Shown piece by piece: positions 1-52,817 of a stretch of 52,817 nucleotides of DNA; the stretch's first letter is position 1; every line of letters starts with the position of its first letter. The position numbers and the translations under genes are program-made. The DNA is from a virus: positions 1 to 52,817 of the IMG/VR virus record IMGVR_UViG_3300042375_000643; one strand, given 5' to 3'. The notes under the pieces are model-generated. The model was not told the origin of the DNA and did no database searches. It worked only from the letters and a program-made list of their open reading frames with translations.

Positions 1-1405
1 CAAATATATCATTACCCTTAAAATCTGTTTTAATTTGGTTACTCCAAAAATTACCTTGAATGTCATTTCCTTTAAAGTTATTCATTATTTGATTGTTCTC
101 AAAAAGAAGACCTGAATTATTAACATCCCCAATTGTGTTTAGATTGAAACCATTTAATATTGAATTTTTTCTAAACTCAAAATATATGGTATTAGTATTA
201 AAATTATCTCCTATATTATTAGATGAGAAAACATTACCTGTTGTATTACTTAGAAAATAATTTTTTATTTGATTGTTTAAAAAATTATCTGCTATTGAAT
301 TTGTTTGAAAATTATCTCCTATTACGTTATTAGTAAAACTATTTCCAATAGCAACATTTAAACTAAAATTATTACCTATTTGATTATCTAAAAAGTTTGT
401 ACCAATTATAATGCTTGGATTTGTAAAATCATACCCAATTCTATTTTTAACAAATCCATCAGATGTTGTATTTTCTCTAAATCCACTTAAAATTTCGTTT
501 CCTTGAAATTGTGAACCTATTACATTTAATCTAAATCCGTTAAAAATAGAGTTATTATAAAACTGACTACCTATTACATTTAAACTAAAATTATTATTCA
601 TTACATTGTTATAAGCATCTCCTTGTATTACATTATCGTGACATAAATCTCCAAACTTATTTTCGTAAACTAATGAGCCTATTGTATTATTATAAAAATC
701 TGCTCCTGTTGTATTGTCCCAACAATCATCATCAAATATATTATTTGATAAAATAAAACCTGTATTGTTTAAATCTAAGGTGGTATAAAAGTTCCCTATT
801 TTATTAGAATAACAACCTGTTCCAAAAGTTGGAATATCATCAATGTAAGGATTCCCATTATCTTTAATTACTGTATAAATACCACTTGAAAGTGATGTTT
901 CGTATCGTTTAAATACCACTTGTCTATGGTCATAATCTGTTCTGTTATTAAACTCGTCAATTCTTTCAGTAATTCTACCTTTAGCAGGATTATCTGTAAC
1001 TTCAGTTGCATTCCAAGTAATATCATAAGAGATTTTATCTTGTGGATATAGTGTTGAATAAACTGTAGGGGAGAATCCTGTTGTTGAAATTGCCAACAAT
1101 AATATAGGTTCTGTTGTTCCTGTCTTATAATTACCGATAGTTATTGGGGCACCATTAACATCATAGTTTGGTTGGTCGTAACACGTTTGGAAGTCAGTCA
1201 TTAAATAATAACTTCCTGCGGTTAGTGTTTCACCTGTGGCGAATGAATATAACTCATCGTAAGTTCCTTCGTTATAGTTTGAATTAGTGAATGCCGAATA
1301 TGCTATATGGTATGTATCACCGCTCAATTCTACAGGAAATAATGTATCCGTTGTTACTCCCGAAAGATATGTTAGTTGTCCAATTGTTTTACCTGTTAAT
1401 GACAT
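1..1405 (-). CDS. Beta-helix-type repeat virion protein, C-terminus cut by window edge
   Basis: The minus-strand frame is open from an ATG at 1403-1405 to the left edge, about 468 codons, so the stop lies outside the window. The first ~150 residues (start MSLTGKTIGQLTY) look like a phage structural head domain. From about residue 230 the protein is a long array of ~10-15-residue repeats of the form N-x-I-G-x-x-F-x-x-N (examples NQIGNNFSLN, NNIGDNFNTN). Regular Asn, Ile/Val and Phe spacing is typical of right-handed beta-helix or pentapeptide-like folds used in tail fibres. A TATTTATA motif lies 16 nt upstream of the ATG. It precedes other adhesin-like genes on the same strand, so a fibre or adhesin role is inferred. 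No enzymatic motif is visible. Confidence 0.75.
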   Translation of the reverse strand, partial: MSLTGKTIGQLTYLSGVTTDTLFPVELSGDTYHIAYSAFTNSNYNEGTYDELYSFATGETLTAGSYYLMTDFQTCYDQPNYDVNGAPITIGNYKTGTTEPILLLAISTTGFSPTVYSTLYPQDKISYDITWNATEVTDNPAKGRITERIDEFNNRTDYDHRQVVFKRYETSLSSGIYTVIKDNGNPYIDDIPTFGTGCYSNKIGNFYTTLDLNNTGFILSNNIFDDDCWDNTTGADFYNNTIGSLVYENKFGDLCHDNVIQGDAYNNVMNNNFSLNVIGSQFYNNSIFNGFRLNVIGSQFQGNEILSGFRENTTSDGFVKNRIGYDFTNPSIIIGTNFLDNQIGNNFSLNVAIGNSFTNNVIGDNFQTNSIADNFLNNQIKNYFLSNTTGNVFSSNNIGDNFNTNTIYFEFRKNSILNGFNLNTIGDVNNSGLLFENNQIMNNFKGNDIQGNFWSNQIKTDFKGNDIF

Positions 1406-1421
1406 AATTTGTTTTTTATTT

Positions 1422-1429
1422 TATAAATA
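1422..1429 (-). promoter_or_regulatory. TATTTATA motif, putative phage late promoter
   Basis: The minus strand reads CTATTTATAAAATA, 16 nt before the ATG of the beta-helix repeat gene. It belongs to a set of 15 TATTTATnA motifs found at starts of transcription units in this window. The promoter role is inferred from position and recurrence. Confidence 0.5.
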
Positions 1430-1452
1430 GTTTAATTTTTTAAGATGGATTA

Positions 1453-2442
1453 TCAATACTCTAAATATTCATTATTCCCAACACTTATATATTCATCATT
1501 ACCGATTAAAATTGGGTTAATTAAAATGTCAATTGGTGTTGAAGGTGTAGGAGTTGGTGTAGGAGTACTTGTAAATGTTGGTGTAGGGGTACTTGTAAAT
1601 GTAGGTGTTGGCGTTGGCGTAGGAATAAAAGGAATAACAATAATTTCATATGTACTTCCAACCGGAGTTCCTGATAATTGACTAAAAAACGGCTCTCCTG
1701 TGTAGTTGTTATAATCTTCATTTATTGTAACAATAGTTTGTCCTGATAAACTTCCCAAACTAACCGTAACACCTGTAAATATTGTAATTGGAGAACCACT
1801 ATAAACATTTAGAACATTTTCAAAAGTAACATTTATTTCTTCACTATGTGGACGGTTTAATACTAATGTATAATACGAGATTATTGAACCCGGTTCATAT
1901 TCAACAAAAAGTTCTAAATTTAATGGTTCTAATGTTGGTGTTGGGGTTGGAGTTGATGTTAGTGTCACGGTAGGGGTTAAAGTAATTGTTGGAGTAACAG
2001 TATTTGTTGGAGTAATTGACGGTGTTGGTGCTTTACAAGGGTCAAACGTAGGTGTTGGTGTTCTTGTTGGGGTAACCGTTAGTGTTGGTGTTTGAGTTTT
2101 TGTAACAGTTGGTGTTGGTGTCGGTACTTTACAAGGGTCAAATGTTGGTGTAGGTGTCATTGTTGGAGTAACTGTTGGTGTTGCTGTTCTTGTTATTGTC
2201 GGTGTCGGTGTCGGTGTCGGTGTAGGTTCAGGTACATTCATTATTATAGGACAATCTGACCCTTCAACTAAAATAGTATAAGTTCCGTATACGTTACGAG
2301 GAGGAGATAATAATGTAGGGTCAAACTCATAAGGTAGAATTTGATTACCTAAATTAATCACCACATTAACTTTTGACGGTTTAAATATGATATTTGCTGT
2401 CTCACCAATATGACTTACACTTTGTATTATTATTGAACTCAT
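1453..2442 (-). CDS. PT-linker modular virion protein with duplicated beta-sandwich domain
   Basis: 329 aa. Residues ~1-70 resemble the N-terminal module of the large proteins at 39068-46845 (shared features: INLG, LPY, YGTY, then a Cys). Then come PTPTPT linkers, a domain at ~170-275, and a second PT linker with a short tail. The ~105-residue domain (start EPLNLELFVEYEPGS, end EIIVIPFIP) is almost identical to one in the protein at 39068-41890, ~38 kb away. Its [15 protein letters not shown] core resembles Calx-beta/Ig-type sandwiches, but no family is certain. It lies 3 nt downstream of the papain-like gene and is probably co-transcribed with it. A virion surface protein is inferred. Confidence 0.7.
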   Translation of the reverse strand: MSSIIIQSVSHIGETANIIFKPSKVNVVINLGNQILPYEFDPTLLSPPRNVYGTYTILVEGSDCPIIMNVPEPTPTPTPTPTITRTATPTVTPTMTPTPTFDPCKVPTPTPTVTKTQTPTLTVTPTRTPTPTFDPCKAPTPSITPTNTVTPTITLTPTVTLTSTPTPTPTLEPLNLELFVEYEPGSIISYYTLVLNRPHSEEINVTFENVLNVYSGSPITIFTGVTVSLGSLSGQTIVTINEDYNNYTGEPFFSQLSGTPVGSTYEIIVIPFIPTPTPTPTFTSTPTPTFTSTPTPTPTPSTPIDILINPILIGNDEYISVGNNEYLEY

Positions 2443-2445
2443 CTT

Positions 2446-5367
2446 TTAAAAATTATTTTCAACGGCCAAACATATTTCACCTCGTTCATTTATTAATCTT
2501 GTCATATCTGTAAATGAGATAAATGCGTGACCCGATTTACCCCAAGATTGGCCCCAACTATTCTTTATTCTAAATAATCTATTAACTGTATCAACACCAT
2601 TTATCACATAGGCGTGACCACCAGCCAATGAACCTCCAATACTAATCACTCCATTTGAATTTGGGTAAAACATATTACGATACCAATTAGTACCAACAAC
2701 TACCGGCCCAATTTGTAATAATGTATTTATTAATGTTTGAACATCGTAACCCCAATAATAATTACCAATTTTACGAGTTGTGTTTAAATATTTAGCACCA
2801 CCCCTAACCGAAGTTCCTGCGTAATTCTCACCAGGCCATTGGTCAACTTTTTGAGCTTCTTTATATATTGTTGTCGGATTTACCGGTGGTTGAACACCTA
2901 AATGAACTATAGGTCCGTCAGCAATCCAATGTGCCCAAGCATATCCTACACATTGAGGAGTATTTCCTTGATTTCCCCACCAAACATTAGCATCCCAATA
3001 TCTACTTGTTAATCCAACAATTGTTGGCGTAGGTGTTGGGGTTGGTAAAATACTTCTTGTTTTTGTCGGTGTAATTGTCGGGGTAGGTGTCGGGGTAATA
3101 TTTATTGTTTTTGTTGGTGTTGGAGTAGGTGTTGGTACAAGACTTCTTGTTTTTGTAGGTGTAGGTGTTTTTGTTGGTAAGGGTCGTCTTACAACTCTAG
3201 TTACACTTTTAATTAATTCAAAATGGTCTTTAATTAAATAATTATTATCTCTCTCATCCGGAATATAAATCCTACCTAAATCAAATGGAGGTAGTTCTTC
3301 CGGTGTTGTTATTACATATGTAAAATCATTAACCGGACATACTTCTCCACAATCGGGACAATCTGGATTAAACATATTAAACGTATCTTTTAATAAATTA
3401 AAATTATGTTTAACTTCATCCGCAGATAATGGTTCAACATACATTCTAAATTGAGATATCCCCCCATCAAATGAACCCGCAAAATTTTGTTCCAATAATA
3501 TATCAGTAGTTAACCCGCTAAATGTTGTTCCAACTAAATCATTTGTTGGTAAACACTCAGGGTCTTGAATATAAGTCGTCCCTGTTGTAGATGAGAATGT
3601 CAAATTCTCTCTTAAACCTTGAGTCCCACCACCCCACGAAATATTATAAGGTACCCCAACTTGTTTTTCCTTATCAGTACTTAAAGCTCTTGGAATTATT
3701 TCCTCAAAATCCTCAATAGTATAAAATATCCTACCATTGATGTAGATTTTTAATCTACCTTTTCTATAATCTTTATCAATTAACCATTTTTCATTAAGAT
3801 TAACTAATTGTATTTTTTCTGGGTCTTTACCACAATCTTGTGTATAAGGTACCGTAATTAACGACACGGAATTATCGGCTAAACCATCTAATAATTTTTC
3901 CTCACTAATATCTCCAATACCACCTCTATACCATAAATCACAACTATCTAACCAAGTATATCTTTCCCAAACGGCAGTAATGTGAAACCAATGTTCCAAA
4001 TCTAAATACGATGGGTTATGTTGTAAACAATATGGGTAAATCGGTGGTGAACAATAGTTGTCTATTGTATATCCTGTTGTGTAAGTAATACCTGTTGTCG
4101 AACAAGTTCCACTAGTTTCACAACCTCCAGTAAATCTTAATACTCTTACACCTATTTGAGGATTATTTGGACTACCACATAATTTGAAAGCCAATGCGTT
4201 TGACATTGAATCAAATAATGGGTCGATTTCACAAGTATTTTCAACAGAACCAGGGTTTAAATTACAATCAATACAAGGATTACAATCGTTACAAGTTGTA
4301 CATATTAAACAAGTACATCCCGGTGTACAAGCACTGATTGTTTCACAATTTGATGGTGATGGTACCGGAGTAGGTGTTGGTGTCGGAGTAGGACTTGGGA
4401 TTGGACAATCGTGTGATTTATATTCCCACCCACAAGTAATACAACCGTCACAATCTGATTTGGTCGGTCTTGGAGGATAAACATATATACATCTACTATT
4501 TACTACCGAATTATCACAACAAGCACAAGTCGTTAAACCTGTAACTTCAGATGTAACTCTTGTATAACCTGTTAGACATCTTGGATGCCCGTCAGCATAA
4601 TGATAAAATTTATTTTCAGCACGAGCCCCAAAATAAAAAAACATATCTTTATTGTTTGGGTAAATTTCATTTAAAGTTGTTTCCCCACTGCTCGGTGAAT
4701 ATTCATTGAATAATCTTGGTTTTAATAACATTTCAACCGACCATCCTTTATTCATCCTTTCAGGGAATATATCATAGTCGTATCCAAATAATCTATAGAA
4801 TCCCTGATAGAATCCACCATATAATTCGTGGTATCTACCTACACTATCATTCTTACTAACAACCTCATATAATATAGTATCGTCAAATCCTGAGAATCTA
4901 ACATTAGAACTAGTATAACCTGTAACTTGGAATAATTTTAATCTTCTATCAAATGATAATCTATCAAATTTAGTATAGTCATTAATCCCATTAGTGAATG
5001 TTATTGATTGTCCTGTCATTGATTCAACCAATCCGTTGTCAATACCTGTTAGACCAATGTCACAAGATGTCCCTGCTGTTACACAACTTAAATCTATATT
5101 CTCGGGGTTATAATAATTTTTTGAAACAAAAATATTATTAAAGTCATATTCCTTATAATATAATGAAATTGGTTGTACCGATATTGAATCGTTAATATCA
5201 AAATTAATAGGTAATCTGTTACCATATGTTTCGGCAATTAAATAAGGTGAGAAAACCACTTCTTCTTTGTAGTTTCTTTCATCAGTAGATAACGTCATAT
5301 CACTAACGTCTAACGCTAATTTTACCCCCCAATTTGGTTTCGGAAATTGATTTATATTTTGACTCAC
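2446..5367 (-). CDS. LamG/PT-linker virion protein with C-terminal papain-like (C1) peptidase
   Basis: 973 aa with a GTG start at 5365-5367; no in-frame ATG fits the N-terminus. Residues ~1-710 are a structural region with Cys-rich insertions (~275-400) and a LamG/concanavalin-like part ([10 protein letters not shown], then [15 protein letters not shown]). PT-rich linkers fill ~740-785. Residues ~788-973 match papain-family peptidases: Gln800 (NQG, oxyanion hole) is exactly six residues before the nucleophile Cys806, as in papain. His918 lies in [11 protein letters not shown] and Asn936 in [13 protein letters not shown]. No propeptide is apparent. The domain sits at the tip of a modular structural protein, so it probably acts on host surface or extracellular proteins, or in virion processing; this is inference. 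A putative late promoter precedes the gene. Confidence 0.85.
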
Positions 5368-5379
5368 AATCTTTTTTAT

Positions 5380-5387
5380 GATAAATA
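5380..5387 (-). promoter_or_regulatory. TATTTATCA motif, putative late promoter (leftward)
   Basis: The minus strand reads GACTATTTATCATAAAAAAG, 13 nt upstream of the GTG start of the papain-like gene. A rightward copy at 5401-5408 serves the divergent gene, so the 55-nt spacer holds one motif per direction. Confidence 0.5.
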
Positions 5388-5400
5388 GTCAGAAACGAAG

Positions 5401-5408
5401 TATTTATA
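5401..5408 (+). promoter_or_regulatory. TATTTATA motif, putative late promoter (rightward)
   Basis: TATTTATATATAAAAAG ends shortly before the ATG at 5423, with 14 nt between motif and start. It is the first element of the rightward unit 5423-8060. Confidence 0.5.
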
Positions 5409-5422
5409 TATAAAAAGTTGAT

Positions 5423-6259
5423 ATGATTAATTTTAATACCGAATATTTTGGAAACAATTGTTATTTCTATATTAAAGATAGAGGTAACAAAATATCCCTT
5501 TATTATAATGTGGCAGACACTTTAACAGAATCAAGAAAGTCTGACGATAAACTTGAGTTTGATAAAAAAGACGAAAAAAAAGTTAAAGGAGTGGTTTCCG
5601 CAGCATTAAAAACAAAATCAAAAGTAACAAAGAAAGGTTTGGATAAAAAACTTAAAGGTCTTAAATCCAAAGAAGAAATTGATGAACTAGTTGATGAAGA
5701 TGGTGGTTTATTAGGTTCAAGAATTCCGGATATTAACCACACACTATCACCTAGAAAAACTACTGACCAATATGTTGTTATGGCTAGAACTACAAACGAC
5801 CCTGTTACAAGAGGTTATAGAGTCTATTATGGTGAAGGTAAAGAAAGTTCTGAAGAAGTTATTAATGAGATTGATTATTCTGAAGCCTTTGGTTATGAAG
5901 AAACAAAAGATATGGACTATAAAGACACTGTTAAAACTCTTGAAGAAATGGGTGTTGAAAATGCTGAGGAAAGAGCAGAAGAATTTGGCAAACTTCCAAA
6001 AGCAGAAGTTGAAGATGGTGAATTAAGACAAAGATTATCCGAAAAAGAAACATTAGAAGAACGTCAACATAGATTAATGAAAAAAATGGTCGAAGATATT
6101 TTAACCAAAAAACCTAAAACAGATTCTGATATAATTAAAAATACTGGTGTTAGTAAAATTTTAAAGAAAAACCTTAAAGCAATAAAAAATATTGCAGATA
6201 AAGAAGGTATTAGTATCAATATGTTAATAAAAGCTTTAAAATCATCCGACAATGAATAG
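5423..6259 (+). CDS. Unrecognised lysine/glutamate-rich protein
   Basis: 278 aa, no family recognised. A short ordered N-terminus (YFGNNCYFYIKDRGNKISLYY) is followed by a Lys-rich segment (~50-85), a middle part with RTTNDPVTRGYRVYYG, and a strongly charged helical C-terminal half (EERAEEFGKLPKAE, then LEERQHRLMKKMVEDIL). The last ~50 residues look helical. It is first gene of a rightward unit with a putative late promoter, and its TAG stop overlaps the next ATG by 8 nt. A virion or virion-assembly role is suggested only by the promoter class. Confidence 0.7.
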   Translation: MINFNTEYFGNNCYFYIKDRGNKISLYYNVADTLTESRKSDDKLEFDKKDEKKVKGVVSAALKTKSKVTKKGLDKKLKGLKSKEEIDELVDEDGGLLGSRIPDINHTLSPRKTTDQYVVMARTTNDPVTRGYRVYYGEGKESSEEVINEIDYSEAFGYEETKDMDYKDTVKTLEEMGVENAEERAEEFGKLPKAEVEDGELRQRLSEKETLEERQHRLMKKMVEDILTKKPKTDSDIIKNTGVSKILKKNLKAIKNIADKEGISINMLIKALKSSDNE

Positions 6260-6722
6260 TGATTTATACGGAAAAGTTTTTGATGTCCCTCAAGATGTTG
6301 TAGATTATCTACACCAATGTCATTCGGCAGCCGGAGACGTTGATGAAACAACTGAAGGATATAAAAGAAACAAAGATTTAAGAGAAAAGAAACAAGTCAC
6401 TTACCAACAACTTAAACGAATGAAGAATTGGTTTGATGAGTTCAGTGGTCACGAAGATGAAGTACCTCACATTTTAAATGGTGGACATTATGTAAAAAGT
6501 TGGGTTAACAATACTTTACAAGGTAAAAGAGATGATATTGAAACGTCAAACCAAACTAAATCAATTGTATTACCAAATCAACAAATAGATACTCACGATA
6601 AAAATGATGTAAGAACAATGAATAGACCAAGTAAAAGTCATAGTTCATCTGTTAATCAATATAATACCGATATTACAGAAAACTTAAAAAGAATAAACGA
6701 ACTAATAAAAAAAATATTATAA
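6252..6722 (+). CDS. Unrecognised conserved-looking protein
   Basis: 156 aa. The ATG overlaps the end of the preceding gene (ATGAATAG), a translational-coupling arrangement. The first ~100 residues look folded (VPQDVVDYLHQCH, RMKNWFDEFSGHEDEVPHI, GHYVKSWVNNTL). The C-terminal third is polar and ends in a short helix (ENLKRINELIKKIL). No enzymatic motif is visible and the function is unknown. Confidence 0.7.
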   Translation: MNSDLYGKVFDVPQDVVDYLHQCHSAAGDVDETTEGYKRNKDLREKKQVTYQQLKRMKNWFDEFSGHEDEVPHILNGGHYVKSWVNNTLQGKRDDIETSNQTKSIVLPNQQIDTHDKNDVRTMNRPSKSHSSSVNQYNTDITENLKRINELIKKIL

Positions 6723-6723
6723 T

Positions 6724-7020
6724 ATGGCAAATTTAGAACCTTTAGATTTCGCACAACCGGATAATAAATTATCCCAAATCGCAGCTGCTCAAAGAGCGTT
6801 ATTATTCCCAAAAAACGATTATAAAGACACTGCTAACGAATACTCAGCAGTTAACCCTGACGCTCTTGCAACTGGAGATGCTCAAGGTAAAGGTACAGGT
6901 GGGGACTTAGATACTAATAATGAAAGTGCCGGAGCAATCCAAGATATCCTTGAAAGAAAATCAGAACTTGTATTTAACCAATATAAATCAAATTCTCCAT
7001 ATACAACACCGAGTGCGTAA
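6724..7020 (+). CDS. Small unrecognised protein
   Basis: 98 aa, starting 1 nt after the preceding stop. Composition is polar, with an Ala/Asp/Gly-rich middle and little predicted order except ILERKSELVFNQY near the C-terminus. Its TAA overlaps the next ATG (TAATG). Function unknown. Confidence 0.65.
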   Translation: MANLEPLDFAQPDNKLSQIAAAQRALLFPKNDYKDTANEYSAVNPDALATGDAQGKGTGGDLDTNNESAGAIQDILERKSELVFNQYKSNSPYTTPSA

Positions 7021-7439
7021 TGAAACTTTACAACACATTTAAATCTCTTATTTTAGAAGTAGCGTCTGTCGACTCAATTGTCAGCGCTATAAAAAATAAA
7101 GATAGAATTGTCGTATACTACGATGGTGATGAACCGGGTGGTCGTGGTTTAAGAACTATTGAACCAGTTTGTTTCGGATATTCTAAAGCCGGTAACCCTG
7201 TGTTACGAGCTTGGGATAATGAAGGAGCATCTCACACCGCTTACAAAGGTGAACAACCTTTACCAGGGTGGAGATTATTCAGAGCCGACAAAATCGCATC
7301 ATTCAAACCAACGGGTGAGAAATTTAACGAACCAAAACCGGGATATAATCCAAGAGGTGATAAAGGTATGACAAGAGTTATTATAAACGCAGTTTTTGGT
7401 CAACCAACAGAAGAACCGACAACTGAACCAATACAGTAA
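7020..7439 (+). CDS. Small WYL-like (SH3-type barrel) protein
   Basis: 139 aa. Residues ~15-100 have the strand pattern of a WYL-type domain: DRIVVYYDGDEPGGRGLRTI, an EPVCFGYSKAGNPVLRAW strand pair, and a closing LFRADKIASF that resembles the final strand of WYL domains. WYL domains bind ligands such as nucleotides or nucleic acid in bacterial regulators. This copy has no HTH and stands alone. The match is by eye and could be a generic small barrel. The C-terminus is disordered and Thr/Pro/Glu-rich. The gene overlaps its upstream neighbour by TAATG. Confidence 0.5.
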   Translation: MKLYNTFKSLILEVASVDSIVSAIKNKDRIVVYYDGDEPGGRGLRTIEPVCFGYSKAGNPVLRAWDNEGASHTAYKGEQPLPGWRLFRADKIASFKPTGEKFNEPKPGYNPRGDKGMTRVIINAVFGQPTEEPTTEPIQ

Positions 7440-7442
7440 AAT

Positions 7443-8060
7443 ATGAATAGTGAAGCTGATTTAATTCAAAAATTAATGATATCCAAACAAATAATGGATA
7501 AACACAATCAAACACCAAGAGGTAATATGCCATCAATGGACTCATATAGTTCACCTGAAGTAGAATCTTACGAACCGGTTGGGGCAAAATATAACATCCC
7601 ACAAGAATTCTTACAAGAATCTCAATCAAATGAACCATACTTATCATCAATTCCAAAAACTCCAACAATGCCACAAGCAATGACTAAAGATAGAGTTATG
7701 TCATCAAATCTTCCTGATGAAATCAAAAGATTAATGATTGAGCACCCAATTGAAGTTCCAAACTCAATGGGAGGGGGGGCAACATTATCTAATGACTTAG
7801 TCGAGAAAGCAGCAAGATTAATGAACACTGACGCTAGAGGTAATCAACCAAAACAAAGAGTTCAAGAACAATCTCAACCTCAACAATCAAACTTTAATAT
7901 GAAAGAATTAAAGTCTATGCTTCGTGAAGTTGTAGAGGAAGTCTTACAAGAAAACGGAATTTTATCAGAATCTGAACAAAAATCTAATGAAGTCTTTTCT
8001 TTTAAAGTTGGAAAACATATATTTGAAGGTAAGGTTACTAAGATAAAAAAAATCTCTTAA
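7443..8060 (+). CDS. Unrecognised protein, last gene of the 5423-8060 unit
   Basis: 205 aa. The first ~145 residues are mostly polar and probably disordered (Gln/Pro/Ser-rich). A helix follows (MKELKSMLREVVEEVLQENG), then a short beta segment at the C-terminus (VFSFKVGKHIFEGKVTKIKKI). The gene is followed directly by a hairpin terminator. Function unknown; co-transcription with the four preceding genes is likely from the tight spacing. Confidence 0.65.
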   Translation: MNSEADLIQKLMISKQIMDKHNQTPRGNMPSMDSYSSPEVESYEPVGAKYNIPQEFLQESQSNEPYLSSIPKTPTMPQAMTKDRVMSSNLPDEIKRLMIEHPIEVPNSMGGGATLSNDLVEKAARLMNTDARGNQPKQRVQEQSQPQQSNFNMKELKSMLREVVEEVLQENGILSESEQKSNEVFSFKVGKHIFEGKVTKIKKIS

Positions 8061-8080
8061 CTTTATTTACTCTCAAGATT

Positions 8081-8112
8081 AACCCTCATCTACCAAGTTG
8101 AGGGTTTTTTAT
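8081..8112 (+). terminator. Intrinsic terminator after the 5423-8060 unit
   Basis: AACCCTCA (8081-8088) pairs with TGAGGGTT (8099-8106) across a 10-nt loop and runs into a T tract. It separates the putative late unit from the glycosyltransferase operon. Confidence 0.8.
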
Positions 8113-8121
8113 TTTATATGG

Positions 8122-8152
8122 TTGATATTGTTTTTATTTCTTCTTATATTTT
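8122..8152 (+). promoter_or_regulatory. Putative host-type (Bacteroidetes) promoter
   Basis: TTG at 8122-8124, a 20-nt spacer, then TATATTTT at 8145-8152. This resembles the Bacteroidetes -33 TTG / -7 TAnnTTTG pattern; the final G of the consensus is absent. It lies 18 nt upstream of the ATG at 8171 and directly after a terminator. No TATTTATnA motif is present here. Confidence 0.5.
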
Positions 8153-8170
8153 CGGATATAATTTAAGAAT

Positions 8171-9391
8171 ATGAAAGAAAAAATTAATGTATTAGTATTA
8201 CCCTCAGATAAAACAGGTGTTGGGAAATTTAGGTCTATTGACCCACACGTATTTTTACAAAACTTATATCCTGATGACTTCCACGTAGATATCGACTACG
8301 AACCTCAAATGAACAATATTGGATATTGGAAGAAATATCAGATAATCCACGCTCACAGAACTATTGGTAACGATTATGATAATTCGCCAAGGTTAATTGA
8401 ATGGTTAAAATCGTTAGGTATTGTTGTTATTATAGATTTGGACGATTATTGGTTACCAACCGTAGACCACCCAATTCACAGTATTATTGTTCAAAATAAA
8501 ATTGACGAGAAAATTAAAGCAAATTTAAAAGTTGCTTCATATGTTACAACAACCACCGATATATTTGCAAATGAAATAAGAAAGATAAATAAAAATGTCC
8601 TTGTTTTTCCAAACGCAATTAATCCAAAAGAACCACAATTTAATCAACCAACCCCACCATCTGATAAAATTAGAATAGGATGGTTAGGTGGGTCTTCTCA
8701 CCTACAAGATTTAAACCTGTTAGGAGGGTTTGTTCAAAAAAATCAAGACATTAACGATAAATTACAATATGTTATTTGTGGGTTTGATACTAGAGGAACA
8801 GTTACTGAAATCAACCCTCAAACTAAAGAACAAAAACAACGACCTATTTTGCCACACGAAACCGTTTGGGTAAAATATGAAGAAATCTTTACAAATAATT
8901 ATAAAACAACTGATGAGGAGTATAAGAAATTTTTATTAACTTATAAGGAAGAAGAATATAAATCAAATATTGAATTACCTTATTTAAGAGTTTGGACAAA
9001 ACCCGTTACAAGTTACGCTATGAATTATTCAAAGTTTGACATATCTTTAGCACCAATTAAAAATCACGTCTTTAATAGAATGAAATCTCAATTAAAAGTT
9101 ATTGAGGCGGGGTTTTATAAAAAGGCGTTAATCGCATCTGAGATTGGACCATATACTATTGATTTAGTACATTGTTTAAAAAATGGAGAGTTTAATGATA
9201 ATGGTAATGCTATTTTAATCCCTGAATCAAGAAATCATAGTGATTGGTCTAAATCAATTAAAAAATTAGTTCAAAATCCTGAAATGATTACAGAGTTAGG
9301 TGAAAGATTATATAACACAGTAAAAGACAAATACGACCTTAATAAGGTTACAGATGAAAGAGCCTCTTGGTACAAAAGTTTAATTAATTAA
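8171..9391 (+). CDS. GT4-like (GT-B) glycosyltransferase
   Basis: 406 aa. It has the two-Rossmann GT-B layout: an N-terminal half with IIHAHRTIGND and VVIIDLDDYWLP, and a C-terminal half opening with IRIGWLGGSSHLQDL. Later segments KSQLKVIEAGFYKKALIASE and LIPESRNHSDWSKSI match the donor-binding region of family-4 glycosyltransferases. It heads a rightward operon of glycan genes after a terminator and a host-type promoter. The likely role is transfer of a sugar from an activated donor onto a host glycan, phage DNA or virion protein; the acceptor cannot be read from the sequence. Confidence 0.75.
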   Translation: MKEKINVLVLPSDKTGVGKFRSIDPHVFLQNLYPDDFHVDIDYEPQMNNIGYWKKYQIIHAHRTIGNDYDNSPRLIEWLKSLGIVVIIDLDDYWLPTVDHPIHSIIVQNKIDEKIKANLKVASYVTTTTDIFANEIRKINKNVLVFPNAINPKEPQFNQPTPPSDKIRIGWLGGSSHLQDLNLLGGFVQKNQDINDKLQYVICGFDTRGTVTEINPQTKEQKQRPILPHETVWVKYEEIFTNNYKTTDEEYKKFLLTYKEEEYKSNIELPYLRVWTKPVTSYAMNYSKFDISLAPIKNHVFNRMKSQLKVIEAGFYKKALIASEIGPYTIDLVHCLKNGEFNDNGNAILIPESRNHSDWSKSIKKLVQNPEMITELGERLYNTVKDKYDLNKVTDERASWYKSLIN

Positions 9392-9401
9392 AACATAACA
9401 A

Positions 9402-10103
9402 ATGATAAAAATACCTTTAACCAAAATATTGTTTCTTGATATAGAAACTGTTGGTGGTTGTAAAAACTATACAGAGTGTCAAGTAAGTAATCCAAATGTT
9501 GCAAAACAATTTGAGAAATATTTTGATTGGTTCCAAAAAAGATTTCCGGAAGATGCTGGATTCTCGGCCGATAAAGTTTTTGAAAAAAGAGCCGCGTTAG
9601 TTCCTGAGTTTGCAAAAATTGTTTGTGTAAGTGTTGCCTTTGTTATGGATAATGGTGAGATTAAAAAACAATCATTCTCAGGTGATGATGAAAAATCGTT
9701 ATTAAAAGAATGTCAAACATTACTTAATCGTTGTGGTAAATTAGATTTTTATCTATGTGGTCACAACCTTAAGAATTTTGATATTCCAATGTTGGCGAAA
9801 AGAATGATTATTAATGGATTAATGCCTCCAACATTATTACCATCATACGATACCAAGCCGTGGGAAATCAAAGCTATCGACACCAAAGAGATTTGGCAAT
9901 ACGGGGCATACACTGCAATTGGTTCATTGGACTTAATGTGTTCTTGTATGGACGTTCCGTCTCCAAAAGAGGGTGATGTTACCGGAGATAAAGTTCACGA
10001 CGCATATTGGAATAAAAATATGTTACCTGAAATCACAGCGTACTGCGAAAGAGATGTGTTAGTTTTGATTGATGTAATAAAAAAATTAAAAGAATTAGAA
10101 TAA
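9402..10103 (+). CDS. DnaQ-like 3'-5' exonuclease
   Basis: 233 aa. The DEDD exonuclease motifs are visible: Exo I at LFLDIETVGG (Asp13, Glu15), Exo II around GHNLKNFDIPML (Asp127), and Exo III as Tyr214-x3-Asp218 in AYCERDVLVL. This is the DEDDy arrangement of the PolB-type exonuclease family, here stand-alone. It probably removes 3' nucleotides in replication or repair. Its TAA overlaps the dUTPase ATG, so the two are co-translated with other nucleotide-metabolism functions. Confidence 0.8.
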   Translation: MIKIPLTKILFLDIETVGGCKNYTECQVSNPNVAKQFEKYFDWFQKRFPEDAGFSADKVFEKRAALVPEFAKIVCVSVAFVMDNGEIKKQSFSGDDEKSLLKECQTLLNRCGKLDFYLCGHNLKNFDIPMLAKRMIINGLMPPTLLPSYDTKPWEIKAIDTKEIWQYGAYTAIGSLDLMCSCMDVPSPKEGDVTGDKVHDAYWNKNMLPEITAYCERDVLVLIDVIKKLKELE

Positions 10104-10705
10104 TGAGTGAGATTAATGATTTAAATGAGTTAAGAAATAGAATTCTTAAATTACAAGAGTCTCTTCAAACAGAATCGGAAGAAATGAATTATGAAGACAT
10201 TTTAAATGAAATGGATATTGACATAGTTCAACTTGAAAAAGATATGGTTGAGACACGTAGACTTCTACCTTTGGGGTTTAAAGTTTTACATCCTGATGCC
10301 ACATTACCTAAATATAATTATGGTAGTGATTCAGGATTTGATTTACATTCTGTAAATGAAATTGAAATACCTGCGTTTGGTAGAGCACTTGTACCAACAG
10401 GTTTATCATTTGACATTCAAGATGGATATGAGATACAAGTTAGAACTAAAAGTGGATTAGCCATCAATCAAGGTCTTATGGTCTTAAACTCACCGGGAAC
10501 TGTGGACAATGGTTATACAGGTGAAGTTAAAGCAATCATCTTTAATACTAACCCAACATCGGTAACAATACCAAAAGGTATGAAAGTAGGTCAAGCGGTT
10601 TTATGTCCGGTTGTGAATGGGGGTTGGGTTGATTTACAACAAACAAATAAAATAAACGAAAAAGAACGAGGTTCAAATGGGTTTGGAAGTACAGGGATTC
10701 AATAA
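10103..10705 (+). CDS. dut: dUTPase (dUTP diphosphatase) with N-terminal extension
   Basis: 200 aa. All five trimeric dUTPase motifs are present: I GSDSGFDLHS (74-83), II RTKSGLA (114-120), III SPGTVDNGYTGEV (130-142, with catalytic Asp135), IV KGMKVGQAVLCPV (158-170), and V RGSNGFGSTG (189-198, the mobile P-loop-like motif). It hydrolyses dUTP to dUMP, keeping uracil out of phage DNA. A ~55-residue helical N-terminal extension is longer than in typical 150-residue dUTPases. A copy of the 3' end (motif V) recurs at 12370-12411 after two glycosyltransferase genes, pointing to a cassette insertion downstream of dut. Confidence 0.93.
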   Translation: MSEINDLNELRNRILKLQESLQTESEEMNYEDILNEMDIDIVQLEKDMVETRRLLPLGFKVLHPDATLPKYNYGSDSGFDLHSVNEIEIPAFGRALVPTGLSFDIQDGYEIQVRTKSGLAINQGLMVLNSPGTVDNGYTGEVKAIIFNTNPTSVTIPKGMKVGQAVLCPVVNGGWVDLQQTNKINEKERGSNGFGSTGIQ

Positions 10706-10706
10706 T

Positions 10707-11483
10707 ATGTCAAACAATATATTGGTAATTATGTCTGATAATCGAGATATCATAAACGACATAGATAATTGTGATTATAATACTTTATGTGCGTTAATTA
10801 ACTATAATTATTGTCAAAAAAATAACTATGGTTTTAAATATTTTAGACCACACAATAATGGTGAATTTTCATTACATAATTGTTACTCACCGTCTAAATC
10901 TTTAAGACATTCTTCTTGGGCTAAATTGTTATCAACAATTAAATCAATGACCGAATATGAACAATACGATTACATAGTGTATATTGATTCCGATTGTATA
11001 TTAAATAATATTAATTTAACAATACAAGATTATTATAAAAATTTAACAATAGTTAATAAAGGTAATGTTGAAAAGTCAAATATACTTTTTTTAAATGACA
11101 GACCTTGGCATCCCGAGTCCCCTTGTGCCGGATATTACATTTTAAAAAATAATTCCAATTCAATGAAATTTATTAAAGAATGGTATTCTTCAGATGGTTG
11201 TGACATCAATCACCCATATGAACAATGGGCGGTTTATAAAATGTTTGAATTGACTAATCCTGAAGAAATATTACTTATTGATGATGTTATGTTTGTTGAT
11301 TCACATAAAGACCAATTTTTAAGACATATTGGTACTCACGAGAGTCATAATAGAATACCATTTTTTAAAAATAAAATAACAGAATTATCCCTATTAGATA
11401 ATTTTAATGAATTGATTGGGAGGTTAAGAACTGAAATTGTTGAATACGATACAAATAAAATAATTGAAGAACATTATGAATAA
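10707..11483 (+). CDS. GT34-like (GT-A) glycosyltransferase
   Basis: 258 aa from the ATG at 10707, directly after the dut stop. An in-frame ATG at 10677 would overlap dut and is less likely. The protein has a GT-A signature: SSWAKLLSTIK, then YDYIVYIDSDCIL with the DxD metal/nucleotide-sugar motif, then AGYYILKNN and EWYSSDG as in galactosyl/mannosyltransferases of the GMA12/MNN10 type. It probably adds a hexose in the glycan pathway encoded around it. The gene lies between dut and its motif-V scar and was probably acquired with 11476-12363. Confidence 0.72.
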   Translation: MSNNILVIMSDNRDIINDIDNCDYNTLCALINYNYCQKNNYGFKYFRPHNNGEFSLHNCYSPSKSLRHSSWAKLLSTIKSMTEYEQYDYIVYIDSDCILNNINLTIQDYYKNLTIVNKGNVEKSNILFLNDRPWHPESPCAGYYILKNNSNSMKFIKEWYSSDGCDINHPYEQWAVYKMFELTNPEEILLIDDVMFVDSHKDQFLRHIGTHESHNRIPFFKNKITELSLLDNFNELIGRLRTEIVEYDTNKIIEEHYE

Positions 11484-12363
11484 TAAAGTTGACGTTTGTA
11501 TAAACGTATTCGGAAAACCTTGGCAAACATTATGTACATTAAAAACTTTAATGAAACATAGCGGAGATAAAATTGATAAAATTTATTTAATTATTGAATC
11601 TACCCAACCATACAATGAAAGTTTACTTTGGATTTTTAGTTATTTTGATAATTTAATTATTCACACACCTAATACATATATTTTCACAAAACATCATATA
11701 AATAATTTAGATGAATCTGATAGACATACCGTAAGATATCAATACGGTATTGAAAAAAGTGATAAGAAATTTATTTTTATTACACATAATGATGTTTTAT
11801 ATACCGGAGATATAATTGGTGATATGTTAGACAAAATTGGTGATTCCGTTGGAATTGGCGAAATGGGTCAATGTTGGAATTGCCCCGCATTTAGCGAAGG
11901 TCTTTGCAGTGGTAGTAAATTTTATGATTGGAACCCATCAATTGAAGAAGTTTTAAGTTTGAAACTTCCTCACATCAGAACAGGGTTACATAATATTGAT
12001 AGAGAAAACCCAAAACCAATGCCTGAATGTAGACTTAATGAATGGGCGTGTTTAATTAATAGAGAATTAAATAATAAAGAAACATACCCAAATGGAGATA
12101 CACCATTTTTTGGTATGTATGGATTAGATTTAGGTGACCGTTGGTTTAAAAGTCTACATTTAAAAGGTTATAAATTTACAGACTATCGAGAAAACTTCAA
12201 ACACTCATATTGGTCCCCATTAGATGGTGGATACCCAACACAATTAAACCAAGATATTTATAAAATTGCGGAAGAAAATGCTAAGAAATATTTTATCGAA
12301 CACTTTGAATCAAAAAAAAATAAAATTAACGAATTAGGTTGGGAAAATAAAAAATACAAATAA
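11476..12363 (+). CDS. Glycosyltransferase-like protein (GT-A type)
   Basis: 295 aa from the ATG at 11476, which overlaps the preceding stop by 8 nt; a TTG at 11464 is an unlikely start. The N-terminus reads KVDVCINVFGKPWQTLCTLKTL, like the first strand of family-2 enzymes. FIFITHNDVLYTGDI holds an HND acidic motif in the usual DxD place, as in CCHNDIKLENG of the gene at 13016. A Cys-rich stretch (GQCWNCPAFSEGLC) is unusual and could bind metal. Substrate unknown. It is the last gene before the dut scar. Confidence 0.65.
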   Translation: MNNKVDVCINVFGKPWQTLCTLKTLMKHSGDKIDKIYLIIESTQPYNESLLWIFSYFDNLIIHTPNTYIFTKHHINNLDESDRHTVRYQYGIEKSDKKFIFITHNDVLYTGDIIGDMLDKIGDSVGIGEMGQCWNCPAFSEGLCSGSKFYDWNPSIEEVLSLKLPHIRTGLHNIDRENPKPMPECRLNEWACLINRELNNKETYPNGDTPFFGMYGLDLGDRWFKSLHLKGYKFTDYRENFKHSYWSPLDGGYPTQLNQDIYKIAEENAKKYFIEHFESKKNKINELGWENKKYK

Positions 12364-12411
12364 ACGATAAAAAAAAGAGGCTCCAATGTATTTGGAAGTA
12401 CAGGAATTTAA
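12364..12411 (+). pseudogene. Remnant of a dUTPase 3' end (motif V scar)
   Basis: After the TAA at 12361-12363 the sequence encodes KKRGSNVFGSTGI and a stop (codons 12370-12411), against KERGSNGFGSTGIQ in the intact dut. The DNA also resembles 10655-10709, including the A-rich lead-in and the position of the ATG that follows. No dUTPase body precedes it. The simplest reading is that the cassette dut plus two glycosyltransferases was inserted beside, or replaced most of, an older dut copy. Confidence 0.7.
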
Positions 12412-12413
12412 TT

Positions 12414-13016
12414 ATGGAAACAGAATTATGTAAAATATTTTACAAATATAAATCAGACAAATGCTCAAAAATAAACCATTCTTATTCACCCGAATATTAT
12501 AACCATTTAAACCCATATAGAGAAACATTTACCAATATACTTGAAGTAGGAATTGGTAATGATAAATTGATGAAACCTATTTGTGGTAATGACTATATTT
12601 TAGGTGCTAGTCTTAAATCTTGGGAGGAGTTTTTTCCTAACGCAAAGATTTATGGTTTAGATATACTTAGAGACGTGTTATTTTCCGAGAACCGAGTATC
12701 TTGTTTTTACACAGACCAATCTAACGAGAATGAATTAAATAAAACAATTGACGAAATTAGAAATGTTAATAACGATTCTAATTTATTGTTTGATTTAATT
12801 ATTGATGATGGAAGTCACATTGTTGACCATATGTTATTAACCTTTAAAACATTATCAAAATACTTGAAGGTTGACGGTTTATATATTATTGAAGATATTC
12901 AACGAAAAGATTTGGATATATTCACCAATATAAAATTGACTGATTTTGAAATATTAAAAATATATATGGGGAACAGAAATGACGATGACTTTATAATTTA
13001 TAAAAAAATAAAATAA
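12414..13016 (+). CDS. SAM-dependent O-methyltransferase (macrocin/sugar type)
   Basis: 200 aa. A class I methyltransferase fold is indicated by NILEVGIGNDKLM (SAM motif I), KIYGLDILRDV (motif II acidic loop) and LIIDDGSHIVDHML (motif with the D-x-G-H metal/active-site residues). KSDKCSKINHSYSPEYY at the N-terminus is typical of sugar O-methyltransferases related to macrocin O-methyltransferase. It probably methylates a hydroxyl on the glycan made by neighbouring enzymes. It starts directly after the dut scar and overlaps the next gene by TAATG. Confidence 0.75.
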   Translation: METELCKIFYKYKSDKCSKINHSYSPEYYNHLNPYRETFTNILEVGIGNDKLMKPICGNDYILGASLKSWEEFFPNAKIYGLDILRDVLFSENRVSCFYTDQSNENELNKTIDEIRNVNNDSNLLFDLIIDDGSHIVDHMLLTFKTLSKYLKVDGLYIIEDIQRKDLDIFTNIKLTDFEILKIYMGNRNDDDFIIYKKIK

Positions 13017-14521
13017 TGATTACAATAATTTACTCAACACATAAAGACGAAATTTATAATAACAAATTTAAACAACATTTGTTACAAAGTTCCGGATTAA
13101 AAGATGTTCAAATATTAGAATATGTTAACCATAACCAATATACCCTGTCTGAACTATATAACAAAGGAATTAAAGAATCTCTTTTTAATATTGTTGTTTG
13201 TTGTCATAATGATATTAAACTTGAAAATGGGTGGGGTAAAAAATTATTAACCGATTTTGAAAATAACCCTAACTATGGTATCATAGGTAAAGCAGGTTCT
13301 TGTTATTTTGCGGAATCCGGTGTTTACTGGGAACGTATGCAACAAACAATGGTTGGTCAAGTTTACCATCATCCCGAAGGTAAACAAAAATGGGTAAATA
13401 ATTATTCGGCAAAACTACCATTTTTAATTCCTGTTGTAACTATTGATGGATTATTCATATCATTTGATAAAACAAAAATTAAACATCAATTTGATGAAAC
13501 TATTGGTAAATTTCATTTCTATGACCATTTATTTTGTGTTCCAAATTATTTAGACGGAGTTAACATTGGTGTGACATCATCTTTTGAAATAACACACCAA
13601 TCTGTTGGTCAACCAAATCAAGAATTTTGGGAGAGTAGAGAAAAATTTATAGAAAAATGGGGTAATAATCTTCCATTAGATTTAAAACCATCTAAGGTAT
13701 ATGTCCCTGAGATTAAAGAAAAACCTATTAAAAATATTGGTAAAGTTGCGATAATTATACCGACTAAAGGTAATGTAGAAATGTTATTTGATTGTGTTAA
13801 TTCATTCTATCAACACTGTAACTCAAAATTGTTTGATGTTTTTATTGCCGACACTGGGTCGTCAGAGACAGAAAAAGAATGGATTAAAACTAATATACTA
13901 CCACTTGGTGATATAAAACTTATTGAATATGATTATTATAATTTTGCAAAAATTAATAATGATGTTGTAAAAAATCACGTAGGGGACGAATATGAGTATC
14001 TCCTATTTTCAAATAACGATATTAAAATTCTTAATAATGTTATTTATGGTATGTTAAAGAATTTTAAAACTCATAATAAAATAGGTACAATTGGTGCGAG
14101 GCTTTATTTTAAAGATAATACAATTCAACACGATGGGATTTTTGCGATAATTCAAAATAATAGATTTGATGTTAGTCATTATAATTTAAGAAATTATTAT
14201 CCTAAATCATCTTCTATCTCAGAAGTTATTGGGTCTACCGGTGCGTTACTTATGATAAAAAAATCTGTATTTATTCAGTGTGACTATTTTAACGAAAATT
14301 ATATTAATTGTTTTGAAGATGTTGAGTTAAATTTTAAAACAACTATCTTAGGTTATAGGAATATATGTGACCTTAATTTAGTGTCGTATCATTTTGAGAG
14401 TCAAACTAGAAATGAAGACCCTAAAAATATTGAGAAGTTACAGTATGACTACATAAATAATTTATTACCATTTACGATGAAAAATGTTGATAAATTAAAA
14501 CATAAAATTATACAACAATAA
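13016..14521 (+). CDS. Tandem two-domain GT2-like glycosyltransferase
   Basis: 501 aa with two GT-A modules. Residues ~1-235 start with MITIIYSTHKDE and carry the acidic motif CCHNDIKLENGWG, with VTIDGLFISF as acceptor-side strand. Residues ~240-501 start with VAIIIPTKGNVEMLFDCVNS (classic family-2 start), contain YLLFSNNDIKIL in the DxD place, and GSTGALLMIKKSVF with FEDVELNFK, the ED motif expected for the catalytic base. Two modules in one chain suggest a bifunctional or polymerising enzyme; acceptor unknown. Confidence 0.75.
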   Translation: MITIIYSTHKDEIYNNKFKQHLLQSSGLKDVQILEYVNHNQYTLSELYNKGIKESLFNIVVCCHNDIKLENGWGKKLLTDFENNPNYGIIGKAGSCYFAESGVYWERMQQTMVGQVYHHPEGKQKWVNNYSAKLPFLIPVVTIDGLFISFDKTKIKHQFDETIGKFHFYDHLFCVPNYLDGVNIGVTSSFEITHQSVGQPNQEFWESREKFIEKWGNNLPLDLKPSKVYVPEIKEKPIKNIGKVAIIIPTKGNVEMLFDCVNSFYQHCNSKLFDVFIADTGSSETEKEWIKTNILPLGDIKLIEYDYYNFAKINNDVVKNHVGDEYEYLLFSNNDIKILNNVIYGMLKNFKTHNKIGTIGARLYFKDNTIQHDGIFAIIQNNRFDVSHYNLRNYYPKSSSISEVIGSTGALLMIKKSVFIQCDYFNENYINCFEDVELNFKTTILGYRNICDLNLVSYHFESQTRNEDPKNIEKLQYDYINNLLPFTMKNVDKLKHKIIQQ

Positions 14522-14525
14522 TTAA

Positions 14526-15290
14526 ATGGCTACATACAGCAAATCAAAAAACACTAAACCAACTCCTACTCCGGAAACTACAGGTAAACCAATAAGTAAA
14601 AAAGATTTAATTGGTCAAATCATCAAGAGAAAAACTAAAGAAAAGTTTTTAACTATAAATCAAAAAAAGTATTACGATACTTTAATTGATAGTGAAATTA
14701 CAGTTTGTTCGGGACCAGCGGGTGTTGGTAAAAGTTACATAACAATGAAAGCAGCAATTGATTTACTTTCAGACCCAAAAACACCCTACGAGAAAATAAT
14801 TATTGTTAGACCGGCCGTTGAAGCCGAAGAAAAATTGGGTTCTCTACCCGGTAATGTTGAAGAAAAGTTAGACCCGTACATTTTCCCCTCTTATTATTTA
14901 TTAAATAAAATTATTGGAAAAGAGTCTCGTGAAAAACTTAAAGAGATTGAAGTTATTGAAGTATTTGCGTTAGCATTTATGAGAGGTATGAATATTGATA
15001 ATTCAATCTTAATATTTGAAGAGGGGCAGAACGCTTCCCCAAGTCAAATGAAACTTCTTTTAACAAGAATTGGTTTTAACAGTAAGTTCTTTATTTCAGG
15101 AGATGTGGAACAATCAGATAAGTATAAAAACAAAACATTAAGTGGATTGTGGGACGCGATTGAAAAGTTTAGGGATGATGACTACGTTTCAACATTCGAA
15201 TTCAAAGATAAAAACGATATTGTTAGAAACCCATTAATTAGTAAGATATTACGTAAATACGATAACGAACCGGATGAGAATAGCAATTGA
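14526..15290 (+). CDS. phoH: PhoH-like ATPase
   Basis: 254 aa. The P-loop GPAGVGKS is at 63-70 and Walker B ILIFEEGQN at 161-169, with the PhoH-typical IIIVRPAVEAEEKLGSLPG between them. ASPSQMKLLLTRIG and KFFISGDVEQSD follow the PhoH family pattern (sensor region). PhoH-like genes are common in T4-like and marine phages; the role there is unsettled (RNA metabolism or phosphate stress have been proposed). Residues 1-35 are a polar, disordered extension. The 3' end overlaps the next gene by 17 nt. Confidence 0.9.
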   Translation: MATYSKSKNTKPTPTPETTGKPISKKDLIGQIIKRKTKEKFLTINQKKYYDTLIDSEITVCSGPAGVGKSYITMKAAIDLLSDPKTPYEKIIIVRPAVEAEEKLGSLPGNVEEKLDPYIFPSYYLLNKIIGKESREKLKEIEVIEVFALAFMRGMNIDNSILIFEEGQNASPSQMKLLLTRIGFNSKFFISGDVEQSDKYKNKTLSGLWDAIEKFRDDDYVSTFEFKDKNDIVRNPLISKILRKYDNEPDENSN

Positions 15291-15870
15291 GATTAATGGT
15301 GTTTTAAGAAACACCTTAGATAAAATTCAACAGACCTATCAAAAATATATGATAGATAAAACTGAGGGTATTGAAGAAGAAGAAGATATTGTTCGTGAAA
15401 TTAAATTACCTATAGATAGTTTAGAATTAAGAAATCATTTTACGTTTATCGATGATGAAGAACTATATTCTTTTTTATACGAAGATTTCCCAATGGAAAT
15501 CTTTGGTCATTCACAATCATCTGAATATCAAACATTCAACGATTTAAATGATATATACGTTAATTTAAGAGATAATCACGATTTATTAATAGTGTCAGAT
15601 GAAATGGGAAGGTCTAAACCGGCATCATTATTCTTCTTATCAAAATTTGGTTGTCAAGTAGAAAAAGTAAAATTCTATAGTAATTTGACAATAAATTCAA
15701 TGTGGGATGAGATTGATGTTTTACTTACATCAAACCCTGCACTATTATTAGAACATCCGGATGATAAAATATTAATTAAATATCAAACGGAATACAATAA
15801 ACATATCGAAACAAAACATTCTATAACTAACCTTAAAGAATTTGAATTCGAATTAATAAAAATACTATAA
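15274..15870 (+). CDS. HAD-like protein with degenerate catalytic motif
   Basis: 198 aa. The N-terminus IAIEINGVLRNT matches HAD motif I (usually DxDGV/T) in hydrophobic pattern, but both Asp positions are altered (Glu and Asn). LLIVSDEMGRSKPASLFFLSKFG resembles motif II plus the following helix, and DVLLTSNPALL sits where motif IV (DD) would be, again without the acidic pair. It may therefore be a non-catalytic HAD relative, possibly regulatory. The assignment is by eye. It overlaps phoH by 17 nt, suggesting coupled translation. Confidence 0.5.
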   Translation: MRIAIEINGVLRNTLDKIQQTYQKYMIDKTEGIEEEEDIVREIKLPIDSLELRNHFTFIDDEELYSFLYEDFPMEIFGHSQSSEYQTFNDLNDIYVNLRDNHDLLIVSDEMGRSKPASLFFLSKFGCQVEKVKFYSNLTINSMWDEIDVLLTSNPALLLEHPDDKILIKYQTEYNKHIETKHSITNLKEFEFELIKIL

Positions 15871-16145
15871 TGTTAAAAGTATTAGGAGAACACTACTATT
15901 TAGATTTAGATAAAATCGATGATTACGTCCAAATAAAAGAAGTTACACCATCAACAGGTATTACGGACACAACGCATATTAGCATTATAAAATATGAAAC
16001 CGTTAAATTAATGATGGAAATTATTATGGATGAGCCTGAAGAAATTGATGAAACATTAGGGGCTAAAGGAACAAATAACTTATCAATACCGTTTAAAATA
16101 GCGTTTAACACGTTACTATATAAAAAATTACTAAACAAATTATAA
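15870..16145 (+). CDS. Small unrecognised protein
   Basis: 91 aa, overlapping the previous stop by 1 nt. It begins with beta-like segments (LKVLGEHYYLDLDKIDDYV, then THISIIKYETVKLMMEII) and has a helical C-terminus (FKIAFNTLLYKKLLNKL). No motif identifies a family. It sits inside the phoH-glycosyltransferase run and is surely co-transcribed. Confidence 0.65.
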   Translation: MLKVLGEHYYLDLDKIDDYVQIKEVTPSTGITDTTHISIIKYETVKLMMEIIMDEPEEIDETLGAKGTNNLSIPFKIAFNTLLYKKLLNKL

Positions 16146-16146
16146 T

Positions 16147-17208
16147 ATGAATCAAGAACAACTATCAAAATTAGAATTGTCTATTGAGAATATGAAAAAT
16201 AAGAAAGCCAGAATTTATCTTATTGCTCAAGACACAAAAGGTAACGCCAAAGCATCTATTGCTTATATCTATAGATTAGGTATGGCATTATTAAAAGGAG
16301 GGTATAACCCGATAATCCTACACGAAAGTTCTGACTATACAGGTGTTTCTGAATGGTTAGGTGAAGAATATATGACACTTCCTCATAGAGTTATTGAAGG
16401 TCAAAATTTAGAAGTATCTCCTGAAGATTTATTAATTATTCCGGAACTTTTTGGGTATGTAATGAGTCAAGTATCTAAATTACCTTGCGGTAAAATTGTG
16501 TTATGTCAAGCTTACGACCATATTTTTGAAACGTTACAACCTGGAGAAAGTTGGACTCAATTAGGATTTTACAAATGTATTACAACATCTGATTATCAAA
16601 AAGAATTTATTGAGGGTATTATGAGAGGAGTCTCTTATGATGTTTTAAAACCATATTTTTCAGATAAATTTAAACCAAGTAATTTACCGGCTAAACCTAT
16701 TATTGCAGTTCACACTAGAGAACATAGAGACACAATTAACTTAATTAAAAGTTTCTATGTTAAATTTCCACAATATCGTTGGATAACTTTTAGAGATTTA
16801 AGAACATTATCTGAAGACGAGTTTGCTAAAGGTATTCAAGAGTGTTGTTTATCTGTTTGGATTGATGAAACAAGTGCTTATGGAACATTCCCGTTAGAAT
16901 CGATTAAATCAAATGTTCCTGTATTAGGTTTGGTTCCTAATATGGTACCTGATTGGATGAACGAAGATAATGGTCTATGGATAAATAACAAAGTTCAAAT
17001 TGTTGATTTTGTTGCCGATTATTTACAAAATTGGTTAGAAGATAATGTTAGTGAAACTTTACTTGATGGTATGAAAAAAACATCAGAAGAACTTTTAACT
17101 AAAGAAATGTTTGATGAACAAGCATTATCAATTTTTGATAAAGTTATGAATACAAGATTAGAATCGTTCACAGAACAATTAAATAAACTAGAAACAATTG
17201 AAGAATAA
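16147..17208 (+). CDS. GT-B-like glycosyltransferase
   Basis: 353 aa. The N-terminal half has a Rossmann-like series (ARIYLIAQDTKGNAKASIAYIYRLGMA, LLIIPELFG, GKIVLCQAYDH). The C-terminal half contains PIIAVHTREHRDTINLIKSF, then CLSVWIDETSAYGTFPLESIKSNVPVLGLVP, which is the donor-binding E-x7-E-type region of GT4 enzymes (TFPLESIKSNVPV). The N-terminal helix (~1-20) is extra. Likely part of the same glycan pathway; substrate unknown. Confidence 0.65.
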   Translation: MNQEQLSKLELSIENMKNKKARIYLIAQDTKGNAKASIAYIYRLGMALLKGGYNPIILHESSDYTGVSEWLGEEYMTLPHRVIEGQNLEVSPEDLLIIPELFGYVMSQVSKLPCGKIVLCQAYDHIFETLQPGESWTQLGFYKCITTSDYQKEFIEGIMRGVSYDVLKPYFSDKFKPSNLPAKPIIAVHTREHRDTINLIKSFYVKFPQYRWITFRDLRTLSEDEFAKGIQECCLSVWIDETSAYGTFPLESIKSNVPVLGLVPNMVPDWMNEDNGLWINNKVQIVDFVADYLQNWLEDNVSETLLDGMKKTSEELLTKEMFDEQALSIFDKVMNTRLESFTEQLNKLETIEE

Positions 17209-17209
17209 T

Positions 17210-18016
17210 ATGGAAAACTATTTTGACGTATCAGTAATATTACCAATTAAATCCGGGAGGGCCTTTGACTTCTCTGAGTATTTTACAAAATGTATTGAGT
17301 CATTAAAAACTCAAAAATTAAAAATTAATGAATTAATCATTGTTCACACAGATGAAGATGTTATTATTGAATTTTTAAATAATTTCGACTTTGGTGACTT
17401 AACAGTTATTAAACTTGCTTGGACTGAAGAACCTAATTACACCTTACAAATTAATTTTGGTGTTAAAAATTCAAATTCTAAATGGGTTTCATTATTTGAA
17501 TTTGATGACGAGTATTCAACAATATGGTTTAACAATGTTGAGAAATATAGCAACGCTTATCCAGATGTTGACGCATTTTTACCAATTGTCGTCGATACAG
17601 ACCAAATGGGTAAATTTGTCGGATTTACTAATGAAGCAACATTCGCAGCTAACTTCTCATCTGAAATGGGAATTTTATCTAATGAAACTTTACAAGATTA
17701 TCAAAATTTCCAAACATCAGGAATGGTTATTAAAAAATCCGCATTAGTTGATAATGGGTTATTTAAATCATCATTCAAGTTAACATACGGATATGAATTA
17801 TTTTTAAGATTAACTAATAATTCAGTTAAAATAATGTCAATCCCTAAGATTGGTTATAAACATACTAACTTAAGAGATGGTTCAATTTTTTGGAACTATA
17901 AAAATGGTGAAAATGCTTTAACTGCCGATGAGGTTAAATTTTGGATTGATTCGGCTAAAAAAGAATATTTCTTTACAAATGATAGAGCCATAAAGTACGA
18001 ACCACAAGAAGTTTAA
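17210..18016 (+). CDS. GT2-like glycosyltransferase
   Basis: 268 aa from the ATG at 17210, two nt after the preceding stop; an upstream in-frame TTG at 17198 is unlikely. The start YFDVSVILPIKSGRAFDFSEY is the classic family-2 first strand, and INELIIVHTDED follows. WVSLFEFDDEYS carries the DDE acidic motif in the DxD place, with SGMVIKKSALVDNGLF as acceptor-side region. Sixth glycosyltransferase-like gene of the block. Its TAA overlaps the sigma gene ATG. Confidence 0.7.
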   Translation: MENYFDVSVILPIKSGRAFDFSEYFTKCIESLKTQKLKINELIIVHTDEDVIIEFLNNFDFGDLTVIKLAWTEEPNYTLQINFGVKNSNSKWVSLFEFDDEYSTIWFNNVEKYSNAYPDVDAFLPIVVDTDQMGKFVGFTNEATFAANFSSEMGILSNETLQDYQNFQTSGMVIKKSALVDNGLFKSSFKLTYGYELFLRLTNNSVKIMSIPKIGYKHTNLRDGSIFWNYKNGENALTADEVKFWIDSAKKEYFFTNDRAIKYEPQEV

Positions 18017-18765
18017 TGTCTGAACCAATTAATTTAACAGGAGATACCAGTGTTGAGTTAAAGAAGAAAGGTAGAAAACCAACCCAATTAAATTATTTTG
18101 ATGTTCGGGAAGAACTGGCTGTGGTAAGATTTTTAGAGTCTACTTGTTACGAAGAAAAAAATAAAATATATAATGAGTTTTTAAAAAAACCTTTAGATAA
18201 GATGATATCTTCAATTATACGGAGATACAAATTATATAGAAAAGATATGGATTTCACAGATATCCACGTAGACACTCACTCGTTCTTAATGACAAAAATA
18301 GATAAGTTCAAGCCTTCTAAAGAAAAGAAGGCTTACTCTTATTTTGGAACCATATGTAAAAATTACCTTATGGGTCAAATCATTAAAGACCAAAAAGAAA
18401 TGAATAGAAAAATATCCTATGAGGATATTTCGTCTAGTTTAGAAAATGATGAAGGATTCGCATACTATATCGAAAATGACGGATTAGATTCTGAAAGAGT
18501 TATTTATCACTTTTTAATACAATTAGAAGAATTTATTAAAAATGAAAACCTATCAGAAAATGAAATCAAATTAGGTCAAGCATTATATGACTTATTTGAT
18601 AACTATGAGAATATTTTTGTCGGAAACGATAATAATAAGTTTAATAAAAATATTATATTACTCTCACTAAGAGAAATGACTAATCTTTCTACAAAAGAAA
18701 TTAGAGGGTCAATGAAGAAATACAAAAATATGTATTTCACATTGATTCAAAATATGGTTAAATAA
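18016..18765 (+). CDS. gp55-like late sigma factor
   Basis: 249 aa. Residues ~60-130 have a sigma-70 region-2 layout: LDKMISSIIRRYKLY, DFTDIHVDTHSFLMTKIDKF, then KAYSYFGTICKNYLMGQII, the aromatic/basic helix used for -10 recognition and melting. A short helical C-terminus (LREMTNLSTKEIRGSMKKY) could give weak region-4 or clamp-binding function. Its size is similar to T4 gp55 (185 aa), the small sigma that directs late transcription. I infer that it reads the TATTTATnA motif found before virion genes here. The gene lies directly upstream of the first structural gene carrying that motif. Confidence 0.72.
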   Translation: MSEPINLTGDTSVELKKKGRKPTQLNYFDVREELAVVRFLESTCYEEKNKIYNEFLKKPLDKMISSIIRRYKLYRKDMDFTDIHVDTHSFLMTKIDKFKPSKEKKAYSYFGTICKNYLMGQIIKDQKEMNRKISYEDISSSLENDEGFAYYIENDGLDSERVIYHFLIQLEEFIKNENLSENEIKLGQALYDLFDNYENIFVGNDNNKFNKNIILLSLREMTNLSTKEIRGSMKKYKNMYFTLIQNMVK

Positions 18766-18780
18766 AAAACGCCATCTAAA

Positions 18781-18788
18781 TATTTATC
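18781..18788 (+). promoter_or_regulatory. TATTTATCA motif, putative late promoter, 3 nt from the ATG
   Basis: TATTTATCAATATG: only 3 nt separate the motif from the start at 18792. If it acts as a -10 element, the transcript would start near or inside the ATG, i.e. leaderless, or another upstream start is used. Confidence 0.45.
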
Positions 18789-18791
18789 AAT

Positions 18792-19175
18792 ATGGGAAGA
18801 CCAACAAAAAAAGAAATTAATTTAAGTAAAGAATCAATGTTATCGTTGATGCAGGAAATCTACAATGAACTTGTAGAACAAAGAAATACTGCCATCAGAA
18901 TACAAAATAAAATGTTAACAATGATGAAAGAACCTGAAGATATGACAATCATCGGGCCAGTAATTGAAAAACAACAAAAAATCATAAATGATTGTGTTGA
19001 GAAAAAATTAACTTTATCAAAATTACAATCCGGTATGTGGGAAAAATCCAACTCAAGCAAAGATAGTGGTGGAGGGTTTTCGATAACTGATTTAGGTAGT
19101 GACGACGATTTACTAAAAAGTCTAATCGAAAAAGATATTGCAAAAGATGGTGATTCATATAAAATGAAAAAATAA
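18792..19175 (+). CDS. Small helical protein, probably structural or packaging related
   Basis: 127 aa. The N-terminus MGRPTKKEINLSKESML resembles starts of many phage small terminase or DNA-binding proteins, but this alone is weak. Residues ~10-85 look like two long helices (LMQEIYNELVEQRNTAIRIQ, PVIEKQQKIINDCVEKKLTL). The tail is Gly/Ser/Asp-rich and disordered. First gene of the rightward structural block; function unknown. Confidence 0.6.
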   Translation: MGRPTKKEINLSKESMLSLMQEIYNELVEQRNTAIRIQNKMLTMMKEPEDMTIIGPVIEKQQKIINDCVEKKLTLSKLQSGMWEKSNSSKDSGGGFSITDLGSDDDLLKSLIEKDIAKDGDSYKMKK

Positions 19176-19181
19176 TAAATT

Positions 19182-21089
19182 ATGCCATCAGTAGATTTAA
19201 ATTTTGACTATAATAAAATTCAAGGTAAATTAAACGCGACTAAAACATATGCAAATGCTAAGTCGCAATATAATAATGCCGGTAAACAAGTTGGAGATTC
19301 TTTTGAAAAAACTAAAAAAGATGTTTCCCAATCATTAGATAAATTTAAAGACCAAACTAAAAGATATCAAAAACAAATTAAAAACCAATTTGAACAACTT
19401 TTAGATTTAGCTAATACCACCGGAGGAAGTGGTAGTGGCTCTCCAAAATACATTAAAAAACTCTTAATACGAACTGTCCATAACATTCAACCTAGATTAA
19501 GAACAATCGTTATGAATGATTGTTTAACCGCTTTAGGTTGTGACCAAGAACAGACTTATGGGGCCAATCAAGAAGTTTGGGTTAAAATAAATTCAATTGA
19601 TTTATTTAGTAGATTAAAAATTGACCCAAATGATGAGGTTGGTAAAATTATCTATGAAAAAGAACCGGTATCACCAGGTATACCATTTTCAATGAATCAT
19701 AAAATGTATGACCTAATCCAAGATGATAATCTAACATATACTCACGTAGGAAAATCAAATCAACAATTATTCACTATTCAATATAAAGAACTAGGTCAAT
19801 TTGGTGAAACAGGGCCTTGGTATAAAATTAACCTTGCAAATAGATTAAATGGTGTTAATAGAGTTGGTGAATTTATGATTGACTACTATGACACAATTAA
19901 AATGGCGGAAGACACCGATATTATGGGGTCTATTATGGAGTCACTATGTGGTGCCGTATCGATGAAAGTCGATGCCGGTACATCTCAAGTTCAGAACGCT
20001 AGTCAAGCAGAAATAATATTGGCAAGAATTTTAGGTCTTTGTTTTGATAGTGGTGCCAGCGATGGAGAGATTGATGTTAGTGGTGTTGCAAAAGTACCGG
20101 AATTAGATGGTATTGATGATTCATTTTTTGAATTTACTGACATCGATTTAAGAAATATTGATATTAGAGTTGGGAACATTAAAAATGGTGTAGTACAGTT
20201 TGAAGATTGTGATGATGTATTATTACCTGTGAACTATGAAGATATAATAACTGCGTTAGGACAATTAAATTTTGTTGAGGGTTCTGAATTTGAAGAAGCG
20301 GCAAATGGAATTTCAGATGTGTTAGCGAATAACCCTGATTGGAAAGGTATAGGAATAAATATAAATCCTCAAGTTGTAATTGACACCAACTTTATTAAAC
20401 TAATAACAAATGGTTTAATAAGTGCATTAATTACACCAAAACTGATATTACCAATCATCACAATGTTTAAAGCCTTAGGTAATAGTATTGCTGATAATAT
20501 TAAATCATTTACAGATTTTGTTAAAATATTTAAAACATTCTTCATTAATTTAGTTTCTAAAGTAGGGGCAATATTTGTTGAAGAATTATATAGATTAATA
20601 AAAAGCGATATTTTAAAATTATTACAATCAGTCATTACTGATATTGTTAAAGAAAAACAAATTAAGAAATATGCAATGATTTTAAAATTAATTTCCTTAT
20701 TATTAATATTAGCCGGATTATTAAATGATTTTAGGAAATGTAAAAGTTTAGTTGATGATATATTTAGGATATTAAATTTGATTAATCTTCCAGGTTTTGG
20801 TGGAAGTCCTGTCCCGTTACCAATAATGTTTGCTGCTCAATTCTGTGATGGTTATTCTGAAACAAGAGCCTTTATTGGGGCAATAGAGGAAATGCAAAAA
20901 ATTGGAATCCCTACCGGTGATATGCCAAGTGGAGCCCCTAATTTGGATATTTTGGGTAAATTTTCACAAATGAAAGCAATGGCTTTCGAGGAGTCAGAAA
21001 ATAATAAAGTTCAAATTGCTGTAGGTCCATTAACACTAACACCAGCAGGTTTTACGGTTCCGGCTAACGCTTTTGGTAAAAAGTTTTAA
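19182..21089 (+). CDS. Large virion structural protein with hydrophobic helices
   Basis: 635 aa. Residues ~15-80 form a coiled-coil-like stretch (DSFEKTKKDVSQSLDKFKDQ). After a Gly/Ser linker (~80-88) comes a long mixed region with Cys pairs. Residues ~415-530 hold strongly hydrophobic helices (FKTFFINLVSKVGAIFVEELY, MILKLISLLLILAGLL), then a Pro/Gly-rich C-terminus. The position directly upstream of a baseplate-hub-like gene and the hydrophobic helices suggest a tail or baseplate protein that might contact membranes on injection. No family is recognised. Confidence 0.65.
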   Translation: MPSVDLNFDYNKIQGKLNATKTYANAKSQYNNAGKQVGDSFEKTKKDVSQSLDKFKDQTKRYQKQIKNQFEQLLDLANTTGGSGSGSPKYIKKLLIRTVHNIQPRLRTIVMNDCLTALGCDQEQTYGANQEVWVKINSIDLFSRLKIDPNDEVGKIIYEKEPVSPGIPFSMNHKMYDLIQDDNLTYTHVGKSNQQLFTIQYKELGQFGETGPWYKINLANRLNGVNRVGEFMIDYYDTIKMAEDTDIMGSIMESLCGAVSMKVDAGTSQVQNASQAEIILARILGLCFDSGASDGEIDVSGVAKVPELDGIDDSFFEFTDIDLRNIDIRVGNIKNGVVQFEDCDDVLLPVNYEDIITALGQLNFVEGSEFEEAANGISDVLANNPDWKGIGININPQVVIDTNFIKLITNGLISALITPKLILPIITMFKALGNSIADNIKSFTDFVKIFKTFFINLVSKVGAIFVEELYRLIKSDILKLLQSVITDIVKEKQIKKYAMILKLISLLLILAGLLNDFRKCKSLVDDIFRILNLINLPGFGGSPVPLPIMFAAQFCDGYSETRAFIGAIEEMQKIGIPTGDMPSGAPNLDILGKFSQMKAMAFEESENNKVQIAVGPLTLTPAGFTVPANAFGKKF

Positions 21090-21091
21090 TT

Positions 21092-21316
21092 ATGAATAAA
21101 AAAGAAAAAAGTGAAAAAGTTTTAAAAATTATTGGTGATATTAAAAACTCATCTAATAAAGATTTAATGTTGGTTATGGATACGATTCAAGAAGATTTTG
21201 AATTTACTAAAAAAATTGTGATTGATTCAACACTTCATTTGGATAAATTAGAATTAACATATAACACCGTCCTAAAAGAATATCAAAAAAGAACTAAGAT
21301 AAATGACAATAGATAA
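21092..21316 (+). CDS. Small helical protein
   Basis: 74 aa, almost entirely charged and helical (KSEKVLKIIGDIKNSSNKDLM, then LDKLELTYNTVLKEYQKR). It starts 2 nt after the upstream stop and overlaps the downstream gene by 14 nt, so it is a coupled operon member. Possibly a chaperone or baseplate accessory protein; no evidence beyond context. Confidence 0.6.
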   Translation: MNKKEKSEKVLKIIGDIKNSSNKDLMLVMDTIQEDFEFTKKIVIDSTLHLDKLELTYNTVLKEYQKRTKINDNR

Positions 21317-22871
21317 CGAAAATAAGTATCAAATATTATTTCCTGGCTTTGTATATGACAATCAGGACCCTATGATGTTAGGTAGACTTCGTATTATACC
21401 TGAAACAAAAAATTATCAAGACGTTATTGCCTCAGTTTCAAGTTGGAATGAAGAAACAGATAAATGGTCATCAAAAGACCCTTTAGTATTTCTTCCTTTA
21501 CTACCTTTCTTTTTTAACCAAATACCTAAAATTGATGAGTACGTTCATTTAGTTTATCAAAATAAAAAATACGAATACCAAAATCAATTTTATATACAAG
21601 GACCTTATTCATCTCCGATGACAACACCCTTTGAATATTATCAAGGTGCTAAGAAATTCTTAGCCGCTGGTGATAGAATTAAACAAGGATTAAGTATTAA
21701 GAATTTAGATGGGTCTTACGCCAATACCGAGAGTCAAGGAGTTTTTCCTGAACCGGGAGATAACGCGTTATTAGGTAGAGGAACTGCGGATGTTATTGTA
21801 AAAGAAGATGAAGTATTAATTAGAGCCGGAAAAACAAAAGAGTTATCGACAGATAAATTCCCAATTGGAGATAGTAATAGAGCCTTTTTACAATTAACTA
21901 GATTTACTCAAACAAAAAGAACTTTACCCGAAGAAAGTAAGTCAAGAATTGTTGAGAATGTAAAAGTAGTTAAAAAAATGGTTGTGTGGGATATTTCAAC
22001 ATTAAACAGTACTTCTAATTTTAATGGTTATGTCAAATTATATAACTTAAAACCTAGTACAAAAGTTAACACTAAAAATTTTAAATACCCTACAATATCA
22101 GAATTAAAAGTTGGTGATGATTATGGTGTACCACTTGAAACGGTGGAATTTACGGGAGAACCGTTTGAAAAATGTATTACTATTATTAATCAATTTATTT
22201 CACAAATTTTTACACCAAATATTTTATTTACTGCGTCAACTATTAACCCATTAAATATTTTACCCGGAGATGCGTTTCCTTTAGTTGTCACACCATCTCA
22301 ACAAACTTATGAAATTGGTAAAAAGTTTTTACCTGATAGTCTTACTAATGATGTTCTTGAATATGTTAATTATAGAAGATTTTATCACGCAATTAATTTA
22401 AACAATTCAAAAGAGAATGGGTGGTTTTTGGTTTGGGATAACAAAGGTGGTAAACCTATTTTTGGACCTCAAGGAGATTTAAAACAAGAATTTATTAGAC
22501 CTACTGAATTTCAAGACGAAGACATTACTTATGGGGCGTTAGGTGCTCAACAATTATATCTACTATCTCAAAATTCTAAAAGTCCAAAAGGGAAAATTGA
22601 TTTGTCAAATACATTATATGGAATCCCACAAGATAGTTTTATTGGTGCCGGGAATACATTATATGACAGAACTTACTCATCTGTTAGAGGTGAAGAGTTA
22701 GTTATATTACTTGAAAAAATGGCGGATTTTTTACTTAATCACGTACACGCTCACTCTAACAAATCACCCGATGAAAACACTCAAGGGTCTAAAACCAGTA
22801 AGAAAGACATCACAGAATCTTTAGCTAATGTAAATAATACTATTTTAAATCAAAACATTCGTATAAACTAA
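21303..22871 (+). CDS. Baseplate hub/spike-type protein with gp5/VgrG-like OB-fold
   Basis: 522 aa. Residues ~8-100 resemble the OB-fold of T4 gp5 and related baseplate proteins: FPGFVYDNQDPMMLGRLRIIPE, a conserved W, DPLVFLPLLPFFFNQIPKIDE and VHLVYQNKKYEYQNQFYI. A central region (~140-400) contains ADVIVKEDEVLIRAGKTKEL, like the conserved segment after the OB-fold in these proteins. The C-terminal ~60 residues are helical (LLEKMADFLLNHVHAHS). No lysozyme domain is visible, unlike T4 gp5. It probably sits at the tail tip in the membrane-piercing complex. Confidence 0.65.
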   Translation: MTIDNENKYQILFPGFVYDNQDPMMLGRLRIIPETKNYQDVIASVSSWNEETDKWSSKDPLVFLPLLPFFFNQIPKIDEYVHLVYQNKKYEYQNQFYIQGPYSSPMTTPFEYYQGAKKFLAAGDRIKQGLSIKNLDGSYANTESQGVFPEPGDNALLGRGTADVIVKEDEVLIRAGKTKELSTDKFPIGDSNRAFLQLTRFTQTKRTLPEESKSRIVENVKVVKKMVVWDISTLNSTSNFNGYVKLYNLKPSTKVNTKNFKYPTISELKVGDDYGVPLETVEFTGEPFEKCITIINQFISQIFTPNILFTASTINPLNILPGDAFPLVVTPSQQTYEIGKKFLPDSLTNDVLEYVNYRRFYHAINLNNSKENGWFLVWDNKGGKPIFGPQGDLKQEFIRPTEFQDEDITYGALGAQQLYLLSQNSKSPKGKIDLSNTLYGIPQDSFIGAGNTLYDRTYSSVRGEELVILLEKMADFLLNHVHAHSNKSPDENTQGSKTSKKDITESLANVNNTILNQNIRIN

Positions 22872-22872
22872 A

Positions 22873-22880
22873 TATTTATT
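22873..22880 (+). promoter_or_regulatory. TATTTATT motif, putative late promoter
   Basis: AATATTTATTGTTAAAAG, 13 nt before the ATG at 22894, in the short gap after the baseplate gene. Confidence 0.45.
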
Positions 22881-22893
22881 GTTAAAAGATTTT

Positions 22894-24366
22894 ATGTCAA
22901 TTAACAATTCCTATTTTAGTAAAAACAACACAATCATATCAAATAGCTTAACTAACACGGGTAGAAACCCTGTTACTGAGTTATTTTATGGTTCAGGTGT
23001 ATCAGTACAATACCCAAATGGGTTTAGTAGATTCATCTTTGATTTGGATTTAACTCTTTTAAGAGAAAAAATATCTGACGGTACAATATCGACAGAATGT
23101 AGTGATAATATTACCCATACATTAAGAATGGTTAATACCTCAACATTTAATCCGGAAACATTAAACACTACCACATCTCAAGGTAGAATTAGAGCAACCT
23201 CATTTGATTTAGTCTTATTTAGAATTCCTCCGGTAGACCAAACAACTGACCCACAATATTGGGATGAAGGTGTTGGTTATGACTTTGCCGACCTAATTTA
23301 CGATTATAGTAATATAGATAGAAACTTCTCAACAAGACCTTCCAATTGGAGTGGAACAACCACGATAACAAAATGGTCTGAACCGGGAATTTATAACAAC
23401 AAAAATACCGGAACATTTAATTTTAATCAGTTAACAATTGTTGATACTCAACATTTCCAATTCGGAAATGAAAACATATCGTTTGATATGACTCAAGAAA
23501 TAACTAATTTATTAAATGACGATATTGAGGGATTCTCAGGATGGGGAATTGCTTATGTCCCTCAAGTTGAGAACTTAACAGGATTAACCGATAACTATGA
23601 AGTCCAATTCTTTACTAGACACACTCAAACTTTTTACGAACCATTTTTAGAAACTAACTATGATGACATTATTGAAGATGATAGAAATTCATTCTCTTTA
23701 GGTAAAGTTAATAAATTGTATCTATATCTATATGAAGATGGTAGTCCAATTAATTTAGACTCAAACCCAAGAGTAACTATTTCAGACGCAAACGGAACAA
23801 GTATATTAGGTCTAACCAATTTACCAAGTTGTAGAAAAACTAAAGGTGTGTACGAAGTAACACTTCCACCACTTATTGGTTATAAAACACCTTGTACTTT
23901 CTACGACACTTGGACAAGTATTAGTCTAAATGGATTTAGTTTACCAAACGTTGTTAACGAATTTGTAATTTACCCATTAAAAAAATCAATCCAAATTGGT
24001 ACAACAACTCAAGACCCAAAAATTTATGGGTTTGATTATTTTGGTATTAAACAAGATGAAAAAATATATAACACCGACATTAGAAAAGTGGGGGTTATAA
24101 TCAAACAAGCTTATACAACAAATAAATTACTTCCAAACGTAGATGCTTATTATAGAATTTATGTTAGAGAAGGACAAACAGAAGTTCAAGTTCAAGATTG
24201 GACAAAAATAAACAGAACACCAAATGAATACTATTTTATGTTCGACACTAGAGATAAAATACCTAACGAATATTATGTTGATATGAAGGTTATTAGTAGT
24301 GGGGAGATAAACACTTACAAAAAACAAATCAAATTTCAGATTGTTAATGTAAAGTATTCAGAATAA
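22894..24366 (+). CDS. Virion structural protein, DNRLRE-like N-terminal domain
   Basis: 490 aa from the ATG at 22894; an in-frame TTG at 22879 lies inside the promoter-proximal region and is less likely. Residues ~25-245 resemble DNRLRE-type beta-sandwich domains: LDLTLLREKISDG, ISFDMTQEITNLLNDDIEGF, GWGIAYVPQ, then VQFFTRHTQTFYEPFLE. The C-terminal half is beta-rich (NKLYLYLYEDGSPINLD, VYEVTLPPLIGYKTP, YYRIYVREGQTEVQV). No enzyme motif is visible. A fibre or baseplate-attached role is likely from the fold and neighbours. Confidence 0.6.
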   Translation: MSINNSYFSKNNTIISNSLTNTGRNPVTELFYGSGVSVQYPNGFSRFIFDLDLTLLREKISDGTISTECSDNITHTLRMVNTSTFNPETLNTTTSQGRIRATSFDLVLFRIPPVDQTTDPQYWDEGVGYDFADLIYDYSNIDRNFSTRPSNWSGTTTITKWSEPGIYNNKNTGTFNFNQLTIVDTQHFQFGNENISFDMTQEITNLLNDDIEGFSGWGIAYVPQVENLTGLTDNYEVQFFTRHTQTFYEPFLETNYDDIIEDDRNSFSLGKVNKLYLYLYEDGSPINLDSNPRVTISDANGTSILGLTNLPSCRKTKGVYEVTLPPLIGYKTPCTFYDTWTSISLNGFSLPNVVNEFVIYPLKKSIQIGTTTQDPKIYGFDYFGIKQDEKIYNTDIRKVGVIIKQAYTTNKLLPNVDAYYRIYVREGQTEVQVQDWTKINRTPNEYYFMFDTRDKIPNEYYVDMKVISSGEINTYKKQIKFQIVNVKYSE

Positions 24367-24371
24367 ATAGA

Positions 24372-24379
24372 TATTTATA
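24372..24379 (+). promoter_or_regulatory. TATTTATAAATA motif, putative late promoter
   Basis: GATATTTATAAATAAAAAC, 32 nt before the ATG at 24412. It contains both TATTTATA and its reverse complement. Confidence 0.5.
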
Positions 24380-24411
24380 AATAAAAACTAAAAAAAAATA
24401 ATACAAAAGAT

Positions 24412-25017
24412 ATGGCAAATTATATTATAAATGAATGTTTAACCAATGATGAATACATTGTTTCTGGAACACCTACGTTTTCACCGGGACAAACAATAAG
24501 ATTTGTTTTTAACGAGCAATCATATTGTGGTACTGTTGGGGAAGTAACATCTAGCCCTCCATCGGCAGATTTTGGTACACTATATGACGATTGTTGTACG
24601 TGTTTAAGTGGTATTACTGACTCTTTAAATTTTAAATTTATACGATGTGGTACATCAGAAGAGATTAGTATAGACTCACTTAACTTTTGTGACGAATATG
24701 GTGGTGTTCCTACAACAGGTATTACTTATGAAATACAATATGGTCGTGAAACACCATTTTGTGGTACTTTTTCAGAATTAAGTCCAACGGGTGAAACAAA
24801 TTATCATTTCAGTTCAGGACCCTATCTACTTTGTGAAGATTGTGTATCACCACCACCTATATCCGCAGGAACAGAAACAATTATGTGTGTAATTGATTGT
24901 AGTGGTAACACTATAACAGTTGTTCCACCCCACCCAACGTATTTAAATGAATACGGAAAGGCTGTAGTTCAACTTAATTATGTTCAACTTGGAGGAATGA
25001 ACGGATTAAATTCGTAA
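24412..25017 (+). CDS. Cys-rich virion surface protein
   Basis: 201 aa with ~13 Cys. The N-terminal unit (NECLTNDEYIVSG, then CTCL) resembles a Cys-rich domain in the protein at 39068-41890 ([14 protein letters not shown], then CLNC). Both show C-x(5-7)-Y-x-V-x-G followed by G-rich strands and C-x-x-C. A second Cys-rich unit follows (FKFIRCGTSEEISID to LLCEDC). Disulphides or metal binding are possible. A putative late promoter precedes the gene and a strong hairpin follows. A small decoration or fibre protein is inferred. Confidence 0.6.
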   Translation: MANYIINECLTNDEYIVSGTPTFSPGQTIRFVFNEQSYCGTVGEVTSSPPSADFGTLYDDCCTCLSGITDSLNFKFIRCGTSEEISIDSLNFCDEYGGVPTTGITYEIQYGRETPFCGTFSELSPTGETNYHFSSGPYLLCEDCVSPPPISAGTETIMCVIDCSGNTITVVPPHPTYLNEYGKAVVQLNYVQLGGMNGLNS

Positions 25018-25057
25018 AAAAAAAAAGAGAGGAATTAAAGTTTCTCTCTTTTTTTTT
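25017..25057 (+). terminator. Intrinsic terminator after the tail gene block
   Basis: An A-rich arm ending GAGAG (25027-25031) pairs with CTCTC (25044-25048) plus T9; the loop is 12 nt. The hairpin begins at the TAA of the Cys-rich gene. Confidence 0.8.
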
Positions 25058-25089
25058 ATCATATTATTTTTTATTGCCAAAAATATCCT

Positions 25090-25097
25090 TACATTTG
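25090..25097 (+). promoter_or_regulatory. Host-type -7 element (TACATTTG)
   Basis: TACATTTG fits TAnnTTTG, 25 nt upstream of the ATG at 25123. The -33 region is T-rich without a well-spaced TTG, so the call rests on the -7 box. Confidence 0.5.
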
Positions 25098-25122
25098 TAC
25101 CATATAATTAATCAAGTACATA

Positions 25123-25566
25123 ATGAGAAAAATATTTAAGTTTTTTAAAAGATTGGCAATAAGACGTATTGCAAAAGCAAGAAATCAATTTGATTATGAA
25201 GACCCGGGACTATTAGGTGATGTACATATGTGCAAATCAATATGTCGTAAACTTATTACAAGTGAAGGTTCAAAATTTTTAATCGCCCCCCTTTCATCTC
25301 AGAGATATATTAAACACTCCGAGTTAGGAATCTTCGTTATACTTGACGATAAAAAAATTAGTATAATCAATCACGAATACTACTACAGTAATATCTTATT
25401 GTCTAATAGAGATTGGGATAAATTAACTAAGATGTACGATACCAAAGTGGAACGTATTAGACAAGAACTTAAAAATGAAATGAAGTCTCAAATCAAATAT
25501 TCTTTAAAAGGTATTTTAGATAGAGTGGATAACTCCAAAAAAATAAAAACCCCCACTGTAGAGTAG
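25123..25566 (+). CDS. Unrecognised basic protein with host-type promoter
   Basis: 147 aa. The N-terminus is highly basic (MRKIFKFFKRLAIRRIAKAR), followed by a beta-rich centre (FLIAPLSSQRYIKHSELGIFVILDD) and a helical C-terminus (KVERIRQELKNEMKSQIKY). Transcribed alone between terminators from a host-type promoter, so probably expressed early or independent of the structural genes. Its stop codon (TAG 25564-25566) is inside the following hairpin. Function unknown. Confidence 0.65.
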   Translation: MRKIFKFFKRLAIRRIAKARNQFDYEDPGLLGDVHMCKSICRKLITSEGSKFLIAPLSSQRYIKHSELGIFVILDDKKISIINHEYYYSNILLSNRDWDKLTKMYDTKVERIRQELKNEMKSQIKYSLKGILDRVDNSKKIKTPTVE

Positions 25567-25579
25567 GGGTTTGTTTTTT
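25547..25579. terminator. Bidirectional terminator between convergent genes
   Basis: AAACCCC (25547-25553) pairs with GGGGTTT (25566-25572); ACT/AGT extends the stem after one mismatch, closing a 4-nt loop. T tracts exist on both strands. It overlaps the 3' end of the rightward gene and abuts the stop of the leftward metallopeptidase gene. Confidence 0.8.
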
Positions 25580-26807
25580 AAAACATATCTTCAAGACTGT
25601 TTAAGTGTTTTTTAACAACATCTAAGTCACTAATATCTGTATATGTCATTCCTTTACTTTTTAACATCTGAACCTCTCTATGTAGGTGTAACATCATCTG
25701 TCTAACCATATTTGACATTGTTGGGTAATGTTCAATCATCTTATCCAAATAATACACATCATTTGGTAATTTTAATACATCCCCAATTTTCTTAACCCAA
25801 TCCTTACCATAATTGTCAGCATCCATTTCCATCTCCCAATAGATTTTAAAGAACTCTTCAAAATCCTCAATATCCCCCATATAAGAATCTTTCATATCAA
25901 AATCCTTCATTTGTTGTTCGTGTTTCAATTCGTGAAATAATATATAAACAAACGATGCAAAATTAGGTAAAGACTCAGGTGAACATAGTATAATCATATT
26001 ACTTGTCCTCACACCTTTAAATCCGGTATTACAAGAGTTTAATACTTTTATGACATATCCTCTATCCTGAATAAAATCTTTAATCTTTTCAGATATTAAG
26101 TTATACTCTTTCATTTTATCCTCAGGAATATCTTTTCTAAAATTATCAATAACTCTGTCGTAATTTGAACTTGTTTTTAGACCATTTGGGACAATATCTC
26201 CCAAAACGGTACCTTCGGTTACCTCAACCCATTCATTAACCGTATGAACGTCGTGTGTATCTATTTCATATGTGTTATCAGAACCTTTCTCCCACACACC
26301 AACAATTCTATTTATATTATTTTTTAAATCCTTCTTTTTATGGTGTTTATTTAATATATGGTTTGAGTCATCGGTAAAAGGACCTAATTCAGATTTTTTC
26401 CATTTCTTTAAACCTATTTCAATTGGGCCATTGTATTCTCCTGCTGTAATTATAGTAGAAGCCTCTTTTATTGGTACAACCTTTAACCCCTTTTTACCCG
26501 GTGTTTGATTAATGTTATTTCCATCTTCATCACTAGAAGTTGAATTTGGGTGTTTTTTTATATAGTTGGTAACCTTCTTAGCCTTACCCTCAATTTTCTT
26601 AATCTCTTTATTTGTTTCATCCATTGAACCATCATAACTATCAAATTCTAATTCAGGACTATCATACTTAGATACCGGAATTGTAAACGGTCCCATTTGA
26701 GACTTTTTAAAAACTCTAATACCTAATTGCATTGGTGCAATATAAGAACCTCTCGCTCCACTATCACCTGTAGACTCTTTAATCTGTATTTTGTTATTTT
26801 TGTTCAT
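25578..26807 (-). CDS. Zinc metallopeptidase (HELKH) with duplicated N-terminal module, candidate head-packaged enzyme
   Basis: 409 aa from the ATG at 26805-26807 (start MNKNNKIQIKES). A longer frame exists upstream but would run through the promoter motif. HELKH at 292-296 is a zincin HExxH motif, and EMDAD at 327-331 fits a gluzincin ExxxD third-ligand segment. Two N-terminal modules (~9-42 and ~113-145) share an IKE start followed by Y-x-x-P, an IG/LG pair and KKS-x-x-GPFT. Each IKE precedes S or A, matching the T4 prohead protease rule (L/I-x-E before A/G/S). It could be an internal head protein delivered into the host; this is inference. Target unknown. Confidence 0.72.
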   Translation of the reverse strand: MNKNNKIQIKESTGDSGARGSYIAPMQLGIRVFKKSQMGPFTIPVSKYDSPELEFDSYDGSMDETNKEIKKIEGKAKKVTNYIKKHPNSTSSDEDGNNINQTPGKKGLKVVPIKEASTIITAGEYNGPIEIGLKKWKKSELGPFTDDSNHILNKHHKKKDLKNNINRIVGVWEKGSDNTYEIDTHDVHTVNEWVEVTEGTVLGDIVPNGLKTSSNYDRVIDNFRKDIPEDKMKEYNLISEKIKDFIQDRGYVIKVLNSCNTGFKGVRTSNMIILCSPESLPNFASFVYILFHELKHEQQMKDFDMKDSYMGDIEDFEEFFKIYWEMEMDADNYGKDWVKKIGDVLKLPNDVYYLDKMIEHYPTMSNMVRQMMLHLHREVQMLKSKGMTYTDISDLDVVKKHLNSLEDMF

Positions 26808-26812
26808 ATACT

Positions 26813-26820
26813 TATAAATA
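26813..26820 (-). promoter_or_regulatory. TATTTATA motif, putative late promoter, 5 nt from the ATG
   Basis: The minus strand reads GTATATTTATAAGTATATG, with 5 nt between the motif and the metallopeptidase start. The 28-nt spacer is shared with the divergent gene at 26836. A near-leaderless transcript is possible. Confidence 0.45.
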
Positions 26821-26835
26821 TACAAAATTTTAATT

Positions 26836-27063
26836 ATGGAACAACAACCTGAACTATTTGGAAAGTTATTTAATACCATTCCACTCTATAATGAATCACA
26901 CTTAGATACGTTATTAGATACAATGACTAAAGACACCTCAATCTATTATCTAATACAAGCAATTAAGTTTGCATACGAATCAGGAGTCTATTCTATGGGA
27001 GAATGTGAAGTGATATCCAAAGCAATTAGAATATCATCTAAAAAAGAAAAAGAGACCGAATAA
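26836..27063 (+). CDS. Small unrecognised acidic protein
   Basis: 75 aa, mostly helical (ESHLDTLLDTMTKDTSIYYLIQAI), with a charged C-terminus (KKEKETE). Divergent from the metallopeptidase gene with only 28 nt between starts, and followed by a hairpin overlapping its stop. No family recognised. Small solitary genes of this kind in phages are often host-takeover factors, but nothing here proves it. Confidence 0.6.
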   Translation: MEQQPELFGKLFNTIPLYNESHLDTLLDTMTKDTSIYYLIQAIKFAYESGVYSMGECEVISKAIRISSKKEKETE

Positions 27064-27077
27064 GGTCTCTTTTTTTA
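27047..27077. terminator. Bidirectional terminator between convergent genes
   Basis: AGAGACC (27051-27057) pairs with GGTCTCT (27064-27070); loop 6 nt; A-rich arm on the left and T7 on the right. It overlaps the end of the 26836 gene and precedes the stop of the leftward 27084 gene. Confidence 0.8.
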
Positions 27078-27083
27078 TTATTA

Positions 27084-27719
27084 TTATAATTTTGGAGTTG
27101 CTGTTGTAAGCCCTTTTGCTAATTCTTGAGGTGTCTGTAGTTTAAAGTTAACCCCACTCTGAGGATTAAGATTAAGATTAGGATTAGGGTTAAAATTAAA
27201 TTGTGTTGCCGGAGCTGCCCCTGCTACCGGTGCCGCCCCTGCTGCCGGAGCTCCTGTTGTTGGTGCCGCCGCTGCCGGAGCTGCCCCTGCTGCCGGTGCA
27301 CCTGCCACCACTGTCGTAGTTCCTGTTGTTGGTGCCGCTACCGCTGCGGGTAATGTTTTTATTGCAGATTCCAAAGCCGCTTGAGTATTTTTACCCCAAA
27401 CACCATCAACACCATCTTTGTTTGGTCCAGTATTCCCTAACGTAGCTTTAAATTTAGTTATTAAAATTGTTTGGATTTGTTTAATTAAATCAGGTACACT
27501 AAGATTTGTTGCCGGTGCCGCGGCTGTTGTAGGAGCCGCAGTTGTTCCTGTTGTAGGAGCCGCAACTACAGGAGCCGCAGTTGAGGGAGCCGTTGCCGGT
27601 GTTGCCGGTACCGGAGTTCCTGTCGCAGGTGCTTGTTGTTCTGAAATAACAACACCTCTTTTATACCCCAAAAGGTATTTCATCGCATTTAATTCTTCTG
27701 ATAAAATTTCTTTTTTCAT
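27084..27719 (-). CDS. Ala/Pro-rich protein with peptidoglycan-binding-like domain
   Basis: 211 aa. Residues ~1-28 are a short helical lead (LSEELNAMKYLLGYKRG). Ala/Pro/Thr-rich linkers surround a domain at ~72-122 (LSVPDLIKQIQTILITKFKA, then DGVDGVWGKNTQAALE). The DGVDGVWGKNTQAAL stretch matches the PG_binding_1 pattern (xDGxxGxxTxxAL). The C-terminal ~40 residues are Asn/Pro-rich (FNFNPNPNLNLNPQ). The linkers make this locus GC-richer than its surroundings. The ATG overlaps the stop of the upstream gene. It may bind cell wall during entry or lysis; the position beside two similar proteins suggests a common role. Confidence 0.6.
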   Translation of the reverse strand: MKKEILSEELNAMKYLLGYKRGVVISEQQAPATGTPVPATPATAPSTAAPVVAAPTTGTTAAPTTAAAPATNLSVPDLIKQIQTILITKFKATLGNTGPNKDGVDGVWGKNTQAALESAIKTLPAAVAAPTTGTTTVVAGAPAAGAAPAAAAPTTGAPAAGAAPVAGAAPATQFNFNPNPNLNLNPQSGVNFKLQTPQELAKGLTTATPKL

Positions 27720-28717
27720 TATACTGGTCTGTTTACTATATTTTTTATCGTTTGTTGTAATTGTTCAGGTGTTTGTCCTAAAACCGATTGTGCCGTTACT
27801 TCTGACCCCGGTGTTCCTGTTACCGGAGCTGCCGCCGCCGGAGCCGCCGCTTGTACACCACTATTTAATTTTGTTAACATTGCTTGTAATGACGCAACAT
27901 CTAACTGTCCTGTAGGATTTTGTATCCCTAAAGATTTTTGAACTTCAATTATTTTTGGTGTAAGATTTTGTTTCACAGTTTTACTACCATCTTTAACGGT
28001 ATCAGAGGATACCTTACCCTTCTTATTTGAAGCCCAACCTGTGGCCTTTGTCCAACTATCATCAGGTAATGTAAGTTTTAAAATACCTTGTTTACAAGAC
28101 CAATTACCTACCACAAGTTTTCCGCTCTTTTCATATCTATATCTAAATTCAAAATCTTTACTAAAAAAAAGTGTACTTTCATTACCCTTAATATAGACAA
28201 AACCAGGTGTTTTTGCCGGTAGAGGGTCAGTCCCATTAAATTGTTTAACACACGCAGCAATCGACGAAGTTGTAACTCCAATCGCCCCACATAAATCATC
28301 AAAATTCTTGGTAGTTTCTGTAGCAAAATTTTCACCAAAAAATGTTGCATTTCTTCCTTCGATTGAGAATTTTTTAGTCTTACAAGTATATCTAATATTA
28401 CCCTTACCTTTTTCTTCCTCACCACCTGTATAATCACCAACTAATGAGTAATTAACATTACTAGCGATTAAACCAAGAGCGTTTTCTCTCTTAAAAACAA
28501 CACCTTTTTCTAAACGTAATTCACTTCCACTACCATCCCTTTCCATTTCAAGGTAACTGTTAAGAGTTAATGTTAAGTTTTTTAAATCAACAGTGTTATA
28601 ATAACCCTCTGAAATTAAACTATTTGATTCTTTTAAATATTGGTTTTTGGTTGCCCCCTCGTGAAGATTCAATATTCTATTTTTTTCTTCTTCGTCTAAG
28701 AAATATAATTTTTTCAT
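27719..28717 (-). CDS. Virion-associated protein with CTS-like N-terminus and peptidoglycan-binding-like C-terminus
   Basis: 332 aa. The first 20 residues (MKKLYFLDEEEKNRILNLHE) are followed by GATK; the segment from RILNLHE to ATK recurs at the same place in the 29030 protein. Glu20-Gly21 fits prohead protease cleavage (L-H-E before G), like T4 capsid-targeting sequences. Residues ~40-235 are beta-rich with four Cys. Residues ~250-290 (IIEVQKSLGIQNPTGQLDVAS) look like a peptidoglycan-binding repeat, followed by Ala/Pro-rich sequence. A putative late promoter lies 13 nt upstream. Confidence 0.6.
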   Translation of the reverse strand: MKKLYFLDEEEKNRILNLHEGATKNQYLKESNSLISEGYYNTVDLKNLTLTLNSYLEMERDGSGSELRLEKGVVFKRENALGLIASNVNYSLVGDYTGGEEEKGKGNIRYTCKTKKFSIEGRNATFFGENFATETTKNFDDLCGAIGVTTSSIAACVKQFNGTDPLPAKTPGFVYIKGNESTLFFSKDFEFRYRYEKSGKLVVGNWSCKQGILKLTLPDDSWTKATGWASNKKGKVSSDTVKDGSKTVKQNLTPKIIEVQKSLGIQNPTGQLDVASLQAMLTKLNSGVQAAAPAAAAPVTGTPGSEVTAQSVLGQTPEQLQQTIKNIVNRPV

Positions 28718-28730
28718 ATAATATTTTATT

Positions 28731-28738
28731 TATAAATA
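28731..28738 (-). promoter_or_regulatory. TATTTATAAATA motif, putative late promoter
   Basis: The minus strand reads AATATTTATAAATAAAAT, 13 nt before the ATG of the 27719-28717 gene. Confidence 0.5.
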
Positions 28739-28762
28739 TTAGGCAAAACAAAATAATCTAAT

Positions 28763-28770
28763 TACATTTG
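28763..28770 (+). promoter_or_regulatory. Host-type -7 element (TACATTTG)
   Basis: TACATTTG lies 20 nt upstream of the ATG at 28791. It is identical to the element before the 25123 gene. No convincing -33 TTG at the usual spacing. Confidence 0.5.
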
Positions 28771-28790
28771 TAAAATAAAACACAAACACT

Positions 28791-29033
28791 ATGAAAAAGT
28801 TATTCTTATTATCGTTATTACTTGTTGGAACATTAACCTTTGGTCAAACTAAACCAAAACAAAAAGACATTGACAAAGAGGCCAACGTCTTATTAGATTC
28901 ATTATCCAAAGTTTATAAAGTAAAAGTCCAATCAATTATGGAAGAAACTTATAATGGCGTTACAACAACATACATTTCTTACGTTAAGGACAAAAAATTA
29001 GTTTATAAAATTATCGCAGTTAAAAAAGATTAA
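28791..29033 (+). CDS. Small secreted/periplasmic protein with signal peptide
   Basis: 80 aa. The N-terminus MKKLFLLSLLLVGTLTFGQ is a textbook signal peptide (basic n-region, Leu-rich h-region, small-residue c-region), with probable cleavage after FGQ or TFG, as in Flavobacteria. The mature ~60 residues have alternating beta strands (VYKVKVQSIMEETYNGVTTTYISYV, LVYKIIAVKK). Driven by a host-type promoter, opposite to the structural genes around it, with a 4-nt convergent overlap with the 29030 gene. Candidate superinfection-exclusion or envelope-modifying factor; function not shown by sequence. Confidence 0.7.
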   Translation: MKKLFLLSLLLVGTLTFGQTKPKQKDIDKEANVLLDSLSKVYKVKVQSIMEETYNGVTTTYISYVKDKKLVYKIIAVKKD

Positions 29034-30184
29034 CATTTACCCGTTAAATTGTAACCCGTCTTACCAACCGGAGAGTAAACTATAACTTTATAATCTCCGG
29101 TTTTATTGTCAAACGGTGCCGTTACACTTGATGAAGTAATTGTGTAAACAACAAATTCTTTAACACCTTTACTATATAACGCTCTCAATTCTTCAACACC
29201 ATTGTAAACTTCAGTTTCACCCATCTTCATAAGTTCTTGGTCTGTTGGAATTTGTGTTACATTTGGAGAAAGTATTTGTCTCATTAAATCGTCAATACTC
29301 TTAACTTTAATAGTTACAACATTTGCACCACTAACAGATACAGTTTTGTTTAATTGTGTTAGTTTTGACACATATAATGGAACATATTTAAAACTTGTAT
29401 ATTTGTGAGGTGCTGTGGCAACATATCCGGTATCCTGTTTAATACCCCCCTTATTGTCAACAACAACCATTCTATCAGGAATACTTCCCGTACCAAAGGT
29501 TAATATACCCGCACCTTGTAAGTTAATATCTGTTGTTACATAATCCGCAACATCCGTTCCGGTTCCCGCAGTAATGGTCGCCTTCCAATTACAAATACTC
29601 GTAACATTCTCAACCTGTCCCGAACCCTGAATGTCAAACGTTACAAATTGTTCTTGATTATATAATTTGATTAATTGGGGATTTTTATTATCACCCTTAG
29701 TTTTATCATAAGGAGTCTTTCCTAAAACAACCTTACTAACATCCGCAGGTGCTTGAATAACCAAAGAACCGTTCTTAATTAAATTAGGGAATATCTCTTG
29801 GAAATATTGTTTAACCGAATTTGCTCTCGCCAATGCCAAACTACCTTTTGTTTCAAACCCCTTTGGATTTGTTACATTTGATTCTCCTGCACTAATGTTA
29901 ACAACAAATTGTCTACCACCACTGTTTTTAATAAATTCCTCAATTTTAGGTTTTAATGCCGCAATAGAATTTTTAACCACATCTGATTGGTATTCACCAT
30001 ATTTAAATTGATTCCCAACATTTTGTTTTGAAAATGATGTTGGTGTAGATAATTTAGTTGTTGAAACTCCACCCGATTGTTGACCTGCCTGTTCTAAAGT
30101 TAAGTATTGTCTTTTTGTTGCTCCCTCGTGAAGATTTAATATCCTATTTCTTTCCTCACTAGATATCTCAAATAAATTGTTCAT
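29030..30184 (-). CDS. OmpA-like domain protein with CTS-like N-terminus
   Basis: 384 aa. The first 20 residues (MNNLFEISSEERNRILNLHE) are followed by GATKRQYL, sharing RILNLHE and GATK with the 27719 protein, with the same predicted L-H-E/G cleavage site at residue 20. Residues ~60-200 have an OmpA/MotB-like pattern (VVKNSIAALKPKIEEFI, FVVNISAGESN, LALARANSVKQYFQEIFP), a fold that binds peptidoglycan diaminopimelate. The C-terminal half is beta-rich with no recognised family. Probably a packaged or virion-attached wall-binding protein. A TATTTATATA motif precedes it. Confidence 0.6.
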   Translation of the reverse strand: MNNLFEISSEERNRILNLHEGATKRQYLTLEQAGQQSGGVSTTKLSTPTSFSKQNVGNQFKYGEYQSDVVKNSIAALKPKIEEFIKNSGGRQFVVNISAGESNVTNPKGFETKGSLALARANSVKQYFQEIFPNLIKNGSLVIQAPADVSKVVLGKTPYDKTKGDNKNPQLIKLYNQEQFVTFDIQGSGQVENVTSICNWKATITAGTGTDVADYVTTDINLQGAGILTFGTGSIPDRMVVVDNKGGIKQDTGYVATAPHKYTSFKYVPLYVSKLTQLNKTVSVSGANVVTIKVKSIDDLMRQILSPNVTQIPTDQELMKMGETEVYNGVEELRALYSKGVKEFVVYTITSSSVTAPFDNKTGDYKVIVYSPVGKTGYNLTGKC

Positions 30185-30197
30185 AAATTTCTTTTTA

Positions 30198-30205
30198 TAT
30201 AAATA
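30198..30205 (-). promoter_or_regulatory. TATTTATATA motif, putative late promoter
   Basis: The minus strand reads GGTATTTATATAAAAAG, 13 nt before the ATG of the OmpA-like gene. Confidence 0.5.
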
Positions 30206-30214
30206 CCTCAGTAT

Positions 30215-30901
30215 CTATAAAACCTTATTCGATTTACGGATATTTTCTTCACCCCACATTGGTTGAAGGTTGTCTAATGACCAACATTTCATAAATTCTT
30301 CGTCTCCGATTTCTTTGATATTGAATGATGATATAGGTAGTTTATGGTCTACGTGGAACTCACCGTAATTATCCCACGTCATTCCTTCCGTAAATTGTTT
30401 TTCTAAATGATTAATTAATTCCTCCGGAGTATATCCTAAAATATCAAAATAATGTCCGTTCTTTTCTACATTACTCTCCTTTAATACTTGATAGATTGCC
30501 GTTCTGAAATTGGAGATTAGTTTATAGAGGGGGTCTCTCGCTTTACGATTTCTTTCATAATCACGTTTTGTTTTTCTAATATTGTCAACATTTTTTTCAC
30601 GGTATTCTTTAAGATACTGTTTTAAATGTTCTTTATTTTGTTCCGCCCATTTTTTGTGGTTTTTCTTTAGACGTTCTTTAGTTTCGGGTTTAGAAAAATA
30701 TTTTTTTGTGGCGACTTCTCTACCACCAATATTTCTTCTACCGGATGGTCCAAGAACAATACCGTTAGCTCTCAATGTATTTAAAACAATTGTTTTATGT
30801 ATTTTTAATTTTTCACTAATAGTGGGTGACCCTAATAAGTCCTCAGTATACAGTTTTATAATTTCACTAACCTGAGATTCAGTTAATTCTATTTTTTTCA
30901 T
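30215..30901 (-). CDS. HNH endonuclease with N-terminal HTH (homing-type)
   Basis: 228 aa from the ATG at 30899-30901 (start MKKIELTESQ); a longer frame upstream is unlikely because it crosses the promoter motif. Residues ~1-55 form an HTH-like region (SEIIKLYTEDLLGSPTISEKLKIHKTIV). A long basic helical segment follows (~75-135). The HNH site is FHVDHKLPISSFN, then WSLDNLQPMWGEENIRKSN near the C-terminus. Such genes are mobile in T-even-like phages and often sit beside conserved structural genes, as here next to the capsid gene. It probably cuts related phage DNA lacking the insertion. Confidence 0.85.
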   Translation of the reverse strand: MKKIELTESQVSEIIKLYTEDLLGSPTISEKLKIHKTIVLNTLRANGIVLGPSGRRNIGGREVATKKYFSKPETKERLKKNHKKWAEQNKEHLKQYLKEYREKNVDNIRKTKRDYERNRKARDPLYKLISNFRTAIYQVLKESNVEKNGHYFDILGYTPEELINHLEKQFTEGMTWDNYGEFHVDHKLPISSFNIKEIGDEEFMKCWSLDNLQPMWGEENIRKSNKVL

Positions 30902-30904
30902 ATT

Positions 30905-30912
30905 AATAAATA
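30905..30912 (-). promoter_or_regulatory. TATTTATT motif, putative late promoter, 3 nt from the ATG
   Basis: The minus strand reads ATATTTATTAATATG, with 3 nt between the motif and the HNH start. Same close spacing as the 18792 gene. Confidence 0.4.
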
Positions 30913-30957
30913 TAACATATTTGTCCAAAAAATCAAGTGTTAATAATTAAACATAAA

Positions 30958-30982
30958 AAAAAGGGACATATAGTCCCTTTTT
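30958..30982 (-). terminator. Intrinsic terminator after the major capsid gene
   Basis: AAAAAGGGAC (30958-30967) pairs with GTCCCTTTTT (30973-30982) across a 5-nt loop. Perfectly symmetric arms with A/T tracts allow function in either direction; relevant for leftward transcripts leaving gp23. Confidence 0.85.
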
Positions 30983-31004
30983 GTTAAATATTTTAAGATT
31001 TTGA

Positions 31005-32891
31005 TTATCTCAATTCTCTTAAATCGAATGTTCTAACACCATCAACAGTAATTCTTCCGTAAAAACGGTTGTTTACCATCTTTTTTGCGTATCTCGTCAT
31101 TATACCTTTGATAGGTGTAAAGTTGAACGGATTGTACATTGTAGGTGTTAATTGTAATGGTACATACGGTGCGTAGATGTATCCTGTATCAAGTAACGAT
31201 GTTCCTTTGTGTCCAATTAACACTTGGTTAGCTGGGAAGTAAGGGTCACGGTATACTTGGTAACGTCCTGCTAATGTTCCAACTCTTTCAATACCCATAT
31301 TATATTGGTCTTGTTCAGGTGAAGCATTAGATACGTGGAAGTATTCTAAGTCATCCATAATCGCTGAAACCTCAGAAGATACTACAATCCAGTTAGCTCC
31401 ACCTCTTAAAGTAGATTTGTGGATTTGTGCTGACAATTGGTTAATTGCAGTAATCAAAGTTTGGTTCCAATCTTTTTGTGTATAGTTTGTTGTTGCAGAT
31501 ATTCTTCTCCAACCATTGTAATCCCAACGTAAGTTCCACGCTGCACCTTTACGTAAATCTCTTAAGATTTCACGGTCAATTTCAGCCGCAACTTGTTCAG
31601 ATAATAAAGCTGTTAATTCAGCTTCAGCATCGATGTTGTGGAAAGCCGCAACGTCTTGAGCTAACTCAGGAGACCATTGTGCTCTTAATTTTCTTTCTGT
31701 AACAGAAACAGTAACTGAATCTAATTCGAAAGAAACCTCACCGATTTTATCTTCAAATTCCATATCAGCGTAACGTCTGTAAACAGCTTTGAAATCACCT
31801 GAAGCTAAAACTCCAAGAGTTGTTCCTGTATATCCGTCTAATGTTTCACCACAAGAAGGACAAGTAGGACAAGATAAGTCAACTTCTAAGAAGATACGAC
31901 CTTCAGGAGAACATACGTCATTGTAAGTTCCATTACTACCTGTTCCAGGGAATGAAGTAGTACCTTGTTTGTTTAAGTTATTAACAATACCTTGACCATA
32001 TTGTTGAGTTACAACTCTAAACAATAATGAGTTTGGTGCCGCAACAGTACCAACAACATCACAAGGAGAATCTCCACTGAATGCAGTTGCCTGAGCTGAT
32101 GTATAAATTCTTAAATCAGATAAGAAAGTTTCAGTATCAACTTCATTTCCATCAGGTCCAATTAATTTACCTGTACCTGCAGTTGTGAAACCTGATAACG
32201 CGATAATAATTTTTCTAACGTTTTTACCGTTAAATTGGTTTGCTAATGCACTTGCGTCAGCAACAACTAATTCTCCGTTAGACCAAACCATAACAACCGC
32301 AGTTTTAGTAACTGCTGACCATTGACCTTTAGAATAATCAAACAATCCTGGAGGGTCTAATTGACCTTCTGAACCTTCATAGAATAAATCATAAAGATTT
32401 TTCTTGAAAGCGGTTGTTCCATTGTAACCGTTATCTGTACCTGCTTGACCTTGAGCCGCTGCAACAGATAAACCACCTACAGCACCTTGTGGTCCAAAGT
32501 GATTACCATAACCATCGTAATCATTATCAGCCGAAGGAACTTGTCCTGTTTGGTAACCTTGAATTTTAGGTACGAAGAAGAACAATTTACCGATTGGTAA
32601 GTTCATAGCTTGTACTGATACGATTTCATTCGCTAATAATTTTGAGAATACTCTTCTTACGATAGGGAATACAACAGTTTCGAATGAACCTGAAGACCCG
32701 TCAGAAGTAGCTTCGTTAATCAAGAAAGACGCTTGGTTCTCATATAATTGAGCTACGTTTTCTCTTAAGTGACCTTTAAGGCCTTCTAGGAATCCTAATT
32801 TATCCCATTTGTTGATTGTGTCTTCTTTAATAACTTTAAGGTGTTTTAACCCGATGTTACCAACTAGACCTGATTCTAATAATGCTCCCAT
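31005..32891 (-). CDS. Major capsid protein, T4 gp23-like
   Basis: 628 aa, longer than T4 gp23 (521 aa). The N-terminus aligns with the gp23 plan: an acidic/helical prosegment ending ENQASFLINE, then ATSDG. Glu60-Ala61 fits the prohead protease site at the same place as T4 gp23 (after Glu65). The mature region opens with VVFPIVRRVFSKLLANEIVSVQAMN, very like the gp23 VRRAIPNLIAFDICGVQPMN segment. Later VERKLRAQWSPELAQDVAAFHN-type and GRYQVYRDPYF sequences are also capsid-typical. A Gly/Thr-rich insertion with a C-x2-C-x2-C motif lies at ~335-355. It forms the head shell. A hairpin terminator follows. Confidence 0.92.
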   Translation of the reverse strand: MGALLESGLVGNIGLKHLKVIKEDTINKWDKLGFLEGLKGHLRENVAQLYENQASFLINEATSDGSSGSFETVVFPIVRRVFSKLLANEIVSVQAMNLPIGKLFFFVPKIQGYQTGQVPSADNDYDGYGNHFGPQGAVGGLSVAAAQGQAGTDNGYNGTTAFKKNLYDLFYEGSEGQLDPPGLFDYSKGQWSAVTKTAVVMVWSNGELVVADASALANQFNGKNVRKIIIALSGFTTAGTGKLIGPDGNEVDTETFLSDLRIYTSAQATAFSGDSPCDVVGTVAAPNSLLFRVVTQQYGQGIVNNLNKQGTTSFPGTGSNGTYNDVCSPEGRIFLEVDLSCPTCPSCGETLDGYTGTTLGVLASGDFKAVYRRYADMEFEDKIGEVSFELDSVTVSVTERKLRAQWSPELAQDVAAFHNIDAEAELTALLSEQVAAEIDREILRDLRKGAAWNLRWDYNGWRRISATTNYTQKDWNQTLITAINQLSAQIHKSTLRGGANWIVVSSEVSAIMDDLEYFHVSNASPEQDQYNMGIERVGTLAGRYQVYRDPYFPANQVLIGHKGTSLLDTGYIYAPYVPLQLTPTMYNPFNFTPIKGIMTRYAKKMVNNRFYGRITVDGVRTFDLRELR

Positions 32892-32922
32892 TTTTTTGGT
32901 TTTTATTAATTTTAATTTATTT

Positions 32923-34446
32923 TTATTTTATTTTTGACATTAAGTCTTTCATTCTCAAGAACTGTGGGTTCTCATATGTTTTAGATTCAATTAAGTTAAC
33001 TGCTCCCGTAGACGGTGATTTAGCAATTGTTCTTTCGATTGATTCATTCATATTTTGAACGTTAGAGTTACCTGACAATTCGTTTTTAACGACTTGATAT
33101 AAATTTTTAGATTCTTTAATAGTTTCAACACCATCAAATCTTCTTAAAATGTTAATTTTTTCTTGTTTAGATGTTGAATGTTCAGTGAACAAACGTGTAG
33201 CGTAAGCCAAGTTTGAATTGAAAATTGCAACCTCATTTAATTTATTTCTAAAAATATTAAGTGCTTTTCTGTACTCCTCATTTTTTTCTCTAAGAACTTG
33301 TAGTTCAGAGTTAGAAGTATTTTCTTTAATCGCGGTATTAAAGCTTGAATGAGCTCTTGGTTTTGGTAAACCACCTTTTCTAAAGTTAGACCCAGCACCT
33401 AAAGTACGTGACGCCTCTTTTGTCTCTTCTTTTTTACCTTCAACTTTTTTAACCATTGGTTTGTTAGTTGATGATTCTTTTGTTTCAGTTTTTTTAACCA
33501 TTGAGTTTTTACCCAATTTACTTCCTGAGTTTTCACCTTCTTTGTATTCAAATTTCGCTTTACCAGTACCGACAGATTTAGGAGCCGTTTTCATTTTAGT
33601 TTTGAATCCTGTTCCTTGATTAGGTTTTGCGTTGTATTTGAATTTTGGACTTCCCATTCCAACTCCTTTAGGTTTGATAGACATTTTTTTAGATTCCATA
33701 ACTGTAGGGTCTTCATCCTCTTCTAAGTCTTCACCCTCTTCTAAGTCATACCCTTCGTACTCTTCTTCACCCATTTCGATTTCATAAACGATTTCATCTA
33801 ATTCGTCAGATTCGTCATCTGAACCGAACATTCTTTCAACAATTTCTTCAATAGATTCTTCACCCATTAAATTATCGTCTTCTTCAAGTTCGTTCCAAGA
33901 CTCTTCCATATCAACCATTCCAAAGTCATCGCCTTCTTCTTGTTCACCAACAATCATATACTCTTTTCCAGTTTCTTCATCTTTAAGGTGAGTGTTTCCT
34001 TTGTCGTCTTTAGTAACAACAATGTTATCATCCGGTCCCATAAGTTGAAATACTCTTAGTACTTCTTCGTCGTCAGCGTCAGTTAAGTCAATAGTGTCTT
34101 CTTCGTCGTCCATATCTTCTTCGTCATCGAAGTCCATATCAATTTCTTCGTCGTCACCATCTTCTTCTGTGTCGTCCATATCATCAGTATCCATTTCATC
34201 CTCTTCTTCGTCTGAATCATCACCCATATCAATATCGGCAATATCATCAGAACCCATAGGGTCTTCCATTTCAACGTCATCGGTTTCAATCTCATCATCT
34301 TGTTCAGATAAAGATTCTTTTACTAGGTCTTTGATTTCTTGTTTCATTGTAGAAGCAAGTATTCCTTTTGCATTTTCAGCTACCGCTTCTTCCAAATTTT
34401 TCATTTGGATGATAGCCTCTTCAACTAAAGATTTTTCTTTTGCCAT
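32923..34446 (-). CDS. Acidic prohead scaffold protein, gp22-position
   Basis: 507 aa. Residues ~50-260 are extremely acidic (runs of Asp/Glu), then a basic Lys/Gly/Thr region (~265-370), then a helical C-terminal third (LREKNEEYRKALNIFRNKLNE). Near the end NLIE is followed by S, fitting the prohead protease rule. Position between gp21 and gp23 matches T4 gp22, the major scaffold core protein, though the sequence is longer and more charged. A TATTTATATA motif precedes it, and gp23 starts 31 nt after its stop, so the two are probably one transcript. Confidence 0.75.
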   Translation of the reverse strand: MAKEKSLVEEAIIQMKNLEEAVAENAKGILASTMKQEIKDLVKESLSEQDDEIETDDVEMEDPMGSDDIADIDMGDDSDEEEDEMDTDDMDDTEEDGDDEEIDMDFDDEEDMDDEEDTIDLTDADDEEVLRVFQLMGPDDNIVVTKDDKGNTHLKDEETGKEYMIVGEQEEGDDFGMVDMEESWNELEEDDNLMGEESIEEIVERMFGSDDESDELDEIVYEIEMGEEEYEGYDLEEGEDLEEDEDPTVMESKKMSIKPKGVGMGSPKFKYNAKPNQGTGFKTKMKTAPKSVGTGKAKFEYKEGENSGSKLGKNSMVKKTETKESSTNKPMVKKVEGKKEETKEASRTLGAGSNFRKGGLPKPRAHSSFNTAIKENTSNSELQVLREKNEEYRKALNIFRNKLNEVAIFNSNLAYATRLFTEHSTSKQEKINILRRFDGVETIKESKNLYQVVKNELSGNSNVQNMNESIERTIAKSPSTGAVNLIESKTYENPQFLRMKDLMSKIK

Positions 34447-34468
34447 TGGTTTTATATTGTTTTTAATA

Positions 34469-34476
34469 TATAAATA
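34469..34476 (-). promoter_or_regulatory. TATTTATATA motif, putative late promoter
   Basis: The minus strand reads GATATTTATATATTAAAAAC, 22 nt upstream of the scaffold ATG; it probably drives scaffold plus capsid genes. Confidence 0.5.
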
Positions 34477-34567
34477 TCTCCTAATACGAAAAAAGTTTAA
34501 ATTAAACTTAAATCACATCAGGTTTTTTATACATTCATAAATATCACCTAAAAATAAAAAGCATAAA

Positions 34568-34592
34568 AAAAGAGGACTATATGTCCTCTTTT
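34568..34592 (-). terminator. Intrinsic terminator after the protease/DUF4494 genes
   Basis: AAAAGAGGAC (34568-34577) pairs with GTCCTCTTTT (34583-34592); loop TATAT. With the motif at 34469-34476 it resets transcription before the scaffold gene. The 34447-34613 gap holds nothing else that I can identify. Confidence 0.85.
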
Positions 34593-34613
34593 GTTTGATA
34601 ATTGAAAATTTAA

Positions 34614-34823
34614 TTACTCGATTACTTCGTCAATTTTACTTTCTACAATTGCAGTGATTCTCCACTCCATTGTGTAATGTTCGAAAACTTTAGTAACTTT
34701 TGCCTCTACGTCAGTAGGGTTATAACCACTTACTAATTTTTCTTCTCTCATTTTTTTAATCTTTCCTGATGCCTCATCAACTGAGTCTAAGGTAACTTTT
34801 GCGATAAAATACTTTTCTTCCAT
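34614..34823 (-). CDS. DUF4494-like small protein
   Basis: 69 aa. The layout YFIAKVTLDSVDEASGKIKKM, EEKLVSGYNPTDVEAKVTKV, then WRITAIVESKIDEVI matches DUF4494 (a Bacteroidetes family in which a KK/R-V-x-E-x-x-LV segment, a T-E-A-E helix and a final I-x-x-S-x-x-x-E-V strand are conserved). Its function is unknown. It lies between the prohead protease and scaffold genes, 14 nt after the protease stop, and so is co-expressed with head assembly genes. Supports a Bacteroidetes-host lineage. Confidence 0.55.
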   Translation of the reverse strand: MEEKYFIAKVTLDSVDEASGKIKKMREEKLVSGYNPTDVEAKVTKVFEHYTMEWRITAIVESKIDEVIE

Positions 34824-34837
34824 TTTTTGTTATTAAT

Positions 34838-35563
34838 TTAGTATCCCAAATAATCGTTTAATTTTTTCATTAAGTCAAGCGATTTATTTCCGGAATCTCC
34901 AACGTGTCTTTCAACACTCATTTTTTTCTCTTCTTCTAAGTTCTCATCATATAGATGTTTGTCGTCTTTATTTAAGAATAGATACGCTCCCGGAGTTGAA
35001 GGTGAAGATACTAAGTCGAAACAGATTAATTCAAAATCATCCTGTACTTCATTTTGTTCCCCAATTTTTTTAAGGGACCCTACACCTCTTGAGGATATCC
35101 CCAATGTAACACCTTGTCTAAGGTAGTTAGCGGCTAAGTCACCTTTGGTTGATACGATACCTCTTTCGTGGTAACCTGGTGAAGTAAGAAGTTTTATCTT
35201 ACCCATTAGTACATTACCTTCCCACCATACTTCGGTGATTGCGTGAGACACTCTATCTAAATCGATTAGAGATGATTCCGGGTGATTTAACTCGGATAGG
35301 GCGGTACCCTTTTTAATCATTTTTTTATAGTTCTCGGCCTCTCTTTTTAATATACGTTCAGGGTATGTTCTACCATTTCTATTTGGGGTATTATATTTTT
35401 GTAATACAGCATAAAATTCAAATGGTTTAGAGTGGTCTAACATTTCGTTAGATTCTCTAATTAAGCTTTCATTACGATTGTCATTTGGATTAATATATCC
35501 CGCATCGTACTCAACTAATATACCTTTTCCTGATTCGCTTGGTTGTAATATTCTTAATTTCAT
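34838..35563 (-). CDS. Prohead protease, T4 gp21-like (S77)
   Basis: 241 aa. The gp21 signature is clear: YNTPNRNGRTYPERIL, ALSELNHPESS with catalytic His94, LGISSRGVGS with the catalytic Ser at 157 or 158, and FELICFDLVSSPSTPGAY with Asp183. It cleaves scaffold and capsid prosegments after L/I-x-E during head maturation and is cleaved itself. The C-terminal ~45 residues are charged and probably removed. A TATTTATAAATA motif precedes it. Confidence 0.92.
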   Translation of the reverse strand: MKLRILQPSESGKGILVEYDAGYINPNDNRNESLIRESNEMLDHSKPFEFYAVLQKYNTPNRNGRTYPERILKREAENYKKMIKKGTALSELNHPESSLIDLDRVSHAITEVWWEGNVLMGKIKLLTSPGYHERGIVSTKGDLAANYLRQGVTLGISSRGVGSLKKIGEQNEVQDDFELICFDLVSSPSTPGAYLFLNKDDKHLYDENLEEEKKMSVERHVGDSGNKSLDLMKKLNDYLGY

Positions 35564-35578
35564 TTTGAATGTTTTATT

Positions 35579-35586
35579 TATAAATA
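35579..35586 (-). promoter_or_regulatory. TATTTATAAATA motif, putative late promoter
   Basis: The minus strand reads AATATTTATAAATAAAAC, 15 nt before the prohead protease ATG. It overlaps the stop of the upstream 35587 gene by one nucleotide margin. Confidence 0.5.
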
Positions 35587-36057
35587 TTAAACATTCTCGG
35601 TTTGTAACGATTCTTCTTCTATTTTGCTCTTTTTAGTTAAATAAAAATTGAAATATTCATTTTTTAAAAAATTTGTTTTAAAGATTTGTTTTGTAATTTC
35701 TTGGAGTGTGTTTTTTATTTCAGTACCTTTGATATCTAAACCTTCTTCTTGTAGGTAGAAATTTATTTCAAGATTCATAAATGATTTTTTTCCCATATTA
35801 AGACCACTTGAACGTAAATCTAAATCAACGATAAATTTGTCAGTAAAAATTTTTTTATTAATTGTTTCGTAAATTGAGTGTTTGACACCTCGACTTAGGT
35901 TTAGGACGACTCTTGTCCAATTTTCGGATTCTTCTATTGGTTCCACCCACGTTTGGATGTTTAAGTATAGAGATTTGAGGTTTATGGAATCGACTGTTCC
36001 GTAGATAACTTTAGCGGTTTTAAAACCGGATAGCTGAGAGGTTTTCCCCTTTTTCAT
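35587..36057 (-). CDS. Unrecognised protein upstream of the prohead protease
   Basis: 156 aa with a beta-rich core (VIYGTVDSINLKSLYLNIQTW, RVVLNLSRGVKHSIYETI, FIVDLDLRSSGLNMG, MNLEINFYLQEEG) and a charged tail. No family recognised. No clear TATTTATnA motif precedes it; a TATTTTTAT variant occurs further upstream on the minus strand. Position suggests a head-assembly role. Confidence 0.65.
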   Translation of the reverse strand: MKKGKTSQLSGFKTAKVIYGTVDSINLKSLYLNIQTWVEPIEESENWTRVVLNLSRGVKHSIYETINKKIFTDKFIVDLDLRSSGLNMGKKSFMNLEINFYLQEEGLDIKGTEIKNTLQEITKQIFKTNFLKNEYFNFYLTKKSKIEEESLQTENV

Positions 36058-36129
36058 TAATTTTCATATTATTCTGTTTATTGTTTCCATAAAAATAGGG
36101 GTTTTTAGGTCAATAGTCAAAATTTTTCG

Positions 36130-36137
36130 TATATTTG
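36130..36137 (+). promoter_or_regulatory. Host-type -7 element (TATATTTG)
   Basis: TATATTTG fits TAnnTTTG, 15 nt upstream of the bS21 ATG at 36153. The gap 36058-36152 also separates divergent transcripts. Confidence 0.55.
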
Positions 36138-36152
36138 TGATATATGTAATAT

Positions 36153-36347
36153 ATGATAATAGTTAAACTAAATAACAACATTACGATTGAAAAGGCCTTA
36201 AAACTTTATAAGAGTAAAGTAATTAAGACACGTCAAAGTGGGGAACTTTTTAAAAGAAAGGAATTTGTTAAGAAATCTGTTATTAAAAGAGCTGAACTTT
36301 CTAAGGCTAAGTATGTCCAAAAAAAGTTCAATTCCGATAATGATTAA
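36153..36347 (+). CDS. rpsU: Phage-encoded ribosomal protein bS21
   Basis: 64 aa. It follows the bS21 plan: MIIVKLNNNITIEKALKLYK (strand plus first helix), KTRQSGELFKRKEFVKKS (R/K-x-x-x-F/Y-x-K-P/K-S segment), then IKRAELSKAKYVQKK (basic second helix). Bacteroidetes bS21 has the same length and a similar KPSVVNRAQIQKAAYIQ tail. bS21 sits near the anti-Shine-Dalgarno on the 30S platform, and in Bacteroidetes it takes part in hiding it. A phage copy could replace host bS21 and redirect initiation. It has its own host-type promoter and is on the opposite strand inside the head cluster. Confidence 0.85.
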   Translation: MIIVKLNNNITIEKALKLYKSKVIKTRQSGELFKRKEFVKKSVIKRAELSKAKYVQKKFNSDND

Positions 36348-37063
36348 AGATTCTCTTTAAGATTCTTAAGTTTGAAATACGTAAGTTTGTCGTATTTTTC
36401 AGAAATTACTTTTGATATTGTTTCATCAATTCTTGTTTGCATTGAATTATCAGTGCTAGCATTTTTCATTTCTGTTAGTTTTTCAACCACACCTTCTTTA
36501 AGTGTGATATATTTTTCATTTAATGTTGAGTCATCCTCAGACAATAAATTCATTAATTCTTTTTTGTCAGATTCATTTAAACCGTCAATATAATTTTTGA
36601 TAGTTTTGTTTGCAACGCTCACCATTGTTGATAATGGTAGGTCGATACCTTCAGTTTTTGTTATTGGTAATTTTTTAAGAGATTCGGCAATTACTTTTCT
36701 ACTTTTGATTTTTGATTCAATAGTTAAAACATCACTAGAGAATAATGTGTCAATATCTGTATAACTACTTTCCACATTTTTATTTCCAACCCAAGCAACG
36801 ATTTTATTAATATCAGATTGTTTTATTTTGTTTACGGTATTCTCGTAAATTTTAATACACTCATTGATGTAATCATTACAGTAAGATTCACTTAAAGATT
36901 TTGGTGAACTTAGTTCATCGTATAAATAAAACAATTTGCTAATGTTTTTATTTTCAATAACAAGTTTCTTAAATGTTTTTAATTCGTTTTTGAATGTGTC
37001 GTTAGCATATGATTCTAACAATACATTTTCTATCTTTGTTTTTAATAAACCAAAATTTTTCAT
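36344..37063 (-). CDS. Helical protein between portal and bS21, possible prohead core protein
   Basis: 239 aa, almost all helical and charged (ELKTFKKLVIENKNISKLFYL, LKEGVVEKLTEMKNAST). Near the N-terminus KIENVLLE is followed by S, which fits the prohead protease rule at residue 17, as for an internal core protein. No family recognised. It follows the portal gene by 22 nt and is preceded by TATTTATAAT. Function as a minor scaffold or core protein is an inference from position and site. Confidence 0.55.
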   Translation of the reverse strand: MKNFGLLKTKIENVLLESYANDTFKNELKTFKKLVIENKNISKLFYLYDELSSPKSLSESYCNDYINECIKIYENTVNKIKQSDINKIVAWVGNKNVESSYTDIDTLFSSDVLTIESKIKSRKVIAESLKKLPITKTEGIDLPLSTMVSVANKTIKNYIDGLNESDKKELMNLLSEDDSTLNEKYITLKEGVVEKLTEMKNASTDNSMQTRIDETISKVISEKYDKLTYFKLKNLKENL

Positions 37064-37076
37064 ATCTAATTTTTAT

Positions 37077-37084
37077 TATAAATA
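37077..37084 (-). promoter_or_regulatory. TATTTATAAT motif, putative late promoter
   Basis: The minus strand reads GATATTTATAATAAAAAT, 13 nt before the ATG of the 36344-37063 gene, just after the portal stop. Confidence 0.45.
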
Positions 37085-37085
37085 T

Positions 37086-38978
37086 CTAGTCTTTTAGAAG
37101 TTTACTTAATTGGTCTTCAATATCTCCTAAAGAATTTTTTCCTTTAGATAAATCAATATAAGAATCGTCTTCAGTTAAGGAACCTTGTTCCACTAATATT
37201 TTTAAATTATCTCTTTTAAATGATTCCGGTGTTAGTTCAGCTTCCGGTGGTGCTGCCGCCTCAGGGGCTCCTGCTTCAGGGGCTCCTCCTTCAGGGGCTC
37301 CACCCGGTTCAGGTGCTCCTAAATCTTCCATTCCTCCGCCTATGTCTCCGCCACCGCCGAATCCTCCTCCACCTCCTGGTGGGGGTGGTGATGATGGTGC
37401 TGCTCCACCTGCTGTTGCTCCGGAAACTTTATTTCCGTATAATTTATCAATAGTATCAAATAAACCTGTATGTGTAATCATTGTTGCTGTGTTTGTTAAC
37501 TCAGCGCCGACTGCCATCTCAATTCTTTGTTGTTGTAAATCAAGTTTGATTTCCTCATCAGAGAATCCTAATATATGTTTCTTAGCCCACGATACTGATA
37601 CCGGTGCAATACCTGCGATTGCCGCTACGGCTTGTTGGTACAATGCGATTTTTTCTTTCCAAAGGTCAACTTTTAATAAGTCAGCTTGTGAAGATGGGTT
37701 AGTTAATGATAATGAAAAGTTTGATAATTCATCCTCAAACCCTAATAGAAATAAATGTATAATTGCAATTTTATTTAATTCTGCAACCATAGATTTTTGA
37801 ATCTTATTGATTGTTCTTGCAAAACGAATATCCATTAAAGATAAATCTTTTCCTCCACCAACAGCGTCTTCAAAACCTAAGAATGCTTTTGGTACTCTAA
37901 GTGCTGTTAATAATTTCTTTTGGATATATTCGATGTCGGCTATTTCAGATAAGTTTGTTGCTCCAGGTAATGTCTCTATTGGAGATGCTTGTGCGGCATC
38001 ACGAACAGGAATAAAGTAATCTTGGTCAACAGCCATTTGGTTGAATCTCATATCTACGTTTCCGGTTTTACCATCAACAACTTGTTCTCTTTTAAATTTG
38101 TTTGCAACACGTTGTACGTAAGCTTCAACATCTTTGTCATCCATATTTCCAACAAACACTTTAAACACACGTCTTTCAGGTGCTCTTGCTGTTCTATAAA
38201 TTAACATCGCATCTTCAGATAATAATAATTGTTTCCAAATACGTCTTGCCTTTTCTAACATAGAAGTACCGTAAGGAAGTTTTCTATCATCACCTAATAA
38301 TCTAAAGTGAGCCATCTCCCAAGAGTTGAACTCCATATTTTTTGCTTTCCAATGGAATCTTAATCCTTTGTTTTCTGCCGGTTCTTCAACATTTGCTGAT
38401 TTTGCGGCCATACCTCTTTCCAAACGTTCTATTTCAATGTTTGGTAATTGCATACAACCAACAATTCCTTTATCAGAATCTAATTTTAAATACACAAAGT
38501 TATCACCATATTTACAAGCATTTCTTGTCCACATTGGTAAGTTGGTGTCAACGTCTAACACGTTATTAAATAAATCGGCTAGTATAGATTTTATTCTTTT
38601 TGATTCTGAATAAATTTGTAATATATAACCATTTTCATCAACGGTTGTAGATTCTTCTGCGTATATGTCTAACGCTGCTGATATCTCAGGCGTATACTCC
38701 ATTGACTCATAATCATAGAATGATGCCAAACGAGTTGGTTCATAATACACGGCTTGGGTATAAAGATTACTTTCAATCTTTGTCCATTGATTTGCTAAAT
38801 AGAAAGTTTGTTGAGCTTGTAATTTCTCTCTTTCATATTCATCTTTAGAGGTAGTTTTTAATAACTCCTTCTTATCTAATTTGTATGTTGGGTAGTCTTG
38901 ATTTAATAACGAGTTTGGCCCGAATGCTTGTGAAAGCCTCTGCCAAACCGTTAAATCGTTATTTTTATTATTTTCCAT
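37086..38978 (-). CDS. Portal protein, T4 gp20-like
   Basis: 630 aa. Typical gp20 segments include YDYESMEYTPEISAALDIYAEEST, NLPMWTRNACKYGDNFVYL, NSWEMAHFRLLGDDRKLPYGTSMLE, LLSEDAMLIYRTARAPERRVFKVFVGN and KDLSLMDIRFARTINKIQKSM. It forms the dodecameric ring at the head vertex through which the terminase packages DNA. The C-terminal ~130 residues contain a Gly/Pro/Ala-rich low-complexity stretch (~525-585), unusual for gp20. A TATTTATATA motif lies 28 nt upstream. Confidence 0.93.
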   Translation of the reverse strand: MENNKNNDLTVWQRLSQAFGPNSLLNQDYPTYKLDKKELLKTTSKDEYEREKLQAQQTFYLANQWTKIESNLYTQAVYYEPTRLASFYDYESMEYTPEISAALDIYAEESTTVDENGYILQIYSESKRIKSILADLFNNVLDVDTNLPMWTRNACKYGDNFVYLKLDSDKGIVGCMQLPNIEIERLERGMAAKSANVEEPAENKGLRFHWKAKNMEFNSWEMAHFRLLGDDRKLPYGTSMLEKARRIWKQLLLSEDAMLIYRTARAPERRVFKVFVGNMDDKDVEAYVQRVANKFKREQVVDGKTGNVDMRFNQMAVDQDYFIPVRDAAQASPIETLPGATNLSEIADIEYIQKKLLTALRVPKAFLGFEDAVGGGKDLSLMDIRFARTINKIQKSMVAELNKIAIIHLFLLGFEDELSNFSLSLTNPSSQADLLKVDLWKEKIALYQQAVAAIAGIAPVSVSWAKKHILGFSDEEIKLDLQQQRIEMAVGAELTNTATMITHTGLFDTIDKLYGNKVSGATAGGAAPSSPPPPGGGGGFGGGGDIGGGMEDLGAPEPGGAPEGGAPEAGAPEAAAPPEAELTPESFKRDNLKILVEQGSLTEDDSYIDLSKGKNSLGDIEDQLSKLLKD

Positions 38979-39006
38979 ATTCTAAATTTAAATATAATTT
39001 TACTTA

Positions 39007-39014
39007 TATAAATA
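39007..39014 (-). promoter_or_regulatory. TATTTATATA motif, putative late promoter
   Basis: The minus strand reads AACTATTTATATAAGTAA, 28 nt before the portal ATG. Confidence 0.5.
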
Positions 39015-39067
39015 GTTTACTTTGTTCTATTATGACCCTTTATGACTTATTATGGGTTAAGACATTT

Positions 39068-41890
39068 TTATGGTTCAAATGGTACAAACTCGTCTTTATT
39101 ATGTGTTAACACATTATTTGCAAAATATAGGTTACTATTATTAACATTAACATCATATACCGTTGTTGGTTCTATAATTGTAACTAATGATGTAATTTCA
39201 AATTCAGTATTATCAATATCTAATAATACATCACCAACATTTAATTCCGATGTTGTTCTGATATACCATATACCATTTTGTTTAACAACGTGGTTATGAG
39301 CATCGGTAGCAATTAATATACCATTATTAATATTAACAACTGAGTCAAATTCATATATTTTAACGTCAATTACTGTTGATGTTGAATCAACATAATTTAA
39401 GGTATCACTACTCCAAGAGTACCACTCATCTGCAGGTTGTGGCATTCCTGATACATCAATAGATTTAAGAACATCATTGACTTGAACATCTTGTATTAAT
39501 TTAGTTGACCCGTCTGATAATGTTATTACTGTGTCAGCAACAAGACAACCACATCCAAGACACAAAGATAATGTTGTACCGTCCCAATATCTTCTGGAAA
39601 ATCCATTACTATAAAACCCTGTAGTTGCTGGTGTTAGATAACAATTTGTACCATCAGAACCTTTCAAATATGTTGCACTACATAAACTAGGGTCATCCAC
39701 ACAAACATCAACATAGGCTGGTGTATTACAAGCTTGGCTAAGAGTTGTACCATATCCCAATCCTATTATATAGAATGTTGGTGGTGGTATACAACAATTA
39801 TATGGTGATAGGGTCCATCCAGCGAGTTCATCACCACCAGTTATTATAATAGAGTTTACTTGAGCACAAATTTCAACAGGGTAATCTTCAAACACCGAGG
39901 TATTCACTGTAACACCTGAACAATTAACATATGAGAAATCTGTATTACCAAAATACAGAGTTGGAGGTGGTGGAGGTCCTGTATAAGTCACTGTATAACA
40001 TACACAAGTTATTACCGGTGATTCAGTCGGTGTTACTGTAGGGGTAGGAGTTAATGTTTTTGTTGGTGTAATTGTTGGTGTTAATGTAGGGGTAGGAGTT
40101 AATGTTTTTGTTGGCGTAATTGTTGGTGTTAATGTAGGTGTAAGCGTTAATGTTTTTGTTGGTGTAATTGTTGGGGTAGGAGTTAATGTAGGTGTTGCCG
40201 TTGCCGGAATTGATTTTGTTGGTGTAATTGTTGGTGTTAATGTAGGTGTTGCCGTTGCCGGAATTGATTTTGTTGGCGTAATTGTTGGTGTTAATGTAGG
40301 TGTTGCCGTTGCCGGAATTGATTTTGTTGGCGTAATTGTAGGCGTTAATGTTGGAGTCACTGTTGCCTGAATTGAACTTGTTGGCGTAATTGTTGGAGTT
40401 AATGTAGGTGTTGCCGTTGCCGGAATTGATTTTGTTGGCGTAATTGTAGGCGTTAATGTTGGAGTCACTGTTGCCTGAATTGAACTTGTTGGCGTAATTG
40501 TTGGAGTAATTGTTGGAGTTAAAGTATTTGTTGGCGTAATTGTTGGAGTTAACGTTGGTGTTGCTGTTGCTTGAATTGAACTTGTTGGAGTATTTGTTGG
40601 GGTACTTGTCGCTCCTAATGTTGGTGTTACTGTTATTGTTGGTGTTACGGTAGACGTATTAGTTGGTGTTAAAGTATTTGTTGGTGTTAATGTTGGAGTT
40701 AATGTTGGAGTTAAAGTTGGCGTTTCTGTAACTGTCTCTGTCGGAGTATTTGTTGGCGTTAACGTTGGTGTTAGAGTATTTGTAGGTGTGAAAGTTGGAG
40801 TTAATGTTGGAGTTGAAGTTGGCGTTTCTGTAACTGTCTCTGTCGGAGTATTTGTTGGCGTTAACGTTGGTGTTGGTGTTAGTGTCTCTGTTGGAGATGG
40901 AGATGGAGGTATACAAGGATAAGTGGTTGTACAATTAAGGCAACTAGTTTCTGTTGTAAAACTTATGATGTTATATTGAGCATCAAATAATGGTCCACTT
41001 ACTGCCGTAACACATCCATTAAATCCGTCAGTATCAATATAATACACATTACCTAATATAATTGGTGTTACAAAACCACCAACTTTATAGGTATTAAATG
41101 GGGTACAACAATCTTGGAAATATTCAATTGTTGGAGGTAACGGAGATGGTGTTACTGTTATTGTTGGTGTTACGGTAGACGTATTAGTTGGTGTCAAAGT
41201 ATTTGTAGGCGTTACGGTAGTCGTATTAGTTGGTGTTAAAGTATTTGTAGGTGTTACGGTAGCCGTATTAGTTAGTGTTACCGTATTTGTAGGTGTTACC
41301 GTATTTGTTGGGGTAATAGTTGGAGTAACTGTTTCTGTTGGAGTCAAGGTTGGTGTTACCGTATTTGTTGGTGTTGGAGTTAATGTAGGAATAAAAGGAA
41401 TAACAATTATTTCCCACGTACTTTCAACCGGAGTTCCCGATAATTGACTAAAAAATGGTACTCCTGTGTAGTTGATATAATCTTCATCTATTGTAATAAT
41501 AGTTTGTCCTGATAAATCGCCAGAATTAACAGTAACTCCTGTAAATATTGTAACCGGAGGACCACTATAAAAATTTAAAACATTTTCAAAAGTAACATTT
41601 ATTTCTTCACTATGCGGACGGTTTAATACTAATGTATAAAACACAATTATAGAACCAGGTGTGTACTCAACAAAAAGGGTTAAATGTAACGGTTCTAAAT
41701 TGGTTATTGTACAAGTAACCGCTGTTTCAGGAATGTATATATCATACGTCCCGTAAAAATAATCGGTAATATAGTCGTATGGTAATGTAACTAAACCTAT
41801 ATTAATTGTTCCACCCGTTGATGGGTAATAGGTTACGTCTCCGGTGTATCCGGAGTAATTGTCTGTCGATATTGTAAATACGTATTTCAT
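39068..41890 (-). CDS. PT-linker modular adhesin with C-terminal Hint (intein-like) domain
   Basis: 940 aa. Residues ~1-68 are the shared N-terminal module ([38 protein letters not shown]). Then come the ~105-residue sandwich domain also present at 1453-2442, PT linkers, a Cys-rich domain ([14 protein letters not shown] to CLNC) and ~300 residues of PT repeats with an 18-residue period. After a second Cys-rich region, residues 782-931 are a Hint domain: Cys782 in [14 protein letters not shown], block-B Thr862-x-x-His865 (TDAHNH), and terminal His930-Asn931 in ANNVLTHN. Lys932 follows instead of C/S/T, and the protein ends 9 residues later. Self-cleavage rather than splicing is expected, as in bacterial intein-like domains. 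Confidence 0.8.
40150..40630 (-). repeat. 54-nt tandem repeats encoding PT-rich 18-residue units
   Basis: About six units encoding variants of [18 protein letters not shown] or [18 protein letters not shown]. Copies are nearly identical at DNA level, so slippage or recombination can change the linker length. Confidence 0.75.
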
Positions 41891-41893
41891 AAG

Positions 41894-43966
41894 TTATGTA
41901 AATAATCCTCCGTCAAATATTGTCCAACCATATCCTCCACTACCGGTTGACCCTGTAAGGATTGCTTTTCCTGCAGAACCTGCTGACGTGTATTTTGCAG
42001 TACCAAAATGGATTGTTATATTTATTTGAGGGTTTTTAGTTGACCATCCATTATAAATATCATCTAAGTTTGAGGTTAATAATGTTGTATCAGTTTTGTT
42101 CGCCATAAAGAAAGAGAAATTGGTTACACCAGAAATATTCCAATTTCCAATATTTTGTTTAAAATACTGATTCTGACTAAACATATAAGTCATATTAATA
42201 ACCTTAGAAACATCCCAACCACTAATGTCTTGATTAAATTTTGAATTATTAAACATTTGAGACATAAACATAACCTTAGAAACATTCCACCCACTAATGT
42301 CTTGATTAAATTTTGAACTATTAAACATACTATTCATATTTGTCACCTTTGAAACGTTCCATCCACTAATGTCTTGATTAAATTCTGAATCAAAAAACAT
42401 ACTACCCATAGTGGTAACACCTGATACATTCCAAATCCCTATGGGTTGATTAAATATTGATGATGTAAACACTCCCGACATAGACGTAACTTTTGAAACA
42501 TCCCATCCACTAATGTCTTGATTAAATTTTGAATTATTAAACATAAAATTCATAGTATTCACATTTGAAACATCCCAACCACTAATGTCTTGATTAAATT
42601 TTGAATTAGAAAACATAGCGGACATATTAGTAACGTTAGAAACATCCCATCCACTAATGTCTTGGTTAAAATTTGAACTATTAAACATAGAGGACATATT
42701 AGTAACACCTGATACATTCCAAATTCCTATGGCTTGATTAAAAAATGGATTCATAAATAAACCTGACATATTAGTAACGTTAGAAACATCCCATCCGGTA
42801 ATGTTTTGGTTAAAAATTGAACCTTGAAACATATACGACATATTCGTTACATTTGATACATCCCACCCTGTAATATCTTGAGTGAAAACTGTATTATATT
42901 GGAACATTGTGGATATATTAGTAACACCTGACATATTCCAAACACCAATAGGTTGATTAAATGCTGTTGCCCCTGCAAACATACCGGACATATTTGTTAC
43001 GTTTGAAATATCCCACCCTGTTATATCTATATTAAATGATGCCCCCGCAAACATATAACTCATATTGGTAACACTTGAGGTATCCCACCCACTAATGTCT
43101 TGATTAAATGGGGTTGATTGAAACATATTACTCATATTGGTAACACCTGAAACATTCCAATTATTTAATGGTTGATTAAATTGGTAACACCCATTAAATA
43201 TATAACTCATATTAGTTATCATTGAAATATCCCAATCATTCAGTGGTTGAATAAAACTTCCACAATCTGAAAATAATGAACTTAAACTTGTTAAATTTGA
43301 AATGTTCCACTGTTCTATATTATTAACTGCGGTTAAAGAATAACATTCTTGGAATATCCCGTCAATAGACGTTAAGTTAGAAATATCTAAAACATCGTTA
43401 ACCGTAGATAAATTTAAATTAAAACAATATGCAAATTGATAACCTCCATCCGCTAATTTAAGTGAACCCCATTGTAAAACATTTAAAATTTTACCATAAT
43501 CACCATTATAATTGAAATTAAATCCTTCAATAACACCCGTTATTGTTATTACATAAGTCCCAATAACATTGTAGGTATGTGTAGTTTCAGGTTGGTCCCA
43601 CGTAGTTATTTTATCAGAACTACCATCACCCCAGTCAACAACAAAATTATAAGTACCTGATGAATCTAAATTTAAAAATATTTGGTTAGATAAACTAACA
43701 CCATCATTGTCTGTTTTCCAAGTGGAAATAAATGGACTTGTAAAACTACCAATTAAATCACAAACGGGTGGTTGATTATCTATAATACAAATTTTATCAA
43801 AATATGGTATGTAAACTTCATATATCCCATAAAAATAATCTGTGTTATAATCATATGGTAACATTTGTGTTCCTAAATTTATTGTACCACCTGTATATGG
43901 GTAATAGGTAATATCTGCGGTAAATCCGTCAAAATTATCTGTCGATATTCTAAATTTTTTAGTCAT
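41894..43966 (-). CDS. Modular adhesin: anchor module, PKD domain, 17 BspA-like (DUF285) repeats
   Basis: 690 aa from the ATG at 43964-43966 (start MTKKFRISTDNFDG); an earlier in-frame ATG overlaps the upstream gene. Residues ~1-65 are the shared anchor module. A PKD-like domain follows (VVDWGDGSSDKITT, THTYNVIGTYVITITG). Then 17 tandem 24-residue repeats of the type [20 protein letters not shown] (DUF285/BspA-like surface repeats), and a C-terminal cap ([31 protein letters not shown]) also present in the neighbouring paralogue. This repeat class is found on bacterial surface proteins that bind host or matrix components. A receptor-binding or decoration role is inferred. No PT linker. Confidence 0.82.
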   Translation of the reverse strand: MTKKFRISTDNFDGFTADITYYPYTGGTINLGTQMLPYDYNTDYFYGIYEVYIPYFDKICIIDNQPPVCDLIGSFTSPFISTWKTDNDGVSLSNQIFLNLDSSGTYNFVVDWGDGSSDKITTWDQPETTHTYNVIGTYVITITGVIEGFNFNYNGDYGKILNVLQWGSLKLADGGYQFAYCFNLNLSTVNDVLDISNLTSIDGIFQECYSLTAVNNIEQWNISNLTSLSSLFSDCGSFIQPLNDWDISMITNMSYIFNGCYQFNQPLNNWNVSGVTNMSNMFQSTPFNQDISGWDTSSVTNMSYMFAGASFNIDITGWDISNVTNMSGMFAGATAFNQPIGVWNMSGVTNISTMFQYNTVFTQDITGWDVSNVTNMSYMFQGSIFNQNITGWDVSNVTNMSGLFMNPFFNQAIGIWNVSGVTNMSSMFNSSNFNQDISGWDVSNVTNMSAMFSNSKFNQDISGWDVSNVNTMNFMFNNSKFNQDISGWDVSKVTSMSGVFTSSIFNQPIGIWNVSGVTTMGSMFFDSEFNQDISGWNVSKVTNMNSMFNSSKFNQDISGWNVSKVMFMSQMFNNSKFNQDISGWDVSKVINMTYMFSQNQYFKQNIGNWNISGVTNFSFFMANKTDTTLLTSNLDDIYNGWSTKNPQINITIHFGTAKYTSAGSAGKAILTGSTGSGGYGWTIFDGGLFT
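42120..43340 (-). repeat. 72-nt tandem repeat array (17 DUF285-type units)
   Basis: Each unit encodes 24-25 residues with conserved W, V-S, V-T-x-M, MF and FNQ. Adjacent units are highly similar in DNA (recurrent CACTAATGTCTTGATTAAAT on the + strand), so unequal recombination is likely. Confidence 0.85.
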
Positions 43967-43968
43967 AT

Positions 43969-46845
43969 TTAAATTCCTCCATCTGTTATAAACCAACCAT
44001 ATTCACCACTACCGGTTCCTTCTAAGATTGATTTTCCAGCAGAACCTGCTGATGTGTATTTGGCCGAACCAAAGGTTATTGTTCTACCTATTTGAGGATT
44101 TTTGGTCGACCATCCATTGTAAATATTGTCTAAATTTAATGTTGAGAATGTTAACGATGTTTTACTCGCCATAAAACCCGTAAAATCATTTACGTTAGAT
44201 ATATCCCAATTTCCGATTGGTTGATTAAAAGATGAATTATTATTAAACATATTTGCCATTTTAACAACACTTGAAACATCCCAATTTCCAATTGGTTGAT
44301 TAAATGGGCTTGTTTGAAACATACTAGTCATATTACCAACATTTGACACATTCCATCCGGATAATGGTTGGTTAAATGGTGTGTCATTAAACATTAAATT
44401 CATACTAACAACACTTGAAACATCCCAATTTCCAATTGGTTGATTAAATGGTGACGACCAAAACATAGCGGTCATAGATTGAACATTACTTGTACTCCAT
44501 CCTGATAACGGTTGGTCAAATGGTGTACTATAAAACATATAACCCATATTGGTAACGTTTGATACATCCCAATTTCCAATTGGTTGGTTAAATGGACTAT
44601 TGTAAAACATTTGAGACATATTAGTTACATTAGACACGTTCCATCCTGATAATGGTTGGTCAAATGACGTAGCATTAACAAACATACTTTCCATATTGGT
44701 AACGCCTGAAACATTCCAAATACCTATAGGTTGGTTAAATGGTGTGTTAACAAACATTTGACTCATACCAACAACTTTTGACACATCCCAACCAGTAATA
44801 TCTTGATTAAATTGAATACAACCATAAAACATACCCGCCATACTTTGAACTCTTGATACGTTCCACCCTGATAATGGTTGGTCAAATACTAAATTGTTAT
44901 AAAACATATAACCCATATTAGTAACACCCGATACATTCCAATTTCCAATAGGTTGGTTAAATGGAGTTCCCGCAAACATATTTTGCATAACAAACACTTT
45001 ACTTACATTCCATCCGGATAATGGTTGGTCAAATGACGTAGCGTTATTAAACATATAGTACATATTACTAACTTTTGAAACATCCCAATTTTCAATAGGT
45101 CTATTGAATGCGGTCCCCGCAAACATTTGAGACATATTAGTTACATTAGACACATTCCATCCCGATAACGGTTGGTTAAATAACGTAGAGTTAGTAAACA
45201 TATTACCCATATTGGTAACGCCTGAAACATTCCAAATACCTATAGGTTGGTTAAATGGTGTATCCCAAAACATACCGAACATACTAGTCACATTTGAAAC
45301 GTCCCACCCACTAATGTCTTGATTAAATGGTGTACTATAAAATGTATAATTCATAACATTCACATTTGAAACATCCCATCCACTAATGTCCTGATTAAAT
45401 TGAGTATTATAAAACGTATTACTAATATCTGTAATATTCGATATATCCCAACTATTGATGTTATTAATTGTAGTTATTGAATTACAATTATGAAATAAAG
45501 ATATTAAAGTTTGTTTTTCAGATAAATTTAAAACATCCGTCACATTTGTTAATATTAAATTAACACAATTGTAAAAATTATTATAGTCACTACCTAAATT
45601 AATCGAACCCCATTGTAGTATTTCTCTAATTTTACTATTATTAATATAATTAAATTGTGATGTAGATGCGAAAGTAAATCGTTTAATAGTTCCTGTAATT
45701 GTTACTGTATAGTCACCTGATGAGGTATATGTATGTGTTCTATTTGCGTATGAATTTACTGATGTATTACCGTCACCCCAATCAATAATACCTTCATAAG
45801 TACCATCAATTAAATATGGTAATGTAATACTTTCAGATGGTGTTGTTGTTCTCCAAACTGAAATAAATGGAGGTAAAGGTGTTGGTGTTGGTGATGGTGT
45901 ATACGTAGGTGTTGGGGTATTTGTTGGTGTTAATGTAGGTGAAGGAAGGTCAACCCCTGTTAAATCACAAGGACAAACATTTGTAAGTAACTCATAACTA
46001 CCTGATATAGTTAATTTATTTATACCATATGAACATTTACCACATACATAAACTTTATTTGTTGGAATAGTTTCTATTTGTGGGATATTCACGGTAACCG
46101 GAGCACCTCCACTACAAAGTTGGTATTGGAAAGTTGAAATACCTCCGTTACCTAAACCACCGTCTAATTCATAATAACCACAATCAGTACAATTAGTGAA
46201 CACATTTGATGTTGTTGGATATCCACCACATTCTTGAGTTATTCTAAAATAAATTAAAATATCGTTAGCAAGTGGACCAATATCGTATAAGGCTGGGTTT
46301 GTATAACAATCATTAACTTCAATTGAAGTCCAATTATCGTTATCTAATGAATATGATAAGAATAATTGTTCACAATTTGCCGGTAAATTAGTAAAGTGGT
46401 AAGCCCAAGTTGTTCCTGAGATTAATTCAACATTATCTAACGTAATACTACATTCCGCAGGAGTAACCGTTGGTGTTGGAGTATATGTTGGTGTTGGAGT
46501 ATACGTTGGTGTTACCGTATTTGTTGGAGTATATGTTGGTGTGTTTGTTGGTGTTTCGGTATTTGTTGGAGTTAAAGTGTTTGTTGGTGTATTTGTTGGT
46601 GTATTTGTTGGCGTATTTGTTGGTGTTAATGTTGGTGTTGGGGACAAACAAGGAACAACTAATTCACAAGTTTTATCGTAATTAGGTATATAAATAACAT
46701 ATGTACCGTAGTAATCTTCTGTTTCGTAATTATATGGTAAGGTAACTTGCCCAATATTAATACTTCCCCCCGAACAAGGGTAAAAGGTAATATCGGATAA
46801 TTGTCCGTCGTAATTTGTTGTTAATATTTCTATAATTGTTCCCAT
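43969..46845 (-). CDS. Modular adhesin: anchor, PT linker, Cys-rich domain, PKD, 18 BspA-like repeats
   Basis: 958 aa. Residues ~1-68 are the anchor module ([45 protein letters not shown]). A PT/NT linker is followed by a Cys-rich domain of ~175 residues (start [14 protein letters not shown]) that is near-identical to one in 46852-48885. A second PT linker leads to a PKD-like domain ([28 protein letters not shown]), 18 DUF285-type 24-residue repeats, and the same C-terminal cap as the neighbour ([23 protein letters not shown]). It is a paralogue of 41894-43966 with an added stalk; two nt separate the genes. Probable surface-binding fibre or decoration. Confidence 0.82.
44170..45470 (-). repeat. 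72-nt tandem repeat array (18 DUF285-type units)
   Basis: Two alternating unit types are visible: [11 protein letters not shown] and [11 protein letters not shown]. In the neighbouring array [11 protein letters not shown] dominates. The pattern suggests block duplication of two-unit segments. Confidence 0.85.
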
Positions 46846-46851
46846 ATTTTA

Positions 46852-48885
46852 TTAATTGTAATATACGTTAAAGTTGTCAAAAAGAGAATTGACTAAAGTT
46901 GGTGTTGCTCCAAAATTATAGAAATATCCGAACGAATCTAATGTTACATTGGTATATGTTGAATTTGTTGCTGAACTAGGGGTACTATATCCTGTTGTTA
47001 ATCTAGAATCTATCCAATCAGAATTACCATCATTTCTAAAAGATAAAGTCCAATTATTTGTTGTTGAATTGTAAGACACTTTTAAGCTTAAATAATCCGT
47101 ATCCGAAAATCCTGGTGACAATGGTGTTGATAAAATTGTTGTTATATTAGCGTTTGCTTGTAATCCTCCTGTGAAACTAACTAATCTCCACTGTCTAGTT
47201 CCTGAACCACCATAAACTAATGCGTATCCATTACCATTAGTCAATACGTCACTACCATTTGATGCTAAAATAACTGCTTGACCAAAAAGACCTGAATCAA
47301 ACCCATCTAAAATTGCGTTGTAATTATTCCTTACATTCACAGACCAATTAACAATTGTTGGGTTTAAATTTAATTGAGAATAGAAATTAGGATTACCGAC
47401 TAAAGTATACGTTGACATAGTATAAAGTCTACCTGTTGTGAGAGTAGTGTCCGACCTCATTCTTAGGAAAATTCCCGCACCAATACCAATATTACCAAGA
47501 TTTGTTATTGTAGATGTGTATGCAATTGATGGAGTACCACCCGGACTAACCGCGGCTCTAGTAAAATTATCGACAAATACATTATTACCCGGTGCATATG
47601 GATTTGTTGGTGTTGGCGTCATTGTCGGTGTTGGTGTTAATGTATTAGTTGGTGTTAATGTTGGTGTTGACGTTAATGTATTAGTTGGTGTATTTGTTGG
47701 AGTTTCAGTATTAGTTGGTGTATTTGTTGGAGTTTCAGTATTTGTTGGTGTTAATGTTGGTGTTAATGTATTAGTTGGTGTAGGTGTTGGAGTATTAGTT
47801 GGTGTATTTGTTGGAGTCTCAGTTGGTGTATTTGTTGGGGTCTCAGTTGGGGTATTTGTTAATGTTGGTGTTAATGTAACTGTAGGTGTTGGGGTAAGAG
47901 TTGGAGTTGGTGTTGGTGTAGGACTTGGGCAAATATTTGTTATTAAAGTATAAGAACCTTTACCTATTAGTTTTACCACACCATAAGAACATTTGGCACA
48001 AACATTTACTACAGGTGGTGGGATAAATGGAAGATAACTATTATCAACATTAACTGTGACTGGACTACTTCCATCACAAGGGATATATTCAAAAGTAGAG
48101 TACGACCCAAATACAGGGAAATAAGTTCCACTTAATTCATAATAACCACAATTAGTACAACTAGTGAAAACATTTGATGTTGTTGGATATCCACCACATT
48201 CTTGAGTTATTCTAAAATAAATTAAAACATCACCAAGTGGACCGATATCATATAAGGCTGGATTTGTATAACAATCATTAACTTCAATTGAAGTCCAATT
48301 ATCATTATCTAACGAATATGATAAGAATAATTGTTCACAATTTGCTGGTAAATTATTAAAGTAATAAGCCCAAGTTGTTCCTGAGATTAATACAACATTA
48401 TCTAATGAAATGCTACATTCCGCAGGTGTAACCGTTGGAGTTGGAGTATATGTTGGTGTTACCGTATTTGTTGGAGTATTTGTTGGTGTTTGTGTTGGTG
48501 TTACCGTATTTGTTGGAGTATTTGTTGGTGTTACCGTATTTGTAGGTGTTGGGGTATTTGTAATAGAACCAATAACATATGTGAAATCACAGTTTAATGG
48601 TGTTGTACTTGGCGTAATAGTTGGTGTAGGAGTATTTGACGGTGTTGGTGTAGGTGTCTGTGTAGTAATATCTACACCAGTAAAGTCACAAGGTAATAAT
48701 GGAGTTGACGATGGTGTAATAGACGGTGTAGGTAACGGAGGTACTCCCCCATTAATATCAGATTGATAAGGTAAATTTTTTGTAAATGAAGATTGAATTT
48801 TTTTGGTCAATATTCCTTGGCCCGGAACATTAAGTAATGACCCGTCAAATATCCTACCTGACTTTTTTCTTTCCGTTAAACCCAT
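46852..48885 (-). CDS. PT-linker modular virion protein with C-terminal lectin-like sandwich
   Basis: 677 aa. The N-terminus ([29 protein letters not shown]) differs from the shared anchor module. Residues ~50-130 are PT linkers with two Cys-Asp-Phe-Thr motifs ([18 protein letters not shown]). A ~165-residue Cys-rich domain (start [14 protein letters not shown]) is near-identical to that of 43969-46845. A long PT/NT linker follows. Residues ~450-677 are a beta-rich domain ([54 protein letters not shown]) consistent with a concanavalin-like jelly roll that often binds glycans. First gene of the leftward adhesin run, with a TATTTATCA motif 12 nt upstream. Confidence 0.75.
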
Positions 48886-48897
48886 TATTCTTTATTT

Positions 48898-48905
48898 GAT
48901 AAATA
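48898..48905 (-). promoter_or_regulatory. TATTTATCA motif, putative late promoter for the adhesin run
   Basis: The minus strand reads AATATTTATCAAATAAAG, 12 nt before the ATG at 48885. The four adhesin genes downstream are spaced 2-6 nt and have no other clear motif, so this may drive all of 39068-48885. Confidence 0.5.
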
Positions 48906-50675
48906 TTACCTAACTCCAAATAACCAGCCATATTTTGCATAATCGTCTTTACTGACTTGTTGACCATTAAATTGGTTAACCCTATTTTGATACATAGGTA
49001 TCACAGGGTCAAAATTAATACTTTCTTTAATAGCCTCATTATTATTAACAGACCAAGAATCTAACATTGCTTTAGTATGTTCTGTAACCTTTGTTAATTT
49101 ACTAAATGAAGATTCCGCAACGTAAGTGGCCATCGCGATTGACATAATTAAATCGTCGTGATGTCCTTTTTGGTGGTCAGGTCGACCATTGATATATACA
49201 AAGGTGTTCATTTCATTATATAAACGAGAACTATAAATTCTGAATTTATGTCTCATCGCCTCTTCAAATGACGCAATAATTTGAACCCTTTTATTATTAA
49301 AATTTATTCCGGGAATTTTATCAGCCGCAGCTGGGTCGTATTTCCATTTATTAGATAAATCAACACCATCAACATATAAATCACGATAATTCATTTCTTG
49401 TAGTTTTCTTGATGTTGATACCCCCATTCCACCGGTAATATCAATTACAATGAAACAAGAATATATTGTCGCCCATTTATGGCAAATTTCTGCCATAGTG
49501 TCAGGTGGTAATTTACCGACAAATTCGGCAACTTGTTCCATTGTATCGAAGTCGACAATTTGAAATGAACTAAAATCTTCTGAATCTCCACGAGAAACGT
49601 CGACACCCATAATGTATTTATGTCCAACAACGGGTTCTTTCCAAATCCAAAGAGCATTACCCATCATTTTACTAACAGGTTCTTTCACTTGATTTTCACG
49701 AATATCTTGCATCATAAGAGAATCAAATACGTTATCTCCGGAACCTAAGAAGTTACATTCTAACTCCTGAGATACTTTACGTTTATCGTATTTTAATTTC
49801 TTAACCATCGCTTCAAACCAAGAAGAACAAGGTTTGTAACCGGCATCCATAAGAACTCTTAATTCTACATAGTTTCTATCTTTATAAGGTATTTTTGACC
49901 AATCAATAAATTCATCTGATTTATAATCTTCTTTATTTAAAAGATAATGAATGATATCGTTTGTTTTAACTAAAAATAAATCACTAGTGTATCTTGGGTC
50001 TCTATACCAAAACATCTCCGTAATTTTGAAGTCGTTCATATTACGTAATGCTTGGTCATATATTTCATAATAAATTTGGTCGTAACCATTGGGTGTTGAT
50101 ACCACAATTACTTTACCCCCCGTAGATAGGGACGCCATACAGGCAGACCAGAAATCACTATCGGCCTCGATAAAGGCCGCCTCATCAAATACAAGTATGG
50201 TTGGTGTAAATCCACGCAAGGCATCCTTAGATGTTGCAACGGCTTTAACCTCACATCCATTTGTTAATTTATAATGTTTTTGGGAATTTTTGGCTTTATC
50301 AAATTCAACACCGGTCCAAGACGGCCATTGACCAACGAACGCTTTTATTTTGTTCGCCATCTCCAATGATGTATCCAACTTGTTGGCAATAATCAATATT
50401 TTCTCGGGAGCGTCTTTTCTTGCAAATATAAGTTTACGTGACATCCAAGCCGCGGTAACTGTTGATACCCCGGCCTGTCTGTACTTTAATGCTATATTCT
50501 CATTGTATTCTTCGTAATCGTTGAGTAATGCTAATTGGTCAGGGAAAAGTTCCAATGGAACATATTTTTTAACCGTATTATCATATGTTTCTAAATACGT
50601 TTTAAGTGCGTATTCAACATCTCTATTACATTTTACGTATTCTATTAATACTTGTTCTCTTGTTAAATTCGACAT
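48906..50675 (-). CDS. Terminase large subunit, T4 gp17-like
   Basis: 589 aa. ATPase: variant Walker A RQAGVST (66-72) in IALKYRQAGVSTVTAAWMSR, Walker B ILVFDEAA (160-167), and VVSTPNGYDQIYYEIY as coupling motif. RNase H-like nuclease: Asp359 in IMGVDVSRGD, Asp412 in IVIDITGGMG, and Asp508 in GHHDDLIMS. It cuts concatemeric DNA and pumps it through the portal. Downstream of the 50697 gene with 21 nt between them. Confidence 0.95.
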   Translation of the reverse strand: MSNLTREQVLIEYVKCNRDVEYALKTYLETYDNTVKKYVPLELFPDQLALLNDYEEYNENIALKYRQAGVSTVTAAWMSRKLIFARKDAPEKILIIANKLDTSLEMANKIKAFVGQWPSWTGVEFDKAKNSQKHYKLTNGCEVKAVATSKDALRGFTPTILVFDEAAFIEADSDFWSACMASLSTGGKVIVVSTPNGYDQIYYEIYDQALRNMNDFKITEMFWYRDPRYTSDLFLVKTNDIIHYLLNKEDYKSDEFIDWSKIPYKDRNYVELRVLMDAGYKPCSSWFEAMVKKLKYDKRKVSQELECNFLGSGDNVFDSLMMQDIRENQVKEPVSKMMGNALWIWKEPVVGHKYIMGVDVSRGDSEDFSSFQIVDFDTMEQVAEFVGKLPPDTMAEICHKWATIYSCFIVIDITGGMGVSTSRKLQEMNYRDLYVDGVDLSNKWKYDPAAADKIPGINFNNKRVQIIASFEEAMRHKFRIYSSRLYNEMNTFVYINGRPDHQKGHHDDLIMSIAMATYVAESSFSKLTKVTEHTKAMLDSWSVNNNEAIKESINFDPVIPMYQNRVNQFNGQQVSKDDYAKYGWLFGVR

Positions 50676-50696
50676 ACATAATGTTGTCGGTAATTT

Positions 50697-52085
50697 TTAG
50701 AATCCTAACGAAGATAAATCAATATCGTCTAAGTCATCTAAGTCATCAAATCCGTAATCTCCATAATTTTCACTATCATCCTCACCATCTTCGTCATCTG
50801 ACATTTTTGATTCATATTCGTGTTTTTTAAGGATTTCAACGATTTCGTTAACCATTCTATTTATTACCTCTTTTGCTTCAGGTTTATCAGCCATAATAGC
50901 TTTTGATAATACTACAAAGTCCTTCGCCTCTAATTGAGACAATTTCATAAATAAGTATTGTTGTAGATGTCTTTGGTCGTCTTCGTATAATTTATCAGGC
51001 CAAGATTCTCTGAATTTTTCCCAAAACACAGGACCTAATCTTGAATCCCAAATTTCTGCTGGTAATGTATCTTCAGCACCAACAACCATACTTCTTTGAA
51101 CAGGGTCGTTTGGTAAGCCTTGGTCACCATATAATGAATAAATACCTTTAACTATCTCGTGAACCAATAAAGGAAACGTGAATGCTTTTGCTTTAATTGT
51201 TGGTGGGTCAGTTTCAGGGTCTGATTCTGATTGTCCCATTTGACCACCACCACCACCAGCCATATTTTCCATATCCGGATATAACCAATATAAATGTTCC
51301 ATTAGTGATTGTGTTACACCGTATAAATTTAATAAGTTTGGACTTAATCTATTTATCTCATCACTAACTAACGTATACATATGACCACCTTTAAATGCTG
51401 CTCCTTGAACTAATGAATTAATCATTCTTCTTTTTGCTTTCTCTAAATTAAATTTTTCCATAGAATCCATAAAGTCTTCTATTTCTTCTTGGTGTTCTTC
51501 ACTCTCTTTGAACGCTTCTTCTACATCTTCTTCATCCGGTTGTTCAGGTTGTGTTTGCATTCCTTCAGACGCTCCCATCGGACCACTAACTAATTCTACA
51601 TCAAATTGTAATTGACCTTCAGGAATACCTAATTCTTTCTTAACTAAATTAACTGCCAAATTTTCAAGATATTCTTTGTGTTGAACTTCAACTCTTTTAA
51701 TTTGTTGTAAACTACCCATAACAGAACTCATTAGTCCCATCATTGGATTATCTCCTTGTATTGGTGTAGTATCACCTAAAAATCTTCTTACTTTATCTAC
51801 AGAGTCTTTAAATCGTTGTGAAGAAACTAGTTCAACAAAATCTCTATCACCATCTTGTGGTAATCCCGGATGTTCGTTATATGGTGTTTCTCTTTGATTG
51901 ATTTGTCTTTCAATACCCGGTTCCATTCTTTCAGGACCATCATAACTAACAGGAGCTTCATTTAAACGACGATTTATTTCGTTTAACATAGTTTGTTGAT
52001 TACCGGTTAACCCTTCGTTAACTAATTTTTTATCTAAGTCACTTTTGACTTTTAATATTTTCTCCATTTTTAAATTTACGCTCAT
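50697..52085 (-). CDS. Unrecognised probable head/packaging protein
   Basis: 462 aa. An N-terminal helix (~5-50) is followed by a mixed region, then an acidic segment (EEDVEEAFKESEEHQEEIEDF), a hydrophobic helical core (RRMINSLVQGAAFKGGHMYTL, LYGVTQSLMEHLYWLYPD), a Gly-rich spacer (~290), and FTFPLLVHEIVKGIYSLYG. The C-terminal ~40 residues are almost all Asp/Glu/Gly/Tyr with repeated DDLDDLDDID. Immediately upstream of the terminase gene, so probably part of DNA packaging or neck assembly. No family is recognised. Confidence 0.65.
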   Translation of the reverse strand: MSVNLKMEKILKVKSDLDKKLVNEGLTGNQQTMLNEINRRLNEAPVSYDGPERMEPGIERQINQRETPYNEHPGLPQDGDRDFVELVSSQRFKDSVDKVRRFLGDTTPIQGDNPMMGLMSSVMGSLQQIKRVEVQHKEYLENLAVNLVKKELGIPEGQLQFDVELVSGPMGASEGMQTQPEQPDEEDVEEAFKESEEHQEEIEDFMDSMEKFNLEKAKRRMINSLVQGAAFKGGHMYTLVSDEINRLSPNLLNLYGVTQSLMEHLYWLYPDMENMAGGGGGQMGQSESDPETDPPTIKAKAFTFPLLVHEIVKGIYSLYGDQGLPNDPVQRSMVVGAEDTLPAEIWDSRLGPVFWEKFRESWPDKLYEDDQRHLQQYLFMKLSQLEAKDFVVLSKAIMADKPEAKEVINRMVNEIVEILKKHEYESKMSDDEDGEDDSENYGDYGFDDLDDLDDIDLSSLGF

Positions 52086-52087
52086 AA

Positions 52088-52807
52088 CTATTTTGTTTTA
52101 AGACCTAACTGATTAAATTTTAAAAAACTTGGTAATTCTCTTTTAATTGCTTTTGGAGCCCCTTGTTTACTTGGGTCCGGAGCAAAAGGATGTTTTGGTG
52201 TTGTACCAGGACTAACTTTTGGTTTTGCCGGAGCAACTTCAGTTCCTTCACCAACTTCTTTTTTCATCGCTTTAGGAGCCCCTTTTTTATCAGGGTCAGG
52301 TTGGAACGGATGTTTTGGTTTTGTACCAGGACTAACCTTTGGTTTTGCGGGTGCAGTTTTTGTGTCTCCTTCTAAAAGATTATTAAAATCTTTTTTAGAC
52401 ATTTTAGGTGTGATGTGTTTTTCTACGAGTCTCATAATATGTTTTTCTATTTCACTCTCCCCAAAAATTTCAACATTAGGTGTTGTTGTTTGGTCTAAAT
52501 TTTTCATATGTAAATTAGACACAACAGATGCTATTTTTTTATTATAGTCACCCATACCAAATTCTTCTTTTGTTTCTTTTTTCTTTTCAGGAAGTTTAGC
52601 AAAGTTAGTCTTTTCTGCAAACTCATCAGCCATTTTACACCATTTTTTTTGTTCTTTTGTTTTTCCATCGCCACATTTGGCAAAGAAATATTTTTGTTGT
52701 TTTTTTGATTCAAATTTTTCGTCAATTTCTTTTTCTTCAAACATACCCATTCCATCTTCAGTAGCATCTGGGTCTTGAACCACATTTAATGTGTCATCTT
52801 CCGTCAT
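52088..52807 (-). CDS. Unrecognised protein with duplicated Pro/Lys motif, may extend past the window
   Basis: At least 239 aa. No stop codon lies between the ATG at 52805-52807 and the window edge in this frame, so the true start may be outside. Residues ~30-65 (KQQKYFFAKCGDGKTKEQKKW) resemble the K-x-Q-Q-x-F/Y-F motif seen in many phage head or packaging-associated small proteins. The C-terminal ~85 residues have two copies of a ~36-residue Pro/Lys repeat (APAKPKVSPGT, PKHPF, PDP, GAPKA). It starts the terminase-side transcript; function unknown. Confidence 0.6.
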   Translation of the reverse strand: MTEDDTLNVVQDPDATEDGMGMFEEKEIDEKFESKKQQKYFFAKCGDGKTKEQKKWCKMADEFAEKTNFAKLPEKKKETKEEFGMGDYNKKIASVVSNLHMKNLDQTTTPNVEIFGESEIEKHIMRLVEKHITPKMSKKDFNNLLEGDTKTAPAKPKVSPGTKPKHPFQPDPDKKGAPKAMKKEVGEGTEVAPAKPKVSPGTTPKHPFAPDPSKQGAPKAIKRELPSFLKFNQLGLKTK

Positions 52808-52817
52808 TTCAGTTGCA

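Follow-up and report, generated by a model that had tools for sequence, protein, structure and literature searches.

What does a short protein segment do when it opens several genes of one uncultured phage and is followed by a different sequence in each? This question arises from a virus DNA of 52,817 nucleotides (IMG/VR virus record IMGVR_UViG_3300042375_000643, positions 1 to 52,817), the whole of which is referred to here as the window. A preliminary description regarded the segment as a common virion attachment module presenting different binding or enzymatic heads. The four copies in the window all lie on the minus strand.

41699..41890, minus strand: N-terminal module, type I, of the 39068 protein, residues 1-64 (alignment, HMM, AF2 pLDDT 92)
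43775..43969, minus strand: N-terminal module, type I, of the 41894 protein, start ATG 43969 (alignment, HMM, profiles)
46660..46845, minus strand: N-terminal module, type I, of the 43969 protein (alignment, HMM, profiles)
2230..2442, minus strand: N-terminal module, type II, of the 1453 protein (profile comparison)

The claim that proteins 39068, 41894 and 43969 open with the same module, with a more distant version in 1453, was confirmed. The type I copies span about 62-65 residues and are 50-60% identical. Pairwise identities to the 39068 module are 60%, 51% and 29%, the last for the 1453 copy. A tblastn search of the window with the 39068 module retrieved the 41894 copy at E 9.5e-24 and the 43969 copy at E 1e-18. 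The 1453 protein carries a divergent second type, which a profile built from type I only matches at E 1.3e-10; in the reverse search, the type II profile recovers 43969 at E 9.6e-8. The relationship is therefore not due to chance. The start of the 41894 gene was corrected from a TTG at 43996 to the ATG at 43969 (691 aa).

Behind the module, the proteins diverge. The regions concerned are listed below, together with a neighbour that has no module.

41402..41686, minus strand: sandwich-like second domain of 39068, residues 69-163 (82% identical over 95 aa to the 1453 domain)
39959..41410, minus strand: Thr/Pro-rich stalk tracts of 39068, residues ~161-258 and ~319-644 (sequence)
39098..39547, minus strand: C-terminal Hint (intein-like) domain of 39068, Cys782 to His930-Asn931 (profile, motifs)
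41900..43732, minus strand: PKD-like domain, then DUF285/PARCEL repeats, of 41894, without a stalk (domain matches)
43972..45867, minus strand: PKD-like domain and DUF285/PARCEL repeats of 43969 (domain matches)
45970..46458, minus strand: internal domain of 43969, 73% identical to one in 46852 (sequence comparison)
46852..48885, minus strand: 46852, first gene of the terminase-portal insert, with an N-terminus of another family (family clustering)
1636..1920, minus strand: sandwich-like payload of 1453 (82% identical to the second domain of 39068)

The payloads first described (Hint, PKD, repeats and sandwich) are present, with two amendments. The 39068 protein has more parts than had been noted: the module is followed by the sandwich-like domain, by Thr/Pro stalks with a short Cys-containing domain between the two tracts, and by the Hint domain. 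Moreover, the repeats of 41894 and 43969, formerly labelled BspA, were identified as DUF285/PARCEL (PF03382, E ~1e-151; TIGR02167, 184 bits against a cut-off of 30). The 46852 protein has stalks of the same kind and the internal domain in common with 43969, but lacks the module; its N-terminus was tested as a diverged copy, and this was rejected.

The Hint domain of 39068 gives a full-length profile match to 6tmm (E 1e-7). Its catalytic motifs, namely Cys1, the block B His and the C-terminal His-Asn, are intact and invariant in 7 aligned sequences, and only 1 or 9 residues follow the His-Asn. PF14890 matches 5/5 Hint sequences, the window protein falling below the curated cut-off. An AF2 model aimed at the Hint horseshoe fold, built from 5 sequences, was unusable at a pLDDT of 32.

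The profile search of genome and phage collections that the preliminary description had called for was carried out. About 100 distinct module copies were found in IMG/VR, all at the extreme N-terminus and one per protein. The phages concerned are large, tailed and uncultured, form one family and carry up to six module proteins per genome at two loci. An HMM scan found 306 ORFs with the module, each with exactly one copy, never tandem or internal. It directly follows the start codon, the exceptions being one chance match and one start-codon ambiguity. Stand-alone copies of 67-91 aa, without a head, also exist; they were counted against the docking proposal.

No module was detected in 50,697 phage records, in INPHARED searched with three different members, in PLSDB searched with one, or in the related isolates Immutovirus (NC_055915) and Mel-JY01 (PP395634). 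Bacterial genomes yielded a chance match only, in scans that start from short conserved peptide patterns and can miss distant relatives. This match, L104 (a Ramlibacter MAG), was rejected as a bacterial relative, with 17 aligned positions inside an unrelated protein at E 0.003. Pfam and PHROG gave no significant match, only scattered weak ones in single members, and no PDB sequence family covers the module. No description of it was found in the literature. In the AlphaFold2 model (pLDDT 92), the module is a beta domain of six strands, for which a PDB fold search returned generic beta-sandwich (Ig-like/CnaB) matches and none at E <= 0.001. The generic nature of these matches was also counted against docking. 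A general ligand-binding fold widespread outside phages, the outcome named as contrary to the virion reading, was not seen in these searches.

The exchange of payloads behind the module is best seen in comparisons between phages. Among the N-terminal families in these loci, the module family is an outlier: C-termini are alike in 3% of pairs of its 106 members, whereas most other families show a C-terminal similarity of ~1.00 (about 100% of pairs). Near-identical phages display natural swaps in which only the module and the flanking genes are conserved. L038 and L039, for instance, are 92.5% identical across the module and a linker of ~190 bp and 91% identical in the portal, and their payloads are unrelated. 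Between L038 and L154, a 217-bp module is the sole shared DNA between homologous flanks. L054 is a fusion of the 43969 module of the window (95% DNA identity) with the Hint domain of 39068 (90%). These swaps and the roughly 100 homologues strongly support the plug-in architecture, i.e., a constant N-terminal module with an exchangeable C-terminal payload. The payloads include DUF285/PARCEL repeats, Hint, papain-like (C1) protease, LamG, PA14/GLEYA and F5/8-type carbohydrate-binding folds. The domain assignments of PA14/GLEYA, F5/8, LamG, C1 peptidase and DUF285 are no more than suggestive of heads that may bind or degrade receptors on the host surface. The same kinds of payload are carried by several other N-terminal families too (e.g., L189).

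The genes are placed among structural genes, and the following neighbours define their setting.

37086..38978, minus strand: portal protein, downstream boundary of the insert
48906..50675, minus strand: terminase large subunit, upstream boundary of the insert
2446..5367, minus strand: protein with a conserved LamG-like core and a C1 peptidase, directly upstream of 1453; candidate docking partner

The cluster 39068-48885 fills the terminase-portal junction, where sister phages have a gap of ~60 bp. It is co-oriented with, and embedded among, the terminase, portal, protease and capsid genes. A promoter-like motif, TATTTAT[AC], heads the genes for the portal, the protease, 32923, 46852 and 2446, and occurs near gene starts 12 times against 0.8 expected; the motif TATTTATC precedes 46852. 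At the second locus, a conserved 924-aa neighbour (ISQEEIKSFL...) was considered as a baseplate protein and rejected. It is a family B DNA polymerase, and the second locus is thus not flanked by tail genes alone.

In most records, a relative of the LamG/peptidase protein lies beside module genes; two isolates that lack the module have none. The protein was found in 25/32 records, a count that leaves out three matches limited to a low-complexity stalk. The 7/32 records in which no LamG-type partner was seen were counted against docking. In L095, L096 and L136, the protein is cut in two, and the module caps the detached C-terminal half.

We consider it probable that the module is a common N-terminal docking element on the virion with exchangeable stalked heads. 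Late in infection, the phage would make several proteins, each starting with this small beta domain, which would bind the virion, most likely at or beside the LamG/peptidase protein. Thr/Pro-rich stalks of varying length would hold the heads outward, be they DUF285/PARCEL surfaces, Hint, papain-like protease, or PA14/GLEYA or F5/8-type carbohydrate-binding folds. Heads would be exchanged by recombination within the stalk repeats and payloads that follow the module, and the socket would stay compatible. The N-terminal placement, the structural-gene setting, the promoter-like motif and the LamG/peptidase split are consistent with virion attachment. A single virion site is not established, because there are two loci, two module types and the same payloads on other N-terminal families.

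The strongest competitor, albeit an unlikely one, is a homo-oligomerisation or folding-start domain that, for example, trimerises the stalks, with virion attachment elsewhere or none. A small N-terminal domain predicted to fold alone would suit this role, and stand-alone copies could serve as mixing subunits. Nevertheless, the several paralogues of one phage would be expected to cross-oligomerise, and the capping of the split LamG/peptidase half fits docking better. A recombination homology patch in a mosaic cluster, conserved through frequent exchange and not for common docking, has little to recommend it. It would agree with the stretches of DNA identity that cover the module alone amid heterologous payloads, with the repetitive Thr/Pro stalks and with payload exchange between loci. 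However, the module is under purifying constraint: dN/dS is mostly 0.2-0.5 and protein motifs are kept at 30-60% identity over divergent phages, which, together with the strict N-terminal position, indicates protein-level selection. Slightly less credible still are proteins released at lysis, e.g., as decoys or surface-acting factors. The Thr/Pro proteins are indeed very long (up to 5472 aa), but their genes share the promoter-like motif of the head and packaging genes that surround them, the second locus adjoins the LamG-type protein, and the anchor-payload logic matches that of characterised receptor-binding proteins. Finally, a module acting as the ligand-binding head, with the C-termini as attached parts, is highly improbable: an Ig/CnaB-like fold is common among ligand-binding proteins, but here it is constant and never tandem or internal, and the C-termini are diverse with known binding or catalytic domains.

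The docking reading can be extended, tentatively and with considerable doubt, to a standardised mounting system. One and the same socket would serve several different virion proteins simultaneously, stand-alone plugs with nothing attached among them, and would be loaded from an expandable terminase-portal cassette. Stalks reaching thousands of residues would carry heads, and some of these would be catalytic; a Hint, for example, could form a covalent link between the stalk tip and a nucleophile on the host surface.

The fibre proteins of uncultured large phages are otherwise hard to recognise, and the ~65-aa profile offers a search handle for candidate virion-displayed adhesins, proteases and Hint domains. 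Furthermore, the natural swaps form a series in which the socket is constant and the site holds anything from practically nothing to five genes, and this series lends itself to the study of changes in phage surface equipment. Were docking proven, the module could also become a tool for the phage display of selected proteins.

Parts of these proteins resemble known systems. 6tmm and 6y75, presumably A-type BIL structures, have entry titles reading NAD(P)(+)--arginine ADP-ribosyltransferase. The Hint of 39068 resembles A-type BIL domains in its profile match, N-terminal Cys, block B His and C-terminal His-Asn, but ends a stalk on a candidate phage structural protein, and any self-cleavage or splicing activity is putative. 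CnaB-like/SpyCatcher and Ig-like beta domains bear a weak fold likeness to the module (4mls, probability 0.80, TM 0.47). The PARCEL repeat is a mobile repeat of bacterial and eukaryotic surface proteins (PMC2996958) and was reported in the Vibrio jumbo phage pir03 (PMC7765460). PF03382 and TIGR02167 also recognise the repeats carried as payload by 41894, 43969 and relatives; in contrast to its place in those surface proteins, the repeat here forms a head on several different N-terminal sockets.

The closest parallel is found in Klebsiella and T7-like phages, whose receptor-binding proteins combine an N-terminal anchor with an exchangeable depolymerase (PMC6872550, PMC8262889). Both systems have a constant N-terminal structural module, horizontally exchanged C-terminal heads and broken synteny inside conserved structural genes. 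The anchor function is experimentally supported in those phages, whereas here we infer it. The present module, of ~65 aa, further differs in being unmatched in the phage collection and by Pfam/PHROG models. It recurs on as many as six proteins of one genome, its genes occupy two loci, and it occurs with Thr/Pro stalks, as stand-alone copies and with payloads that include Hint, DUF285 and protease domains. The principle of a conserved N-terminal anchor with an exchangeable C-terminus is thus known; what stands out here is the copy number, the stand-alone copies, the Thr/Pro stalks and the Hint and protease payloads.

The preliminary description had reported a common N-terminal module in the proteins 39068, 41894 and 43969 and a more distant version of it in 1453, and both claims were borne out. 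The module covers about 62-65 residues in the first three proteins (type I), with little room for chance, and a second, divergent type (type II), which has an insertion of roughly six residues, is found in 1453. A profile of the four window copies matched 181 ORFs among the related contigs collected first and, after a second scan, 306 ORFs with about 97 distinct module sequences. Each ORF has exactly one copy, always at the N-terminus. Two apparent exceptions were explained by a first start codon too far upstream in one ORF and a chance match in another. The module was confidently predicted to be a six-stranded beta domain (AlphaFold2, 35 sequences; pLDDT 92, pTM 0.74). A PDB search with this structure returned generic Ig-like and CnaB-like folds, none with a significant E-value, and the top viral structure match was a protein of an uncultured Caudovirales phage (TM 0.76). 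Neither Pfam nor PHROG, both searched, holds a model describing the module. Its dN/dS is mostly 0.2-0.5.

The window (52.8 kb) is part of an uncultured virus genome recorded in IMG/VR. Its packaging and head genes are T4-like, and a contractile-sheath gene occurs in 13 of 20 related records. By capsid protein, the closest isolates are Microcystis phage Mel-JY01 and Flavobacterium Immutovirus phages (about 40-43% identity).

Packaging and head genes in the window
48906-50675, terminase
37086-38978, portal
34838-35563, protease
31005-32891, major capsid protein

Module genes were found at two loci. The first, the terminase-portal junction, is an expandable insertion site; the two genes are only about 40-70 bp apart in sister phages. 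The second adjoins a conserved LamG/peptidase protein (2446-5367, minus strand, in the window) and contains both module types.

Terminase-portal junction in the window and three related records
G002, 2.1 kb, other proteins, no module
G031, 2.9 kb, one module gene
Window, 9.9 kb, three module genes
G006, 11.3 kb, four module genes

Several natural payload swaps were identified. The related contigs L038 and L039 are 92.5% identical across the upstream genes, the module and the first linker, then carry unrelated payloads of unequal length before the sequences match again (91%) from the portal gene. L038 and a further contig, L154, have homologous flanks, between which only the 217-bp module aligns. 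In L054, the window's 43969 module is fused to the Hint end of 39068, and the intervening genes are absent. A 69-aa gene in the G006 group consists of the 39068-type module by itself, and the gene right after it encodes a Hint protein starting with a 43969-type module. Within the window, 39068 and 1453 share 82% identity in their second domains, compared with only 29% in their modules; payloads therefore also pass from one locus to the other. Across the collected loci, the module family comprises 106 distinct N-termini with 3% of C-terminal pairs similar; in almost all other N-terminal families, C-terminal similarity is near 100%. The proposed plug-in architecture is thus strongly supported. 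Other N-terminal families with mixed C-termini, namely ITSLTGHSPYDITICD, CSKYTLTNTGSS, one named by a 20-residue sequence, ISQLP-type and YRPLRPAKP, occur at the same loci (L084, L086, L093, L095, L096, L189; window 46852-48885) and may be parallel sockets.

According to Pfam, DUF285 is the payload in 9 of 61 module proteins, and LamG-like, PA14/GLEYA, F5/8 type C, glycine-rich, carbonic-anhydrase-like, C1 peptidase and Hint/intein payloads also occur. Two module proteins contain a domain that matches LCIB-type beta carbonic anhydrase (PF18599, E 1.7e-27), which is unexpected on a fibre-like protein of a phage. Some members consist entirely of the module and a Thr/Pro tract, and others of the module alone (67-91 aa); a decayed payload was sought behind the stop of these stand-alone genes, and none was found. 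At the other extreme, a module-headed 5472-aa protein of G022 (L184:307-16725) is built largely from Thr/Pro/Asn repeats, with 2471 Thr and 1095 Pro residues, and, if fully extended, could be longer than the virion. Module-headed giants of 2737-5472 aa are found in G022, G023, G024, G033, G039, G040 and G041. The Thr/Pro stalks may be O-glycosylated and mucin-like. Glycosyltransferase genes lie near stalk genes, for instance at L089:18087-19331, L097:4492-5739 and L189:8459-9706 (the PF11397-type GlcNAc transferase assignment was tested in L089, the others being called similar), and several lie in the window (8171-18016).

The Hint domain (window 39098-39547) forms the end of the stalk protein 39068, and its catalytic motifs are intact. 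Over their full length, the last 150 residues align with a structurally characterised bacterial Hint domain (6tmm, E 1e-7), and relatives retain the catalytic Cys, the block B His and the terminal His-Asn. A conserved C-terminal His-Asn has been described for A-type BIL domains (PMC7765530). The Asn is followed by 1 or 9 residues, in relatives by exactly one; therefore, the domain, if active, would act mainly on the stalk side. Speculatively, it might release itself or hand the stalk over to a nucleophile. Proteins of the 39068 type in the window, L004, L009, L010 and L011 measure 940, 904, 892, 787 and 759 aa; all share module type and Hint end, and they seem to differ mainly in the Thr/Pro tract.

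The best docking clue is a natural gene split. The LamG/peptidase protein, a single 973-aa chain in the window, is split within its LamG-like region near residue 597 in L095, L096 and L136, and the detached half (residues 599-973, including the peptidase) starts with the module in all three. Presumably, this half must rejoin its complex, and its acquisition of the module fits the behaviour of a docking element. Among 32 module-bearing records, 17 contain a clear relative of the LamG/peptidase protein and 8 a weaker one, in many cases with a module gene immediately downstream; the protein is absent from both module-free isolates examined. Direct binding of the module to it is put forward as a hypothesis. 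From these gene arrangements, virion docking of the module appears likely.

The window contains 28 copies of a promoter-like motif, TATTTAT[AC], and 12 of these lie within 70 nt upstream of a same-strand ORF start (0.8 expected). The motif precedes the portal and protease genes, 32923 (between the protease and capsid genes), 46852 (head of the module-gene cluster), 2446 and ORF 2-1405. Intergenic minus-strand sites include 35586, 37084, 39014, 48905 and 5387. It is possibly a late promoter of this phage group, and its presence before the cluster and head genes suggests that both belong to one expression class.

In modular receptor-binding proteins, a conserved N-terminal anchor is combined with exchanged C-terminal domains (PMC6872550, PMC8262889). 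The module proteins share this principle of a constant N-terminus and an exchanged C-terminus and, judging by the genes, would work in a similar way; a likeness is meant here, and membership is not claimed. The PARCEL/DUF285 repeats, here a payload, are known from bacterial surface proteins (PMC2996958) and one Vibrio jumbo phage (PMC7765460).
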